A stretch of DNA of 47,507 nt from a virus, in the IMG/VR virus record IMGVR_UViG_3300031754_000007, positions 1 through 47,507 of that record; one strand, written 5' to 3'. The translations under genes and the position numbers were made by a program. Below the pieces are notes generated by a model, which saw only the letters and a list, made by a program, of their open reading frames with translations, searched no databases and was not told where the DNA came from. Position 1 is the stretch's first letter. Each line of letters begins with the position of its first letter. Shown in pieces: positions 1 through 47,507 of the stretch.

Positions 1-408
1 TCCGGTCCCGTTCGTTCGCTCCCACATTCTCAGTACGCTTAAAACGTTCGCGGCGAGTTTCAGCGAAGTATTCAGAACGCCCGAACCATCGTTGTATCCA
101 GCGTAAGTAATGCTCACTTGCACGCTAGGATCAACCGCAGCCAGTCCCAGAGGACCGTTCACGGGCGTGATGCCAGTCAAAACGATATTGTCCTGAATCA
201 GCGTTGCTACACCGTTGTTGCCCAGCTCCCGATAGGTCTCGCGGATCGCTGAGTTCAGCATCGGGATTGTGAAAGGCGCCGTGTCCGTTAGGATTTGGCC
301 CTCTCCAACCGTAGCGTTCGCCCCGGCCATCGTATCGAGCACGAGGCTTCGTGCCAGAATCATGATGTCGCTTACCAGCGGATATGTCGGCGGCGCACCT
401 ATGGGCAT
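1..408 (-). CDS. Connector/adaptor-like virion protein, N-terminal 136 residues (cut by window edge)
   Basis: The ATG at 408 opens a frame that runs off the left edge. Its product begins MPIGAPPTYPLVSDIM and aligns without gaps to the first 136 residues of the complete gene at 46218-47054, with about ten amino-acid changes. Most of the DNA differences are silent, which argues that both are functional alleles. By position (directly after the head genes and before the tail genes once the ends are joined) it is probably a head-tail connector or adaptor. No clear Shine-Dalgarno sequence stands before this start; a 52-base leader with a possible hairpin separates it from the upstream gene. Confidence 0.7.
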   Translation of the reverse strand, partial: MPIGAPPTYPLVSDIMILARSLVLDTMAGANATVGEGQILTDTAPFTIPMLNSAIRETYRELGNNGVATLIQDNIVLTGITPVNGPLGLAAVDPSVQVSITYAGYNDGSGVLNTSLKLAANVLSVLRMWERTNGTG

Positions 409-632
409 ATAGTTAGCATCACGAGGAAACTACGAAAACACTTCCCGTCAGGAGTTCGAGTTATGCAGACGCATTCCCTCGTGAAGATTTTGGGATTAAA
501 AGTCTAACTTCCTGATGCTCAAGCAGAACCCACGGAATTACCTGGTCTGCATCGCCTGACGCTGCAATTAAAGCTAGTTGCGCGGCTAAATTGGCGACAG
601 ATTGCCCCGAAAACAACCTCAGAAAATGAGAA
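1..632. repeat. Left copy of imperfect terminal repeat
   Basis: This stretch matches 46647-47502. Bases 1-77 are identical; 78-408, inside the connector gene, differ at about one base in ten; 415-632 are nearly identical apart from one substitution and a 12-base indel. Six bases at 409-414 take the place of 218 bases in the right copy. The layout is what a circular genome looks like when its contig ends overlap but come from two variants. A true direct terminal repeat would normally be identical, so I favour population variation over a physical terminal repeat. Confidence 0.85.
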
Positions 633-655
633 CGATCAGGCGTGAGGTATGTCAT
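461..655 (-). CDS. Small conserved-looking phage protein (64 aa)
   Basis: The product starts MTYLTPDRSHFLRLF and contains a helical stretch (SVANLAAQLALIAASGDADQ) followed by VIPWVLLEHQE. I chose the ATG at 655 because AGGGG lies ten bases upstream; the longer open frame to 877 only shadows the neighbouring gene. It overlaps the end of the 636-1505 gene by 20 bases, so translation is probably coupled. The second copy at the right end has four extra codons (DLGG in place of L after PWV), an in-frame change that supports real coding. Function unknown; by location it travels with the head-completion genes. Confidence 0.7.
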   Translation of the reverse strand: MTYLTPDRSHFLRLFSGQSVANLAAQLALIAASGDADQVIPWVLLEHQEVRLLIPKSSRGNASA

Positions 656-1505
656 TTTCTGATTGCCCCTTCTTGCCCCACCAACGCTTCGACTCTGGCA
701 CGTCAGCTTTGGTTTTAACTCCCGCTTCCACAGTTTTTTGCCAATCCAAAATACAGATCGTCCCCGGCATTGCCGTAGACGCATGGTACGCAATCGAAAG
801 TGACCGGATCGGCTCCGAACAGTTAGGACAGTTAACTGGTTTCGTTGCTTTGCGGTGCCAACTGAATTCTTCGCCAAAGTATTCCGCTGCTACGTGGTCA
901 TCAGCACTAAGCCATTCCTGCAAGTCTTTCGGGCTGGAAGATTCGAGCACTCGCGCCTGCTGAAGCCTGAATCTGTAGTAGGTTTCCTTGCGTAGCACGG
1001 CTGCCGCAATTTCCTGCTTCGTTGGCGGATAATTCTTGCTCCAAAAGACTCCAAGCTTTCCGTAGTCATCGCCAATGCTTGAGGTCGCCGTGACCGTGAT
1101 TTTGGCGTCCTGGTCGAGTGAATGGTTGCCGGGATTAACAATGTCCATTGCTACCCGTTCGGCCATGTGGAACGAAGCCGTTCGCTGTCCACTGTCAGGA
1201 TTGATTTCCTGCTGATTGACTGGATGTGGGATTGTCGTTACCAGCGTCCATTCTTCCCCAGGTTTCAACTCCGCAATCTCCATGTTCGGAACCAAAGGCG
1301 GGAGATGACGGTTCAGCTTTGCGCCTGCGGGCCGCGGATCGACGATGCTGTACACGTAAACGAAGTATTCCGGCTTGCGATAGACGTTCGGATCAATGAA
1401 CGGCTGAACGTAATTGCCGGGGTCAACGTCCATCATGCGCTTGGCTTGCTGGTTAAGGTGCCCGGTGTCGTCAGTTGCTACGCCTACGATTGAAATATCT
1501 GGCAT
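636..1505 (-). CDS. Hypothetical protein of the head gene block (289 aa)
   Basis: I do not recognise a named family. The N-terminal two thirds is rich in beta-like and proline-rich segments (residues about 45-110 contain RHLPPLVPNMEIAELKPGEE). The C-terminal part carries a CPNC pair near residue 225 and a later cysteine near 248, which may bind zinc. Upstream of the ATG is the typical TCAGGAGAAAACA leader. The gene sits between the 234-residue protein and the small 64-residue gene in the late operon, so it is made with the capsid proteins. It could be a minor structural protein or a head-completion factor. Confidence 0.75.
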   Translation of the reverse strand: MPDISIVGVATDDTGHLNQQAKRMMDVDPGNYVQPFIDPNVYRKPEYFVYVYSIVDPRPAGAKLNRHLPPLVPNMEIAELKPGEEWTLVTTIPHPVNQQEINPDSGQRTASFHMAERVAMDIVNPGNHSLDQDAKITVTATSSIGDDYGKLGVFWSKNYPPTKQEIAAAVLRKETYYRFRLQQARVLESSSPKDLQEWLSADDHVAAEYFGEEFSWHRKATKPVNCPNCSEPIRSLSIAYHASTAMPGTICILDWQKTVEAGVKTKADVPESKRWWGKKGQSENDIPHA

Positions 1506-1518
1506 TGTTTTCTCCTGA

Positions 1519-2223
1519 TTATGCTATTGATACTCCGCCCATGCCGCGCGTCTTAATCATGTTCCTGACGTTCGACATGGCTTGATTCCAGTGCTTCTCC
1601 AACTCGTGCGCGCGCTTGTCAATGATCGACGTGCGGCATCCTTGCCGCGAAAACGATACTGGACCATGAAAAGCTAGTCTCGAATCGTGCAACGCCGCTT
1701 CTACCTTATCCTCGGCGTTCTGGTCTTTCTTTTTGAGCATCGCCTGGATTGCAACCTTACGGCGCATGAGCGTGACACCCTGACACTTAATTGCTATCGG
1801 CACAACCATATCGAGGATCATGCTATTTAAGGGCATGTACTCAACCACAAGTCTGCCATTAACCATGCCGCGCCATACGAACGGCTGCAAAGTCTCGTAA
1901 TTTCCCTTCCAGGGGAAGTCTCCAAGCGTTTGCATCCCGTTTGGCTCACGGTTTTGCATGAACCACAGCGTAGGGCTGCCATAGATTTCAGGCGCATACC
2001 ATTGCTTGAGAATCCAACATGGCCGCCCGTCTTCTACGATGTCTTTGTAGCCGCAACTATCGCCGGCGGGATTTGACCACGCACGGCGAACCGTCCAAGT
2101 CTGTCCCCAGACAAGCTTGAAGTTAGGTCCGCCGTAGCGGTTGAGTCCCCCGACTCGGGTTAAGCGGTCCTGAAAGTGTGCAGGACACGTCAGGCGCTCT
2201 GCCTTGCCTGCATACCAACTCAT
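1519..2223 (-). CDS. Hypothetical protein of the head gene block (234 aa)
   Basis: The ATG at 2223 overlaps the stop codon of the GroES-like gene (ATGA), so translation is coupled. The product is mixed alpha/beta with many aromatic residues in its first half (SWYAGKAE, LKQWYAPEIYGSPTLWF) and a basic helical second half (MRRKVAIQAMLKKKDQNAEDK). No signal peptide or membrane segment is visible. Its position two genes after the major capsid gene suggests a minor virion or head-associated protein, but I see no diagnostic motif. The next gene downstream starts after a 13-base gap with its own TCAGGAGA site. Confidence 0.7.
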   Translation of the reverse strand: MSWYAGKAERLTCPAHFQDRLTRVGGLNRYGGPNFKLVWGQTWTVRRAWSNPAGDSCGYKDIVEDGRPCWILKQWYAPEIYGSPTLWFMQNREPNGMQTLGDFPWKGNYETLQPFVWRGMVNGRLVVEYMPLNSMILDMVVPIAIKCQGVTLMRRKVAIQAMLKKKDQNAEDKVEAALHDSRLAFHGPVSFSRQGCRTSIIDKRAHELEKHWNQAMSNVRNMIKTRGMGGVSIA

Positions 2224-2672
2224 CGGAGCTTTAACTTGATGTCTGCGTAAGCGGAGAGTACGAATTTCTCGCCGTCTAGTTCAATCTCTTCTGCGGAATA
2301 TTCGCCAAAGAGAACGATGTCACCAACGCTGAGATTGGGGCAGATACCGAAGGCCAGAGCTATTACTTCGCCCTTGTTTGATTTCTGCTGAAATTGATCG
2401 GGTTGTACTACCATCGCGTCGTTAGTCTCTTCGACTCGCCGCAAGAGTACTTTGTCGTTCAGTGGCTCGTAGCGATGCTGAGCGGGAACATTACCCGCCC
2501 GATTCAGTAATTGCTCTAGGTCTGCGCGCTTTGACTGTTCTAGCACGTGAAATCCTTCCGATAATTCCGCGGTCGCTACTGTTCCGTGAAATTCCACAGG
2601 ATCATCTTTCTTCGCACGTCCGGCGCTGAATTGCGCCGACTTTGCGCCTTGCGCGAGCTTGTCACCTTGCAT
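2220..2672 (-). CDS. GroES/Cpn10-like cochaperonin with N-terminal extension (150 aa)
   Basis: Residues about 66-150 read like a GroES fold: EPLNDKVLLRRVEE, a mobile-loop segment (residues 81-96) with MVV where GroES has IVL, the strand NKGEVIALAFG, then LSVGDIVLFGEY, and the tail AYADIKLKLR. GroES proteins are usually about 97 residues; here an extra 65 charged residues precede the fold. Phage cochaperonins such as T4 gp31 replace host GroES so that GroEL can fold the capsid protein. The gene follows the major capsid gene by 58 bases and has AGGAGAAAACA before its ATG. The mobile loop would fix its GroEL partner specificity. No GroEL gene is in the window. Confidence 0.82.
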   Translation of the reverse strand: MQGDKLAQGAKSAQFSAGRAKKDDPVEFHGTVATAELSEGFHVLEQSKRADLEQLLNRAGNVPAQHRYEPLNDKVLLRRVEETNDAMVVQPDQFQQKSNKGEVIALAFGICPNLSVGDIVLFGEYSAEEIELDGEKFVLSAYADIKLKLR

Positions 2673-2695
2673 TGTTTTCTCCTGAATTGAAAATT

Positions 2696-2723
2696 AGGGC
2701 GGCCCTCTCCTCATCGCCGCCCT
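2696..2723 (-). terminator. Hairpin after the major capsid gene, possible attenuating terminator
   Basis: On the transcribed strand AGGGCGG pairs with CCGCCCT (7 bp) around a 14-base loop and is followed by AATTTTC, a short U-rich tail. It starts eight bases after the capsid stop codon and ends just before the GroES-like gene. A weak terminator here would let more capsid transcript than downstream transcript accumulate; it could instead only protect the 3' end of the capsid mRNA. Confidence 0.5.
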
Positions 2724-2730
2724 AGTTAGG

Positions 2731-4056
2731 TCAGATGGCCGGTTGAGCTGCACTCTGGACGTAACAGGCGGCGCGAACGTTCGAGTTAGCAATGTTGAAC
2801 GCCGTGATGTACGCCATGATGTAGCTAGTCAGGTATGACCCGCTGCCTGCGATGTCCGGCACGGGCATAACCGTTGCGCCTCCGCCAAAGTCATGCAACT
2901 CAAGCGGCGCGGTTTCAAACATGTACCACGTATCCGGGCAGAACAAGTCTAAGCGGCCCGGTAACGCAGTGATGGACACCTTCAGTTCCCGGTTGCAGAA
3001 TGTGGGAGTGAAGAACTTCTTTCCCATATCGAGCGCCCGGTCGCCTTTTACGTCCGCCTCATTGGCAATCTGCACGTTGAAGTACAGATTTGACACTGCC
3101 ATGCCTTGGTCGTAACCGGTGTACCAAATAGCGCTTTTTACCGCTTCTGCGTCCTCGCCTTGAGCGCGCGCAAGCAATGTTGCCGCCCTCAAGCCAATCG
3201 ACTGAGTGATGGGCTTTCCTGCGAGGTTGATAGTAGGAGTCTGCAAACGGCTGGGATACGTTGCCCGATTCAATCCGGCTAGCGTTCCGGTGTTTGCATT
3301 GTTATTCCACAGCCGCAGCCCAAGAATCGAGTTTCCGGCTGCCCCTGACGATCCCTGCACCACAATGAAATCCCCGACAGCAGTTGCGCCTCCGGTAGAC
3401 GGCAGAGCAGTTGAGAAGTACAGAGTGTTTGTAACCGGATCAACAAAGGAAATTGTTGCCGTTCCCCGCGTAGTTCCGCCAATCGACGGGAATACCTGAA
3501 CGACTTGCTGGTCAACGAATCCAGCAACATTGTTCATGCCAGCGATTACCGAAGTTTGGTTGCCGCTGCCGCCAGTAGTGATGGTTGCTGTAGTCGGAAT
3601 CTGGTCGATTGTGCCAGACCCGTCCGAGTTCATTAAGCCTTCAATGCCCGTGGTGGTGGAAGCCAGTGAGTATTTCAACTCTTTGGCTGTTACCTGAAAC
3701 GTTCCACGCTCTTTGCCTTGCGTGGCCCGCTTCGCCAACCAGGTGTATTGATTAGGCGCAATGACTACGACGGGAGACAAGGCAAAAGCCTGATACTGCG
3801 AGCCGTTGCCTAGCCCGATAGCGTCTCCATCACCCGTGCCTTGCTTGATGGAAGCGCCACCTTGAATCCTCAATTGCACGCGCGCCGAGGGACGAGTCGT
3901 TCCACCGCCAGCGGTGATGTTCGAGGCTGGTACTTTGTTGAATTGCTTGAGGGCCAAAGAATAGAGATTGTCGAACTCCGGTACCAAATCGCCAATGTTG
4001 GTACTGAAGGCGTCCAACTCAATCGCTTCGGCCGCTAGTTCATTTAATTGGGCCAT
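2731..4056 (-). CDS. Major capsid protein (441 aa)
   Basis: Length, composition and position (after portal and scaffold, before connector genes) fit a major capsid protein with the HK97-type fold; I do not see a single diagnostic motif. The N-terminal helix AQLNELAAEAIELDA is followed by a basic, glycine-rich extended segment typical of capsid N-arms. Residues about 150-245 are a threonine/glycine-rich insertion that may form a surface domain. The C-terminal half includes RLDLFCPDTWYMFE and ends in a beta-rich segment. An AAGGGA ribosome site lies six bases before the ATG but is buried in a hairpin and overlapped by a leader reading frame (4040-4097). The hairpin at 2696-2723 follows the gene. 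Confidence 0.85.
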   Translation of the reverse strand: MAQLNELAAEAIELDAFSTNIGDLVPEFDNLYSLALKQFNKVPASNITAGGGTTRPSARVQLRIQGGASIKQGTGDGDAIGLGNGSQYQAFALSPVVVIAPNQYTWLAKRATQGKERGTFQVTAKELKYSLASTTTGIEGLMNSDGSGTIDQIPTTATITTGGSGNQTSVIAGMNNVAGFVDQQVVQVFPSIGGTTRGTATISFVDPVTNTLYFSTALPSTGGATAVGDFIVVQGSSGAAGNSILGLRLWNNNANTGTLAGLNRATYPSRLQTPTINLAGKPITQSIGLRAATLLARAQGEDAEAVKSAIWYTGYDQGMAVSNLYFNVQIANEADVKGDRALDMGKKFFTPTFCNRELKVSITALPGRLDLFCPDTWYMFETAPLELHDFGGGATVMPVPDIAGSGSYLTSYIMAYITAFNIANSNVRAACYVQSAAQPAI

Positions 4057-4097
4057 GAGAGTCCCTTTTTTGGAGTCTCATCCCGCCGAAATCTCCT
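4040..4097 (-). promoter_or_regulatory. Capsid-gene leader: short upstream ORF and hairpin over the ribosome site
   Basis: A 13-codon frame (MRLQKRDSHGPIK) starts at 4081, eleven bases after AGGAG (4093-4097), and ends at 4040, overlapping the capsid start out of frame by 17 bases. The RNA between the two starts can fold: GAGA-C-UCC pairs with GGA-C-UCUC (4057-4079) with one C-C mismatch, hiding AAGGGA just before the capsid AUG. Ribosomes on the short frame would open this hairpin, so capsid translation may depend on the leader. The short peptide itself need not matter. Confidence 0.4.
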
Positions 4098-4150
4098 GAT
4101 TATTTCTGCTGATGGAACCACGGCCACGCCTCAAGGCTGTGGGTAGAGAT

Positions 4151-4312
4151 TTATTTCGCAGCGTTTACGAGTGGCTTAACGTCCTTCGAGGACGACGCTG
4201 TTGAGGCTGGAAATCGTTTGCAATGCGGACATCTAAGTCCGTGCGACCAATAAATCTGGCAACTGATATAGCCGCGGCTCTCCAACAGATGGAGTATGGA
4301 TTTCACCGCCAT
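4151..4312 (-). CDS. Small CPHC-motif protein between scaffold and capsid genes (53 aa)
   Basis: The ATG at 4312 lies inside the last codons of the scaffold gene, four bases after AGG. The product starts MAVKSILHLLESRGYISCQ, carries a cysteine at residue 18 and a CPHC pair at residues 28-31, and ends in a lysine-rich helix. The cysteines may form a small zinc site. Small zinc-ribbon proteins of this size are common in phage operons, but I assign no function. Without this gene the scaffold-capsid gap would be 246 bases long. Confidence 0.65.
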   Translation of the reverse strand: MAVKSILHLLESRGYISCQIYWSHGLRCPHCKRFPASTASSSKDVKPLVNAAK

Positions 4313-5541
4313 TGCACCTGTCTGCCTTTGAACTGTCCATCTTTCATCACGCCGCGCTTGCCCATGTATAGTTCCATATATCCTGGGCCGCGTTCAAGTT
4401 CGTCCATCGTTGGCTTGCGCGAGAGCATGATTACGCCTGTTCCTTTAGAAACTGCCCCATTCGTGCCGGGTTTGGCTGTAGCTTTAGGAATCGCACCGTA
4501 CCCGCGCCGTTTCCAGACGTTCTCTATCGCTTGCGGGATCGCTGCTTGCGCCTTCGCAGAAATGAAACTGACAATCGCGCCCCGGTCTGGTTTTGGGCTA
4601 GCGAAATGTGCTTTGATCTGCCCCGTATAACTCGGATCGCGGGTAAGAATGTTCTTCAACTCTACTCGGATACCGCTTACTAGATCGTCTCTCGTCTCCG
4701 GTGCCAGCTTTCGCAACTTAAGGTACGGCGCTAAGACTTTCTCGATCTCTGAATCTCGTTTAGTTATCGTTTCGCGATCGATATCAGCCTTGAACGACTC
4801 CTGTTGCTGCTTCTGAAAGGCTTTACGGTCCTCTTCGAGCTTCTGGCGTTCGGGATCTGGGCCTGCTGGTTTCGCTGTGACTTTACCCTTTTCGCCCTGT
4901 AGCCACTTATAGGCGCGTTGCAGCAGGTTCTTGGCATCATCCAGCTTGTTTGCGCCGATTGCGTCGTAAATAGCCCCTAGCGCGTCCTCTAAGCCTGCTT
5001 CATTGAGGGTTGCAACTACACCAGGCTGAACCAATCCTGCATACGCCTTCGGATTCCCCTCTTTGAGCTTATCGAGCGCGTAAGGCAGCAGTTTTTCACT
5101 GAAGCCCCGCAGCATGTTTGGGTCAGAAAAGATGTCATCAATGATTTCCCTATTCCCGCTGACAATACCTTCGTCAATGAGATCAACGGTAGCAGCCTTC
5201 GTTTGTAAGGCGGCAATTCCTTCCGCACCGCCCAGCGACTCAATTTGAGTTTTCGCAGCCTGCGCTTCAAACGGAGTCTTAAAGTGCTGGGAGTATTGGT
5301 TATGAGCATTGAACGCCTTCCTGAGTTCCGCCGCGGCTTGCGGATTGGTAGCCTTGAGATTCTTAAGCAGGTCGTTAATCTGCTTCGCGGAACCGGGCTT
5401 GCCCTGTGAATCTGTTACTTCCGGTTCGTCCTGCTCAACTTCCTGCTCAATCCCTGATTCCGGCTGTTCGACTTCAATTTCCGCGCCTTCGATTACTCCC
5501 GGCTCGATTGCGTCAATTACTGCGCCTTCAACTTCTGGCAT
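4303..5541 (-). CDS. Probable capsid scaffolding protein (412 aa)
   Basis: The protein is acidic at its N-terminus (residues 1-50, many Glu and Asp, with IEQEVEQDEPEV), then long and predicted helical, including a heptad-like stretch near residues 225-260 rich in Glu, Lys and Gln (ERQKLEEDRKAFQKQQQ). The C-terminal part is basic. Acidic, coiled-coil proteins encoded between portal and major capsid genes are normally scaffolds that guide procapsid assembly and leave before DNA packaging. It overlaps the portal gene start-to-stop by 14 bases and is preceded by AGGAGAACGCA. No protease motif is evident. Confidence 0.75.
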   Translation of the reverse strand: MPEVEGAVIDAIEPGVIEGAEIEVEQPESGIEQEVEQDEPEVTDSQGKPGSAKQINDLLKNLKATNPQAAAELRKAFNAHNQYSQHFKTPFEAQAAKTQIESLGGAEGIAALQTKAATVDLIDEGIVSGNREIIDDIFSDPNMLRGFSEKLLPYALDKLKEGNPKAYAGLVQPGVVATLNEAGLEDALGAIYDAIGANKLDDAKNLLQRAYKWLQGEKGKVTAKPAGPDPERQKLEEDRKAFQKQQQESFKADIDRETITKRDSEIEKVLAPYLKLRKLAPETRDDLVSGIRVELKNILTRDPSYTGQIKAHFASPKPDRGAIVSFISAKAQAAIPQAIENVWKRRGYGAIPKATAKPGTNGAVSKGTGVIMLSRKPTMDELERGPGYMELYMGKRGVMKDGQFKGRQVQWR

Positions 5542-8110
5542 TTGCGTTCTCCTGAGATGGTTGCTTTACCGTGGGCGGCGTCGGAGTCTTACCCGGTGCG
5601 GCCTTCTTCTCGGTAATGTTTGCTTCTACGTCTGTAGCCTGTTTCTCCATGAAGTCCTGCGGTGTCGCCTGAATCCCGTAGTACTTCGCTAAAAGCTGCG
5701 ATGCGGTAGACGGTGGCATCTTATCCACGGCGGCGGTCACGGACTCTGACGGGGGTTTGCCCGGTTGCGCCGGCTTCAGCTTTTGCGCCATTTCCACATG
5801 TCCCTGCCAGTGAAGATGCAAGTTCTCCCAGATTTCGGGACTGAGTTTCTTCAGCTTCCGGCCTTCTGGCGAGTTCATCTTCTCGAAACACTCTTGCGCC
5901 TCTGACTCGTGATCCTCAGAAGCATCCTGCATGACCGGAACTGTCGTTACCATCGGCGGAAGAGATTGAACCTGTTGTGCTACCTGTTGCGCCATCTCTT
6001 CGTACTTCATCATCGCTTCTGGGCCTTCAGCTTCGGCCTGTTTTGCGGCTTCAAGTAACTGCTGCTGCGCTTGTGCAATCTGAGGATTCGGCTGCGCTTC
6101 AGTTTTCAACAGGATTTCAAACTCGCCTATCTGCTTGTCGATTGCATCGGCCTCAGGAATATCGAGATTGCGCAGGCCGCTCGCATCCTTCGCTATCCGC
6201 ATGTTCTTAGGCAGCGATAACAGTTTGCCAATCCACGGATTCGCCGGAGCTTCCTGAACCAACTGCTGATACTTGGAGGCCTTCTCCGTCCACGTCTCGG
6301 GGAACGTAGAGTCGGCCTCGGGGAAACAAAGAATATTCCCTTTGAGATCGGAAACTTCCAGAGTTACTTTGCCTTTGCCGGGGATATTCTGCTTCAGTGT
6401 TGTCTGGCCTAATTTATCTCGTGTCCGCGCAGCGCACATAACAGCTTGCCGCGAGAAGCCTGCAACCGCCTTCTGCATTGCGCCCCACGGACTAGCTAAT
6501 CGCTGCAATGCGCTGTCCCGTCGCAACGCTTGACCGCGATACGTTGCGTCAGTGTCGGTGTCCGAACCCGCCAGCGCCGGAGTGCCGCCCGTCAGCATCT
6601 CCATCAAGTCGCCAAAGAAGAATTGAATTGCTTCCCACAATGCCGGTTGATGCGTTGGCATCGGCTCCTGAACCATCAAGTTTTGACTGTCAACTCCGGG
6701 CTGTGCCACAAAAGGCCTTCTCTGGCCTGGAATATTAGTCTGGCTGGCGATCGCGTCCAAATTGAACGCCTTGCTATCCATCCAAACGCTGGGAACGGTC
6801 TTAATGAAGAAATCGTTTATGAGATCAATCCAGTTATTCAGCCGGCGCTGGGCTGAAACCGCTTTACTCATCAGCGAAGCCCGATTCTGCCCTGTCCCCG
6901 GAAGCGCCTGCTCAATCGTCAGATGGTCGTCCATGCACTCATTGCGCACGAACGCTAGTTCATCGCCAACGTAAGCCGCTAGCAGGCCATCGGGACAGCT
7001 CTCGAACAACTCATCCCGCACCGCTACATTCTGACTCTCCATGTATCCGCACGGTCGCAGCCAGGTATACGTAATCGTGCATTCTGAGTTGTAGGTATCA
7101 CCTGTCTGATACCCCCCCTCAATTGCCATTGCGATATTGATTCGCGCCAGGCGGTCAATGCCAATTTCCCCGATTGACCCCGCTCCGGCCTGAATCTTGT
7201 TAGCTATCCAAGGGAAATAGCCTTTAGCCAGATTGGTTGAGACATCCCAGTAGGCTTGCACAAAGTCCATCTGATGGATGCTTTGAGTGTTGATAGGTAC
7301 TTTGTGGCCGAGCTTGCCAACGACGGTGACGATTTCTCGCGCTAGCGGCTTGCGTTTCGCCTTAACTGGCTCACTCTCTGAAGTAGCCGCTTCCTGCCGT
7401 TCATCCCCGCCGCTTTCTGGCGATGTATTTTCCTCAGCAATTTCACTATCCTCTGGCGTCTCAGAAGATTGGTCGCTGGGTTGGTCGGCGTCCCCCTCGT
7501 CCTCAGGCACGACAGGGCTATCTTCATCTGGCGACTCAAAGCCAAAGCGTTGTCCATCGAGCACCGTCCGCGTGTAAGTAAGAATCCGCCCATCCGTACA
7601 CAGATAGTCTGCCATCTGTGTTAGGACGTTCTTTAAGTCATTGTTTCGATTGAATATCTCTACAAAGTCTTCCGCTTTGTCGGCCGCAGTAATATCAGGT
7701 CCAGCATCGGGGTCGGCAGCCTCAAAACGACTCTTGGGGATATCCCGCGAGAGAGCGGCTGTGAGAATGTCAGAGAGCGCCCCGAAGATGTTAGTTTCGT
7801 AGTTACCTGAAGACTGTAATTGACTCCAGTTACGGTTCCCGGTGGTAGCTGAGGTTAATTGCCATCCCCCACCACGTCGTGGAAACAAGAATTGATAGCC
7901 ACGCTTGAATAACTCCTGCTCCCAGGCTTGCTCAACTTCGATTCTTCGGGCGAGTAAGTCGCGTCTGGCTACCTTGGTGCATAGGCTTAAAAGTTCCTTC
8001 TTCGCTGGCTCCGAAAGTTCGAGAGATTCTTCGTGCGAATAGTCAAAGGCAGCAAGTTCCCCAGGCTCAAAGTCGGGATTCGGGGTTGCGGTCGTCTGCT
8101 CATCAGCCAT
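5528..8110 (-). CDS. Portal protein (860 aa)
   Basis: This is the largest head gene and sits directly after the terminase block, the usual place of the portal, the dodecameric ring through which DNA is packaged and ejected. The N-terminal region (residues 40-190) with ARRDLLARRIEVEQAWEQE and ALSDILTAALSRDIPK resembles portals of short-tailed phages. Residues about 192-255 form a very acidic, low-complexity insertion that is likely disordered and surface exposed. The C-terminal 200 residues are rich in Gln, Ala and Glu helices (QIAQAQQQLLEAAKQAEAEG), fitting a portal crown or barrel. The family-level assignment is inferred from position and length. Confidence 0.85.
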   Translation of the reverse strand: MADEQTTATPNPDFEPGELAAFDYSHEESLELSEPAKKELLSLCTKVARRDLLARRIEVEQAWEQELFKRGYQFLFPRRGGGWQLTSATTGNRNWSQLQSSGNYETNIFGALSDILTAALSRDIPKSRFEAADPDAGPDITAADKAEDFVEIFNRNNDLKNVLTQMADYLCTDGRILTYTRTVLDGQRFGFESPDEDSPVVPEDEGDADQPSDQSSETPEDSEIAEENTSPESGGDERQEAATSESEPVKAKRKPLAREIVTVVGKLGHKVPINTQSIHQMDFVQAYWDVSTNLAKGYFPWIANKIQAGAGSIGEIGIDRLARINIAMAIEGGYQTGDTYNSECTITYTWLRPCGYMESQNVAVRDELFESCPDGLLAAYVGDELAFVRNECMDDHLTIEQALPGTGQNRASLMSKAVSAQRRLNNWIDLINDFFIKTVPSVWMDSKAFNLDAIASQTNIPGQRRPFVAQPGVDSQNLMVQEPMPTHQPALWEAIQFFFGDLMEMLTGGTPALAGSDTDTDATYRGQALRRDSALQRLASPWGAMQKAVAGFSRQAVMCAARTRDKLGQTTLKQNIPGKGKVTLEVSDLKGNILCFPEADSTFPETWTEKASKYQQLVQEAPANPWIGKLLSLPKNMRIAKDASGLRNLDIPEADAIDKQIGEFEILLKTEAQPNPQIAQAQQQLLEAAKQAEAEGPEAMMKYEEMAQQVAQQVQSLPPMVTTVPVMQDASEDHESEAQECFEKMNSPEGRKLKKLSPEIWENLHLHWQGHVEMAQKLKPAQPGKPPSESVTAAVDKMPPSTASQLLAKYYGIQATPQDFMEKQATDVEANITEKKAAPGKTPTPPTVKQPSQENANARS

Positions 8111-8299
8111 TTACTTGCTTGCTCGCATCGCATTTTGAGCGAATACAGCCCTTTTTCGCTGTTTCGGGTCAGGTGAGTTCTTTTCCTTCGCCGCCCACGC
8201 CGCTGTGCTCATGCCGTGGCGTTCTGCCTGCGCCCTAAACAGGCCTTTCGTCCCTCGGCGCTCCATTGATTCCGATGCGCGTTGCAGAAATTTGCCCAT
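8111..8299 (-). CDS. Small basic helical phage protein (62 aa)
   Basis: I start it at the ATG at 8299, whose A is also the last base of the upstream stop codon (TGATG). The product reads MGKFLQRASESMERRGTKG and later HGMSTAAWAAKEKNSPDP, a pattern I associate with small phage proteins that include a segment like MSTAEFAAKEKSSPG encoded near portal or lysis genes. The longer frame upstream is translation of the neighbour in another frame. Function unknown. Confidence 0.65.
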   Translation of the reverse strand: MGKFLQRASESMERRGTKGLFRAQAERHGMSTAAWAAKEKNSPDPKQRKRAVFAQNAMRASK

Positions 8300-8472
8300 T
8301 ACCGCACCGCAGGCCCGAAAATGTGCCAACCCAGCATTCCAATCAAAATCCACACTACAATCCAGCCGCCGAAGCGCTGTCCCCAACCCGGTTGCGCCGG
8401 CGTGTAATAGCCCCACCAACCAAACACCAATGAAAGAATGTAGATACCCCAGAACAGCATACTTAGTGGCAT
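8299..8472 (-). CDS. Small two-helix membrane protein (57 aa)
   Basis: Starting at the ATG at 8472, preceded by GGGAGGGAACTGACA, the product has two hydrophobic segments: residues 5-20 (MLFWGIYILSLVFGWW) and 34-52 (GWIVVWILIGMLGWHIF), joined by a short loop with PAQPGW. It should sit in the inner membrane with both ends on the same side. Two-helix proteins of this size can be holins, but this one lies among pre-portal genes and not with the endolysin, so I leave the role open. Confidence 0.65.
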   Translation of the reverse strand: MPLSMLFWGIYILSLVFGWWGYYTPAQPGWGQRFGGWIVVWILIGMLGWHIFGPAVR

Positions 8473-8474
8473 TG

Positions 8475-8669
8475 TCAGTTCCCTCCCTCGTCGGGTAATG
8501 ATTCGCCGTCGTATCCTGCCAACCATGCGGTCGTTAAGATCGGCGTAATATCTACTCGCTTTCCGTTAATTACGACAGATTCATTGTAAAACGGTGCGAC
8601 GCGCATCCGGCCTCGCTCCCGGTCAGTGCGACCGACGTGATGAGCGATTGTCACTAAAGACGCACTCAT
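8475..8669 (-). CDS. Hypothetical small protein (64 aa)
   Basis: The start codon at 8669 overlaps the stop of the 54-residue gene (ATGA). The product contains VVINGKRVDITPILTTAWLAGYDGE and a basic N-terminal half with RTDRERGRMRV. No membrane segment or metal site is visible. It is one of a run of five short genes between the terminase and portal genes. Confidence 0.6.
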   Translation of the reverse strand: MSASLVTIAHHVGRTDRERGRMRVAPFYNESVVINGKRVDITPILTTAWLAGYDGESLPDEGGN

Positions 8670-8830
8670 TTACCCCTCGTGCGCTGCCAGCGATCTGGCG
8701 ACTCGCCTTTAGGCTTGTGTCCCATCGCTGGGTCAGCGTGTAATTCCGCCTGCATCTTTGCCTTCTGCTCGGCGCTTAACGGCGAACCGTCAGAAAGCAG
8801 ATATTTAACTTGGGTCCGCGTCCAGGGCAC
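8666..8830 (-). CDS. Small hypothetical protein, GTG start (54 aa)
   Basis: This gene begins with GTG at 8830, ten bases after a GGATGGGG stretch, and ends overlapping the next ATG. The product starts MPWTRTQVKYLLSDGSPLS, continues with AEQKAKMQAELHADPAMGHK and ends RWQRTRGK. Similar short proteins with LLSSGSPLSAAQKAKM are familiar to me from phage head operons (from memory). It is too short to have been found by a 60-codon cutoff and fills what would otherwise be a gap. Confidence 0.65.
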   Translation of the reverse strand: MPWTRTQVKYLLSDGSPLSAEQKAKMQAELHADPAMGHKPKGESPDRWQRTRGK

Positions 8831-8834
8831 CGCA

Positions 8835-9239
8835 CTAGTACCCCATCCCCGGCTCTTGCATCATGCTTCCAACGTGGCCCATTTCTTTGGTCATGTCGCT
8901 GGTAGGATCGCCTGCATGGAGTCCAGCCGCTAATCCGGCATGGTGATGCGCCTCTTCTGCCGTCGTGTGCTCAGAACGGTGCATCTTGCTACCGTGATGC
9001 GACGTTACGGTATGCTTTCCGCCTTCGTGATCGTGCTCAATCTCAATGCTTTGAGCGGGGCCGTGTTGAGCTACAACTTCGTTGATGTCCTGCCCCGAAG
9101 CATCGTTATCCCCTTCAGGTTCTTGACCTTTGGGGTTAGCACCCTTGCGAGCGTCCAGTTCTTTCGGCGCGCGCGAGTCGTAAGCTGCCATGCGCTGCCG
9201 ATTGCCGAACTTCTTCCCGTCTTTACTCGTGAATGCCAT
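8835..9239 (-). CDS. Histidine-rich hypothetical protein (134 aa)
   Basis: The N-terminus MAFTSKDGKKFGNRQRMAAYDSR is basic, followed by a disordered Gly/Asp/Asn segment and then many histidines (IEHDHEGGKHTVTSHH and AEEAHHHAGLAAGLHAGD). The histidine clusters could bind metal, but no known motif stands out. It begins one base after the coiled-coil gene ends and is followed by the 54-residue gene. Its position before the portal gene makes a head-associated or packaging accessory role possible. Confidence 0.65.
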   Translation of the reverse strand: MAFTSKDGKKFGNRQRMAAYDSRAPKELDARKGANPKGQEPEGDNDASGQDINEVVAQHGPAQSIEIEHDHEGGKHTVTSHHGSKMHRSEHTTAEEAHHHAGLAAGLHAGDPTSDMTKEMGHVGSMMQEPGMGY

Positions 9240-9240
9240 G

Positions 9241-9567
9241 TCAACTCTCCTTGTTTGGTTCGGTTTCCAACGCTTTCATGTGTGCCGCAAGTTCCTGCTC
9301 ATATTTGCCTAATGGCTCTGGGAACGGCGCGGCTGTGGACGTTTGCCAGAGCATCGGCGGGCGTTCCGCTGTGGTCACATACCGCTGCGCAATCACTTGC
9401 GCCCTAAGCCGCTCAATCTCCGCATCCTTCTCAACCCGCAGCCGTACTAGCTCAGTCTCGAGGAATCGCACGTAACGCGAAGTAAACAAAGCCTCAAAGA
9501 ACTGTCGAATCTCTGCACCCAACGACTCATTATCCCCTACTTGGCTTATTTTCATCTTGTCATCCAT
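9241..9567 (-). CDS. Coiled-coil protein after the large terminase (108 aa)
   Basis: Residues about 25-65 form a charged coiled coil (TELVRLRVEKDAEIERLRAQ); the rest is proline-rich and then helical. The start overlaps the last 16 bases of the large terminase gene, so the two are translationally coupled. No catalytic motif is visible. It may be a packaging accessory or an oligomerisation module, but this rests on position only. Confidence 0.65.
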   Translation of the reverse strand: MDDKMKISQVGDNESLGAEIRQFFEALFTSRYVRFLETELVRLRVEKDAEIERLRAQVIAQRYVTTAERPPMLWQTSTAAPFPEPLGKYEQELAAHMKALETEPNKES

Positions 9568-11108
9568 CCCGGCACAATATTCTCCTTCTTCGGCCTTTGA
9601 GCTTCCTCAATCCTTGCCTGTTCCTTATGCACAAAGAAGAACCTTGCTACCGGATCGGTTATTGCCGCAGCCCGCTCCCGCATAATGTCTATCTCCGGCC
9701 GTCGTGACGCGCCCAGCATGAACTGCAACCCCATACGCGCTGCATCTGCCGGGTCATCTCCGATGTTGTTCTCTGTCCAGTCCGTCTTTCTAACATCTTC
9801 CGTATTATCGCCATCCCGCAGCAATGACGGTATGCACTCAATCAGCCGTGGGCAATCTTCGCTAATCTGCCACATGCCCGAATCAAGCAACTGCGACATT
9901 AGCCGCCAGCCTGAGATACGCGAACCAGGTGAGCTATCTGCCGGAAACGGCCTCGGCATCTCTTTGCCGAGTGCATCCGTAAGCATCTGAGTAATCGACT
10001 TCGGGAAACTCCTGTCGCTGCGCTTCGACAGCTTCCCCGCATCCCATGAGAACGGAAACGCTATCAGGCGTTCGCTCCCGCTCTGCTCGGTAATGTCCTT
10101 CCCGAGTTCGGTCTCTCCTTTCATTCTTCCCCATAGCTCACGATACGTCGTAACGACGCCTTTCTCATCCTGCGAATGCCAGTAGATAGCATGGGGATGG
10201 TCATAGCCCCAGTCCCCCGACATCCATTTCGTATGCCAAGGCTTGATAAGCTCTTTTGCACGTTCGGCGCTAATAACGTGCTTTTGTGGATCAAACTGCG
10301 GGAAATACTGGCCTTGGAAGACATCCCACTTGCCATATAACCACGCATCCCGAAGGTTCGGATCAGTAATCGCTAGCAGGTTCGCGCCGTAGTCGGTCTG
10401 GGTTAAGAAGTAATCGCGGCGCTGCTTATCATCCCAAACGTTGTAATACGTGCGGTCCGATATCCCATCACGCTTCAACTCATTGCGTGACCATTCGATA
10501 TTGTCCCAAGAGTAAGCTTGTACAAACGCCCACTTCTGCCGCTTCTCTTCAGGTTTGAGATCGCCATCAACCAGCACCCGGCGAAGATAGGTCAATCCAA
10601 TCGGCGGAATACCGGACTCAGAGATCGACGGCATAAAGCCATATATCATCTTGCACAGTATGTTCGGGTTAGTCGTGCAGCGATTCGAGCCACTCAGCCG
10701 CTCTAGCTCGCGCTGTGAGAACTCTTGGCACTCGTCTGGCGCAATGTCGGCAAACTCTGCCGAGTAGTAGTCGCCCATGTCCTTCTCGGTTTGCGCCGAG
10801 CCAAAGAATAGGACTGAACCGTTTGGAAGCTGTAACTGCTTCTTTTGGTCTCGATACCACGCCTGACATTCGGGAAACTCGTTAAACAACTGAATCAGAT
10901 GTGATTGCTCAAGTTCTTTGATTGACCGCCGAATAATCAGGCCGGTTGTGTTTGGGTACTTGAGCCGACGCAACAACATACATCGTCTGACCCCACCTGA
11001 CTTCGCCCCACCGCGCGCCCCGCCAAAGCCTATGCGTGTGTAGTCTGAGTTATCCCAAAGGTCCCAAAGCCTGACTTGCTTAGGCTGTAGAGCTACATCA
11101 ATTCTCAC
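9552..11108 (-). CDS. terL: Terminase large subunit (518 aa)
   Basis: This is the ATP-driven motor and nuclease that cuts and packages phage DNA. A Walker A-type loop lies at residues 28-37 (FGGARGGAKS), a Walker B-type segment at 119-126 (FADIAPDE), with D125 and E126 as the likely Mg and catalytic acids. The nuclease half shows acidic residues in SGDWGYDHP (D299), FSWDAG (D356) and DDPADAARMG near the C-terminus, as expected for the RNase H-like fold. Length is normal for the family. The gene overlaps the small subunit gene by four bases (ATGA). Confidence 0.93.
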   Translation of the reverse strand: MRIDVALQPKQVRLWDLWDNSDYTRIGFGGARGGAKSGGVRRCMLLRRLKYPNTTGLIIRRSIKELEQSHLIQLFNEFPECQAWYRDQKKQLQLPNGSVLFFGSAQTEKDMGDYYSAEFADIAPDECQEFSQRELERLSGSNRCTTNPNILCKMIYGFMPSISESGIPPIGLTYLRRVLVDGDLKPEEKRQKWAFVQAYSWDNIEWSRNELKRDGISDRTYYNVWDDKQRRDYFLTQTDYGANLLAITDPNLRDAWLYGKWDVFQGQYFPQFDPQKHVISAERAKELIKPWHTKWMSGDWGYDHPHAIYWHSQDEKGVVTTYRELWGRMKGETELGKDITEQSGSERLIAFPFSWDAGKLSKRSDRSFPKSITQMLTDALGKEMPRPFPADSSPGSRISGWRLMSQLLDSGMWQISEDCPRLIECIPSLLRDGDNTEDVRKTDWTENNIGDDPADAARMGLQFMLGASRRPEIDIMRERAAAITDPVARFFFVHKEQARIEEAQRPKKENIVPGWMTR

Positions 11109-11425
11109 GACAGGCCGACGTGTGTAATCCTGACTTCAATTGGCGGAGTGCCAGGCTTGCCAACGAGTTCAACTGCCTGCGGAGCTTTCCCGTGCTTGTG
11201 ATCGCCAAGGTACTTCAAAGCTTCGCGCCGTGCTGTATTGTCCGGCACCGTCACAGTCACCCCAGTCTTTGACATTAGCGTCAGTTCGGCGTTCAGCTGT
11301 TCGCCCCATTTCTCTTGTTCCAGCTTGTCTGGCAGAATCGCCGAGGCAAAGTTTCGTTTGCGCTCAACTATTGGCTTCGGCCTACGCCCCGCTCCTGGTC
11401 TTTTACCGCCATTATTTCCAGCCAT
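11105..11425 (-). CDS. terS: Probable terminase small subunit (106 aa)
   Basis: The gene precedes terL with an ATGA overlap, the usual order. The N-terminus NGGKRPGAGRRPKPIVERKR is basic and glycine-rich, like the DNA-binding arm of many small terminases; the rest is helical (LEQEKWGEQLNAELTLMSK and TARREALKYLGDHKHGK). Small terminases recognise the packaging site and regulate the motor. The ATG at 11425 is unusually far (19 bases) from AGGAG because a nine-base direct duplication (TTTAATCAG) lies between them; no closer in-frame ATG exists. Confidence 0.75.
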   Translation of the reverse strand: MAGNNGGKRPGAGRRPKPIVERKRNFASAILPDKLEQEKWGEQLNAELTLMSKTGVTVTVPDNTARREALKYLGDHKHGKAPQAVELVGKPGTPPIEVRITHVGLS

Positions 11426-11522
11426 AACTGATTAAACTGATTATCTCCTGATTGTTTTCACTAATTCAGTTCAAAGGGATAAGGGCCGATAGTCTGGCCC
11501 TAACCTTCTTTCCTCCTTTCCC
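11426..11522 (-). terminator. Intergenic spacer with a GC hairpin between lysis and packaging genes
   Basis: There is no gene here. On the transcribed strand AGGGCC (11496-11501) pairs with GGCCCT (11482-11487) around an eight-base loop, followed by TATCCCTTTG. The T-run is poor, so this is at best a weak intrinsic terminator; it could also be a processing or protein-binding site. The spacer ends with the terS ribosome site TCAGGAGA and the duplicated TTTAATCAG. Confidence 0.4.
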
Positions 11523-11858
11523 TTACGGAACCGGAGTAATAGGTTGTAACTTGCTCCAATCAATAGATTTAGCCAATGTCTCGTCCTCAAGCAATGTAGC
11601 CTGAACTATCTTTTCCACTTGCGCGAGCGATCCCAGCGCATTCTGTGGGAATGTAGGATCAGCTTTCAGCGCATTGATTACGCCGAGCCACGCTGCAAGT
11701 ACGGTGTTGATGCTGGGCTGTGAGGTTACGCCCGAGGCGAGTACAGCCGAAGTCGATGCTGTGATGTCAGTGATAATTTGCTGGATTTTCGCCGAAATCC
11801 CAGGAATGTTCTTAAGGATTGTGGGGAGTAATCCGAGAATTAGAGTCGCTATTCCCAT
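11523..11858 (-). CDS. Hypothetical amphipathic protein near the endolysin (111 aa)
   Basis: Residues 1-20 (MGIATLILGLLPTILKNIPG) are hydrophobic and could insert in or lie along the membrane; the remainder is helical and alanine-rich (ITASTSAVLASGVTSQ, INTVLAAWLGVINALKADP) with an acidic tail. It overlaps the lipoprotein gene by one base. Its place at the end of the lysis cluster makes a membrane-active lysis helper possible, but I see no family signature. Confidence 0.6.
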   Translation of the reverse strand: MGIATLILGLLPTILKNIPGISAKIQQIITDITASTSAVLASGVTSQPSINTVLAAWLGVINALKADPTFPQNALGSLAQVEKIVQATLLEDETLAKSIDWSKLQPITPVP

Positions 11859-12277
11859 TATTTAGACCTCCCCGTATTTGTCAGCATGTCGCCCACAGCA
11901 ATGCCGAGCTGTGTGATTGCTTGACTTAGCGCCGTTGTATCACTCGTTACACCCGCATGGTAGCTTTGCGCCGCGGCAAGCGCTGTGTTGTAGAGATTCT
12001 CAGCCAGGAATAGGTATTTACGCCCAGCCGCAGGAAATGGCGTTTGCGAGGCATCACACGCGAAAGTCTGACCGTCGAATGTCACCGTTGGAGGGAATCC
12101 TTTGTCTGAGCATATTTCCCAAGTCTTTACGCCTATAATGGCAGCTTGTGCGTCCCCAATACTGCGCGCTGCAAAGGCATCGAAGGTATTGATCGTGCCT
12201 GGAACGGGCGCTGCGACAGGATTCTTGGTACATCCGACCGCCAGCAGTATGGCCAGCATTACCACATATAGCTTCAT
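11858..12277 (-). CDS. Lipoprotein of the lysis cluster (139 aa)
   Basis: The N-terminus MKLYVVMLAILLAVGCTKNP is a textbook lipoprotein signal: a lysine, a hydrophobic core and a lipobox ending in cysteine 16. The mature protein is soluble, has two further cysteines (EICSDKG and FACDASQ) that may form a disulfide, and a helical alanine-rich C-terminal half. Directly after the endolysin gene (ATGA overlap), a phage lipoprotein would fit an outer-membrane spanin or an exclusion lipoprotein. It is longer than typical Rz1-like spanins, so the role is uncertain. Confidence 0.7.
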   Translation of the reverse strand: MKLYVVMLAILLAVGCTKNPVAAPVPGTINTFDAFAARSIGDAQAAIIGVKTWEICSDKGFPPTVTFDGQTFACDASQTPFPAAGRKYLFLAENLYNTALAAAQSYHAGVTSDTTALSQAITQLGIAVGDMLTNTGRSK

Positions 12278-12774
12278 CGTTTCGCCCTCACTAGCCAGCC
12301 CTTGACGTCGTTGGCGTACTTCTCTGGATTGCTGTTGTAGAGATCCTGATAGAACTTTGCAGCTCCGGCCCGAATACCCGCTAAGAGCACATCCGCCACG
12401 CTTGCATTGATTGCTTTGAGCGTTTGCGGCCCAGGGATTCCGTCGTCATTCACTCCCGCGGCGCGCTGCACAAGTTTAGTTGTTTGTGGGACGCCCATAT
12501 TGACTGCGAGGTCTAAATACTTGTTGGCTACATCTTGATCCAGAATCAGTGAGCCAGCGATTTGAGTCCAATAGTCAGTGAAATAAAAGGATTTAGCGTA
12601 CTCAAGCGCGCTCTCTGCGTCCGCCTGGTAGAACGCTGGCGGAACTTCGGGATGCGCTATGGAGTTTATGCCAAAGCGTGCCTTGCCGCCATTCGGCTCA
12701 TCCGTGACGACGCCGGAGCGTCGGCGGTCTTCGTCGTCCATCAAAAAGCTGAACGCAATGTTGTAATCACCCAT
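12274..12774 (-). CDS. Endolysin, GH108-like muramidase (166 aa)
   Basis: The protein degrades peptidoglycan for lysis. It resembles GH108 N-acetylmuramidases: an N-terminal helix with an acidic cluster (MDDED, E15 the likely catalytic acid), then EPNGGKARFGINSIAHP in place of the more usual GG-ATKYGIS motif, YWTQ-like hydrophobic core segments, and a C-terminal half like the family's peptidoglycan-binding domain (GVNDDGIPGPQTLKAINA). There is no signal peptide, so it needs a holin. The short membrane-protein gene at 12741-12851 overlaps its start and the lipoprotein gene its end. Confidence 0.8.
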   Translation of the reverse strand: MGDYNIAFSFLMDDEDRRRSGVVTDEPNGGKARFGINSIAHPEVPPAFYQADAESALEYAKSFYFTDYWTQIAGSLILDQDVANKYLDLAVNMGVPQTTKLVQRAAGVNDDGIPGPQTLKAINASVADVLLAGIRAGAAKFYQDLYNSNPEKYANDVKGWLVRAKR

Positions 12775-12851
12775 TGAGATTCCCGAAGTAAATGGCCGCC
12801 ACGAATGCCGAAAATCACCACAATGCCGACGATTGCAAGTGTGACGGCCAT
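12741..12851 (-). CDS. Small membrane protein overlapping the endolysin start (36 aa)
   Basis: The frame MAVTLAIVGIVVIFGIRGG has one hydrophobic segment (residues 2-16), then a basic tail ending in TTLRSAF. It overlaps the first 34 bases of the endolysin gene in another frame, and only a weak TGGA precedes its ATG. Placement suggests a holin-like or coupling peptide, but the evidence is just one membrane segment and position. It fills the gap between the Ig-like gene and the endolysin. Confidence 0.4.
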   Translation of the reverse strand: MAVTLAIVGIVVIFGIRGGHLLRESQWVITTLRSAF

Positions 12852-12856
12852 TCCAG

Positions 12857-13189
12857 TTAGGGAGTCGGGGTGCCGAAGGTCAGAATCATGGCCCCTGGCT
12901 TCGTCGGGCTGTCATCGACTTCGAGTGTGTCCGTGCCGACCACTCCAGTTACGATGTCCGTGCATGTAACGTTAGCGGTGCGCGGATTGACTGCTGGCGG
13001 TACAGGCTTTACGGCCGTGAAGGTTGCGCTGCCGTCTGCATTCTGAGTTAAGGTTGCGATGGTGGGATCGTCAATGGCCCACTTGACATTGGCAGGATTC
13101 AGCGTGACCGGATTTCCGGCTCCGTCTGTTTCCATTTCCGTGCATTGAATTGTCTGTGAATCAGTCTCTTTACCGGGTACGCTTGGCAT
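12857..13189 (-). CDS. Ig-like domain protein (110 aa)
   Basis: Residues 25-95 look like a bacterial Ig-like (BIG2-type) beta sandwich: VKWAIDDPTIATLTQNADGS, then SATFTAVKP and ANVTCTDIVTG. Such domains usually decorate phage particles and bind surface glycans weakly. The C-terminus ends GAMILTFGTPTP, nearly the same tail as the next upstream gene's product (GKMDLTFGTPKQ). There is no signal peptide. Position among lysis-region genes is odd for a decoration protein. Confidence 0.65.
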   Translation of the reverse strand: MPSVPGKETDSQTIQCTEMETDGAGNPVTLNPANVKWAIDDPTIATLTQNADGSATFTAVKPVPPAVNPRTANVTCTDIVTGVVGTDTLEVDDSPTKPGAMILTFGTPTP

Positions 13190-13216
13190 GGTCTTATCTC
13201 CTTGTAGTAGTTAGGG

Positions 13217-13444
13217 TTATTGTTTGGGCGTTCCAAATGTGAGGTCCATTTTGCCCGGCGGAAGCGGAATCAATTGCAAAACTGCGTCCACTTTCTTAGT
13301 AAGTTCGTCAATATCTTTGTCGATGTCCTGGAGTTGAGTGGCTAATTTGCGCTGTTCAGTCAGAATCAGCGAAAGAGCTGTCCCAATATGCCCAAGAGCC
13401 AGCAGTATCTTGCGCTCATCCTCACTCAGCCAACTTTGTTCCAT
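13217..13444 (-). CDS. Short coiled-coil protein (75 aa)
   Basis: After a polar start (MEQSWLSEDERK) there is an apolar helix (LLALGHIGTALSLILTEQ) and a heptad coiled coil (LATQLQDIDKDIDELTKK). The C-terminal GKMDLTFGTPKQ matches the tail of the following Ig-like protein. It starts three bases after the 118-residue gene. The function is unknown; the shared tail suggests that the two proteins bind the same partner. Confidence 0.6.
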   Translation of the reverse strand: MEQSWLSEDERKILLALGHIGTALSLILTEQRKLATQLQDIDKDIDELTKKVDAVLQLIPLPPGKMDLTFGTPKQ

Positions 13445-13446
13445 GA

Positions 13447-13803
13447 TTATTTTAGGTAATGCAATAGCAGATTAAGTCCGACCGCCAATGCCGTAATGCC
13501 TGCCCCCATTGCCCACATGCGGCCTTCCAAATTGCTCTTGGAAGACTCTAGAGTTTTTAGCCGCGTATCGGTTTCAGACCGTTGCGCACTGTTCTGTTCG
13601 TCATACATATCGCGCCGTAGAAACTCGCCACGTTCACGTTCAATTTGATCACGAAACTGATTCATTTCAGCTAAACGCCGATCAATGTCCCTACGTGCCA
13701 ACAAAAGAGCTTCGCGTTCCATCTCATGCGTTGCTTCATGACCCTTCTGCCACTGCTCGCGCAGCTCTCTCTCATGTGAGACATCGTTGCCGCGCGAGTT
13801 CAT
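13447..13803 (-). CDS. Coiled-coil protein with C-terminal membrane anchor (118 aa)
   Basis: The first 90 residues form a charged coiled coil (HERELREQWQKGHEATHEME and RRLAEMNQFRDQIERERG), and residues about 95-115 are a single membrane segment (MWAMGAGITALAVGLNLLLH) at the C-terminus. Proteins with this layout and the HERELREQW start are familiar from phage lysis regions (from memory). It may act as a tail-anchored partner of holin or spanin, which I cannot show. Its ATG is followed by the proline-rich gene's stop on the upstream side. Confidence 0.7.
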   Translation of the reverse strand: MNSRGNDVSHERELREQWQKGHEATHEMEREALLLARRDIDRRLAEMNQFRDQIERERGEFLRRDMYDEQNSAQRSETDTRLKTLESSKSNLEGRMWAMGAGITALAVGLNLLLHYLK

Positions 13804-13811
13804 GCTGTTTT

Positions 13812-13925
13812 CTAGTGACCGCTGCCGCCACCTGGAGGATTGTCGCCGCCATCATCGGGTTGAGGTCTTGGTTTGGTTGGGTCTGGTCTAGGTGGTTGCG
13901 GTTGCGGTTTCTTTGGATCGGGCAT
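13812..13925 (-). CDS. Proline-rich small protein (37 aa)
   Basis: A strong GGAGG lies six bases before the ATG at 13925. The peptide starts MPDPKKPQPQPPRPDPTKP and ends in an acidic glycine-rich tail. It is extended and unstructured, similar to the proline-rich linkers of spanins or to SH3-like ligands, but has no lipobox or membrane segment. The strong ribosome site makes translation likely. Confidence 0.55.
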   Translation of the reverse strand: MPDPKKPQPQPPRPDPTKPRPQPDDGGDNPPGGGSGH

Positions 13926-13926
13926 T

Positions 13927-14358
13927 TTATTCCTCCGTGTGGTAGTTTACGAACTTGCCTGTTGGGTCACGTCTGATCTTGAAGCCGAAACGGTAATGGT
14001 CGGCTATGCTCTTGCAAGACCCGCGATCCTCGTAGACCATGAATTCCACAGTCATGCCTTCGTCCCAATCAGGAGCGTAGTCATCGCAGAACTTGAGCTT
14101 GTAAACCTCACCATGACTGCGTATCTGGTATTCGCTATCGCTATATTTCTGAATAACCTGGAAGTTTTCTAAACGTGCCGTGTGATTGTAAGACTGAATC
14201 GACCGCGCACCGTAACCGAGCACCAAGCCAGCGATAAATGGGAGAACGCGAACGAGGCTATTCCACCGGAGGCTCGATCTTGAGTAACCATTCGCAGTGG
14301 CAGACGCGATTACCAAGTCGGGTGTTAATGTCTCGCAGTTGTGCGATTTCATCGGCAT
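13927..14358 (-). CDS. Membrane-anchored hypothetical protein, start uncertain
   Basis: The C-terminal 105 residues look real: a membrane segment (VRVLPFIAGLVLGYGA) followed by a soluble part with FQVIQKYSDSEYQIRSHGEV, KFCDDYAPDWDEGMTVEFM and a cysteine pair. The upstream part of the frame overlaps the 84-residue gene in another phase and may not be translated. The listed start (ATG 14358) is the first reasonable one inside that overlap; TTG at 14226 or GTG at 14223 would cut into the membrane segment. No good ribosome site settles it. A nested arrangement like Rz/Rz1 is possible, but no lipobox is present. Confidence 0.5.
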   Translation of the reverse strand: MPMKSHNCETLTPDLVIASATANGYSRSSLRWNSLVRVLPFIAGLVLGYGARSIQSYNHTARLENFQVIQKYSDSEYQIRSHGEVYKLKFCDDYAPDWDEGMTVEFMVYEDRGSCKSIADHYRFGFKIRRDPTGKFVNYHTEE

Positions 14359-14512
14359 GTTTCTTGAGTTCCGCATCGCGCCGAGTCTCATTCTCTTGAC
14401 GCAATAAATCAAGCCGCCCAGCATAGCGAAACACATACCAGCCAGCAACAGTAACCGCTCCACCAAAGAGCAAATAAAGTAAATGCTCTGCAAGTTCTGC
14501 CCACTCATGCAC
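14258..14512 (-). CDS. Membrane-anchored coiled-coil protein (84 aa)
   Basis: An N-terminal membrane segment (HLLYLLFGGAVTVAGWYVF) is followed by a charged coiled coil (LLRQENETRRDAELKKHADE) and a short tail with two cysteines (VCHCEW). Membrane anchor plus coiled coil is the layout of an inner-membrane spanin such as Rz. The ATG overlaps the stop of the preceding three-helix gene (ATGA) and has GGAGGGGG six bases upstream. Its last 100 bases are overlapped by the next frame. Confidence 0.65.
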   Translation of the reverse strand: MHEWAELAEHLLYLLFGGAVTVAGWYVFRYAGRLDLLRQENETRRDAELKKHADEIAQLRDINTRLGNRVCHCEWLLKIEPPVE

Positions 14513-15017
14513 CGCCCCCTCCTGCCGTCGGCGGCTGGGCCGGAGAAACGGGCGGGACCGGGGCTGGTGGGGGTTCAGTTACCGCAGAAGTTTCGACTGT
14601 CACAGGGGTTTCGGTCGGCGGCACGGTAGTAGTTTTCTCAGTCACAGTTTTCACTGATTGGATGCCGGGAGAAGGTTTCGGGTCTTCGCCTTTGAACGCC
14701 GTAAACAGTGCTCCATTGACGTTACCGAAGGCTTGGCTCACTAGCATACCGAGCAGTGTGACTACAACAGCGTGTTGTGGGTCGATGCCCTTTGCGATTA
14801 CCCAGATGCCGAAGGCCATTGTCCCCGCTAAGGTGCCCGTCCACATCACTAACAGAACTAGGACGATCCCGCCCTTGGTGTTGAAAACTGTGGCTATGTC
14901 TTGAAGCGTTTCAACCGATGGGACCTTGCCGCGATAGGCTAGAATTACGAGACTGACGAAGAATATGCCCAGTATTAAGCTAACAGCGGCAATGTAAATG
15001 TCCAGCTTATCGAACAT
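14505..15017 (-). CDS. Three-helix membrane protein, holin candidate (170 aa)
   Basis: Hydrophobic segments lie at residues 5-27, 51-74 and 82-105, followed by a long proline/threonine-rich tail (residues 109-170) ending in GGGGA. Three membrane spans with a soluble tail near an endolysin gene fit a class I holin, although the tail is longer than usual. I start it at the ATG at 15017 because it forms TAATG with the upstream stop; the longer frame to 15071 lies in that gene. The neighbouring spanin-like gene supports a lysis role. Confidence 0.6.
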   Translation of the reverse strand: MFDKLDIYIAAVSLILGIFFVSLVILAYRGKVPSVETLQDIATVFNTKGGIVLVLLVMWTGTLAGTMAFGIWVIAKGIDPQHAVVVTLLGMLVSQAFGNVNGALFTAFKGEDPKPSPGIQSVKTVTEKTTTVPPTETPVTVETSAVTEPPPAPVPPVSPAQPPTAGGGGA

Positions 15018-15277
15018 TAGGCCGTTTGCAGCTGCCAGACAGGTATGCAGCCAGAAGGCTTGATCTTCCATGCCTCGTCAAATGTACCGGCCGTTACCGC
15101 GCCGCGCGCGTCGTAGAAGATTGGCAGCGAGGTCGTTGTCAGAAGCAGTCCGAGAAACTTCCCTGCGGCGTCATAGACTTCTTCGGCTTTCTTTCGGCGG
15201 ATCGCGTCAAGCGCGTCCGTGAATTTCATCCAAAATCTGACAGAATGGTCCTCAGCAAGTACGGGGATTCTTTGCAT
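15017..15277 (-). CDS. Hypothetical protein (86 aa)
   Basis: The product (MQRIPVLAEDHSVRFWMKF start) is mixed helix and strand, with FTDALDAIRRKKAEEVYDAA and PIFYDARGAVTAGTFDEAW, and resembles a small soluble phage protein. The ATG at 15277 is chosen, but a GTG at 15331 preceded by GAGAGG two bases away is an alternative that would add IRCDNATFCLQERLFPK. It couples to the next gene through TAATG. Confidence 0.55.
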   Translation of the reverse strand: MQRIPVLAEDHSVRFWMKFTDALDAIRRKKAEEVYDAAGKFLGLLLTTTSLPIFYDARGAVTAGTFDEAWKIKPSGCIPVWQLQTA

Positions 15278-15363
15278 TTTTGGGAATAGTCGTTCCTGTA
15301 AGCAGAACGTCGCATTATCGCAGCGAATCACGGCCTCTCGGCTAGGTTGGAAATGCAAACTAA

Positions 15364-15392
15364 CCTATAGGCCTATTCTGGCTAAATTGCAA
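15364..15392 (-). promoter_or_regulatory. Weak promoter candidate in the 15278-15403 spacer
   Basis: On the transcribed strand TTGCAA (15387-15392) and TATAGG (15364-15369) are separated by 17 bases, each matching the sigma-70 consensus at four of six positions. The 126-base spacer holds nothing else. It could feed the lysis and late genes, but the match is weak. Confidence 0.25.
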
Positions 15393-15403
15393 GAGGAAAA
15401 CGG

Positions 15404-16036
15404 TTAAGGGATCGGATACGGGAACGAGATCGGCCCAAACCCGCCCTTGGCGATGGTGTTGAAGAGGCTGGTCTGCATCACTTTGTAAGTGCCGTCGGGC
15501 TGGAGGTTGGCTGCCTGCCAGCGAGTCCATCCGAATGTATAAGGGCCACAGTAATCGAAGCTCTCCATTACGGCCCCGTTATCCCACTGCCACGTTACCC
15601 GGACAAACTGCTGCTGGCCTACGTCACCATTGAAGTCATCGTACATGGGGCCAGATAGCTGAGTCACACCCACCTTAAGGTTCTGCACTGGCCCCTTTAC
15701 GCCGTTGGTTACGGCTACATAGGACGTATCGGGAATAATAATCGGCGGCAATCGCATCGAAGGATCATAGAATCGCGGACACCAAGGAACTCCCTTGCCC
15801 AAAAACGCCTTAAAGTTACCAGCCTTCCAGTCCAGCTCGGTGAGCTTCTGGTACACGTACTGAGTGTCATAAGGGTTGTAGTCGAAGCCCAGCAGCGCCG
15901 GAGGGTCGTTCTTGGGGTACCAGATACCAGTGGGCGACGCTACGGTGTACTGGGGCTGCTTGGTGATAGGGTCAACGAGATGGCTGTTCCACCAGAACTC
16001 TTGCGGCGGGGATAGGTAACTGAGAATGTCGATCAT
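15404..16036 (-). CDS. Hypothetical protein rich in Pro, Trp and Tyr (210 aa)
   Basis: The product has many aromatic and proline residues (SYLSPPQEFWWNSHLVDP, SPTGIWYPKNDPPALLGFDY) and ends in GGFGPISFPYPIP. It has no signal peptide or membrane span. I cannot assign a family. Its ATG overlaps the stop of the 38-residue membrane gene (ATGA). The composition would suit an extracellular or virion beta protein, but it lies between the early and lysis regions. Confidence 0.65.
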   Translation of the reverse strand: MIDILSYLSPPQEFWWNSHLVDPITKQPQYTVASPTGIWYPKNDPPALLGFDYNPYDTQYVYQKLTELDWKAGNFKAFLGKGVPWCPRFYDPSMRLPPIIIPDTSYVAVTNGVKGPVQNLKVGVTQLSGPMYDDFNGDVGQQQFVRVTWQWDNGAVMESFDYCGPYTFGWTRWQAANLQPDGTYKVMQTSLFNTIAKGGFGPISFPYPIP

Positions 16037-16149
16037 TTGAGCGCCCTTAACAGACGTTCTATTTCCACGAGATGAAGGTCAATCATAATTGCGCTGCCGA
16101 TCATAATTCCCATGAATAGACAGAAAATATTCTGCGTCGTTTGATTCAT
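16033..16149 (-). CDS. Single-span small membrane protein (38 aa)
   Basis: The ATG at 16149 has AGGAG eight bases upstream. The peptide MNQTTQNIFCLFMGIMIGSA is followed by IMIDLHLVEIERLLRALK, giving one membrane segment (residues 8-25) and a short amphipathic tail. Earlier in-frame codons belong to a shadow of the zinc-finger gene. Confidence 0.6.
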   Translation of the reverse strand: MNQTTQNIFCLFMGIMIGSAIMIDLHLVEIERLLRALK

Positions 16150-16183
16150 CTTTGGTTCTCCTGCTTCTCTGTGTCGGCTAGAG

Positions 16184-16303
16184 TCATGGCTGCGCTTTTT
16201 TTGGAGCTTTCGGGCAGCCTTGAGCATGTTGGTACTCATGTGGCCTGTGGCGACCGGGCTTAACTGGCTGGCCACATTCTTTGCAAAGTTTATGCGCTTT
16301 CAC
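16184..16303 (-). CDS. Small zinc-finger-like protein, GTG start (39 aa)
   Basis: GTG at 16303 overlaps the previous stop (GTGA) and is preceded by GGAGG. The peptide begins MKAHKLCKECGQPVKPGRH and has CKEC at residues 7-10, histidines at 19, 22 and 25 and a cysteine at 30, enough for one zinc site, plus a lysine-rich tail. Such mini zinc fingers are common early phage proteins that touch nucleic acid or host enzymes; the exact role is unknown. Confidence 0.65.
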   Translation of the reverse strand: MKAHKLCKECGQPVKPGRHRPHEYQHAQGCPKAPKKAQP

Positions 16304-16497
16304 CGTCCCTCCGCTTTCTGAAGAGCAGCCCGTCGCCATACTATCCAGCCACCGTCATGCAATCCTGACGCGGTTACACACTCATCCGAGTTGAGATCGC
16401 TAAGAATGAATTCTCCGAAGCCGCGTTTTACTGCTACCCACCCATAAGATTCCAACCAAGGCTTCTTCTCTGCGCTGTCCCCTGGATTGTTAGTCAT
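16300..16497 (-). CDS. Hypothetical small protein (65 aa)
   Basis: The product contains KPWLESYGWVAVKRGFGEFI and LHDGGWIVWRRAALQKAEG, a compact alpha/beta composition with several tryptophans. It overlaps both neighbours by four bases, ATGA before and GTGA after. No motif is recognised. Confidence 0.65.
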   Translation of the reverse strand: MTNNPGDSAEKKPWLESYGWVAVKRGFGEFILSDLNSDECVTASGLHDGGWIVWRRAALQKAEGR

Positions 16498-16772
16498 TGA
16501 ATTCCCTTCAGTTCCGCCAGTTCTTTCCGCATATCGGCTACTTGACGCTCCAGCCCGTTAATCTGTTTCTGTATCTCCGACAGATGCGCCCCTTTACAGT
16601 ACAAGTCCTCCCCTACGGAGATAATGCCGAGATAGAGCTTCTTCATTCGCTCGGCACGAGTATCTGATTCTTCGATTTCATACGACATATAAGTGTTACA
16701 AATGGGCGTCACCCTGCTTAGGATTTCCCATTGACTAGCTCCCCGCAGCGATTCTTTATAGACTTTCGCCAT
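16494..16772 (-). CDS. Coiled-coil hypothetical protein (92 aa)
   Basis: The N-terminal half has a cysteine (TPICNTYMSYEIEESD) and the C-terminal half is a coiled coil (LSEIQKQINGLERQVADMRK). The start lies inside the end of the 52-residue basic gene (55-base overlap), and no strong ribosome site is seen. It may oligomerise; its role is unknown. Confidence 0.6.
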   Translation of the reverse strand: MAKVYKESLRGASQWEILSRVTPICNTYMSYEIEESDTRAERMKKLYLGIISVGEDLYCKGAHLSEIQKQINGLERQVADMRKELAELKGIQ

Positions 16773-16876
16773 GCGGCTTCTTCTTTGCGCGTCATCAATA
16801 CTACGCGACCCTTCTTTGAAATTGACTTGATTGGACGTTCGCGTGGCGGCTTCCTTCTCTCTGCGCTGTCAGGCAT
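16718..16876 (-). CDS. Small basic protein (52 aa)
   Basis: GAGGAG precedes the ATG at 16876 by seven bases, and the ATG shares a base with the preceding stop (TAATG). The peptide is strongly basic: MPDSAERRKPPRERPIKSIS, then KKGRVVLMTRKEEAAWRKSI. It has the look of a nucleic-acid-binding peptide. It fills the gap between two larger genes. Confidence 0.6.
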   Translation of the reverse strand: MPDSAERRKPPRERPIKSISKKGRVVLMTRKEEAAWRKSIKNRCGELVNGKS

Positions 16877-17100
16877 TAGAGTTCTCCTCTTTTACATAGC
16901 GCAACTAGCTCATCCTGTAATTTATGCAGACGTTCCATTGCTTCACGATGATCGTTGATAAAAGGCGTTATGCCGCTTCCGGCACTCATTCCGCCCATCT
17001 CGCAACTGGCTTTATAAACTGCTTCGTCGGCTTTCATGATACGCTTACATTGATAATTTAACGCGGCACGAAATTCCCAATCAATTTCTTGCTTAGCCAT
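16876..17100 (-). CDS. Hypothetical helical protein (74 aa)
   Basis: I place the start at 17100 (MAKQEIDWEFRAALNYQCKR) because GGGAG lies nine bases before it; an ATG three codons earlier directly abuts that site. The protein is helical with two cysteines and a conserved-looking segment (INDHREAMERLHKLQDELVA). The upstream stop codon is two bases away. Function unknown. Confidence 0.6.
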   Translation of the reverse strand: MAKQEIDWEFRAALNYQCKRIMKADEAVYKASCEMGGMSAGSGITPFINDHREAMERLHKLQDELVALCKRGEL

Positions 17101-17101
17101 A

Positions 17102-17554
17102 TCACACATCTCCCTTTGGCGGATCGGGTAGCGACGCAGTAATACCGCGTTGTCCTTGGTACTTCCCTCGGTATGGCTCGGCTGGAGTCGTAGTCCGCAT
17201 AAATACTAGATGAGCAAAAGGCTCTCCAATTGGCAGTGTTTGCTTAACCCACGAGGCAATCTCTAAGGTAATCTCGCCATGAAACCCGGCATCAACCCAC
17301 GTCGGACCTAAATTCGATAACCCCTTACGCGCCCAAGTAGATCGCAACCCGACCAACGCGACTAAATCATCCGGCATCTCGAAATATTCTCGTGTTGTGG
17401 CAAGGCAGAAACCCCCCTTGTCCAATTGCGTCCGTTCTGCGGAGCCAAGTACAATATCAATACCGTTTTGCTGGAATTGGGATAGTTCGACTCCTTCAAT
17501 TTTCAGTTTGCCGGTTTCGATGTACCATTTTAAATCGCGCCCGCTTAGAATCAT
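17102..17554 (-). CDS. dCTP deaminase/dUTPase-like nucleotide enzyme (150 aa)
   Basis: The core matches the dCTP deaminase and dUTPase superfamily: LVALVGLRSTWARKGL (R71, S72, R76), then a strand pair TWVDAGFHGEITLEIASW with E98 at the place of the catalytic glutamate in dCTP deaminases, and GEPFAHLVF near the end. These enzymes make dUMP or remove dUTP and so feed dTMP synthesis while keeping uracil out of DNA. Length (150) is shorter than the usual 190 of Dcd. Whether it deaminates dCTP, hydrolyses dUTP or both cannot be settled by eye. It overlaps the zinc-module gene by four bases. Confidence 0.8.
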   Translation of the reverse strand: MILSGRDLKWYIETGKLKIEGVELSQFQQNGIDIVLGSAERTQLDKGGFCLATTREYFEMPDDLVALVGLRSTWARKGLSNLGPTWVDAGFHGEITLEIASWVKQTLPIGEPFAHLVFMRTTTPAEPYRGKYQGQRGITASLPDPPKGDV

Positions 17555-18891
17555 TTTGTCTCCCCGCCCTCTCGCTCGGCTCTCAGCTTGGCAAGCTCGG
17601 ATTCCAGGCGGTCAATTTCTGAAATCTGATGACAGTTTAGACAAATAAGATCGCGCGGTCCGGCTGAGATATACATCATACCGTCGCACTCTGGACAGTA
17701 TGGTGGAGCTTCGTTCGGCCACTTGATAAGTTTAAGCTTCCGCTTAGCTCTTTCTTCTTCCAGCGCGTGAGCCATGCGGATGGGTGAGGCGTATTGTTCG
17801 TAAGCCACCATCAGGGCGCGAGCGATCTTCGGCCATTCGTCGGGCCAATACTGTGTCCACAGTCCCTCGTTTTCGCTCTGAAACTTATCGTAAAAGTCGT
17901 CAGGACTCATGACTGTCTCTGCACTCACCCGTAGATTTTCCAAGCATTTAGGGCAAGTGACCATGCTTCGGTCGCCAGTACACATAGCGTTGCCTTTTCT
18001 CCCATCCGGCGTCATACAGGAATTACCGAATCCTGTCCAAAAGTGAACTAAGTTCGGCGGTGTCTCCGCACTCACTTGTTGACTCGATAATTGATTAAGT
18101 CGGCGTACTTCGGGGTCGTTTTGTAGATTTGTTTCAGGTATCACAGGCATCGCCTCCTTTGCTGTCTCTGCACTCACCGGCGCGGCGGCTTTCTCGCAAG
18201 GCGGCTCGTGAATCACAAAATGATTGGGGCTAGACAACGTATCTAAGTAGCAGTTAGGACCGTTACAGTTGGTGTCTTTCGATGGCATCTCTGCCCTCCG
18301 TTCAGTTGAGTCTGCGCTGGCTGCAAATTTATCTGGATGTTGTTCGGGTAACTTTAACCCTTGTCCTTTTATGAAATCCTCCAACAGATAAATTCGCTCA
18401 AGCCTCTGTAGTGCATCCAACGCAGCCTGTGATGCGTTCTCATTAATTCGATTCCACAATTCAAGACTACAAGACACTCCGACACTTGTGATTACTGGCT
18501 CATCTAAGTGCACCACAACTGAGGGCTGCTCTACGCTAGGGGAGACTCCCTTTGCCCAATCCGGCCCGTATTGCCCTTTGCGGACATCTAATACGCCGAG
18601 GGATACAGGCTCAATGAGACGCCAGTCGGCCTCCTCTAGTTCCTGATACCGTAGCTGCGACTCTGGCTTCCAACGCATGCCGTCGTGTAAGCCCTCCTGA
18701 ATCATGGTTTCTATGCGTTTCTGGTGCTGTTGAAAACTGCAAGTACGGCGTGGCGTAAACGCTAGCGGTGGATCATAAAGATTGACGGAGTTTACTATTG
18801 CAACATGGCTACCGGAATGGCCCGGAATAAGCGAGCATCTAGCACCTAATACCAAGTGGGCGCACGTTCCCTTCTGCTCGGAGTTGCTCAT
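17551..18891 (-). CDS. Multi-module zinc-motif protein with repeated VSAET linkers (446 aa)
   Basis: The protein reads as a string of separate modules. Residues 10-29 have C-H type ligands (CAHLVLGARCSLIPGH). Residues 209-232 contain CNGPNC, histidines and a further cysteine. Residues 292-316 have four cysteines ending CPKC. Residues 399-420 form a zinc ribbon (CPEC and CLNC). VSAET occurs at 239-243, 273-277 and 322-326, each time just before a new module. Each corresponds to GTG AGT GCA GAG ACA, so each GTG could also be an internal start. It probably arose by joining short genes. The role is likely nucleic-acid or protein binding, unproven. Confidence 0.7.
   Translation of the reverse strand: MSNSEQKGTCAHLVLGARCSLIPGHSGSHVAIVNSVNLYDPPLAFTPRRTCSFQQHQKRIETMIQEGLHDGMRWKPESQLRYQELEEADWRLIEPVSLGVLDVRKGQYGPDWAKGVSPSVEQPSVVVHLDEPVITSVGVSCSLELWNRINENASQAALDALQRLERIYLLEDFIKGQGLKLPEQHPDKFAASADSTERRAEMPSKDTNCNGPNCYLDTLSSPNHFVIHEPPCEKAAAPVSAETAKEAMPVIPETNLQNDPEVRRLNQLSSQQVSAETPPNLVHFWTGFGNSCMTPDGRKGNAMCTGDRSMVTCPKCLENLRVSAETVMSPDDFYDKFQSENEGLWTQYWPDEWPKIARALMVAYEQYASPIRMAHALEEERAKRKLKLIKWPNEAPPYCPECDGMMYISAGPRDLICLNCHQISEIDRLESELAKLRAEREGGETK
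17914..18177 (-). repeat. Three 15-base direct repeats encoding VSAET
   Basis: Copies lie at 17914-17928, 18061-18075 and 18163-18177; the first and third are identical and the second has one silent change. They sit at module borders in the zinc-module protein, and each contains a potential GTG start. They look like recombination joints between former separate genes. Confidence 0.75.
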
Positions 18892-19010
18892 CGCTTTGTC
18901 TCTTTCTTCAATGCTTTTGCCAATAACCGGATGGAATCAGACAGCATCGCTATTGGAACTCCGATTATGATGGCCGCTATAATGAGGTCAAACCATCTAA
19001 TGTCAGTCAT
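18888..19010 (-). CDS. Small membrane protein (40 aa)
   Basis: The peptide begins MTDIRWFDLIIAAIIIGVP and has one membrane segment (residues 8-23), followed by a basic tail (RLLAKALKKETKR). Its stop overlaps the ATG of the zinc-module gene (ATGA). The ribosome site is weak (GAGCAACG). Confidence 0.55.
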   Translation of the reverse strand: MTDIRWFDLIIAAIIIGVPIAMLSDSIRLLAKALKKETKR

Positions 19011-19025
19011 CGTTGCTCATCGGGT

Positions 19026-19121
19026 TTATCTCCACAAATACGCCACAAGCATTCCGACTAAGAATGCCAACGGCAGAGTAAACCAAAGCCACTTTGGCAG
19101 CTCGGAGTTAGAGGTTGTCAT
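19026..19121 (-). CDS. Small membrane protein (31 aa)
   Basis: The frame starts in the stop codon of the 30-residue gene (ATGA) and encodes MTTSNSELPKWLWFTLPLAF followed by LVGMLVAYLWR, one membrane span. GAGGCGGACCC stands before the ATG. Tiny one-span proteins recur in this early region, so they may act as regulators of membrane complexes. Confidence 0.55.
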   Translation of the reverse strand: MTTSNSELPKWLWFTLPLAFLVGMLVAYLWR

Positions 19122-19210
19122 CGGGTCCGCCTCGCTGCCAATAGTTCATCCCACCATCTACAATATTTACAATTGCATGGCTTCTTATGTGGCCTTGTGC
19201 CGTCGCTCAT
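19118..19210 (-). CDS. Small cysteine-motif protein (30 aa)
   Basis: AAGGAGGAGAG directly precedes the ATG, the strongest ribosome site in this area. The peptide contains KPCNCKYCRWWDELLA, a C-x-C-x2-C cluster able to hold a metal or form disulfides, and ends in AARRTR. The strong site makes it likely to be translated despite its size. Confidence 0.6.
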   Translation of the reverse strand: MSDGTRPHKKPCNCKYCRWWDELLAARRTR

Positions 19211-19219
19211 CTCTCCTCC

Positions 19220-19705
19220 TTACACGTACCCGACGGGCACTTTAACTCCGCCTTCGAGTAATTCGTAATTAGCGTCCGAATCCTCCAGTCCGCAATCGCC
19301 GCGAGTAGAATGTCGGTCGCAAAACTTCCGAACAAGCGGGCGGGGATCGTGTTCATAGGGATTAGATTTATGTCCATCGCGGCAGTATTCAGCTTTTAGT
19401 TTGAGGATATTTGTCGCCGTGGCAGCGCATCCCTCTTGATCGCAAATGTCGCCCTCGCCAGCGAAATATCCAAGACCATCATCTTGAGCGCGGAGATAGG
19501 TTGTGCCAGCCAACACGCAAGCCCACTGCACAGTCCCGGCGAAAGCCTCGTGTACTTTCTTTCCCTTTCGCCACAATTCAATTCTGGCTGAGATGCGCCA
19601 CTCGTTTCCCGAGAGACCGCTGGTTTTGTATCGTGGGACTGTGACTATACGAACTTCGTCGAAAGCTTGTGCGTCCGGCTTCAGTGCTCTGCGTTCATTT
19701 TTCAT
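19220..19705 (-). CDS. Cysteine-rich hypothetical protein (161 aa)
   Basis: The first 75 residues form a beta-rich part (ISARIELWRKGKKVHEAFAG). Then a cysteine/histidine-rich half follows: GDICDQEGCAA, AEYCRDGHK, and FCDRHSTRGDCGLEDSDANY. The spacing suggests two zinc sites. I recall phage proteins with the FC-RH-RGDCGLED signature but no function for them. The gene overlaps the 84-residue gene by four bases. Confidence 0.7.
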   Translation of the reverse strand: MKNERRALKPDAQAFDEVRIVTVPRYKTSGLSGNEWRISARIELWRKGKKVHEAFAGTVQWACVLAGTTYLRAQDDGLGYFAGEGDICDQEGCAATATNILKLKAEYCRDGHKSNPYEHDPRPLVRKFCDRHSTRGDCGLEDSDANYELLEGGVKVPVGYV

Positions 19706-19956
19706 TTCGTCTCTCCTATCCCCGCATCCTCCAGAATGGCGCGGGCCTCCCGGTGCAAGCCATAGCTACTCAGCATTCCAGAGTCTCGCTTGGCCCGGTT
19801 GCGGTCCCCGGCGAGGTAGGCCGCTTTCAATTCAGCTTCCAAACTGCGTACAGCACGTTCGTAAGCCACACTCCCGCGTTTAATATCGGAGTTCCAGATA
19901 ATCGTGTCGGCCAATTCTCGAAACGTCGGCTCCATCCGTACCCGTTCATCGCTCAT
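19702..19956 (-). CDS. Hypothetical helical protein (84 aa)
   Basis: A charged helical protein (TFRELADTIIWNSDIKRGS and RAVRSLEAELKAAYLAGDRN) without cysteines. It overlaps its neighbours with ATGA signals on both sides. No motif is recognised. Confidence 0.6.
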   Translation of the reverse strand: MSDERVRMEPTFRELADTIIWNSDIKRGSVAYERAVRSLEAELKAAYLAGDRNRAKRDSGMLSSYGLHREARAILEDAGIGETK

Positions 19957-20420
19957 TCCGATTCCTCCGCCGCTCGAAATTCTTTAATCCATACTGCTTT
20001 CGGACCTTGAGGTTGATCTGTACGCCTTCCGCCGCGACTTGGCCGATTCCAGTCTCCGCCTTGTGTGATGTGTGAGAATTTGAAGCCAGCCGCCTTGAGC
20101 GACGTACCTGGCTCCGTTGCGAGTATTGAAGTCTGTACGCGGTCGAATCCCATCTCGCGGCATATTCTGGCGACACAGCCGTAGAGCTTCGAGCAAGCAT
20201 TCTTGCTTCCGTCCGTAACCACTCGCGTAATCTCAGCAACGGTGTATTGTGGCGTCATGTGGGCCACTGGGCGACCGACAATCGCCGCTCCGACTAACTT
20301 GTCCCCGAGCTGCAAACCTACGGACCAGCGATGCCCCACGACGGCGTGATGATGCCTGTGCCAATTGGTCACAAGCTTATTCGCCTGCTTCAATGTCGTA
20401 GGTACAATTCGCAACTTCAC
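19953..20420 (-). CDS. XF1762-type N-acetyltransferase-like protein (155 aa)
   Basis: The protein resembles the XF1762 family of small phage and prophage proteins with a GNAT-like fold. Characteristic segments are LKQANKLVTNWHRHHHAV at the N-terminus, LVGAAIVGRPVAHM, VAEITRVVTDGSKNACSKLY (the pyrophosphate-loop region) and ILATEPGTSLKAAGFKF. It starts with GTG at 20420 after AGGAAGG. Substrate unknown; such proteins may acetylate host proteins or a modified base. The 85-base gap upstream (20421-20505) has no gene. Confidence 0.75.
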   Translation of the reverse strand: MKLRIVPTTLKQANKLVTNWHRHHHAVVGHRWSVGLQLGDKLVGAAIVGRPVAHMTPQYTVAEITRVVTDGSKNACSKLYGCVARICREMGFDRVQTSILATEPGTSLKAAGFKFSHITQGGDWNRPSRGGRRTDQPQGPKAVWIKEFRAAEESE

Positions 20421-20505
20421 GATTCCGATTCCTTCCTTTACCGCTCCCCCGTTTTGTCTACGCTTCGCTTACTACCGAGCAAGCCAAGTATCCGCGCGCC
20501 CCGCG

Positions 20506-20829
20506 TCAGCCCAGCAGTGCCGTTACATCTTCCAGCGACCGCGCCAGAATGTAGTAGTGGCCCTGTTGGTTTACCTCGCGCTCAAATGCTTCCTGGGCCG
20601 CGCTCTGCTTTCCTTTTTCGTTTTTCACTTCAATCCAAATAACTCGGTGACAGGTTGAGCCGTGATGCTTTATTACCAAGATGTCAGCCTGTCCCGGCCT
20701 CCCAAATCTTACGGCCCACTTCTTGCCCTTGTACGATCCAAACATAGCCCCAGCGTTTAACCGGATGTGCCAGATGCGATTCGCCGCCAGCCAGTCAAGT
20801 ATTAGCCTCTGTATGTCAGACTCTTTCAT
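20506..20829 (-). CDS. VRR-NUC domain nuclease (107 aa)
   Basis: The standalone VRR-NUC fold is clear: an N-terminal helix (ESDIQRLILDWLAANRI), then FGRPGQADILVI with D49, WIEVKNEKGKQSAAQ with E67, K69 and Q79, the PD-D/E-x-K set, and a final strand-helix. Phage stand-alone VRR-NUC proteins are Holliday-junction or structure-specific nucleases. The ATG at 20829 overlaps the HNH gene's stop. It fits with the ERF annealing protein in recombination-dependent replication. Confidence 0.85.
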   Translation of the reverse strand: MKESDIQRLILDWLAANRIWHIRLNAGAMFGSYKGKKWAVRFGRPGQADILVIKHHGSTCHRVIWIEVKNEKGKQSAAQEAFEREVNQQGHYYILARSLEDVTALLG

Positions 20830-21152
20830 GAGTGCAGTACCTTGTGGCACGGGATACACACTAGAATCGTGAATCTATCGTCCCGCTTTCCGCCGCCTAG
20901 CCCTCGACCAGCGCAGTGATGCCTATGCCCATGAGCTGGAGTGGGCAGGTATTCGCCGCATCCCAAAACGCCGCAACGCCGACCCTGCTGCTCCCACATC
21001 TTCCGCTTGGTAATTCGATACTCTTTCGGGGATTCAATTAGTCTCCCGTCTTTCGGTTGAGACTTCACCCGAGGCCCAGGCTTTGCAAACTTAAAGCCTG
21101 ATGTGTCTATACCCTTAGCCTTCGGTTTGGCGAACTTTGTCACAGTTTCCAT
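20826..21152 (-). CDS. HNH-like endonuclease (108 aa)
   Basis: After a lysine-rich N-terminal arm, residues about 60-108 look like an HNH/zinc nuclease: CGVLGCGE, HGHRHHCAGRGLGGGKRDDRF, and CIPCHKVLH at the end, so two CxxC-type pairs may hold zinc around the histidine-rich catalytic loop. I prefer the ATG at 21152 because the codons before it overlap a separate 51-codon gene; a start at 21191 after GGAG is possible. HNH genes in phages act in packaging or are mobile; this one lies beside a VRR-NUC gene, suggesting DNA processing. Confidence 0.7.
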   Translation of the reverse strand: METVTKFAKPKAKGIDTSGFKFAKPGPRVKSQPKDGRLIESPKEYRITKRKMWEQQGRRCGVLGCGEYLPTPAHGHRHHCAGRGLGGGKRDDRFTILVCIPCHKVLHS

Positions 21153-21270
21153 TCTCAAATCTCTCGCGCTTAATCTGGCTCGGCTCGTCATCTAACTCCC
21201 ACGCCTTTAGCGACCAAACAACTAGATACGGAATCAGACTTAGGGGCGACTTTATGTGTGTCTGCGCCAT
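21115..21270 (-). CDS. Small hypothetical protein (51 aa)
   Basis: GGAG lies ten bases before the ATG at 21270, which overlaps the end of the preceding gene. The peptide MAQTHIKSPLSLIPYLVVWS continues with LKAWELDDEP, one weak hydrophobic stretch and a charged tail. It overlaps the HNH gene start in another frame. Evidence is moderate. Confidence 0.45.
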   Translation of the reverse strand: MAQTHIKSPLSLIPYLVVWSLKAWELDDEPSQIKRERFENGNCDKVRQTEG

Positions 21271-21851
21271 TCCGGGGTCTCTCCGCGCTTCTTGTCCAAG
21301 TCGTCTAGCAATCCGTTTACTTCCACATCTGTGAGCGCGCGATTACCTACAGCCTGTCTCGTTAGCATGTAGCGCTTCATTAGGTACTTGATGTCATTTT
21401 CGCCGTAGCCTTGACCGTAGTGCTGGTAAGGCTCGAATCCGTGTTGTGTTCGTCCCATTGTGCATTCACATCGCGTCATAGCCCCGCGCTTTGGATCGAC
21501 CGGATGTCCACCCTCTGTCGTTCCCTCGAATGTCTTTATCCAACCTTCGTGGCATTTTCCACAAAATGGGCACTTCTTCGGCTTCGACAGGTTGTAGGCG
21601 ACCACGAGGTCCAAAATGTTCTTAGGCCGCGGGAAGAACTCGGCACCATTGTTCCAAGTATCAAAGGCATAACGCAGAGCGTTCACAGGAATAGGCTCCA
21701 TTAGTTTCGCCCAGAACTTTGTTTCGTCCTCATTGAGTTCTTTTTGGAAAATCTTCTGACAGGTCCGAAGAATTACCGATTTCGCTAAAGGCTCGCTCAA
21801 TGTTTCTGGCACTTCTTTCGTCTCTGAGTTGTGCGGCGGTTTTTGGGACAT
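21252..21851 (-). CDS. Putative primosome/helicase-loading protein (199 aa)
   Basis: Starting MSQKPPHNSETKEVPE at 21851, the protein has an N-terminal helical region (LAKSVILRTCQKIFQKELNE) and then LMEPIPVNALRYAFDTW, NNGAEFFPRPKNILDLV, a pattern seen in phage replication accessory proteins that load helicase. A cysteine cluster follows (CPFCGKCHEGW and later CEC). It overlaps the 142-residue gene by 122 bases in another frame. I see no Walker motifs, so it would recruit the host helicase rather than be one. Confidence 0.55.
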   Translation of the reverse strand: MSQKPPHNSETKEVPETLSEPLAKSVILRTCQKIFQKELNEDETKFWAKLMEPIPVNALRYAFDTWNNGAEFFPRPKNILDLVVAYNLSKPKKCPFCGKCHEGWIKTFEGTTEGGHPVDPKRGAMTRCECTMGRTQHGFEPYQHYGQGYGENDIKYLMKRYMLTRQAVGNRALTDVEVNGLLDDLDKKRGETPEWRRHT

Positions 21852-22158
21852 ATTGATCCTCCAATTCATTCCATTCCTTCGGATCGTCTAAATAACTCGA
21901 TCGGTTGAACCAGGTTGCCGGATGCGGCGTGAATTGACCGCGATGTCCTGCTACTGAATCTCGAAACATGAGCGCGCGATTTTTTAATCCCGCAATCGCC
22001 TGATTTTGAGACAGACGTTGGCCTTTATATTCCCCTGCTTTTAGCCTTTGAATTGCTTTCTCTATAGCCCTTAACGCATCTCTTCGAGCGATGTGTCTTG
22101 GGTAAGCTTCGTAAATCTCACTGAGGTCTTCAGTGCTCGATTTTGAAGATTTACTCAT
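21730..22158 (-). CDS. Putative replisome organiser-like protein (142 aa)
   Basis: From the ATG at 22158 (MSKSSKSSTEDLSEIYEAYP) the protein has a helical middle and the segment HRGQFTPHPATWFNRSSYLD followed by DDPKEW, which is typical of the C-terminal part of phage replication initiation/organiser proteins. The N-terminal YPRHIARRDALRAIEKAI fits too. Its usual DNA-binding N-domain is short here. It leads the replication pair and overlaps the next gene extensively. A TTG five codons earlier is an unlikely start. Confidence 0.6.
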   Translation of the reverse strand: MSKSSKSSTEDLSEIYEAYPRHIARRDALRAIEKAIQRLKAGEYKGQRLSQNQAIAGLKNRALMFRDSVAGHRGQFTPHPATWFNRSSYLDDPKEWNELEDQYVPKTAAQLRDERSARNIERAFSEIGNSSDLSEDFPKRTQ

Positions 22159-22188
22159 ATAAGGAAAAAGCAACTTAAATTCTTCGAG

Positions 22189-22488
22189 CTAAAATATGAT
22201 CTTCTCAATCACATCCGTCACCAGTTCCTGCGTCTCTTCACACTGCCGCGTTGGGCGGACGCATCCCCGTTTTCGGGGATCGAGAATCACTCCCCGTGGA
22301 GGGCAACGGTAAGTTGGCAACCCGTTATTACGGATGTCATTGAAAATGCCTGTAAATCGATCTTCCTCAACCGAAAAGCCAATCTTTGATTGAAAGAGGA
22401 AAGGGGGACTTAGGGTCCCCCGTCGATTTTCAGGCAAAGATAGGACGGGGATCAATCCGTCATCTGAAACCTTAAAACTTGTCTGCAT
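22189..22488 (-). CDS. Hypothetical protein (99 aa)
   Basis: The ATG at 22488 has AAGGG eight bases upstream. The protein begins MQTSFKVSDDGLIPVLSLPE and contains LPTYRCPPRGVILDPRKRGC and a helical C-terminus (QELVTDVIEKIIF). Two cysteines may pair. Its place next to the glycosyltransferase gene suggests early function, but no family is recognised. Confidence 0.6.
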   Translation of the reverse strand: MQTSFKVSDDGLIPVLSLPENRRGTLSPPFLFQSKIGFSVEEDRFTGIFNDIRNNGLPTYRCPPRGVILDPRKRGCVRPTRQCEETQELVTDVIEKIIF

Positions 22489-22493
22489 AAAAG

Positions 22494-23342
22494 TCAACCC
22501 TTAAAATCAGGACGCAGCACCATTCCGTAACTATTTACTCCGCGCGGAATCTGCGCGTCAGCCCTAAGAACTAAACGGTTGTATCTGAAAGAACTGTAAT
22601 CGACGTGATGTTGCCAGCGATTGAACTTCCATGTGATCCTCGACACGTCAGGATGCTTTTCGCACAATTCCTTCGCCATTCGATAACGCCCATCTGCCTC
22701 TAAGCCTTCGCCTGTTTTGAGATAGTGCGGGGTCATCCCACCCTTGACTGTCATTGTCGTGCTTTTTAAGGCGAGAAACGCGAGAAACAGGACTGTACAC
22801 CACCCATCTTTCAGAACTCGCAGACAAAGATCAGTGTCGTCATTATAAAAACCCTCATTCCTGTACGGTATGTCAGTTAGAATCAGCATGTTGCTGTAAA
22901 CCCTCCGGTTCTTGTAGAAAGGGGGTAATTTGTCCTTACACTTCACAAAGAAATCATAGTGACAGCCAGCAATTGCGATGTTTTCGTAGCGTTCTACGAA
23001 ATCCTCGATAACTCGAAGGAAGGTCCCGCTGCTTACCTTGACTTTGGCGTTGCGATTGAGACGAAGAAAACCCTCGATATTGTCGTCGAATGTCCAGAAT
23101 CGCCTAACTCCAGATGCTTTCGCATGATCCCAGATCCAATTTCGAGTCGGCACTAGCCCTTTATCAGAGTGAGGGAGTGTAAGCACATAATCTTTTCTGA
23201 GGCCGCATGCAAGGTATTTGTCTACTTCCTGAGGCTCAATGACAGCCTTGTACTGGACGCCTATCTTGTCAAATGCCTTCATCGTCAGGCGGCTTTCATA
23301 CCGGCCCTTAGTCGGGATATAGATCGGATAACGGCAGTTCAT
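22494..23342 (-). CDS. TET-associated-type glycosyltransferase (TAGT-like, 282 aa)
   Basis: The sequence is a close fit to TAGT enzymes: YPIYIPTKGRYESRLT at the N-terminus (GT-A fold nucleotide-binding strand), VPTRNWIWDHAKASGV, FWTFDDNIEGFLRLNRN with the metal-binding DD (residues 86-87), YNDDTDLCLRVLKDGWC (166-182) with a candidate catalytic acid, and RWQHHVDYSSF near the end. In phages these enzymes sugar hydroxymethylated pyrimidines made by TET/JBP dioxygenases. No such dioxygenase is visible here. I use ATG 23342 (GGAG three bases upstream); GTG 23351 is the alternative. A TAGT-partner-like protein is encoded just before. Confidence 0.85.
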   Translation of the reverse strand: MNCRYPIYIPTKGRYESRLTMKAFDKIGVQYKAVIEPQEVDKYLACGLRKDYVLTLPHSDKGLVPTRNWIWDHAKASGVRRFWTFDDNIEGFLRLNRNAKVKVSSGTFLRVIEDFVERYENIAIAGCHYDFFVKCKDKLPPFYKNRRVYSNMLILTDIPYRNEGFYNDDTDLCLRVLKDGWCTVLFLAFLALKSTTMTVKGGMTPHYLKTGEGLEADGRYRMAKELCEKHPDVSRITWKFNRWQHHVDYSSFRYNRLVLRADAQIPRGVNSYGMVLRPDFKG

Positions 23343-23646
23343 TCTCTCCACCTTCAGCTAATATTTCGTCTTCCTCGCTCGCGCTGTCGATCCATTGCTT
23401 TTCTGCGAACATCCCAACGCCTCTAGCTCTCGCATCGCTTTCAGGGAACCAAATCCAGCGCTGATTGAGCATCACCTTTTGCCCGATCACTTTCTGAAAT
23501 TCCTTAACATCTTCAGGCGTAGAAAAATGAACTAAAAGAGTTCGATACGGCTTGAGGTTCTCGGATTTATATTCTGGCATGCCCTGCCAGTGCTCATCCC
23601 ACCACTCGCCTTTCTCGAATAACAGCGGTTGTTCTTCAGCAGCCAC
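23308..23646 (-). CDS. Small partner protein of the TAGT glycosyltransferase (112 aa)
   Basis: The core reads WWDEHWQGMPEYKSENLKPY, then TLLVHFSTPEDVKEFQKVIG and RWIWFPE, a short family I associate with phage loci carrying TAGT genes (from memory). The protein is acidic and has a C-terminal acidic tail. GTG at 23646 follows AGGAG by six bases, and its end overlaps the glycosyltransferase by 35 bases. It may bind the modified base or the enzyme. Function unproven. Confidence 0.7.
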   Translation of the reverse strand: MAAEEQPLLFEKGEWWDEHWQGMPEYKSENLKPYRTLLVHFSTPEDVKEFQKVIGQKVMLNQRWIWFPESDARARGVGMFAEKQWIDSASEEDEILAEGGENELPLSDLYPD

Positions 23647-23724
23647 TTCAAGCTCCTAATTTCTCTCTTTAACAGGCAACCCAGAACGCCCCGGAGTCCA
23701 TTTGCGCCCCAGATTCCCTGCGTC

Positions 23725-23925
23725 TTACACTCGCGATTCCTTGGCTGATTCCTTTTTGACCCGTTCCCGATCCCGCTGTATTATCCCGTAGGCTGACTTC
23801 CATTGCGCCGGGCTAGCGTTGTGGGTTGATTCATGGTCTGCGAAGTTCTCCAGCAGCGTCCGGTCGCCTGAGGCCCGGATTACCGCCTGGCAGACTATGC
23901 AGGTTCGCGTGGTCGGAATCTTCAT
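23725..23925 (-). CDS. Small C2H2 zinc-finger-like protein (66 aa)
   Basis: TCIVCQAVIRASGDRTLLE followed by NFADHESTH gives a CxxC and an HxxxH spaced as in a classical C2H2 finger, with a basic C-terminal helix (RDRERVKKESAKE). It overlaps the ERF gene by four bases. It may bind DNA or RNA. The 78 bases downstream (23647-23724) hold no gene. Confidence 0.65.
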   Translation of the reverse strand: MKIPTTRTCIVCQAVIRASGDRTLLENFADHESTHNASPAQWKSAYGIIQRDRERVKKESAKESRV

Positions 23926-24788
23926 TCAATCCCCTTAACCCACTCAAATACCCCCTCTAGCTGAGATTGCGTGAGTTCTGTCATGCTGCTTACTTTGTAG
24001 CTTTCATACGCGCAGCGCTTCACGTCCTCTTCTGGAATGCCCTTGGCTTTTGCCGCAGCAAACAGGGCTGCAAAGCGTTTCTGGCCGTTTGCCTTGTCTA
24101 CGGATGTCTTGAGTGCTTCTGTGAGGTCCTGGGGCACTGGAACAGGCTTGTGGGCCCATTTAATAACGTCTTGAAACTGGCCACGCATGACTTCTTCAAC
24201 CTGCTTCAGCCCTAGAGTTGCAAGATGGGCCTCAACTTGGTAGTCAGTCTTGCCCGTTCGCTTAATGGCATCCCAAATCCCCTTAACTTGGGTTGGGGTG
24301 ATGCGCCTCTGCTCTTCCGTGCGCTCATCAAACTGCTTTGCCGTCTCCTTTGGTTCCATTCGGCCGGTAGCAGCGTTACCATCGTCGTCCTCGCCGGCAA
24401 CATTCAGGAAGGCTTGAGCGGCATAGCGGCGCGCATAAGTGACTGCACTCCCTACACCTTGGGCTGTGGCTTCTTTCAATGGCATTTCCAGTTCACTGCG
24501 AAACCATTCGCCCGAGGAATGCACCAACATTGACGTCAAACAAAGGCTCTTGCCGGTAACGTTTCCCGGTGATTGAATAAGGGCTAACCCGTTTGCAGAA
24601 AGTCCATCGCCTGTGGCAGAGATGACCGTAGCAAGGTCGGCATACCGACTCTTAAAGAAGGGATTGGCTGCATCTTTCGTAACGGCCTCAAATTGCGCAT
24701 GAGCTTTCGCTAAAGCTGCCGCGATAGCGCCGATAGTGGGCGAGTGAGTAAGGTTAACGTTTCTAATAACTTGGACTTCTTCCTCCAC
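23922..24788 (-). CDS. erf: ERF-family single-strand annealing recombinase (288 aa)
   Basis: Residues about 15-140 are a typical ERF domain: AALAKAHAQFEAVTKDAANP, FFKSRYADLATVISAT, GSAVTYARRYAAQAFLNVAG and EDDDGN. ERF proteins anneal single-stranded DNA to support phage recombination and circularisation. The second half (KQVEEVMRGQFQDVIKWAH and GVFEWVKG) is a helical extension. It starts with GTG at 24788 after GAGG. No partner exonuclease of the lambda type is present; VRR-NUC may serve. Confidence 0.85.
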   Translation of the reverse strand: MEEEVQVIRNVNLTHSPTIGAIAAALAKAHAQFEAVTKDAANPFFKSRYADLATVISATGDGLSANGLALIQSPGNVTGKSLCLTSMLVHSSGEWFRSELEMPLKEATAQGVGSAVTYARRYAAQAFLNVAGEDDDGNAATGRMEPKETAKQFDERTEEQRRITPTQVKGIWDAIKRTGKTDYQVEAHLATLGLKQVEEVMRGQFQDVIKWAHKPVPVPQDLTEALKTSVDKANGQKRFAALFAAAKAKGIPEEDVKRCAYESYKVSSMTELTQSQLEGVFEWVKGIE

Positions 24789-24972
24789 GATTGCGCCTCT
24801 TTCTCCAACATGATCTTTACCGCCAGATTCTTGCTCAGTACTTCCACGTTCCCGCGATAGCGAACTAGGGTCATTTTTGAAAGGCCCGTGCGGGCCGGAT
24901 TGGTTACCGACCGCCTATTCAACCCTTCGGTAGGGAGTGCACTCCCGCAGGTCCGCGCGACCCCGCCGCACG
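24789..24972 (-). promoter_or_regulatory. ERF leader with two GC palindromes
   Basis: No convincing gene lies here. A perfect palindrome GGGAGTGCACTCCC sits at 24933-24946, and GGCCCGTGCGGGCC at 24883-24896. In RNA the first can fold or, alternatively, CCCU(24934-side) can pair with AGGG in CCCUACCGAAGGG. The second hairpin (stem GGCCC-GGGCC) is followed by UUUC. The set resembles an attenuator or two operator sites upstream of the annealing gene. Confidence 0.35.
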
Positions 24973-25053
24973 TCAGCTCCACATCCAACCTATTCCGCAC
25001 AAAACCGCAATCAGAACTCCGGCAATGATGTAGTCGTACCAGGTCCACTTCAT
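24973..25053 (-). CDS. Very small membrane protein (26 aa)
   Basis: MKWTWYDYIIAGVLIAVLCG followed by IGWMWS is one membrane span with aromatic ends. The ATG overlaps the upstream stop (ATGA), so translation would be coupled. It is the last gene before the ERF leader. Confidence 0.5.
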   Translation of the reverse strand: MKWTWYDYIIAGVLIAVLCGIGWMWS

Positions 25054-25199
25054 AAGCCCTTCTGTTCCAGTTCGCGGTCAAGTTCGTCGGCCCATTTCTC
25101 CCACTCCGTTTGCGGCCGTTTGGAATCTAGCTTGACGAAAATCAGGCAAGCCACGATGAAACCAACACAGCCGCCCATTGCCAAGTAAACGGCTGTCAT
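25050..25199 (-). CDS. Small membrane protein (49 aa)
   Basis: The first 21 residues (MTAVYLAMGGCVGFIVACLI) are a membrane span, followed by a charged helix (EWEKWADELDRELEQKG). It is linked to both neighbours by ATGA overlaps. Membrane anchor plus short cytoplasmic helix may hold an early protein to the membrane. Confidence 0.55.
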   Translation of the reverse strand: MTAVYLAMGGCVGFIVACLIFVKLDSKRPQTEWEKWADELDRELEQKGL

Positions 25200-25522
25200 G
25201 CGGCCTTCTCGCGCTTGGTAATTGCGGCAATCTTAAATCTCAACCAGCTATTGACTCTCTTCCAGCGCTCTTTCGCTGTAGCGGAGGGAGGTACGGAATC
25301 ATTAACCGCCGCTACTTCGTCTATGAGAGAAGAGTGGAGGGCGATCTTTGGGTTGTCCTCCCAGAACGCCCCAATAGCGCAGTGATTGCCGTAGCCATCA
25401 TGCAATCTCCCGTAGATAAGCCCTTTCCTCTTTTTTAGCGACTCGCGTATCAGAAACAGAGCTGTATCGTCAGGCATTGCTGGATTATTGCTGTCTTTAA
25501 CTTCTCGCCTAAGTTTGCTCAC
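25196..25522 (-). CDS. Hypothetical protein (108 aa)
   Basis: The product contains LIYGRLHDGYGNHCAIGAFW and RWKRVNSWLRFKIAAITKRE and is a soluble alpha/beta protein with one cysteine. I recall similar phage proteins without a known function. It lies in the early operon between small membrane genes. Confidence 0.6.
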   Translation of the reverse strand: MSKLRREVKDSNNPAMPDDTALFLIRESLKKRKGLIYGRLHDGYGNHCAIGAFWEDNPKIALHSSLIDEVAAVNDSVPPSATAKERWKRVNSWLRFKIAAITKREKAA

Positions 25523-25524
25523 GA

Positions 25525-25755
25525 TTACCCTCCATTCAGCACTGTGTTGACTGCGGTTTCTGCGTCGGTTAGCGGCTCGTCTGGCGTAGATGACTCCGGC
25601 AGATAGCCCAATTCTTCAAGCAATTGGGCCGACGCAAGTAGCCGACCGAGTGGCCTAGCCGTGTTTGAATATCGCTCCGAAACCGTTGCGCCACTCATCC
25701 AGGCCTTATCCAGTTCGTAGATTTGCTTTATCAATCGCTTTTCAGCAGTCGTCAT
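25525..25755 (-). CDS. Hypothetical helical protein (76 aa)
   Basis: A helical protein (MTTAEKRLIKQIYELDKAWM, LGRLLASAQLLEELGY) with an acidic C-terminus. GGAG lies before the ATG by seven bases. It overlaps the end of the 49-residue gene by 14 bases. Confidence 0.6.
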   Translation of the reverse strand: MTTAEKRLIKQIYELDKAWMSGATVSERYSNTARPLGRLLASAQLLEELGYLPESSTPDEPLTDAETAVNTVLNGG

Positions 25756-25891
25756 AGGATTTCTCCGTTAAACTTCGGATATAGGAATCGTGCATCCGCG
25801 CAAAGTCCCGCTCCCGCGTCCTCTCCGCAAACTGCTCTAGCAGTTCCTTGCACATTTCACTGCCCGGCGGGATCACGTGTTCGCTGCTCAT
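25742..25891 (-). CDS. Small charged protein (49 aa)
   Basis: The frame runs [20 protein letters not shown] and FAERTRERDFARMHDSYIRS with a charged tail. Its ATG overlaps the stop of the Cys-rich gene (ATGA). No motif is recognised. Confidence 0.55.
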   Translation of the reverse strand: MSSEHVIPPGSEMCKELLEQFAERTRERDFARMHDSYIRSLTEKSYDDC

Positions 25892-26616
25892 GCGACACCA
25901 GCCAATCTTTTCATGTCCTCAAGCGCAGCTTCGTTGTCGTCAAAGAATCGACAGGGGTTGATCTTGAAGCTTGGATCGCTGGCGTCGTAAATCTTCATCG
26001 CCGCGAGAAGCGTATCGAACCTAGATTCCAGCCTCTCGCCCTTGGCTCCCGCGAGTGTTACAACCCATCCCGCTCGGCAATGAGTGTTTTGGCAGGTGTG
26101 CCACGAGTTCATTTTTAGAGCTTTGGGCTGTGACGCAGCCGCATAAACCGCCTTGTGAATGTCCGGGATTACTGGGACAATGATTGGCTCAACCGTGCTT
26201 CCCACAGGAGATGCGCCCTCTAAATCGGAGCAATCGGTGCAACGGGAGCAATCGGAGCAAACGGAGCAACCGGAGCAATCGGTGCAACCGGAGCAACCGG
26301 GGCAACCGGAGCAATCGGAGCAATCGGAGCAACGGAAGCAAACGGAGCAACCGGAGCAATCGGAGCAACGGGAGCAATCGGAGCAACGGGAGCAACGGGA
26401 GCAACCGGAGCAACCGGAGCAATCGGAGCAATCGGTGCAACGGGAGCAACCGGAGCAACCGGGGCAACCGGAGCAATCGAAGCAACCGGAGCAACGGGAG
26501 CAATCGGAGCAACGGGAGCAATCGACTAGACTATCTAGCGCCCTTTTCGCGGCTTCCTCGCTACCCCAGTATTCAACAGAACATCTGTTACCATTCGCAT
26601 CTTCAATCCAGTTCAT
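25888..26616 (-). CDS. Cys-Ser-X tripeptide repeat protein (242 aa)
   Basis: Residues 33-131 are 33 consecutive tripeptides with Cys at every first position, usually Ser second (rarely Phe, Pro or Thr) and Asp, Gly, Arg or Val third. N-terminal residues 1-32 ([20 protein letters not shown]) form a cap. The C-terminal part includes [20 protein letters not shown] and [18 protein letters not shown] recall this tail in phage proteins following pentapeptide repeats, so the repeat may substitute for a beta-helix. Regular thiols could bind metal or crosslink. It has no signal peptide. It overlaps the RHH gene by four bases and is among the first genes transcribed. Confidence 0.75.
26224..26520 (-). 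repeat. 33-unit 9-base coding tandem repeat
   Basis: The unit on the coding strand is TGC TCC nnT. Variation is concentrated in the first two bases of the last codon (GAT, CGT, GGT, GTT), with a few changes of the middle codon (TTC, CCC, ACC). All three minus frames and two plus frames stay open through it, producing long false frames rich in Leu, Asn-Arg-Ser or Glu-Gln-Ser. Confidence 0.9.
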
Positions 26617-26783
26617 TCCGTTGCCTTCCTTCCATTGCGCCCAGCTAGCGCTTCAAGAAGCAGCTCGCGAATCATGCCGCTCAATGGGCGATGTTCATGT
26701 GCTGCCAGTCTAGCAATTGCTTTAAGCTCATCAGTCCTTAGCCGGACACATGCGTATTCTTTGAGTTTGGTTTGTTGTGCCAT
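26613..26783 (-). CDS. Ribbon-helix-helix regulator (56 aa)
   Basis: From the ATG at 26783 the protein is MAQQTKLKEYACVRLRTDEL followed by KAIARLAAHEHRPLSGMIRE and a basic tail: a short beta strand and two helices with the CopG/Arc RHH layout. It is the first gene after the early promoter and probably represses it, though no operator is confirmed. There is no Shine-Dalgarno sequence, and the predicted transcription start lies at the ATG, so it is likely translated from a leaderless mRNA. In-frame codons upstream belong to the promoter. Confidence 0.75.
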   Translation of the reverse strand: MAQQTKLKEYACVRLRTDELKAIARLAAHEHRPLSGMIRELLLEALAGRNGRKATE

Positions 26784-26790
26784 GCGATAA

Positions 26791-26819
26791 GGTATAGAAT
26801 AGTTGCGAAGGTATGTCAA
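26791..26819 (-). promoter_or_regulatory. Early leftward sigma-70-type promoter
   Basis: On the minus strand a perfect -35 TTGACA (26814-26819) is followed after 17 bases by TATACC (26791-26796). The expected start, seven bases downstream, falls at 26783-26784, the ATG of the RHH gene. It would transcribe the whole early operon and perhaps, through weak terminators, the rest of the genome. Confidence 0.75.
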
Positions 26820-26834
26820 GATAAATCTGCTGTG

Positions 26835-26876
26835 CAAAACAAAAAGCCGCGAATCCCTAAAAAAGGACGCGCGGCT
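26835..26876 (-). terminator. Rho-independent terminator of the late operon
   Basis: AGCCGCG (26870-26876, transcribed strand) pairs with CGCGGCT (26845-26851), with a nested TCC/GGA stem, and is followed by TTTTTGTTTT. It lies 28 bases after the stop of the last late gene and 16 bases before the early -35 box, separating late from early transcription. Confidence 0.85.
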
Positions 26877-26903
26877 CATGCCCATACTATCCTGCCTGGG
26901 ATT

Positions 26904-29207
26904 CTACTGCGTTCTACAGTTCCCCGCAAAGCTTCCCGACATCGGACTCCACGCCTTACCCGCTACCTGAGCGAAACTCCCTGAACCATTCTTGCAGCAG
27001 ACTTTCTTGTTCGTGGCTACCAGCGTTCCACAGAAATTGTTGTTGAAGTTGAACGCGAAGATGGGAGCGGGAGCAGAAGTCGGCCCAGTTGCGCTGTAGC
27101 AGGAAGCGCGATTGAACGTTAGTGCTGATGCCGCCGTACCATCAGCCGTTGAGCCGTCCGGCGTTCCGCCCATGACGTTGAAATAGCATTGCGCTGCTGG
27201 ATTAGGATTTACATGTCCTGCCCATGCGGTTGTGTCGCACGTCCCTCCACCAGTGCACTGCGAAGTTTTTGTGCAACGTGACCCGGCGTATGTCCCCGCC
27301 GAGCATTTCCCCTCGGTTCCCCCGGTCACATCCGAGCCAATAGGAGGCCACGGCGTATTGCCGAAGTACCCCGGCTCAGATGTTAGATAGAACGAATTTG
27401 GAAGAGTATGGCTGGCTGGAATTGCGTTGCCGTATGGAATTGTCCCCGTGCAGGAATCAGAAACCGCGCTTTGGGTCGTATAACTCCCGTTAACAGTAGC
27501 GGTAGTTGAATTAGCGGAGGCTAGAATCACCGAGGCTCCGCCATTGTTAAATTGTGAGTGGGTGCAACCGCTGAAGGTTACAGATTGTCCAGCTGCCCAG
27601 TTGTTTGCAACGGTGTAGGTAGCCACCGTTGTGGTTGCGGCTACTTGAGTGACGCTCGATGTTGGAACTGGGACTTCGCTGTTGTTGAATTGAGCCGAAC
27701 CATTCACCACGTCCCAGTTGCCCCAACGGAACAGGGTGGACTGTGTTACTGGATCACTGGGAACGGGCGCGGACCCGTACCCTAGCGCGTAGATTGCCGT
27801 ATCTGAACCTGAATACGTGTTGTGATATCCGGGCTGACCCAAGATGCTTCCGATGAGGTTGTAATACCGCTGATAAGAATAAAGCTTTACCGGATTAGTC
27901 TCGCTCGTGTTCCCGTTTTGCCAGCCGGTATAAAAATCTCGGAATTCTGTAGCAAGGTGACTCGTGGAATGGATGATGTCGGCTTTCAATCCGATATCAT
28001 CGTTGCCCTCGCGTAGCTCCATTCCGTTGTCGCCTTCGTGTGAGTAGTCAGACGCCTGCATGAATGTTGGGGATGTCGTGTAGTGATCGAAAGCGGCGTA
28101 GTTATACCCGGAAACCGTGCCCACGGCGGCGTCCATTAAAAAGCAACTGGTACGGCGCTGACAGATGTTGCTTTCAATCAAATCGTTGGATGTGCCGAAA
28201 TCCTCGATGCCGTAATTCAGCGACGAGGCCGCATCACCGACGCTGCCGAAAATGTAGTTTTGGAGAAACGTAATATGGGCAGCTTGATAGGCTAGAAAAC
28301 TCGTTCGAGGCGATGGCGCAATGATTGAGCGTACGCCTTTTACCCAAGAGTCATAGGCAAAGATGACCGTGACATTAGTCGTGGCGGTGGAGTTGGTACC
28401 GTCAATTGAAACATCCTCTATCCCGTCGCCATGCACAAGGCTTGTGGTTCCACCCCACCATGCGCTTGGGCTCTGGCCGGAGGTAAAGTTTGGCATGTAA
28501 ACCCCCGGCGAGATGGTGACGTTGTTGCCAGCAATATTTGTCACTTTCGTCATCTGGCGTTCAGAGCGCCCATTACGGCCATTGGAACCGCCCGCACCGC
28601 CTTGCACCGTACACCCAACACCTGCGGACCATTGAGCTAGGCAGGCCCAAATATTTCCGGTGTCGGAGACAGGATCAAGCTGATCTATGTAGATATACAT
28701 ACCAACGGATAGATTCGTCGTCGCACTGAGCGTAATAATGGTTGTCCCTTTCGCGTATCCAGCGGTCCAGTTGACGATGTTGGTTGGCGGGCCGGGACCA
28801 TAATAGCTGAGGTCGTTTCCACCGATGCAGACGGCAGTAGTTTGACCGAGGCAATTGGCGTTCCCAGTGAACACAAGGAATGTGGAATTGGCTCCTTGAC
28901 CGCGCAGTGTGACATTGTTTGTTCCGGTGAAGTCGATTCCCGAACTGAGATTGAAGGTCCCAGCACCAAGACTCACGAACTGGTTAGGCGTACAACTGGA
29001 AATTGCGGTGTTTATCGTTGCCGCCGTTCCCGTATAAGCCGCAATAGTCGAGCCGCACTGCGTAGTTCGATTAGGAATCCCGCCCGAGACTCCGGGGATG
29101 TTAGGAGCAGCACTCCAGTCAATTGCCCGTGAGGGGTCGATGATTCCAGACCAAGCCTGCCCGAAACAGGCAGCGGTTAACAACGCGAAGATGAAGAGAG
29201 ATTTCAT
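26904..29207 (-). CDS. Secreted parallel beta-helix (pectate lyase-like) protein (767 aa)
   Basis: The N-terminus MKSLFIFALLTAACFGQAWS is a Sec signal peptide with likely cleavage after GQ. Residues about 60-370 show beta-helix rungs (NNVTLRGQGANSTFLVF, GIEDVSIDGTNSTA, LIESNICQRRTS) as in pectate lyases and tailspikes. Residues 517-589 hold a beta module shared with three other proteins here. The C-terminal part is cysteine-rich (GKCSAGTYAG, QCTGGGTCDT), suggesting disulfides. It may cut surface polysaccharide. A signal peptide is strange for a tailspike, so export before lysis or host origin should be considered. Confidence 0.75.
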   Translation of the reverse strand: MKSLFIFALLTAACFGQAWSGIIDPSRAIDWSAAPNIPGVSGGIPNRTTQCGSTIAAYTGTAATINTAISSCTPNQFVSLGAGTFNLSSGIDFTGTNNVTLRGQGANSTFLVFTGNANCLGQTTAVCIGGNDLSYYGPGPPTNIVNWTAGYAKGTTIITLSATTNLSVGMYIYIDQLDPVSDTGNIWACLAQWSAGVGCTVQGGAGGSNGRNGRSERQMTKVTNIAGNNVTISPGVYMPNFTSGQSPSAWWGGTTSLVHGDGIEDVSIDGTNSTATTNVTVIFAYDSWVKGVRSIIAPSPRTSFLAYQAAHITFLQNYIFGSVGDAASSLNYGIEDFGTSNDLIESNICQRRTSCFLMDAAVGTVSGYNYAAFDHYTTSPTFMQASDYSHEGDNGMELREGNDDIGLKADIIHSTSHLATEFRDFYTGWQNGNTSETNPVKLYSYQRYYNLIGSILGQPGYHNTYSGSDTAIYALGYGSAPVPSDPVTQSTLFRWGNWDVVNGSAQFNNSEVPVPTSSVTQVAATTTVATYTVANNWAAGQSVTFSGCTHSQFNNGGASVILASANSTTATVNGSYTTQSAVSDSCTGTIPYGNAIPASHTLPNSFYLTSEPGYFGNTPWPPIGSDVTGGTEGKCSAGTYAGSRCTKTSQCTGGGTCDTTAWAGHVNPNPAAQCYFNVMGGTPDGSTADGTAASALTFNRASCYSATGPTSAPAPIFAFNFNNNFCGTLVATNKKVCCKNGSGSFAQVAGKAWSPMSGSFAGNCRTQ

Positions 29208-29208
29208 A

Positions 29209-29949
29209 TCAGTGGTAGAAAAAGATCGCTGACCCCTTTACCGTGAGTGAGCTTGCCTGTGTCACGCTAGGTGCCGAGCCACTAGCCGAGTTCAGCAAAT
29301 AAGCGCTGTTGAAATTATTGGTATCGTAAACCGCCGTATAGCTGCCCGTGATCGCGCTCATCACGTCGCCGCCCGTCCAAATCTGGTACTGCGCGTAATT
29401 CGTGCCTCCGGTGAGAGTGTTAGCCCCTAAAGTGCAGGTAGTGCAAGCTGCATCTGACACTGCGGTGATTGTTCCTATTGAAACCGCGCCGCCGGTGTGG
29501 GATATCTCATAAAAATGCAATGATTGGGCTGTTGGTGCAAAATCCCATGTCCACGTAAAGGTAGTGTCACCGCCGGTCGTTGAAAGAAGGTACGCGCAGT
29601 CGCCGAAAGTGTAGTTTCCTCCCGAATAATTATTGCCCCATGATGCCCCAGAGCAGTGAGTCATGCCTCCGTTGACACTGCTGAAGTTTCGAGGCCCGGA
29701 GCCGTTAAGATATCCCTCTGCTATGAGCAGCAAAGTGCTTCCGGCTGCTGTCGATGTTACAGTAATCGCGCAGCTAACCGTGGCCCCGCAAGTGGTTATA
29801 GTTTGCGCTGGATGAACCGCAGTGAAGCTGCCGACCGCCCCCGACCCTCCAAACGTCGCTCCCCCGCCAATCTTGGCCCCGCCGCCGATTACTTGAGCGA
29901 AGGAGGAAAGGGACAGAGCGAGGACAGCTGCTAGGATTCTTATTTGCAC
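29209..29949 (-). CDS. Secreted beta-rich protein (246 aa)
   Basis: GTG at 29949 follows GGGGG by five bases and opens MQIRILAAVLALSLSSFAQV, a signal peptide ending in FAQ. The mature protein is glycine-rich (IGGGAKIGGGATFGGSGAVG) and then beta-rich with paired cysteines (CGATVSCAI, CTTCTLG), and is similar in style to the 248-residue protein nearby. It overlaps the previous gene by ten bases. Role unknown; perhaps an exported adhesin-like protein. Confidence 0.65.
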   Translation of the reverse strand: MQIRILAAVLALSLSSFAQVIGGGAKIGGGATFGGSGAVGSFTAVHPAQTITTCGATVSCAITVTSTAAGSTLLLIAEGYLNGSGPRNFSSVNGGMTHCSGASWGNNYSGGNYTFGDCAYLLSTTGGDTTFTWTWDFAPTAQSLHFYEISHTGGAVSIGTITAVSDAACTTCTLGANTLTGGTNYAQYQIWTGGDVMSAITGSYTAVYDTNNFNSAYLLNSASGSAPSVTQASSLTVKGSAIFFYH

Positions 29950-32309
29950 TGATGCCCCCTGAAAGTGCCACCAAGATTGGCTTGCAGCGGAGTGGTTAAC
30001 GTCCCGTCGCCGCCCTGACATCGGATTCGCCTCTTACCTGTAGTCAACGAGAATGGCCCGTTGAAGGCGAATGTGGGTGACGGTGCGGGAATAACGTATC
30101 CGTTCGGCCTAATCTGCAACAGGAATACGTCGTTGCGGCAGGTAGAGTTGATTACGCAGTTGGCCGTGCCTGCGGTACTGCCTAGCGTCCCCTCCATGTC
30201 CGACGTGAAGTAGAGCCAATTGCCGTCCGGTGAGATTTCTCCGAGTGCGTTCTGCTCGGCAAAGTTGAGATTAGAACCGGAATTGAATGTGTGACCGACG
30301 CGCAACTCATTCGCCGTGTTCCCCGCTGAGTAGCTCGGGAACAGCAAAAAGAGTTCATTCCACATCGAACAGTTACCGCCAGCGCAGTTGGGATTGGAGC
30401 TGGAATTGAGGAACAGTCCCGTTGCGCTGGTATCCACTTGCGTTGTGAAGAAGGCAACTGGATTGGCGTCGGAGACGTTAGTGTTGAACTGGCTCGTGTG
30501 CTGATCGCTGTTCAGAACCGCCGAGAGCTGGAACTGATTCAGGTAGTTGCCGAAATTATTAAGCGGACTGGCGGATTGGTAATTTGTCCCTTTGAAGATG
30601 TGTGAGTAACCTTGACCTTCGTGGCCTGAGCAAGTTCCGCCTGACGCAGCGGTAGCAAACGATGTCCAGTGAACAGTGCCGTCAATGACGACGCCAGCGG
30701 TCCATGTAGGCTCCGTCAAGCTCTCTGTGCCAGGAGTCGTCATTTTGTAGAGGAGGAAATTGTAAGGGTAGACTCCGCCACCAAACTGATTGCCATTGCC
30801 AGAGCGCCCGGAGCCATTGCGCGGGAAAATCACCACGAGAGGCCCACCGCCAGCCGTAGGAACACCGTTGATGCCGGAGGAATTGACCGTTGCCCCAGGA
30901 GTCCAGTCCGCCTGCGCCGCGATGTGTGACTCAAGGCAACTCTGCGCCGTCATGGTCCCCACAGGCCAGATGTAGTTGCCCACGTCGGTGCTCTGGCAGT
31001 AGCCGTTGTTTTGAAAGCATCCGCCGGGGGACACGGACACATAAGCGGCTTGCTTTAACTGTGTAGCATCGTGGATCGGGAAGGTATCGGTTTCGGAGAT
31101 TGGCGTGCAAGCTCCGTACTGACCGGAGTTGTAGCTTCCGTTTGCCCCACAGAGACCCCCGTTGACTCCGACACCATTTCCTCCGTTCGTGGAGGACAGC
31201 ACCCATGTGATCGTATTGTCGGTAATCGAACCGCCGAAGGTACACGAGCCGCCGTCTAGCGAGTCCCAATTTGGCCCTGACGCTGACGATCCCGACGTGC
31301 CCCCCGAGACGGTCGTGAATACGCAATTGTGGGTGTTGTTGATGTAAGGCGCAATCTTAGCATTGGCCGCGAACACCGTGGAAGTAAGCCAATCCTGGGC
31401 TATGTAATTAGCGTTGGTATGATAAACGGTGCCATCGAAGCAATGAGCTGTGCAGTCCCCACATGAGCATGGTCCCCAATCCCCAGTGACAAGGCGAGAG
31501 TCCGTGTACCATACCCGGCAGCCTTTGCCGATCGTGTAGACGGCAAAAATATAGCCCTTATCTTGTCCGCCAGACAGAGAAAGCGCCACTCCGAAACTAG
31601 ACGCCGACCCATCGGGCTTGAATGTACCATTCCAGATGTAGGAATTAGCGGCACTGGAGAGGCAGTGTGTACCTGAAGTGAGATCGAATATTTGGGTCGC
31701 GCTGGCGATGGAAGGCGTTCCGCTGCCATTCACAGAAAGTGTCAATGCTGCTGCCTGCACTCCTTGCGTAGCTACGAATGTTCCCGTATTCACGCTGGCA
31801 AACAGATAAACCTTGAGCGGATTCACTGGATCGAACGGCATTGGGAAGCTGTATTTAAGGGCCGACGTGAAAGGCGAGACTGCGAGCGTAGACGGGTTGA
31901 AGCCTTCTATCCAGCAGTTCCCGCCGTCGCTGCATACCTCGAATAACGTGGAGTTGGAATTGGCGTTCGGGCTATTCGCCTGCCCTGCGTGCCATTCGTT
32001 GTTAGTGTTCAGGCTAGCGTCGGTAAAGCGAATGAGTTTATGAGTGCCATAGGAAGCGTCATCATAGCCGGACATGATGGTACCGACGCCATTCAGGTAT
32101 CCGCCAACGGTGCCAATATTTGCGGCTGTGACTGCCACTGTCCCACTGCCCGTGTTGGAATTGGGAACATTGATCGAGGAACAAGTCGAGGGCGTTGTAG
32201 AGCTGCATCCGGGCAAGGGGACATACGCCGATGCGTTCGAGTTGCCGGTGTATCCCTGCTGGGCAACCGCAGCGGCCACCAAAACTAAGATGGAAAATAA
32301 TCGTCGCAT
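29940..32309 (-). CDS. Large secreted protein, cysteine- and Ser/Asn-rich (789 aa)
   Basis: A signal peptide (MRRLFSILVLVAAAVAQ) precedes a mature chain rich in Gly, Ser, Asn and cysteine pairs (CSSTTPSTCSS, CSDGGNCW, CSCGDCTAHC). Repeated blade-like strands such as NEWHAGQANSPNANSNS and GNWLYFTSDMEG suggest a beta-propeller-like surface protein, but I see no clear catalytic signature. It overlaps the upstream gene by a TAATG. Acidobacterial secreted proteins look similar, so it may have been acquired from a host. Confidence 0.65.
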   Translation of the reverse strand: MRRLFSILVLVAAAVAQQGYTGNSNASAYVPLPGCSSTTPSTCSSINVPNSNTGSGTVAVTAANIGTVGGYLNGVGTIMSGYDDASYGTHKLIRFTDASLNTNNEWHAGQANSPNANSNSTLFEVCSDGGNCWIEGFNPSTLAVSPFTSALKYSFPMPFDPVNPLKVYLFASVNTGTFVATQGVQAAALTLSVNGSGTPSIASATQIFDLTSGTHCLSSAANSYIWNGTFKPDGSASSFGVALSLSGGQDKGYIFAVYTIGKGCRVWYTDSRLVTGDWGPCSCGDCTAHCFDGTVYHTNANYIAQDWLTSTVFAANAKIAPYINNTHNCVFTTVSGGTSGSSASGPNWDSLDGGSCTFGGSITDNTITWVLSSTNGGNGVGVNGGLCGANGSYNSGQYGACTPISETDTFPIHDATQLKQAAYVSVSPGGCFQNNGYCQSTDVGNYIWPVGTMTAQSCLESHIAAQADWTPGATVNSSGINGVPTAGGGPLVVIFPRNGSGRSGNGNQFGGGVYPYNFLLYKMTTPGTESLTEPTWTAGVVIDGTVHWTSFATAASGGTCSGHEGQGYSHIFKGTNYQSASPLNNFGNYLNQFQLSAVLNSDQHTSQFNTNVSDANPVAFFTTQVDTSATGLFLNSSSNPNCAGGNCSMWNELFLLFPSYSAGNTANELRVGHTFNSGSNLNFAEQNALGEISPDGNWLYFTSDMEGTLGSTAGTANCVINSTCRNDVFLLQIRPNGYVIPAPSPTFAFNGPFSLTTGKRRIRCQGGDGTLTTPLQANLGGTFRGHQCK

Positions 32310-33055
32310 TAAAGATTCTTCCCCGGCCCTATGTCTTTCCCCGGCCCTACTTCCTTCGACCCTCCGGCGGCTCCCCCTGCTTGATACATTGAAATTATTA
32401 CAGAGTTGCTAGTCTCCGTCGTCCCCACCGTGACCGTTCCCACCTGAGACGTTTGGATTGCCGACGCTACGTAATACTGACAGACTGCCGCGCGCCCAGT
32501 TGATGTGTTACTGGCATTGGCGTTGATCGTCGCAACTTGTCCTCCAATGACTGGGCTAGAATAAGACGTGACTGCCCCGCCATCGGTGGCGAAACACGCC
32601 ATCAATATCTCAGATGATTGCGCTGAAGTGTAAGTTGTGGTGGTCCAAGAAGTGCTCGTGGCGCTATTCAATCCGGCCGGATGCAAATCCAGCGTGCTTG
32701 CTCCCGAGGTCTCCATTACAACGCAGACGGTTTTTACTGCACTGGCTACATTACAGGTAACTGTAGTCGTCCCCCCAACTTCGCTTAACGTTTGGAAGAC
32801 CGTCATGTCACCAGTATTGGCGACGCCGAACGCAGCTACAATGGTAGAGAAAGAATCTCCTGCTCCAGTTGAAACGCTCGCTGCGTCTGCATGTACGCCG
32901 TTAACTACAATTGTCAATTGATCCGTGGCTGTAGTATTGCTTCCTAACGTTACGTTGCATGTCGCCGCCGCCGCCGAACAGTTACCCGCCTGCACAAACG
33001 CAGGCAGCGCCCACGCCGAGGAGCACAGCACGAGAAGGATGAGCAGCCGCTTCAA
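32309..33055 (-). CDS. Secreted beta-rich protein, TTG start (248 aa)
   Basis: TTG at 33055 overlaps the previous stop (TTGA) and has AGGAGG seven bases upstream. The product MKRLLILLVLCSSAWALPAF is a signal peptide followed by a beta-rich, Thr/Ser/Ala-rich chain with cysteines (GNCSAAAATC, VTCNVASAVKTVC) and a C-terminal tail of repeated GPGK (GPGKDIGPGKNL). Its composition matches the 246-residue secreted protein, suggesting a family of exported beta-sandwich proteins. Confidence 0.65.
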   Translation of the reverse strand: MKRLLILLVLCSSAWALPAFVQAGNCSAAAATCNVTLGSNTTATDQLTIVVNGVHADAASVSTGAGDSFSTIVAAFGVANTGDMTVFQTLSEVGGTTTVTCNVASAVKTVCVVMETSGASTLDLHPAGLNSATSTSWTTTTYTSAQSSEILMACFATDGGAVTSYSSPVIGGQVATINANASNTSTGRAAVCQYYVASAIQTSQVGTVTVGTTETSNSVIISMYQAGGAAGGSKEVGPGKDIGPGKNL

Positions 33056-33147
33056 TTCATCCCCTCCTGATAAACCGCCACCCTAGCCTGATATTGAGGC
33101 GAATTCGCTGCGGTTACACTATATTGCACATTGGTGAATATTTTCAT
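33052..33147 (-). CDS. Small protein between secreted-protein genes (31 aa)
   Basis: AGGAG lies seven bases before the ATG at 33147. The peptide is MKIFTNVQYSVTAANSPQYQ followed by ARVAVYQEGMN, soluble and without a signal. Its stop overlaps the TTG of the next gene, so its main job may be to couple translation. Confidence 0.5.
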   Translation of the reverse strand: MKIFTNVQYSVTAANSPQYQARVAVYQEGMN

Positions 33148-33156
33148 ATTGTTCTC

Positions 33157-35505
33157 CTATTGAATTCTTGTAACTGCTGCTCTCAGCGAGTAAGTTCCTG
33201 TACCAGTTGAACAGGCGGTATATCCCGTTGCGTACTGCACCAGGCTACCATTAGTTGAAAACGTAAAATCTCCACTAGCCGACTCATTTGCGAGTGCCGT
33301 CTGGAAGGGAAAACTCGCTTGCATTGCGGTTGTAGCCGCTCCTGTCTGGGCCATCATGTTTAGAGCTACGGCAGAGTGAGTAACCGCGTTTTCATCAGTC
33401 CACGTCAATAAGAACGTCACTGATCCCGCAGTCACTACAGAGCACGCCGTACCTCCTCCCCAAAAGTTCCAGTGAACGTGATATTGACCGGCAGTATTGC
33501 AAGCTCCTGCCGCTGAAGCACAGAGAGTAGCGGTTGTAATGGCTGCCGTCTGGGCCGTCTGGTTGATGGCTCCCGGCTGCTGTCTAATCAATATTCCATA
33601 ATTGTTGGTGCCGTTCGTGGCCACCTTAAGCTCGTGAGCAGTCGAATCGGCGTACGAAGCTATAGAACTGGCTACGTTTGTGGGAGCCGTGCCTTCGGTC
33701 TGACAGCGTGCCCCTCCCGTGCCTGCTGTACACGCTGGAGGGGACGTTCCAGTGGCAATCGAGGTAAGGGCCGCGAAGTTACCGCTTTTGTCGCCGGTGA
33801 ACTGGGCAGTGTTATTCTTCGCAAAATTAAACAGAAGCGATCCGGCCGCCGAACTGGTATCCGTAACGTTAAAGTTGAGACCCATCCCGGTCAGGCCTGC
33901 GTTGTTCCAAGTCGTCTGAATTTGGTAAGCGGGAAAAGCGACAGTCCCAGTCACGCTACCCTGATTAACCCCAAATGGTGTCGCAGTTGATGCCGAAGCT
34001 GTACTGACCGTAAATTCGGTTTGATTTGCCAGGCCATTCGTAAGGGTGCCGTTTGTAGCCGCAGAGGTTTCGCCAAACGTCACGCCGTTCTGAGAGTTAG
34101 TTGTCTGGGCGACGTTGATGGTGAGAGGATTATTGCCATTTGCGATTGTAGTGATAGCCCCAGTGGCACTCACAACCTGATTGATAGGAACCGTTCCCGA
34201 GGTTAACTGACAAGTAGCGCACCCAATAGCCCCCGCCGCACTAATCGTGATTGGGGCTGTGCCACTAAGACCGGAACTGCCAACGTTGCCGATCGGCAAT
34301 TGGCCGCTTACGTCAGCGCTTCCGAGGGCAACGGCAGAAATAGTGCCCGCTACCACGCCAGCCGTATTAGTCCAGTGCATGATTCCGGTTGCCGCTGCAG
34401 TCGGCATCTGAACTTCGTAAGCGGTAACCGAGGTAGGAGCCTCCAGAACTATAGTCGATGCCGTCGCGTGGCCTTGTGCAGTACCAGCGGGGAGAGTGAT
34501 GCAACCCGCCGTCCCAGTTCCGCAATTAGCGGTAAATGTCTGAAGCCCAGACCAAGTGTTCGCGTGCCCTAAAGCCAGCGATGCAACAACCGCACCGGAA
34601 GTCGGAGAAATTGTTAGCGTTCCGTCGCTGTTTGATACCGAAGTCACTGCTCCGGTGAGAGCTTGGCATCCGATTCCAGTGGTTGTTGACCAGTTCAGCG
34701 CATGGGTGCCGTCACCGCAGTTAGAACCAAAGGCGGAGAAGGTCGGGAAATACACACGCTTCCAGTTGGTCACGCCATCTTGATAGAAAAAACTCGCAAA
34801 ATTGGGGAGGATGGTGCAGGTGGCCGAGCCATCGCACAAATCAGAATGGCCCACGTTCGGCGTGACGGTCAACGTGGTTGAAGTGTTTCGCAAAACGAAA
34901 GGCAGGTTGGCCCCAAAGCCAGCAGAAGCAATGGAAGGCAGGGCAAGAGCAGTGCCAGCCGTCCAGTCTAGGAAGTTAGCACGATCTGTAACTAGCAGCG
35001 TGGCTGGATTCGTTGCGTCTATCGGAACTCCCTGCAAGGCGTAAGCACAAGGCTGGCCCACGCCTCCAGACGGAGTGGAAACGCACGGCTGCGGAACGCC
35101 ATTCGGCCCTGTAGGTGCCGCCGTCCTTCCGATGACGTTGTTCGCTGTGGCTTGAATGTTGTCGCCCAGCACAACATTAGTCGGCTGTGTATTGCCATTC
35201 AGAGTTCCCGGCAGTGTGATAGCGGCATCAAGCGAGAGGACTGGAGTGGTTGTCCCCGTCGCTACGTCTATTTGATTGGCTGTGCCTGAAACGCTTGTGA
35301 CAGTTCCGCCGCCTCCACCACCACTTATGAGCACCCATGCGCCATTAGCGCATGTATAGAGCGCCCCGGTAGCATCGTTAACGGCTTGCTGGTTATATCC
35401 ACAAGCCCCACTTGCAGCGCCGGGGAAGTGAACCAGCGTGACATTGCCCAACTGCGCGAACGCACCACCACACGCAAACAGCAGGAATACCAGGAGTTTT
35501 TTCAT
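33157..35505 (-). CDS. Tail-fibre-like protein with a signal peptide (782 aa)
   Basis: MKKLLVFLLFACGGAFAQ is a signal peptide, followed by a cysteine pair, a glycine run and SGTANQIDVATGTTTPVLSL, a segment I associate with phage tail fibres. The middle is a long beta-rich, Ala/Thr-rich shaft with collagen-free repeats. The C-terminal 120 residues (YHVHWNFWGGG, FLLTWTDENAVTHS) look like a receptor-binding head. Overlap with the upstream gene is ATGA. The combination of fibre sequence and secretion signal is unexpected. Confidence 0.7.
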   Translation of the reverse strand: MKKLLVFLLFACGGAFAQLGNVTLVHFPGAASGACGYNQQAVNDATGALYTCANGAWVLISGGGGGGTVTSVSGTANQIDVATGTTTPVLSLDAAITLPGTLNGNTQPTNVVLGDNIQATANNVIGRTAAPTGPNGVPQPCVSTPSGGVGQPCAYALQGVPIDATNPATLLVTDRANFLDWTAGTALALPSIASAGFGANLPFVLRNTSTTLTVTPNVGHSDLCDGSATCTILPNFASFFYQDGVTNWKRVYFPTFSAFGSNCGDGTHALNWSTTTGIGCQALTGAVTSVSNSDGTLTISPTSGAVVASLALGHANTWSGLQTFTANCGTGTAGCITLPAGTAQGHATASTIVLEAPTSVTAYEVQMPTAAATGIMHWTNTAGVVAGTISAVALGSADVSGQLPIGNVGSSGLSGTAPITISAAGAIGCATCQLTSGTVPINQVVSATGAITTIANGNNPLTINVAQTTNSQNGVTFGETSAATNGTLTNGLANQTEFTVSTASASTATPFGVNQGSVTGTVAFPAYQIQTTWNNAGLTGMGLNFNVTDTSSAAGSLLFNFAKNNTAQFTGDKSGNFAALTSIATGTSPPACTAGTGGARCQTEGTAPTNVASSIASYADSTAHELKVATNGTNNYGILIRQQPGAINQTAQTAAITTATLCASAAGACNTAGQYHVHWNFWGGGTACSVVTAGSVTFLLTWTDENAVTHSAVALNMMAQTGAATTAMQASFPFQTALANESASGDFTFSTNGSLVQYATGYTACSTGTGTYSLRAAVTRIQ

Positions 35506-36188
35506 TGGAATGTAACCGATCCCGAAAGAGTTTCCGAACCAGTATGTGAAACCAGCAGACCCCGCACGAAAATTGGAGTTAGACCTGCCGGGTCATAGCG
35601 CATCGTGGTTTGTGTCCCTGAAAACGTCAGCGTGGATTGAGTGACGAAGTTAGTAGCGATCCAGGGATCGACATTGGCGATTTGAACGGCTATTACCGCT
35701 GCGGAAGGTGCTGCGCTCCAAGTCGCCTCAAAGGAAAATCCAGTTAGAGCGATGCGGCTTCCAAAGCTCGGCAGCGCCACAGGAACGCTTGCTGTCCCTA
35801 CTGTTACCGCTTCCCGAACTACAGGCGTAGGCACTTCGGCAACTCCGGCGTCAGGCGTGGATGAGATATTCGCGTTTGTCAGAGCGAAAGTGACCGTACC
35901 AATCCCGGTAGTCGCATTGATGGTTACGCCCGTCAGCGCCACGTTGGTGACGTTGAACACGCCGCTCGAAGTCTGCGTCCCAGTAACCGTAATGAACGAT
36001 CCCACGGCAGGGATATTTCCCGAGTAAACCGCGACCGTCAAGGTTGCGACGTTTGTGGTCAACGCCACGTTCGTCACATATATCAGCGTGGGTGAAATCT
36101 TATCGTTGTAAGTTCCCCAAACGTATTCCGGGGTGTGGGGATTACACAGACGGATTACGGCGAATGGTGACGCGCTAAACAGTGGCAT
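35502..36188 (-). CDS. Virion protein with shared beta module (228 aa)
   Basis: No signal peptide is present. Residues about 34-118 (YVTNVALTTNVATLTVAVYS, FITVTGTQTSSGVFNVTNV) match the beta module also present in the 45171, 40549 and 26904 gene products. The C-terminal half is another beta-rich domain (ALPSFGSRIALTGFSFEATW). Its position between internal virion proteins and the fibre-like gene fits an adaptor or baseplate-type component. Confidence 0.65.
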   Translation of the reverse strand: MPLFSASPFAVIRLCNPHTPEYVWGTYNDKISPTLIYVTNVALTTNVATLTVAVYSGNIPAVGSFITVTGTQTSSGVFNVTNVALTGVTINATTGIGTVTFALTNANISSTPDAGVAEVPTPVVREAVTVGTASVPVALPSFGSRIALTGFSFEATWSAAPSAAVIAVQIANVDPWIATNFVTQSTLTFSGTQTTMRYDPAGLTPIFVRGLLVSHTGSETLSGSVTFQ

Positions 36189-36203
36189 AATTTCCTCGAT
36201 TTC

Positions 36204-37787
36204 TTACTTTGATCTGATTTTCTTCAACGATTCCTGCAAAATGGGGGTTAGATCGTCCTCAGGCGAAGCTGAACTGAGACTTTTGGGTGGCTTCACGGGG
36301 ATTCGCTGGCCGTTCACAACTTTGGCTACAGGCGTACCGTTTTGCCGCAGTTCATTCCACGCTTTGCCCTTTGAGGAGGATTCTTCAAAGGCTTTGGCTT
36401 GTTCTGGGCTTATATCTCCGGTGATATGATGCGCGCCTGTGTTGGTGATGCCTTCAAATTCTCGCGTTGTCGGGTCGTATTTGTAGGCTTTCAGCGCACT
36501 TGATTTCACTGGGGTATAGCCTGAAAGCTTGGACCTGTCGAAAATCGGCTCATTCGGAGCCAACGGCTTGCCACCAACCGATTCATTAAGCAATTTTCCA
36601 ATATTAGTCCGTGACGCATCAATCGTAGGTTCACTGATCGTACGCAGTGGCGCTAATGGCGAGCTTGCGGTAGTCTTAATTATCGGTTGGATTCGTTCTG
36701 GCATCTTTTCTGGAAGCTGAATGCCAGACGCTCTAGATGGTAACGCTGGCTGATTAGGTTCAAACCCGCCGCGCGCAGAAATCGGGCCACGCTCAAGCAA
36801 TCCGCGCGTAGGCTGACGCGGCTCCTCTAGATATTCACCTTCAATGACCCCCGTCCCAAGTTGGGCCGGAGTTCGCATCGAACTTGCTGGGGCTTCATAT
36901 TGACCTGCTGGTAGTTTGGCCTGAATGGGAGGCGCAATAGGTTTAGGTTTAATCGACTTAAGGGCTTCCCCCGTCACACTAGCGGGAGCGGCTCCAGCAA
37001 TCGGAATCTCACGTAGCGCAGAGCCAAGATTTGGCAATCCAAAGGATTCACCGGGGATTCGGATTTTCCCTAACGCGCTGCGACCAAGACCAGCCCCTAG
37101 CAATGCGCCAAGCTCGCCCATTCCAGGAATGCCAGTAGCATGACCTGCGGTTGCGCCTATTCCAGCCCCGAGGACTCCAGGCGCTTTCTCTATGAGCGCA
37201 TTCCCGCCTTTAGCTGCTCCGCGAATCATTGGTGGCAGAATTTTCTCCCCGACCAGTGGTGATGCGGCTAACGCTTGCCCTGCAATCATGTGTCCAGCAA
37301 CTCCACCTATGTCCCCTTCTTTCGCGGATTCTTCCATTCCGGGGACATTCGCAATCATTCCTACAGCGGGAGCGGCGAGTCTGTAAGGCAGACTGTAACC
37401 AGCAGCCTTTCTACGCTGCCAATCAGCCGGGGCATCTGCGATTGTTTTACCGATAGATTGTTCCAAATCGTTCTGAGCTGTTGGATTCCCAAACGCAGCC
37501 GCGCCGAGGGTAGCCGCACCTTTCACTGCTCCAAGCACATCGTCCCCAGCAGCAGCCCAGAATCCGGGATGTTGAGTATCCTGTTGTTCTAATGGAACGA
37601 CTGTGCCGCCAGCCTTGACTGCTTCATGGTAGCGATCCGCAGGAACATAGCCCAAATTCCCTTTAGGGTCTTTGATCATTACCGCTGGCTTTGCACCCGC
37701 TGCGATAGCTTCTTTCATCCTCTCAAAAGGAATATCGCCAGGAGTACCGTCAGGCGCAATGATGGGAACAGTTGTCCCGCTACTCAA
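36204..37787 (-). CDS. Internal virion protein with KTSC domain (527 aa)
   Basis: Glycine/alanine-rich hydrophobic segments (GAGIGATAGHATGIPGMGEL and neighbours) resemble membrane-inserting ejection proteins of short-tailed phages. The C-terminal residues 429-485 (SSALKAYKYDPTTREFEGIT, then SSSKGKAWNE) look like a KTSC domain. The N-terminus repeats PF/YVPADRYHEA-like units (residues 13-65). The gene overlaps the previous one by ATGA. It is probably ejected with DNA to form a channel. Confidence 0.6.
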   Translation of the reverse strand: MSSGTTVPIIAPDGTPGDIPFERMKEAIAAGAKPAVMIKDPKGNLGYVPADRYHEAVKAGGTVVPLEQQDTQHPGFWAAAGDDVLGAVKGAATLGAAAFGNPTAQNDLEQSIGKTIADAPADWQRRKAAGYSLPYRLAAPAVGMIANVPGMEESAKEGDIGGVAGHMIAGQALAASPLVGEKILPPMIRGAAKGGNALIEKAPGVLGAGIGATAGHATGIPGMGELGALLGAGLGRSALGKIRIPGESFGLPNLGSALREIPIAGAAPASVTGEALKSIKPKPIAPPIQAKLPAGQYEAPASSMRTPAQLGTGVIEGEYLEEPRQPTRGLLERGPISARGGFEPNQPALPSRASGIQLPEKMPERIQPIIKTTASSPLAPLRTISEPTIDASRTNIGKLLNESVGGKPLAPNEPIFDRSKLSGYTPVKSSALKAYKYDPTTREFEGITNTGAHHITGDISPEQAKAFEESSSKGKAWNELRQNGTPVAKVVNGQRIPVKPPKSLSSASPEDDLTPILQESLKKIRSK

Positions 37788-39040
37788 TGGGTTTTGGCCT
37801 TCCCGCCGAATTTAGAAAAGAAATCAGACGTAGGTTCATTCCGCGAGTTCTCTAACGCGCTCATTGTCTCCGTGATTTGCTTGCGCTGCGTATCCGAGAA
37901 ATATGGGGCTTCTGGCGTGAATAAATGCTTCGCTTTTGCCTCAAATCCGCCCATGAGATCGCGCGCTTTTTGCAGCATTTCAATCTGAGCCTGCGTCATA
38001 CGGAACCCCGATGAAGGCTTGGCTAACTCGAAATACTTCTCCATTAGGGCTTCATCCCCAGGTCCGGTGAACTTTCCGCCCTTCATGTAATCTTTGGCAT
38101 AATTGAGTGCATCTTCCCCTGCCTTGCCAGCGACATTAGCCTTTTCTTCTCCACCAATGCTCTGTGCTCCGGTCGCGTCCATTCCCGGCTTTAGCTCTAC
38201 GACTTTGCCATTGATGACAGCAAGTTGGCGCTGCTCTTTTTCGGGTTTTTGGGTCGCGTTTGCATAAGCTGCTATCGCGTCAGCTACTTTGCCTTCTGGG
38301 TGCGCCTTTTGATATTCATCAATGAATTGCTGCTCGGGTGTATCCGGCTTCTCTGGCTTAGGCTGTGTTTTGTTCTGTTCCTGAAGTTTCAGCCAGTCGC
38401 TAGCGGGAGCGCTTGGATTCTGCTTTGCCCACAACTCGAAATCATTGGTCGGCTCTTTAGGTTTAGGATTCTCCGCTAGCTCCTTCTCGGTGTCAGCGCG
38501 TTCCTTCTGTGCGCCCGCTTCCGTAGTTTGGTTTTCTAACTGTCCCGCGCGCTCTGCTCCCGCGATATCACTCTTTTCGGCCAGTGACTTATTCAGGTCC
38601 GTTCCCGGTATCAGTGCCATCGTTCCTGGTGCGAGAATGTCCCCTGCTATGTTCCCAGCCTTCGCTAATCCGTGGAAAATCTTCCCTGCTACGCCCGGAT
38701 GTGCGGAGATAGCCGATCCCCACGGATGCTCTTTCTCGTACTCAAGTTGAGTTCCGCGTTGCTGAAGGTAATCCTTACTTCCAATCGGCGCTGTAGCGTC
38801 TGGCGGCTTCTCAAGGTTGAATATTTGCTTGCCAAGCTGATGCGACCCTTCCGCAGCTCCTAAAAGACCGCCCGGTCCCGCCGAAGCCTTCGCCAATGGC
38901 AGTAACTCATCAGGAATGGCCCTTCCCGGCGCCAGGATGCCCCCTAGCGACGATTGCGGGATGCGTGGCTGGATTCCCTTCAGAATATCGGGATCGGGGT
39001 CTAAACTCGAATCTGAGAGGATTGGGGGAAGGATGAGCAT
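37784..39040 (-). CDS. Putative internal virion protein (418 aa)
   Basis: From the ATG at 39040 (MLILPPILSDSSLDPDPDIL), the protein has a Gly/Ala-rich helical middle (ILAPGRAIPDELLPLAKASA, AGKIFHGLAKAGNIAGDILA) and a long charged, proline-containing coiled region. Its start forms TAATG with the preceding stop. It lies between two other internal-protein-like genes, so an ejection protein is likely. Codons before this ATG belong to another frame. Confidence 0.55.
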   Translation of the reverse strand: MLILPPILSDSSLDPDPDILKGIQPRIPQSSLGGILAPGRAIPDELLPLAKASAGPGGLLGAAEGSHQLGKQIFNLEKPPDATAPIGSKDYLQQRGTQLEYEKEHPWGSAISAHPGVAGKIFHGLAKAGNIAGDILAPGTMALIPGTDLNKSLAEKSDIAGAERAGQLENQTTEAGAQKERADTEKELAENPKPKEPTNDFELWAKQNPSAPASDWLKLQEQNKTQPKPEKPDTPEQQFIDEYQKAHPEGKVADAIAAYANATQKPEKEQRQLAVINGKVVELKPGMDATGAQSIGGEEKANVAGKAGEDALNYAKDYMKGGKFTGPGDEALMEKYFELAKPSSGFRMTQAQIEMLQKARDLMGGFEAKAKHLFTPEAPYFSDTQRKQITETMSALENSRNEPTSDFFSKFGGKAKTH

Positions 39041-39582
39041 TAGCCGCCAACTCCTGGCCTTGCACTCAAAGTGCGGATTAGTTCGTTCATGTTTTGGAGC
39101 CATCCCACCTTGCTCGCGTTCGTCTCTGCATTCACATCTTCCGGCAATAGACTTTCTGCTTTCAGCCCTGCGTTGGTATCTTCGCCGTAAAGACTCCCCA
39201 ATTGCTCCTGTGCCTGCGCTTGGCGCTTTAGCCCTATATCTGCGCTGCGATTCTTGACTCCCAAAGCGCTAGCCGCATTTGTCCGCATTTTGTCTCGTGC
39301 CGCTTCGTCTAAAACGTTGGAATATCCTGCCGAATTGCGCGAGCGCGCCACTTCAGAATTGGCCGCACCTTTTATCCCTGATTCCGTTCCGCCAGCGCCC
39401 TGTTCCCCGGCAACCAACATGCTGTTTTCCTGCTCTGGCGTGTAGCCCGTTGGAGTTTGGGCTTCACGCTCAAGACCGGGAATCAACGAACCGGCAATCT
39501 GACCCGCGTTGGCAAGCTCAGTTCCAGCAGTCGAATTGCTAGTCTGAAATGCGTTCTTTGCGTTATTAACCGCATCTCTCAT
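39040..39582 (-). CDS. Putative internal virion protein (180 aa)
   Basis: The protein is helical and Ala/Gly/Asn-rich (VNNAKNAFQTSNSTAGTELA, LDEAARDKMRTNAASALGVK), with size and composition like the T7 gp14-class internal proteins. It ends in LIRTLSARPGVGG and overlaps the next gene by TAATG. Assignment rests on composition and order only. Confidence 0.5.
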   Translation of the reverse strand: MRDAVNNAKNAFQTSNSTAGTELANAGQIAGSLIPGLEREAQTPTGYTPEQENSMLVAGEQGAGGTESGIKGAANSEVARSRNSAGYSNVLDEAARDKMRTNAASALGVKNRSADIGLKRQAQAQEQLGSLYGEDTNAGLKAESLLPEDVNAETNASKVGWLQNMNELIRTLSARPGVGG

Positions 39583-39977
39583 TTACGAACCTCCAAAGTA
39601 AAGCGCGGCCAGTCTCGTGTTCGTTCCCAACCAAGTTCAACGAGCCGCGCCCCGAAACTCTTTGCGATTTCAGGCGGAAGCACGCAATAAAGCGAATCAA
39701 AGCCAATTCTCGCAGCGTTCGCTTTCAGGTCCGCATTTATCAATTGGACCGCTTCCCATCGCTCGGCCGGGGTGCCGTAATTGTGATCCATGATGAGATA
39801 TACTTCGGCCTCCACTTTGACGAACGCTGCGGCGACTAATTCCCCCCGTTCCCCGTAAACAACCCTGCGAATTGGGAACAGCGGCGTCAGTACGTTCGGC
39901 ATGGTGTAATTGAATCCAGATTCTTCGTGCAGCTTCGCTATCTGATCCGTGTTGCCGTTCATTTGCTCAACTTTCAT
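39579..39977 (-). CDS. GNAT-like protein of the tail region (132 aa)
   Basis: RRVVYGERGELVAAAFVKVE, then LINADLKANAARIGFDSLYC and FGARLVELGWERTRDWPRF are arranged as the beta-bulge and C-terminal helix of a GNAT fold, although no clear acetyl-CoA pyrophosphate loop (Q/R-x2-G-x-G/A) is visible. AGGA lies ten bases before the ATG. Such proteins recur in phage structural clusters and may modify virion proteins. Confidence 0.55.
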   Translation of the reverse strand: MKVEQMNGNTDQIAKLHEESGFNYTMPNVLTPLFPIRRVVYGERGELVAAAFVKVEAEVYLIMDHNYGTPAERWEAVQLINADLKANAARIGFDSLYCVLPPEIAKSFGARLVELGWERTRDWPRFTLEVRK

Positions 39978-40552
39978 ACCGGAATATTCCTTTTTGGCCC
40001 AACCGGAGGCCGTTGCAACACTCGCCCGAAGCCGTACCCGCCCTGCTGCCCATTCCCCGCAGCTGTCCCTGATCCAGTCGATGGCTGAAGCGTTAACTGT
40101 GTCGTGCCGCCCAAAGTTACCGCCGTAGGATTAGCCCCGCCGTAATTAACCGGCCTCGCAGCATGACTTCCCGGACTCTGCGCGTAAGCTCGGAAGTAGT
40201 AAGAAACTGCTACTCCGCCGTCAGTCTTGGTTGGTAGATTCAGCACCGTTCCCCGGCTTGTTCCCAGATGAACCACATGCGGAGCTGGAAAACTTGGATC
40301 GGTATCGTGCTCAACGAAATAGTTAATATTCTTGTTAATTGGCACGTTATGAGTCAGGGTCACATGCACCAGCTCCCCAGCAGTCTTGACGTTCACGCCC
40401 TGAAGTGGTGGGGGCGTGGCTGCAAGGCCCACCGGATCAGCCGCCAGATGCGAACCTAAATTGTTAATAGCATCCTCGATTTGCTGTAGCATGTTCCGCG
40501 TAGCAGGTTCCCGGATACTCTGAAGTCCCTGCCCTAGATTTAGCTTGCTCAT
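39974..40552 (-). CDS. Putative tail or fibronectin-like structural protein (192 aa)
   Basis: After a helical start (LGQGLQSIREPATRNMLQQI) the chain has beta strands similar to an FN3 domain (HVTLTHNVPINKNINYFVEH, VVHLGTSRGTVLNLP, VSYYFRAYAQSPGS), then a glycine-rich tail ending in NIPV. ATGA overlaps join it to both neighbours. FN3-like domains in tails bind carbohydrate or stabilise fibres. Confidence 0.6.
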   Translation of the reverse strand: MSKLNLGQGLQSIREPATRNMLQQIEDAINNLGSHLAADPVGLAATPPPLQGVNVKTAGELVHVTLTHNVPINKNINYFVEHDTDPSFPAPHVVHLGTSRGTVLNLPTKTDGGVAVSYYFRAYAQSPGSHAARPVNYGGANPTAVTLGGTTQLTLQPSTGSGTAAGNGQQGGYGFGRVLQRPPVGPKRNIPV

Positions 40553-43500
40553 ACGCCACGCACGGGAGCGCTGGGCGACTTTGTGACCGTCAACTTCGCT
40601 TCGGACAATTGGAACTGTCCCGGCAATGTCACGCCGCCCGGAACCGTGACTGGATAAGTCGCATTCAAGACGTTCTGCAACCCGCGAATATTGAGCAACC
40701 CGCTCGCGCTGCTACCCGAAAACTCCAGATAAAGTCTGCTGGCTTCTACCTGCAAAGGCCGCTCTACGTTGTTTTGGAAACCTTCGAGATTCAGCTCCAA
40801 ATATTTAAAGAGCTTTCGGTGATCGCCCAGAATCGGCCCGTACTGGCCTTCCTGCTCGGCTTTCACAAATCCGTAAGTGTCATACTTGTAATTGATCGTC
40901 CCAAAATCATCACTCAGCAGGCCTGGAACTTGCGAGTAGATTTGTGAGCCGGTCGAACTACCTAAGTAAAGCGGCTGCGAGGTATTGCTGCGCGTGATGA
41001 ATGCCGCTGAGTTTGTCGGAATCTGCCAGATTGACCACTTGCGGCTGATATCCCAAGAGATTAGTTTCCCTGAAAATGCTATCTTGATCGGACCACGGAT
41101 CGCCAGCTCCTCCGACGTGTTGAGGTCTTTGTAATTCAGCATCAGAATTACATTCGGGCTTGTCGGCGTTGCCGCGGCTGCGTTCGGCAACCATTGATTC
41201 GGCGTTGGCAGCGGTACGCCAATCAGAATCTTCCGATTAGCCGTGTCATTTTTGACCCAGATGGTGTAGCCGTAAGTCCAATTGATCGCATCCCAAAGCG
41301 GCTGAATCTCCTGCGAGATTTTCACCGGCTCCGAGCCATTGAAGATGTACAAACCGCTTCGATGCGCCGTTACTGCCCATTCTTCCCCGTAATCGTAAGC
41401 ATTGATCCCGCAGGTGCCTACCTTGTTCGAGACTTCCCGGACTTTCCAGCTTGCCGGTTCATTCCCCGGACTATCCTGCGTCGAAACCATGCTGTTCGTC
41501 TTGAGAACATAGAGCACGTCATAGTTAACGAACGCGCCCAACGCAGGTTGATTGTTTTGCGATCCCACGCCCAGCGGTCCCGTAATTCCATCGAAGGCCT
41601 CAAGATTGCGGACGTAAGAGCCTTGCAATTCCGTCGTCAATATCGGCTGATTGGTTGGGTAAATATCGAATCGATCTACTAGAACAGTAGAATTGTTCGG
41701 AATCGCCGTTGCATAGAGCCTCAGAATCAAATCAGGCGGAACTTGCGTTGCAAAAGCCGTTCCTAACAGCGATTGGTTGAATATCTGAATCGCTGAGGTC
41801 ATCGCAGTAAACGGAATCGCGCAGGAACCATAAACCCGATTGAGGGTCGGTGAAAACAGGTCGATTACTAGATTTCCCGCCCCACCCGATACCGAGAGCG
41901 CATTGACTCGGATGTTGTAAGTGAAATTCGGCAGAATAATCGGGACTTGGTAGAAGTCCTGATACGCCGATTGCGTAATCAGCCCAAGAATCGCCTGCGT
42001 CGAACCTGTCGAATTGGTAATTTGGTACGAGTTCCCAAAAATCGGGGAAACTACTACCTGTCCCCCACCGCCGTTAACAGGATCAACCGTCCATCCGAGC
42101 GGAGAAGAAATTCCGTTGGTATTCGGGAGATATCCGCCGTCAAATGTCGGGTTGAGAAGGTTCTGAATCTTGTTATTCTCAAGCCCGTAGAACATCCGAT
42201 CCGCATAGGCTATTGTCCACGCCGGAGAGCCTAGTTCGACCTGCTCGAAGAGATTGTTGCCTTCGATGTCGATTGCCGTTGCCGCCAGGAGCACGGCATC
42301 GGTGAATCTAAAAGTGGCCTGCGTTGTAACGTTGTCATTGATGACCGTCGATGTGTAGGTAGTCGGCTGGCCTTGGCCCTGGATCGTTACTGGGTTAGGA
42401 ATGTAAAAGAAGTTTCCACCATTCGCTCCCGTGAAAGCAACGGCCCGGCCTATAACATTTGGAGGCCCAAGCGCAATCTGCGAAACCTGCAAAATGTTAG
42501 TGCTTCCCGATGTCTCAAAGACCACAGGCGGCGAGGGAGCGGTATAAGCTCCGTTCCGGGTAATGAAAATCGTAACCGCCTCGCGGACTCCAGAGCCGAG
42601 CTGCCCTGTAGTTGAAACCGTGCCACCGCCAGAGTTGCCAAAAATCGCATTTACACCCAAGCCAAGGTTACTTAGGCCTGGATCGAACTGGAAAATCGTC
42701 CCACTGACAATCCCATTGCCACTTTCAGATGCCGTAGTGACATTTGGGCCATTGAGCACAACCGTGAAAGTTCCCGCGCCAGCCGTCGATACTTGCGTGT
42801 TGACTACGTTGAAAATCGACGTACCGTTAACAATCGGCCCATTCGTGCATCCGGTGACTGTGACCTGGTCGTTTACCGCTGGCGCAACGCCTGAAACTAG
42901 CGTGTAGTTGTAAGTTGCAATGTTCGACGTGAGGCTAGTCGAAGTAATAGCAATCTGCGCCCCGTTTAGGGTCGCAAGTATTGTCCACACCCCGTCCCAG
43001 GATGCGCCCGTTGCCCCTGAAACCGTAACGTGATCGCCTACGTTAATCGCCGCTGGCACCGTCGTGTGCATGGTTGCCAGCGTGACCTGATACGTTCCGG
43101 TAGCCGTGTCCGGGCCGCCTACGAAGGTGTTGCCAACGCTGCCGACCTGCACCGTGAAATACCAGCGCGGCGCTCCCGAACCATGTGGCGGGAAACCTTG
43201 CCCAACTCCGGTAACGATGTAAGTTCCGGTGAGCGTGTTGAATGGGCCGGAGGTCATATTCAGATAGACCGCCCCGCCCACAACGATATTCGGGTCAGGC
43301 GCACCGAATACAGTTTCGTTCGAGTAAAACAGCGTCAGCACGTTTCCTGGGGAAGTGTTGAACGGGCCGCTTGACCAATTCACCCCCTGCCAGTGTCCCG
43401 GATCGCCAGGATCGGCTGCGGCAGCCGACTGAGTAAAGCCGTTAGGCGATGCAACCACTGGGTAAACATTGGTTCCTGCTGCCGAGCCAATGATTGAAGG

Positions 43501-43899
43501 CCCAGCTCCCGGCCCTACCTGTGAAATGCGGTCTAGATTCGATCCGTGGCGCGGTATATCGGTTCCTGCCTGCGAATTCGAGAACGCTATCCATTCTTCG
43601 TTCTCTTGCGTCGAAGATTGCGCGTAGCTATTTGGCAGGATGTTCTTGGCTATTGAATCAAGTACATGGGGATTGTTTATTACATCCTCTTCCCAAAGAA
43701 TCCCCGTCGAATCGAGCGCCAGTGCCAGCAGCGTTCCATTATCTTGACGGAACGATTTCAGGTAATTGACGCTTCCCTTCGCTGGTGGCTGAGTACACAA
43801 CGCCACCCACGCCTCGCGGACTAACGAATCGACTTGCGCGTTGGGGTTTCCGACTACATACCCTTCGCGGACTAACTGATCTGACTGCGCGACTGACAT
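40549..43899 (-). CDS. Large tail tube B-like protein (1116 aa)
   Basis: The product has a duplicated N-terminal segment (DQLVREGYV and DSLVREAWV), then a beta-rich chain with DNGTLLALALDSTGILWEED. Two copies of the shared beta module lie at residues 267-325 and 326-398. The C-terminal half contains ITGPLGVGSQNNQPALGAF and WAVTAHRSGLYIFNGSEPV, typical of large beta-propeller tail proteins. Position before the internal proteins and after the connector fits a tail nozzle or tail tube protein B. No catalytic motif is seen. Confidence 0.7.
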   Translation of the reverse strand: MSVAQSDQLVREGYVVGNPNAQVDSLVREAWVALCTQPPAKGSVNYLKSFRQDNGTLLALALDSTGILWEEDVINNPHVLDSIAKNILPNSYAQSSTQENEEWIAFSNSQAGTDIPRHGSNLDRISQVGPGAGPSIIGSAAGTNVYPVVASPNGFTQSAAAADPGDPGHWQGVNWSSGPFNTSPGNVLTLFYSNETVFGAPDPNIVVGGAVYLNMTSGPFNTLTGTYIVTGVGQGFPPHGSGAPRWYFTVQVGSVGNTFVGGPDTATGTYQVTLATMHTTVPAAINVGDHVTVSGATGASWDGVWTILATLNGAQIAITSTSLTSNIATYNYTLVSGVAPAVNDQVTVTGCTNGPIVNGTSIFNVVNTQVSTAGAGTFTVVLNGPNVTTASESGNGIVSGTIFQFDPGLSNLGLGVNAIFGNSGGGTVSTTGQLGSGVREAVTIFITRNGAYTAPSPPVVFETSGSTNILQVSQIALGPPNVIGRAVAFTGANGGNFFYIPNPVTIQGQGQPTTYTSTVINDNVTTQATFRFTDAVLLAATAIDIEGNNLFEQVELGSPAWTIAYADRMFYGLENNKIQNLLNPTFDGGYLPNTNGISSPLGWTVDPVNGGGGQVVVSPIFGNSYQITNSTGSTQAILGLITQSAYQDFYQVPIILPNFTYNIRVNALSVSGGAGNLVIDLFSPTLNRVYGSCAIPFTAMTSAIQIFNQSLLGTAFATQVPPDLILRLYATAIPNNSTVLVDRFDIYPTNQPILTTELQGSYVRNLEAFDGITGPLGVGSQNNQPALGAFVNYDVLYVLKTNSMVSTQDSPGNEPASWKVREVSNKVGTCGINAYDYGEEWAVTAHRSGLYIFNGSEPVKISQEIQPLWDAINWTYGYTIWVKNDTANRKILIGVPLPTPNQWLPNAAAATPTSPNVILMLNYKDLNTSEELAIRGPIKIAFSGKLISWDISRKWSIWQIPTNSAAFITRSNTSQPLYLGSSTGSQIYSQVPGLLSDDFGTINYKYDTYGFVKAEQEGQYGPILGDHRKLFKYLELNLEGFQNNVERPLQVEASRLYLEFSGSSASGLLNIRGLQNVLNATYPVTVPGGVTLPGQFQLSEAKLTVTKSPSAPVRGV

Positions 43900-43900
43900 T

Positions 43901-44992
43901 TTAGGTGCTGACGGTCAGCCCGATTTCACAGTTTGATGCCGCCCCCGGTGCGCCGTTGAACCAAAGATCGTTAGTGTTTGGGTCGATGATTGAAGGCTGA
44001 TTGTAGTAAACAAACGAAGAAGTCAAAGTGTTAGGATTCGGGCCAACCTGGTCAATGTTGTTGGAGCGGTAAATCGGCGTGATTGCGCGCACTCCCGCAA
44101 CATCAATGTTTGCCGAGTACCAGGTATTCAAAAACGTTGGCTTGGTGACGAATGCAGGAAATCTGAAACTCATGCGCTGTCCTACAGTCGAACTCGAATT
44201 AAACTGAGCGGCATTTGCCGGAATATTCGCGGCATTTCCGTAGTCAGTTCCCTGCGGTGTGGTGAATGCCCACTGATTCAGCCCCGTGCTCGCGCTATCC
44301 GCATTCGGCCCGTCAGTCTGGATTCTGCCATTGCCCAAAAACGTATTAAGCGGAGCTGGCGCTGTGGTATCGAGCATATAGAAATCGTCAAAGTAATGCG
44401 CCCCACCACCAGCAGCGCATAGCATTTGCAAATTCACAAAGCTGTTCGCAGTTTTTTTCGTGTTCCCATTGAATGTCAGGACCGTTGCCCCGTTGACGCG
44501 AACTTGCAAAACCCCACCCGAAGCGGCAATCTTGGCATACAACTCAATCAGCGCGTAGCTATTAGCGGCAATCACTCCGTTTGCCGAAAGAGAACTGCCT
44601 GCTACCAGAGTCGATGGCGCACCAATTCCCGGTCCACCATCCGTGTAAAAGCCCAACGCGCCTTGCTGATTCACTGCCAGATTAAACTGCTGGGCATTAG
44701 CAACCGTATCCTGACCCAGAGCGATCATGTCATTTTGCCCGACTGGTAAGGATTGTGTCAGGAGTGCAAAGCCAGCATAGTAACTTTGCAAATTGACCTG
44801 GAAGGACCGGCCTATAAAAGCACCAGAAGCAACTCGGACGCCTTTCCCAGCAAAACGGGCGTAGGTCGGATCGACAGAATAATTGTTGAAGATGTAATCA
44901 AAGACGGAGTTGGCGACGTTCGTATTGGCTATGGTAGGCAGGAAGTCGAAGCCGCATGACCATACGCCCGTGTTGCCGAATATTCCAGCCAT
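43901..44992 (-). CDS. Lectin-like (concanavalin A-type) virion protein (363 aa)
   Basis: The chain shows jelly-roll strands (VFDYIFNNYSVDPTYARFAG, YALIELYAKIAASGGVLQVR, VNGATVLTFNG) and the motif HYFDDFYMLDTTAPAPLN that is common in LamG/ConA-like phage proteins. AGGAG lies four bases upstream of the ATG. It likely binds surface carbohydrate or stabilises the tail. Its place between the 56-residue gene and the large tail gene is consistent. Confidence 0.65.
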   Translation of the reverse strand: MAGIFGNTGVWSCGFDFLPTIANTNVANSVFDYIFNNYSVDPTYARFAGKGVRVASGAFIGRSFQVNLQSYYAGFALLTQSLPVGQNDMIALGQDTVANAQQFNLAVNQQGALGFYTDGGPGIGAPSTLVAGSSLSANGVIAANSYALIELYAKIAASGGVLQVRVNGATVLTFNGNTKKTANSFVNLQMLCAAGGGAHYFDDFYMLDTTAPAPLNTFLGNGRIQTDGPNADSASTGLNQWAFTTPQGTDYGNAANIPANAAQFNSSSTVGQRMSFRFPAFVTKPTFLNTWYSANIDVAGVRAITPIYRSNNIDQVGPNPNTLTSSFVYYNQPSIIDPNTNDLWFNGAPGAASNCEIGLTVST

Positions 44993-44999
44993 TTAGCTC

Positions 45000-45170
45000 C
45001 TAGAAGGTGTAGCAGAGGGTGTATTGTGCCTGAAAGCCGTCGCGGACTTTCACGCTTCCGACCAAGAAATCAACGTCGTAGTTCAATGGGGAAGCGCCTT
45101 CAGGAAGGTCGCTCGCTGCTAGCTCAACGCACAACCCTCCGAAGACACTCAGCGAGATATCCGCATTCAT
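45000..45170 (-). CDS. Small tail-region protein (56 aa)
   Basis: The frame reads MNADISLSVFGGLCVELAAS, DLPEGASPLNYDVDFLVGSV and ends QYTLCYTF. Segments like FGGL-DLPEGASPLNYDVDF are familiar to me from N-termini of short-tail tube proteins, so this may be a detached domain of such a protein. The ATG directly follows the preceding stop (TAAATG). It fills a 178-base gap. Confidence 0.6.
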   Translation of the reverse strand: MNADISLSVFGGLCVELAASDLPEGASPLNYDVDFLVGSVKVRDGFQAQYTLCYTF

Positions 45171-45815
45171 TTACAGTGCCCGAATAAACTCAGCGCGAAA
45201 TGCTATCTGATCGGGGTTTACCGTTGCACTCCCCACAATCGCCGCAGGCAATGCGCCGGTAGATAGTTCAGCAGGCGGTGATTGCGCCGCAGCCCCGGTG
45301 AATATCTGCAAATTCCCCTGGAATGGCAATCCCGAAGCGTATGACGTAGGCAAAGCAAACCCCGTATCACCCGCGGTTCCATAGTTGGCATGAGTAAAAT
45401 TGGCGGTGAATACAGTCGCAGAAAGACTGCCCGCTAGTACGGTCAAGGTTTGACCATTGAGGAATGTTGCCGTTGTCACGCCGCTAATTAATACCTTGTC
45501 GCCCGCCGCCAAATTGTTGTTTACGGTGATGGTAACAACATTCGTAGTCAGCGCGATATTGGTTATCAACCCTCCCACCGTATTCAGGATATAAATATAA
45601 CCGGAGCCGGAAGTTGATTGAGCCTCACACCACACCGGGATCATGCTCTGCGCTTTGATCTTTTCAAGAAAATAATTCACCCGAATGCCGCCCTGGACAT
45701 AACTGGGCGAACTCCCAACGAACGTAGCTACGCCGTAAACGTTCTCACGGCGCTGCGTGTTATCAACATCATACGGAAAGCCTGCCGGGGTGACGGTTAC
45801 AGTTGCGACTGCCAT
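45171..45815 (-). CDS. Virion protein with shared beta module (214 aa)
   Basis: Residues about 80-150 (ITNIALTTNVVTITVNNNLA, GDKVLISGVTTATFLNGQTL) are one copy of the module found in three other proteins here. The first half (QRRENVYGVATFVGSSPSYV) and the C-terminus (NPDQIAFRAEFIRAL) are beta rich. It probably contributes to the tail or head-tail joint. GAGGAGGAA precedes the ATG. Confidence 0.65.
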   Translation of the reverse strand: MAVATVTVTPAGFPYDVDNTQRRENVYGVATFVGSSPSYVQGGIRVNYFLEKIKAQSMIPVWCEAQSTSGSGYIYILNTVGGLITNIALTTNVVTITVNNNLAAGDKVLISGVTTATFLNGQTLTVLAGSLSATVFTANFTHANYGTAGDTGFALPTSYASGLPFQGNLQIFTGAAAQSPPAELSTGALPAAIVGSATVNPDQIAFRAEFIRAL

Positions 45816-45866
45816 AATAAATTCCTCCTCGGAATGTTGTTGTGGTTTGGGACTTCCTCAGTCCAG

Positions 45867-46199
45867 TTAAACTGCTGAAACAAACGGAACTGGCGCGGGC
45901 TTGGCTGCTACAGGCTTGGCTGGGGGCGGTGCTGGCACTTGCCATGTACCCGGCAGCGTTCCTTGCCTGCGGCCTATCACCAAAAATGGCTGATGATGCC
46001 CTTCAAGTACCGCATGACCATTGATTTTCACGGTTGGCGGCTTGGTGGAATATTCATTAACTGCGGTTACGATTAAGGGAACAACATTGCCCGCAGCAGC
46101 GGAACTCCCGACATGGGAAGTACGGGTTTTGTTGATGGTTGCGGCATCCGCCGCGCTTAACTGATACTGAACAACCGATCCTACCAATACGTCTGCCAT
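45867..46199 (-). CDS. Hypothetical tail-region protein with proline-rich end (110 aa)
   Basis: The protein starts MADVLVGSVVQYQLSAADAA, has a beta-rich middle (KINGHAVLEGHHQPFLVIGR) and a proline/alanine-rich tail (PAPPPAKPVAAKPAPVPF). AAGGAGAAAACA precedes its ATG. It lies between the connector and the beta-module gene, so a small tail completion protein is plausible. Confidence 0.6.
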   Translation of the reverse strand: MADVLVGSVVQYQLSAADAATINKTRTSHVGSSAAAGNVVPLIVTAVNEYSTKPPTVKINGHAVLEGHHQPFLVIGRRQGTLPGTWQVPAPPPAKPVAAKPAPVPFVSAV

Positions 46200-46217
46200 T
46201 GTTTTCTCCTTGTGAAG

Positions 46218-47054
46218 TTATCGAACTGGAACATTGTTGGCCCACGAACTATCTTCCCCATACGGGATACGTTCGTAGTTTGTAGCCTGTTGCTCGCGTA
46301 CCTGGCGAAGTATCAAAGCGTCAATCTGCTCTTTGGCTTTGGCGCGATAGTCCTGCGCAAGTGTGAGATCGCCGCCTTCGGCCCGTGCCGCGCGGTAGAA
46401 CGCCGCCATCTTGTAAGCAACGGCGTCGGTGCAATCAAGGATCGGGACGCTTAGACTGGCGAAGTCTGTTCCTGTGCCGCTCACTTGTGCGGGTAGGGCA
46501 ACCGAGGCCCGATAGCGAATATCGGAAGTCTGCGTAGCCCCGCACATGTAAATCCCGTCCTGTCGATATTCCCAGTCGCCCAGCATGGTTGTCTGGTTTC
46601 GCGACGGCAAGCCGAATTGCGATGGAAGCATAGGAACGAAAGGATTTCCGGTCCCGTTCGTTCGCTCCCACATTCTCAGTACGCTTAAAACGTTCGCGGC
46701 GAGTTTCAGCGAAGTATTCAGAATGCTCGAACCATCGTTGTACCCGGCGTAGGTAATGCTCACTTGCACGCTAGGATCAACCGCAGCCAGTCCCAGAGGA
46801 CCGTTCACGGGCGGGATGCCAATCAAAATGATGTTGTCCTGAATCAGCGTTGCTACGCCATTGTTGCCCAGCTCCCGATAGGTCTCACGGATCGCTGAGT
46901 TCAACATCGGGATCGTGAAGGGGGCGGTGTCCGTGAGAATTTGCCCCTCGCCAACCGTCGAGGTAGCGCCAGCCATCGTATCCAACACGAGGCTTCTCGC
47001 CAGAATCATAATGTCGCTTACCAGTGGGTAAGTTGCGGGGGGGGCTATCGGCAT
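46218..47054 (-). CDS. Connector/adaptor-like virion protein (278 aa)
   Basis: The ATG at 47054 begins MPIAPPATYPLVSDIMILAR. The N-terminal half is helical (MLNSAIRETYRELGNNGVAT) and the C-terminal half (CTDAVAYKMAAFYRAARAEG, QDYRAKAKEQIDALILRQVR) ends in a helix, as in adaptor proteins that join portal and tail. Codons before this ATG lie in the insertion and have no homologue in the left copy. GGGAG lies twelve bases upstream. The partial left copy (1-408) is its allele. Confidence 0.65.
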   Translation of the reverse strand: MPIAPPATYPLVSDIMILARSLVLDTMAGATSTVGEGQILTDTAPFTIPMLNSAIRETYRELGNNGVATLIQDNIILIGIPPVNGPLGLAAVDPSVQVSITYAGYNDGSSILNTSLKLAANVLSVLRMWERTNGTGNPFVPMLPSQFGLPSRNQTTMLGDWEYRQDGIYMCGATQTSDIRYRASVALPAQVSGTGTDFASLSVPILDCTDAVAYKMAAFYRAARAEGGDLTLAQDYRAKAKEQIDALILRQVREQQATNYERIPYGEDSSWANNVPVR

Positions 47055-47502
47055 AGTTGTGCTACACTCCCGTGCATGAAACCGCAAACCTTCGTCACAA
47101 CTTCCTATCCAAGCTCATTGATCGAGGGCGATGAAATCGTGATAACCGGCACGAATGGAAAAGCCAGAGGAATTAAGCGGATCGTAAGCATTAAAGACTG
47201 CGAGCTTAACCTGCGTCCTGTCTCGTTCTGGCGGCGATTAGTCTACTTCGTTCGACATCCATTCAGTAAGTAAGCATCACGAGGAAGCTACGAAAACACT
47301 TCCCGTCAGGAGTTCGAGTTATGCAGACGCATTCCCTCGTGAAGATTTTGGGATTAAAAGTCTAACTTCCTGATGCTCAAGCAGTCCGCCTAAATCAACC
47401 CACGGAATTACCTGGTCTGCATCGCCTGACGCTGCAATTAAAGCTAGTTGCGCGGCTAAATTGGCGACAGATTGCCCCGAAAACAACCTCAGAAAATGAG
47501 AA
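46647..47502. repeat. Right copy of imperfect terminal repeat
   Basis: Matches 1-632 with about 10 percent differences over the connector gene, an insertion of 212 net bases (47055-47272 in place of six) and a 12-base insertion near 47384-47395. After 47502 the copies diverge: the last five bases GGCCT have no counterpart. This is where the assembly would circularise. Confidence 0.85.
47076..47273 (+). CDS. Plus-strand moron-like gene (65 aa)
   Basis: This is the only convincing plus-strand gene. It encodes MKPQTFVTTSYPSSLIEGDE, IVITGTNGKARGIKRIVSIK and ends FWRRLVYFVRHPFSK, a small beta-rich protein with a basic, aromatic tail. The ATG lies 21 bases from the divergent connector ATG, its stop codon ends exactly where the repeat resumes, and the left copy of the locus lacks it. 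No Shine-Dalgarno is seen. It behaves as a mobile accessory gene (moron) present in one variant. Confidence 0.55.
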   Translation: MKPQTFVTTSYPSSLIEGDEIVITGTNGKARGIKRIVSIKDCELNLRPVSFWRRLVYFVRHPFSK

Positions 47503-47507
47503 GGCCT
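47319..47507 (-). CDS. Right-end copy of the 64-residue gene (start cut off)
   Basis: The frame ends at 47319 (TAA) with ...PKSSRGNASA and runs off the right edge. It matches 461-655 but has DLGG inserted after PWV, from the 12-base indel. The last few bases no longer match, so the copy joins another assembly branch. It confirms that the 461-655 frame is a real gene. Confidence 0.65.
   Translation of the reverse strand, partial: RPSHFLRLFSGQSVANLAAQLALIAASGDADQVIPWVDLGGLLEHQEVRLLIPKSSRGNASA

Follow-up and report, generated by a model that had tools for sequence, protein, structure and literature searches.

In the usual view, folding and assembly of the tail parts of tailed phages take place in the reducing cytoplasm. 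The question raised by the present locus is whether the proteins with export signals that are encoded at the tail-fibre position of a late operon leave the cytoplasm, and whether they nevertheless become parts of the virion. The window, that is, the whole stretch of DNA analysed (47,507 nucleotides), is a 47.5 kb IMG/VR viral contig, the minus strand of which carries terminase, portal-like, coat-like, and tail genes. The genes concerned and their predicted leaders are the following.

35502-36188, minus strand: gp35502, the sixth gene, 228 aa, one Cys, without signal peptide.
33157-35505, minus strand: gp33157, 782 aa, tail-fibre-like, with signal peptide; mature part with 18 Cys.
35455-35505, minus strand: signal peptide of gp33157, MKKLLVFLLFACGGAFA, predicted cut followed by QLGN; also present in L003, L008, and L002.
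About 35281-35454, minus strand: conserved N-terminal domain of gp33157.
32309-33055, minus strand: gp32309, 248 aa, TTG start, predicted to be exported; mature part with 6 Cys.
33008-33055, minus strand: signal peptide of gp32309, MKRLLILLVLCSSAWA, predicted cut followed by LPAF.
29940-32309, minus strand: gp29940, 789 aa, predicted to be exported; 24 Cys.
32262-32309, minus strand: signal peptide of gp29940, MRRLFSILVLVAAAVA, predicted cut followed by QQGY.
29209-29949, minus strand: gp29209, 246 aa, internal GTG start (29949), predicted to be exported; 6 Cys.
29896-29949, minus strand: signal peptide of gp29209, VQIRILAAVLALSLSSFA, predicted cut followed by QVIG.
26904-29207, minus strand: gp26904, 767 aa, pectate-lyase-like beta-helix protein by homology; mature part with 20 Cys.
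29160-29207, minus strand: signal peptide of gp26904, MKSLFIFALLTAACFG, predicted cut followed by QAWS and placed by the Gln rule, not by the scorer's own cut.

Five genes with Sec signal peptides had been named in the original prediction. All five were present, adjacent to one another, and passed as leaders of the Sec/signal-peptidase-I type in the signal-peptide scorer, which was home-made and not SignalP; each leader has the tripartite build of a basic n-region, an uncharged hydrophobic core, and small residues at -3 and -1. The same test was passed by 6 of 52 plausible window genes, namely these five and the lipoprotein-like gene at 11858, and by 11 of the 870 window start codons that have 60 open codons after them. 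The leader predicted for gene 29209 was retained, but its start was moved from the first ATG of the ORF to the internal GTG at 29949. The paired cysteines described earlier were also recovered, with mature counts of 20, 6, 24, 6, and 18, all even, in order from gene 26904 to gene 33157. The genes are tightly packed as in an operon: the ATG of 33157 overlaps the stop of 35502, and the overlap of 29940 and 32309 is one base. Leader calls from wrong starts were ruled out, as gene overlaps confine the starts to narrow intervals, and host DNA contamination was ruled out by the location of the genes inside the phage late operon and by their recurrence in relatives.

The relatives were gathered via alignment of a late tail/hub-like protein of the window, which served as the anchor.

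40549-43899, minus strand: anchor, 1116 aa, 4 Cys, without signal peptide.

This alignment yielded 79 viral loci and 26 loci in bacterial genomes, some of the latter on contigs of 100-600 kb. The hosts were deduced from bins: nearly all genome loci of the anchor belong to Acidobacteriota bins (one bin is labelled Patescibacteria), and the phage group therefore very probably infects Acidobacteriota. No match to the anchor was obtained by tblastn against INPHARED (50,697 annotated phage records), and none by its profile against the PDB, so that an identification of the anchor with P22 gp10 or T7 gp12 was left unsupported.

The position of the signal peptides is conserved relative to the anchor. 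Late-strand ORFs with a signal peptide amount to 11-43% per kb at +3 to +7 kb from it (23-43% at +4 to +7) and to 0-11% of ORFs per kb from about 10 kb upstream to 2 kb downstream, many matches in this low-frequency zone being the signal-peptide-bearing fibre genes of a prophage lineage. When a strict rule was applied (leader, [AGS]Q, and a minimum of two cysteines), at least one such protein was found in 35 of the 53 loci covered on both sides. Signal-peptide-bearing loci occur in all major branches of the anchor tree, on which 16 label changes were counted; several labels of absence are detection failures (L100, for example, has MGFLWALLALALHVVPGVVGPVHAQ), and therefore no number of gains or losses is claimed from the tree. 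A minority of the related phages has no detectable signal-peptide fibres. In one leader cluster the dN/dS was 0.61, indicating only mild constraint. Fibre-position ORFs with an unusual long N-terminus, unflagged by the leader scorer, were seen in L081 (18233-20908) and L091 (18416-21049), where a hydrophobic stretch is followed by a second one that in L091 ends with ASAFGQ.

The end of the leader is also distinctive. The dipeptide [AGS]Q stands there in 69 of 78 non-redundant signal-peptide proteins, compared with a mean of 12.9 and a maximum of 23 in control windows taken elsewhere in the same proteins, and 4 of the 5 window proteins have Gln at +1 of the predicted cut. Gln at +1 in most members is what defines the Q-rule (Bochtler 2018), and in Bacteroidetes the Gln exposed under this rule becomes pyroglutamate (PMC5837995); Acidobacteria are not mentioned in the latter paper. 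In the host bins G010 and G011 (L123-L162) Gln follows a small residue at the predicted cut in 39 of 62 proteins with leader-like N-termini, which suggests that Acidobacteriota may follow a Q-rule like that of Bacteroidetes.

That the number of cysteines is even is regarded as a mark of exported proteins with disulfide bonds (PMC7678975). With the Gln cut applied, the mature cysteine count was even in 60 of 62 complete signal-peptide proteins, and wherever the leader itself holds an odd number of cysteines the mature count was even (23/23); the corresponding p values, uncorrected for relatedness, are about 4e-16 and 1e-7. When the cut was taken from the scorer itself, even counts were obtained for 56 of 62 complete proteins, and for 21 of 21 after the loosest clustering. 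The cut rule for parity was fixed after the window had been seen, and N-terminal membrane proteins were excluded by eye from their N-termini, prior to any cysteine count. Even counts were found in 7 of 14 ORFs truncated by contig ends and in 207 of 372 phage ORFs without signal peptide, both serving as controls. In the window itself the odd full-length counts of 21, 7, and 19 become 20, 6, and 18 when the leader is taken away. Per 100 aa, the signal-peptide proteins have 2.09 cysteines, whereas the anchor has 0.70 and other ORFs have 0.77. The exported host proteins sampled were not notably even (24/48), and therefore strict parity characterises the phage proteins, not the host secretome.

A related domain is found with and without a leader. 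In the prophage lineage the N-terminal domain of the signal-peptide fibres has a conserved cysteine pair (VCxxPAxGQPC type), and in L004, L006, L007, L009, and L022 a homologous domain lies between the connector gene and the anchor with no leader in front of it. These leaderless homologues start directly at the domain and contain no cysteine in 448-452 aa (four whole proteins counted), the exception being a leaderless L002 protein with four cysteines. Because of the conserved position, the Gln at +1, and a parity that appears only with the signal peptide removed, there is strong comparative support for export of the five window proteins out of the cytoplasm, and in the mature protein the leader is very probably removed, since the cysteine parity needs this in 23 of 23 cases.

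Among the five proteins, gp26904 has a link to the host: it is 43-44% identical to exported host proteins of a pectate-lyase-like family, the leader of which ends in the same way. At three loci these host homologues sit among genes for Wzy, polysaccharide flippase, epimerase, and glycosyltransferase. The pectate lyase-like beta-helix that had been proposed for gp26904 is upheld through homology to PF12708-matching proteins and not through its own modelled fold: gp26904 is 43% identical to L180, and L182 of the same family scores 1.1e-14 to PF12708; gp26904 itself gave no direct match in Pfam, and its single-sequence AlphaFold model reached a pLDDT of 31.6. No relatives of it were found in a close-relative scan of viral contigs or by INPHARED tblastn. 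One segment of the protein is absent from six host homologues and has its counterpart in the tail operon of the same phage.

27435-27656, minus strand: insert of gp26904, about 74 residues (approximately 518-591), with a Cys pair.
45171-45815, minus strand: gp45171, cytoplasmic-type late tail-operon protein with the module found inserted in gp26904.

The match of the insert to gp45171 (phmmer E 1.2e-7) was the best among the 1967 ORFs of these phage loci. By homology, gp26904 is thus a phage copy of an exported beta-helix protein of host exopolysaccharide clusters, into which one of the phage's own tail modules was inserted.

For gp33157 the relationships are of another kind. Its N-terminal part of about 75 aa (the leader and the next 58 residues or so) is 42-58% identical in L002, L003, and L008, where the bodies differ and where a homologue of gp35502 lies directly upstream of the signal-peptide-bearing fibre gene; segments of its body match signal-peptide-bearing genes of L075, L077, L087, and L033 and one L091 ORF. 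A conserved N-terminus with a variable body is, at the level of alignment, the mosaic pattern of tail fibres. A host origin of the N-terminal domain was considered and was left unsupported by the single weak match obtained in eight host genomes. For gp29940 a weak match to the PD40 beta-propeller repeat was obtained, below the cut-off, and no homologue was present in 297 Acidobacteriota genomes. When the five window proteins were searched directly against protein families, no described family of tail fibres or spikes was matched, and gp29940, gp32309, and gp29209 are without an assigned family; among the signal-peptide-bearing relatives of the five, a few have matches in the tail spike, tail fiber, or EPS depolymerase PHROGs. 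A related signal-peptide-bearing prophage fibre, modelled from 11 sequences, reached a pLDDT of 56.6, and the best structural matches of this low-confidence model were phage tailspikes, weakly; against INPHARED this fibre gave no match. The tail-fibre-like chain and the surface-active nature envisaged in the original prediction are supported in the form of fibre/spike-like chains and a predicted exopolysaccharide-active beta-helix.

The window also contains genes through which the cell is likely to be opened; those at 11523-12774 on the minus strand are likely a lysis cassette.

12274-12774, minus strand: endolysin (GH108), without signal peptide.
11858-12277, minus strand: lipoprotein-like gene.
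11523-11858, minus strand: small hydrophobic protein.

Other genes of this strand were observed in passing. A TET-associated glycosyltransferase (TAGT, E 3e-36) at 22494-23351 suggests that the phage may have modified DNA bases, and a dCTP deaminase-like protein (PF22769, E 2e-20) is encoded at 17102-17554. The ORF at 25888-26616 (242 aa) consists of CS-x-C tetrapeptide-like repeats, has open antisense frames, and gave no Pfam match.

The leaders, their position, the parity, the Gln, the homology, and the module insertion are read directly from the sequence, and the timing, the periplasmic oxidative folding, the attachment to virions, and the enzymatic activity are what we infer. According to the proposed course of events, fibre/spike-type chains and a host-derived exopolysaccharide depolymerase would be exported late by Sec, and signal peptidase I would cut the leader, exposing an N-terminal Gln in most of them. 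The mature chains would then fold in the periplasm with fully paired disulfides; among eight host bins VKOR was found in two and DsbB in none. Lysis by holin and endolysin would mix periplasm and cytoplasm, after which the folded proteins could act on receptor and exopolysaccharide and those of the fibre/spike type could be added, in a final step of assembly, to particles that are otherwise complete. In P22, the tailspike is the last part to be joined to finished heads, a step that can also take place in lysates. The internal phage tail modules, the fibre position, and the occurrence of leaderless homologues in a comparable place indicate that some of the five proteins, if not all, may be parts of the virion and encounter the particle when the cell lyses. 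The favoured reading, in which exported fibres/spikes and an exopolysaccharide depolymerase undergo oxidative folding in the periplasm and are active from lysis onwards, the fibre-type ones joining virions last, is given about an even chance. Points against it are the few oxidant genes found in the host bins, the lack of a marked preference for even cysteine counts among the sampled host exported proteins, and the minority of related phages in which no signal-peptide fibre was detected. The broader proposal, that a large family of Acidobacteriota tailed phages completes its virions outside the cytoplasm with fibres/spikes exported, oxidised, and added at lysis, is put forward more tentatively, at a little short of even.

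Three other explanations have to be weighed against it. The hydrophobic N-termini might be uncleaved helices serving cytoplasmic virion assembly or membrane docking. In its favour are the general view that the virion parts of tailed phages are assembled in the cytoplasm and the fact that the tail fibre/spike genes of P22, T7, Bacteroides B40-8, Riemerella RAP44, and half of crAss001 were leaderless in the same test, where leader matches in the control phages were mainly spanin-, lipoprotein-, or membrane-like, together with one RAP44 protein annotated as structural with an Ig domain. However, 69 of 78 proteins have an AXA-type site with Gln directly after it, and this speaks for cleavage, as does the identical leader end of the host homologues of gp26904; uncleaved virion components, the finding named beforehand as fatal to the export idea, are unlikely, as 23 of 23 proteins need leader loss for an even cysteine number, and the explanation as a whole is highly improbable. 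Hardly more probable is cargo of lysogenic conversion, expressed from prophages and altering the surface of the living host. Related loci do lie on Acidobacteriota contigs of 100-600 kb with their signal-peptide fibre genes intact, but the genes are on the same strand within the late structural operon, between or directly after tail genes, which argues for late expression, and no integrase was recognised by eye in the window.

The most serious alternative is that the exported proteins never join the virion but act on their own as enzymes and adhesins, either periplasmic or released, which might loosen host exopolysaccharide, free progeny from debris, or mask receptors from progeny or competitors. 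This is the original prediction in its strongest form and a substantial possibility, distinctly below even and nearly as likely as the virion reading. All evidence for export fits it equally, gp26904 is closest to exported host proteins that are not virion parts, and precedents exist in WceF of Pantoea, an exported glycan hydrolase of tailspike fold (PMC7949094), and in the periplasmic T4 Spackle (PMC7650644). Against it stand the location of the fibre-type genes in the late structural operon, the N-terminal domains that the fibre-type proteins share with leaderless fibre-like ones of the corresponding interval in sister genomes, and the phage tail module gained by gp26904. Of the idea that surface proteins are sent out before lysis, export from the cytoplasm was supported on comparative evidence, whereas release from the cell was left without such support. 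No outer-membrane secretion signal came to notice, and in a diderm host a protein that depends on Sec only would stay in the periplasm.

Under the favoured reading, these soil phages, a widespread group without INPHARED match, appear to export by Sec, and to staple by disulfides, their receptor-binding and polysaccharide-degrading proteins. If true, this changes where and when a virion is finished, accounts for fibres that are rich in cysteine and could persist in soil, and is a warning against setting aside the signal-peptide proteins of phage genomes as contamination from the host or as accessory cargo. In addition, gp26904 points to a route by which an enzyme of a host exopolysaccharide cluster may enter the late gene set of a phage.

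In the open-access literature no report of signal-peptide fibre genes in tailed phages was found, which is weak evidence; several known systems share single features with the present one. The tailspikes of P22 (gp9) and other podoviruses are likewise encoded by the last structural late gene and are beta-helix/spike proteins acting on surface polysaccharide, and a related signal-peptide fibre, which is not a window protein, has a weak fold likeness to them; however, the P22 and T7 tail genes had no signal peptide in the same test, and no sequence homology to tailspikes was found. WceF of Pantoea stewartii (PMC7949094) resembles gp26904 in being exported and in its exopolysaccharide-gene context, its fold being a tailspike-like beta-helix, but it is bacterial and Tat-exported, whereas gp26904 is phage-encoded and has a Sec-type leader and an inserted tail module. 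In phages of Porphyromonas gingivalis (PMC10367356) host-adapted signal peptides also expose an N-terminal Gln; there they belong to five function-unassigned Q-rule genes in Bacteroidetes, and here to fibre/spike-type proteins with paired cysteines in phages of Acidobacteriota. T4 Spackle (gp61.3; PMC7650644) is a phage protein directed to the periplasm with its leader cleaved, but it is a small lysozyme inhibitor, in contrast to the late fibres and enzyme described here. Finally, signal-peptide endolysins of the fOg44 Lys44 type (PMC6116005) show a phage protein using the host Sec system, with the arrangement reversed: there the lysis enzyme carries the leader, whereas here the endolysin (12274-12774, GH108) is leaderless and the fibres carry it.
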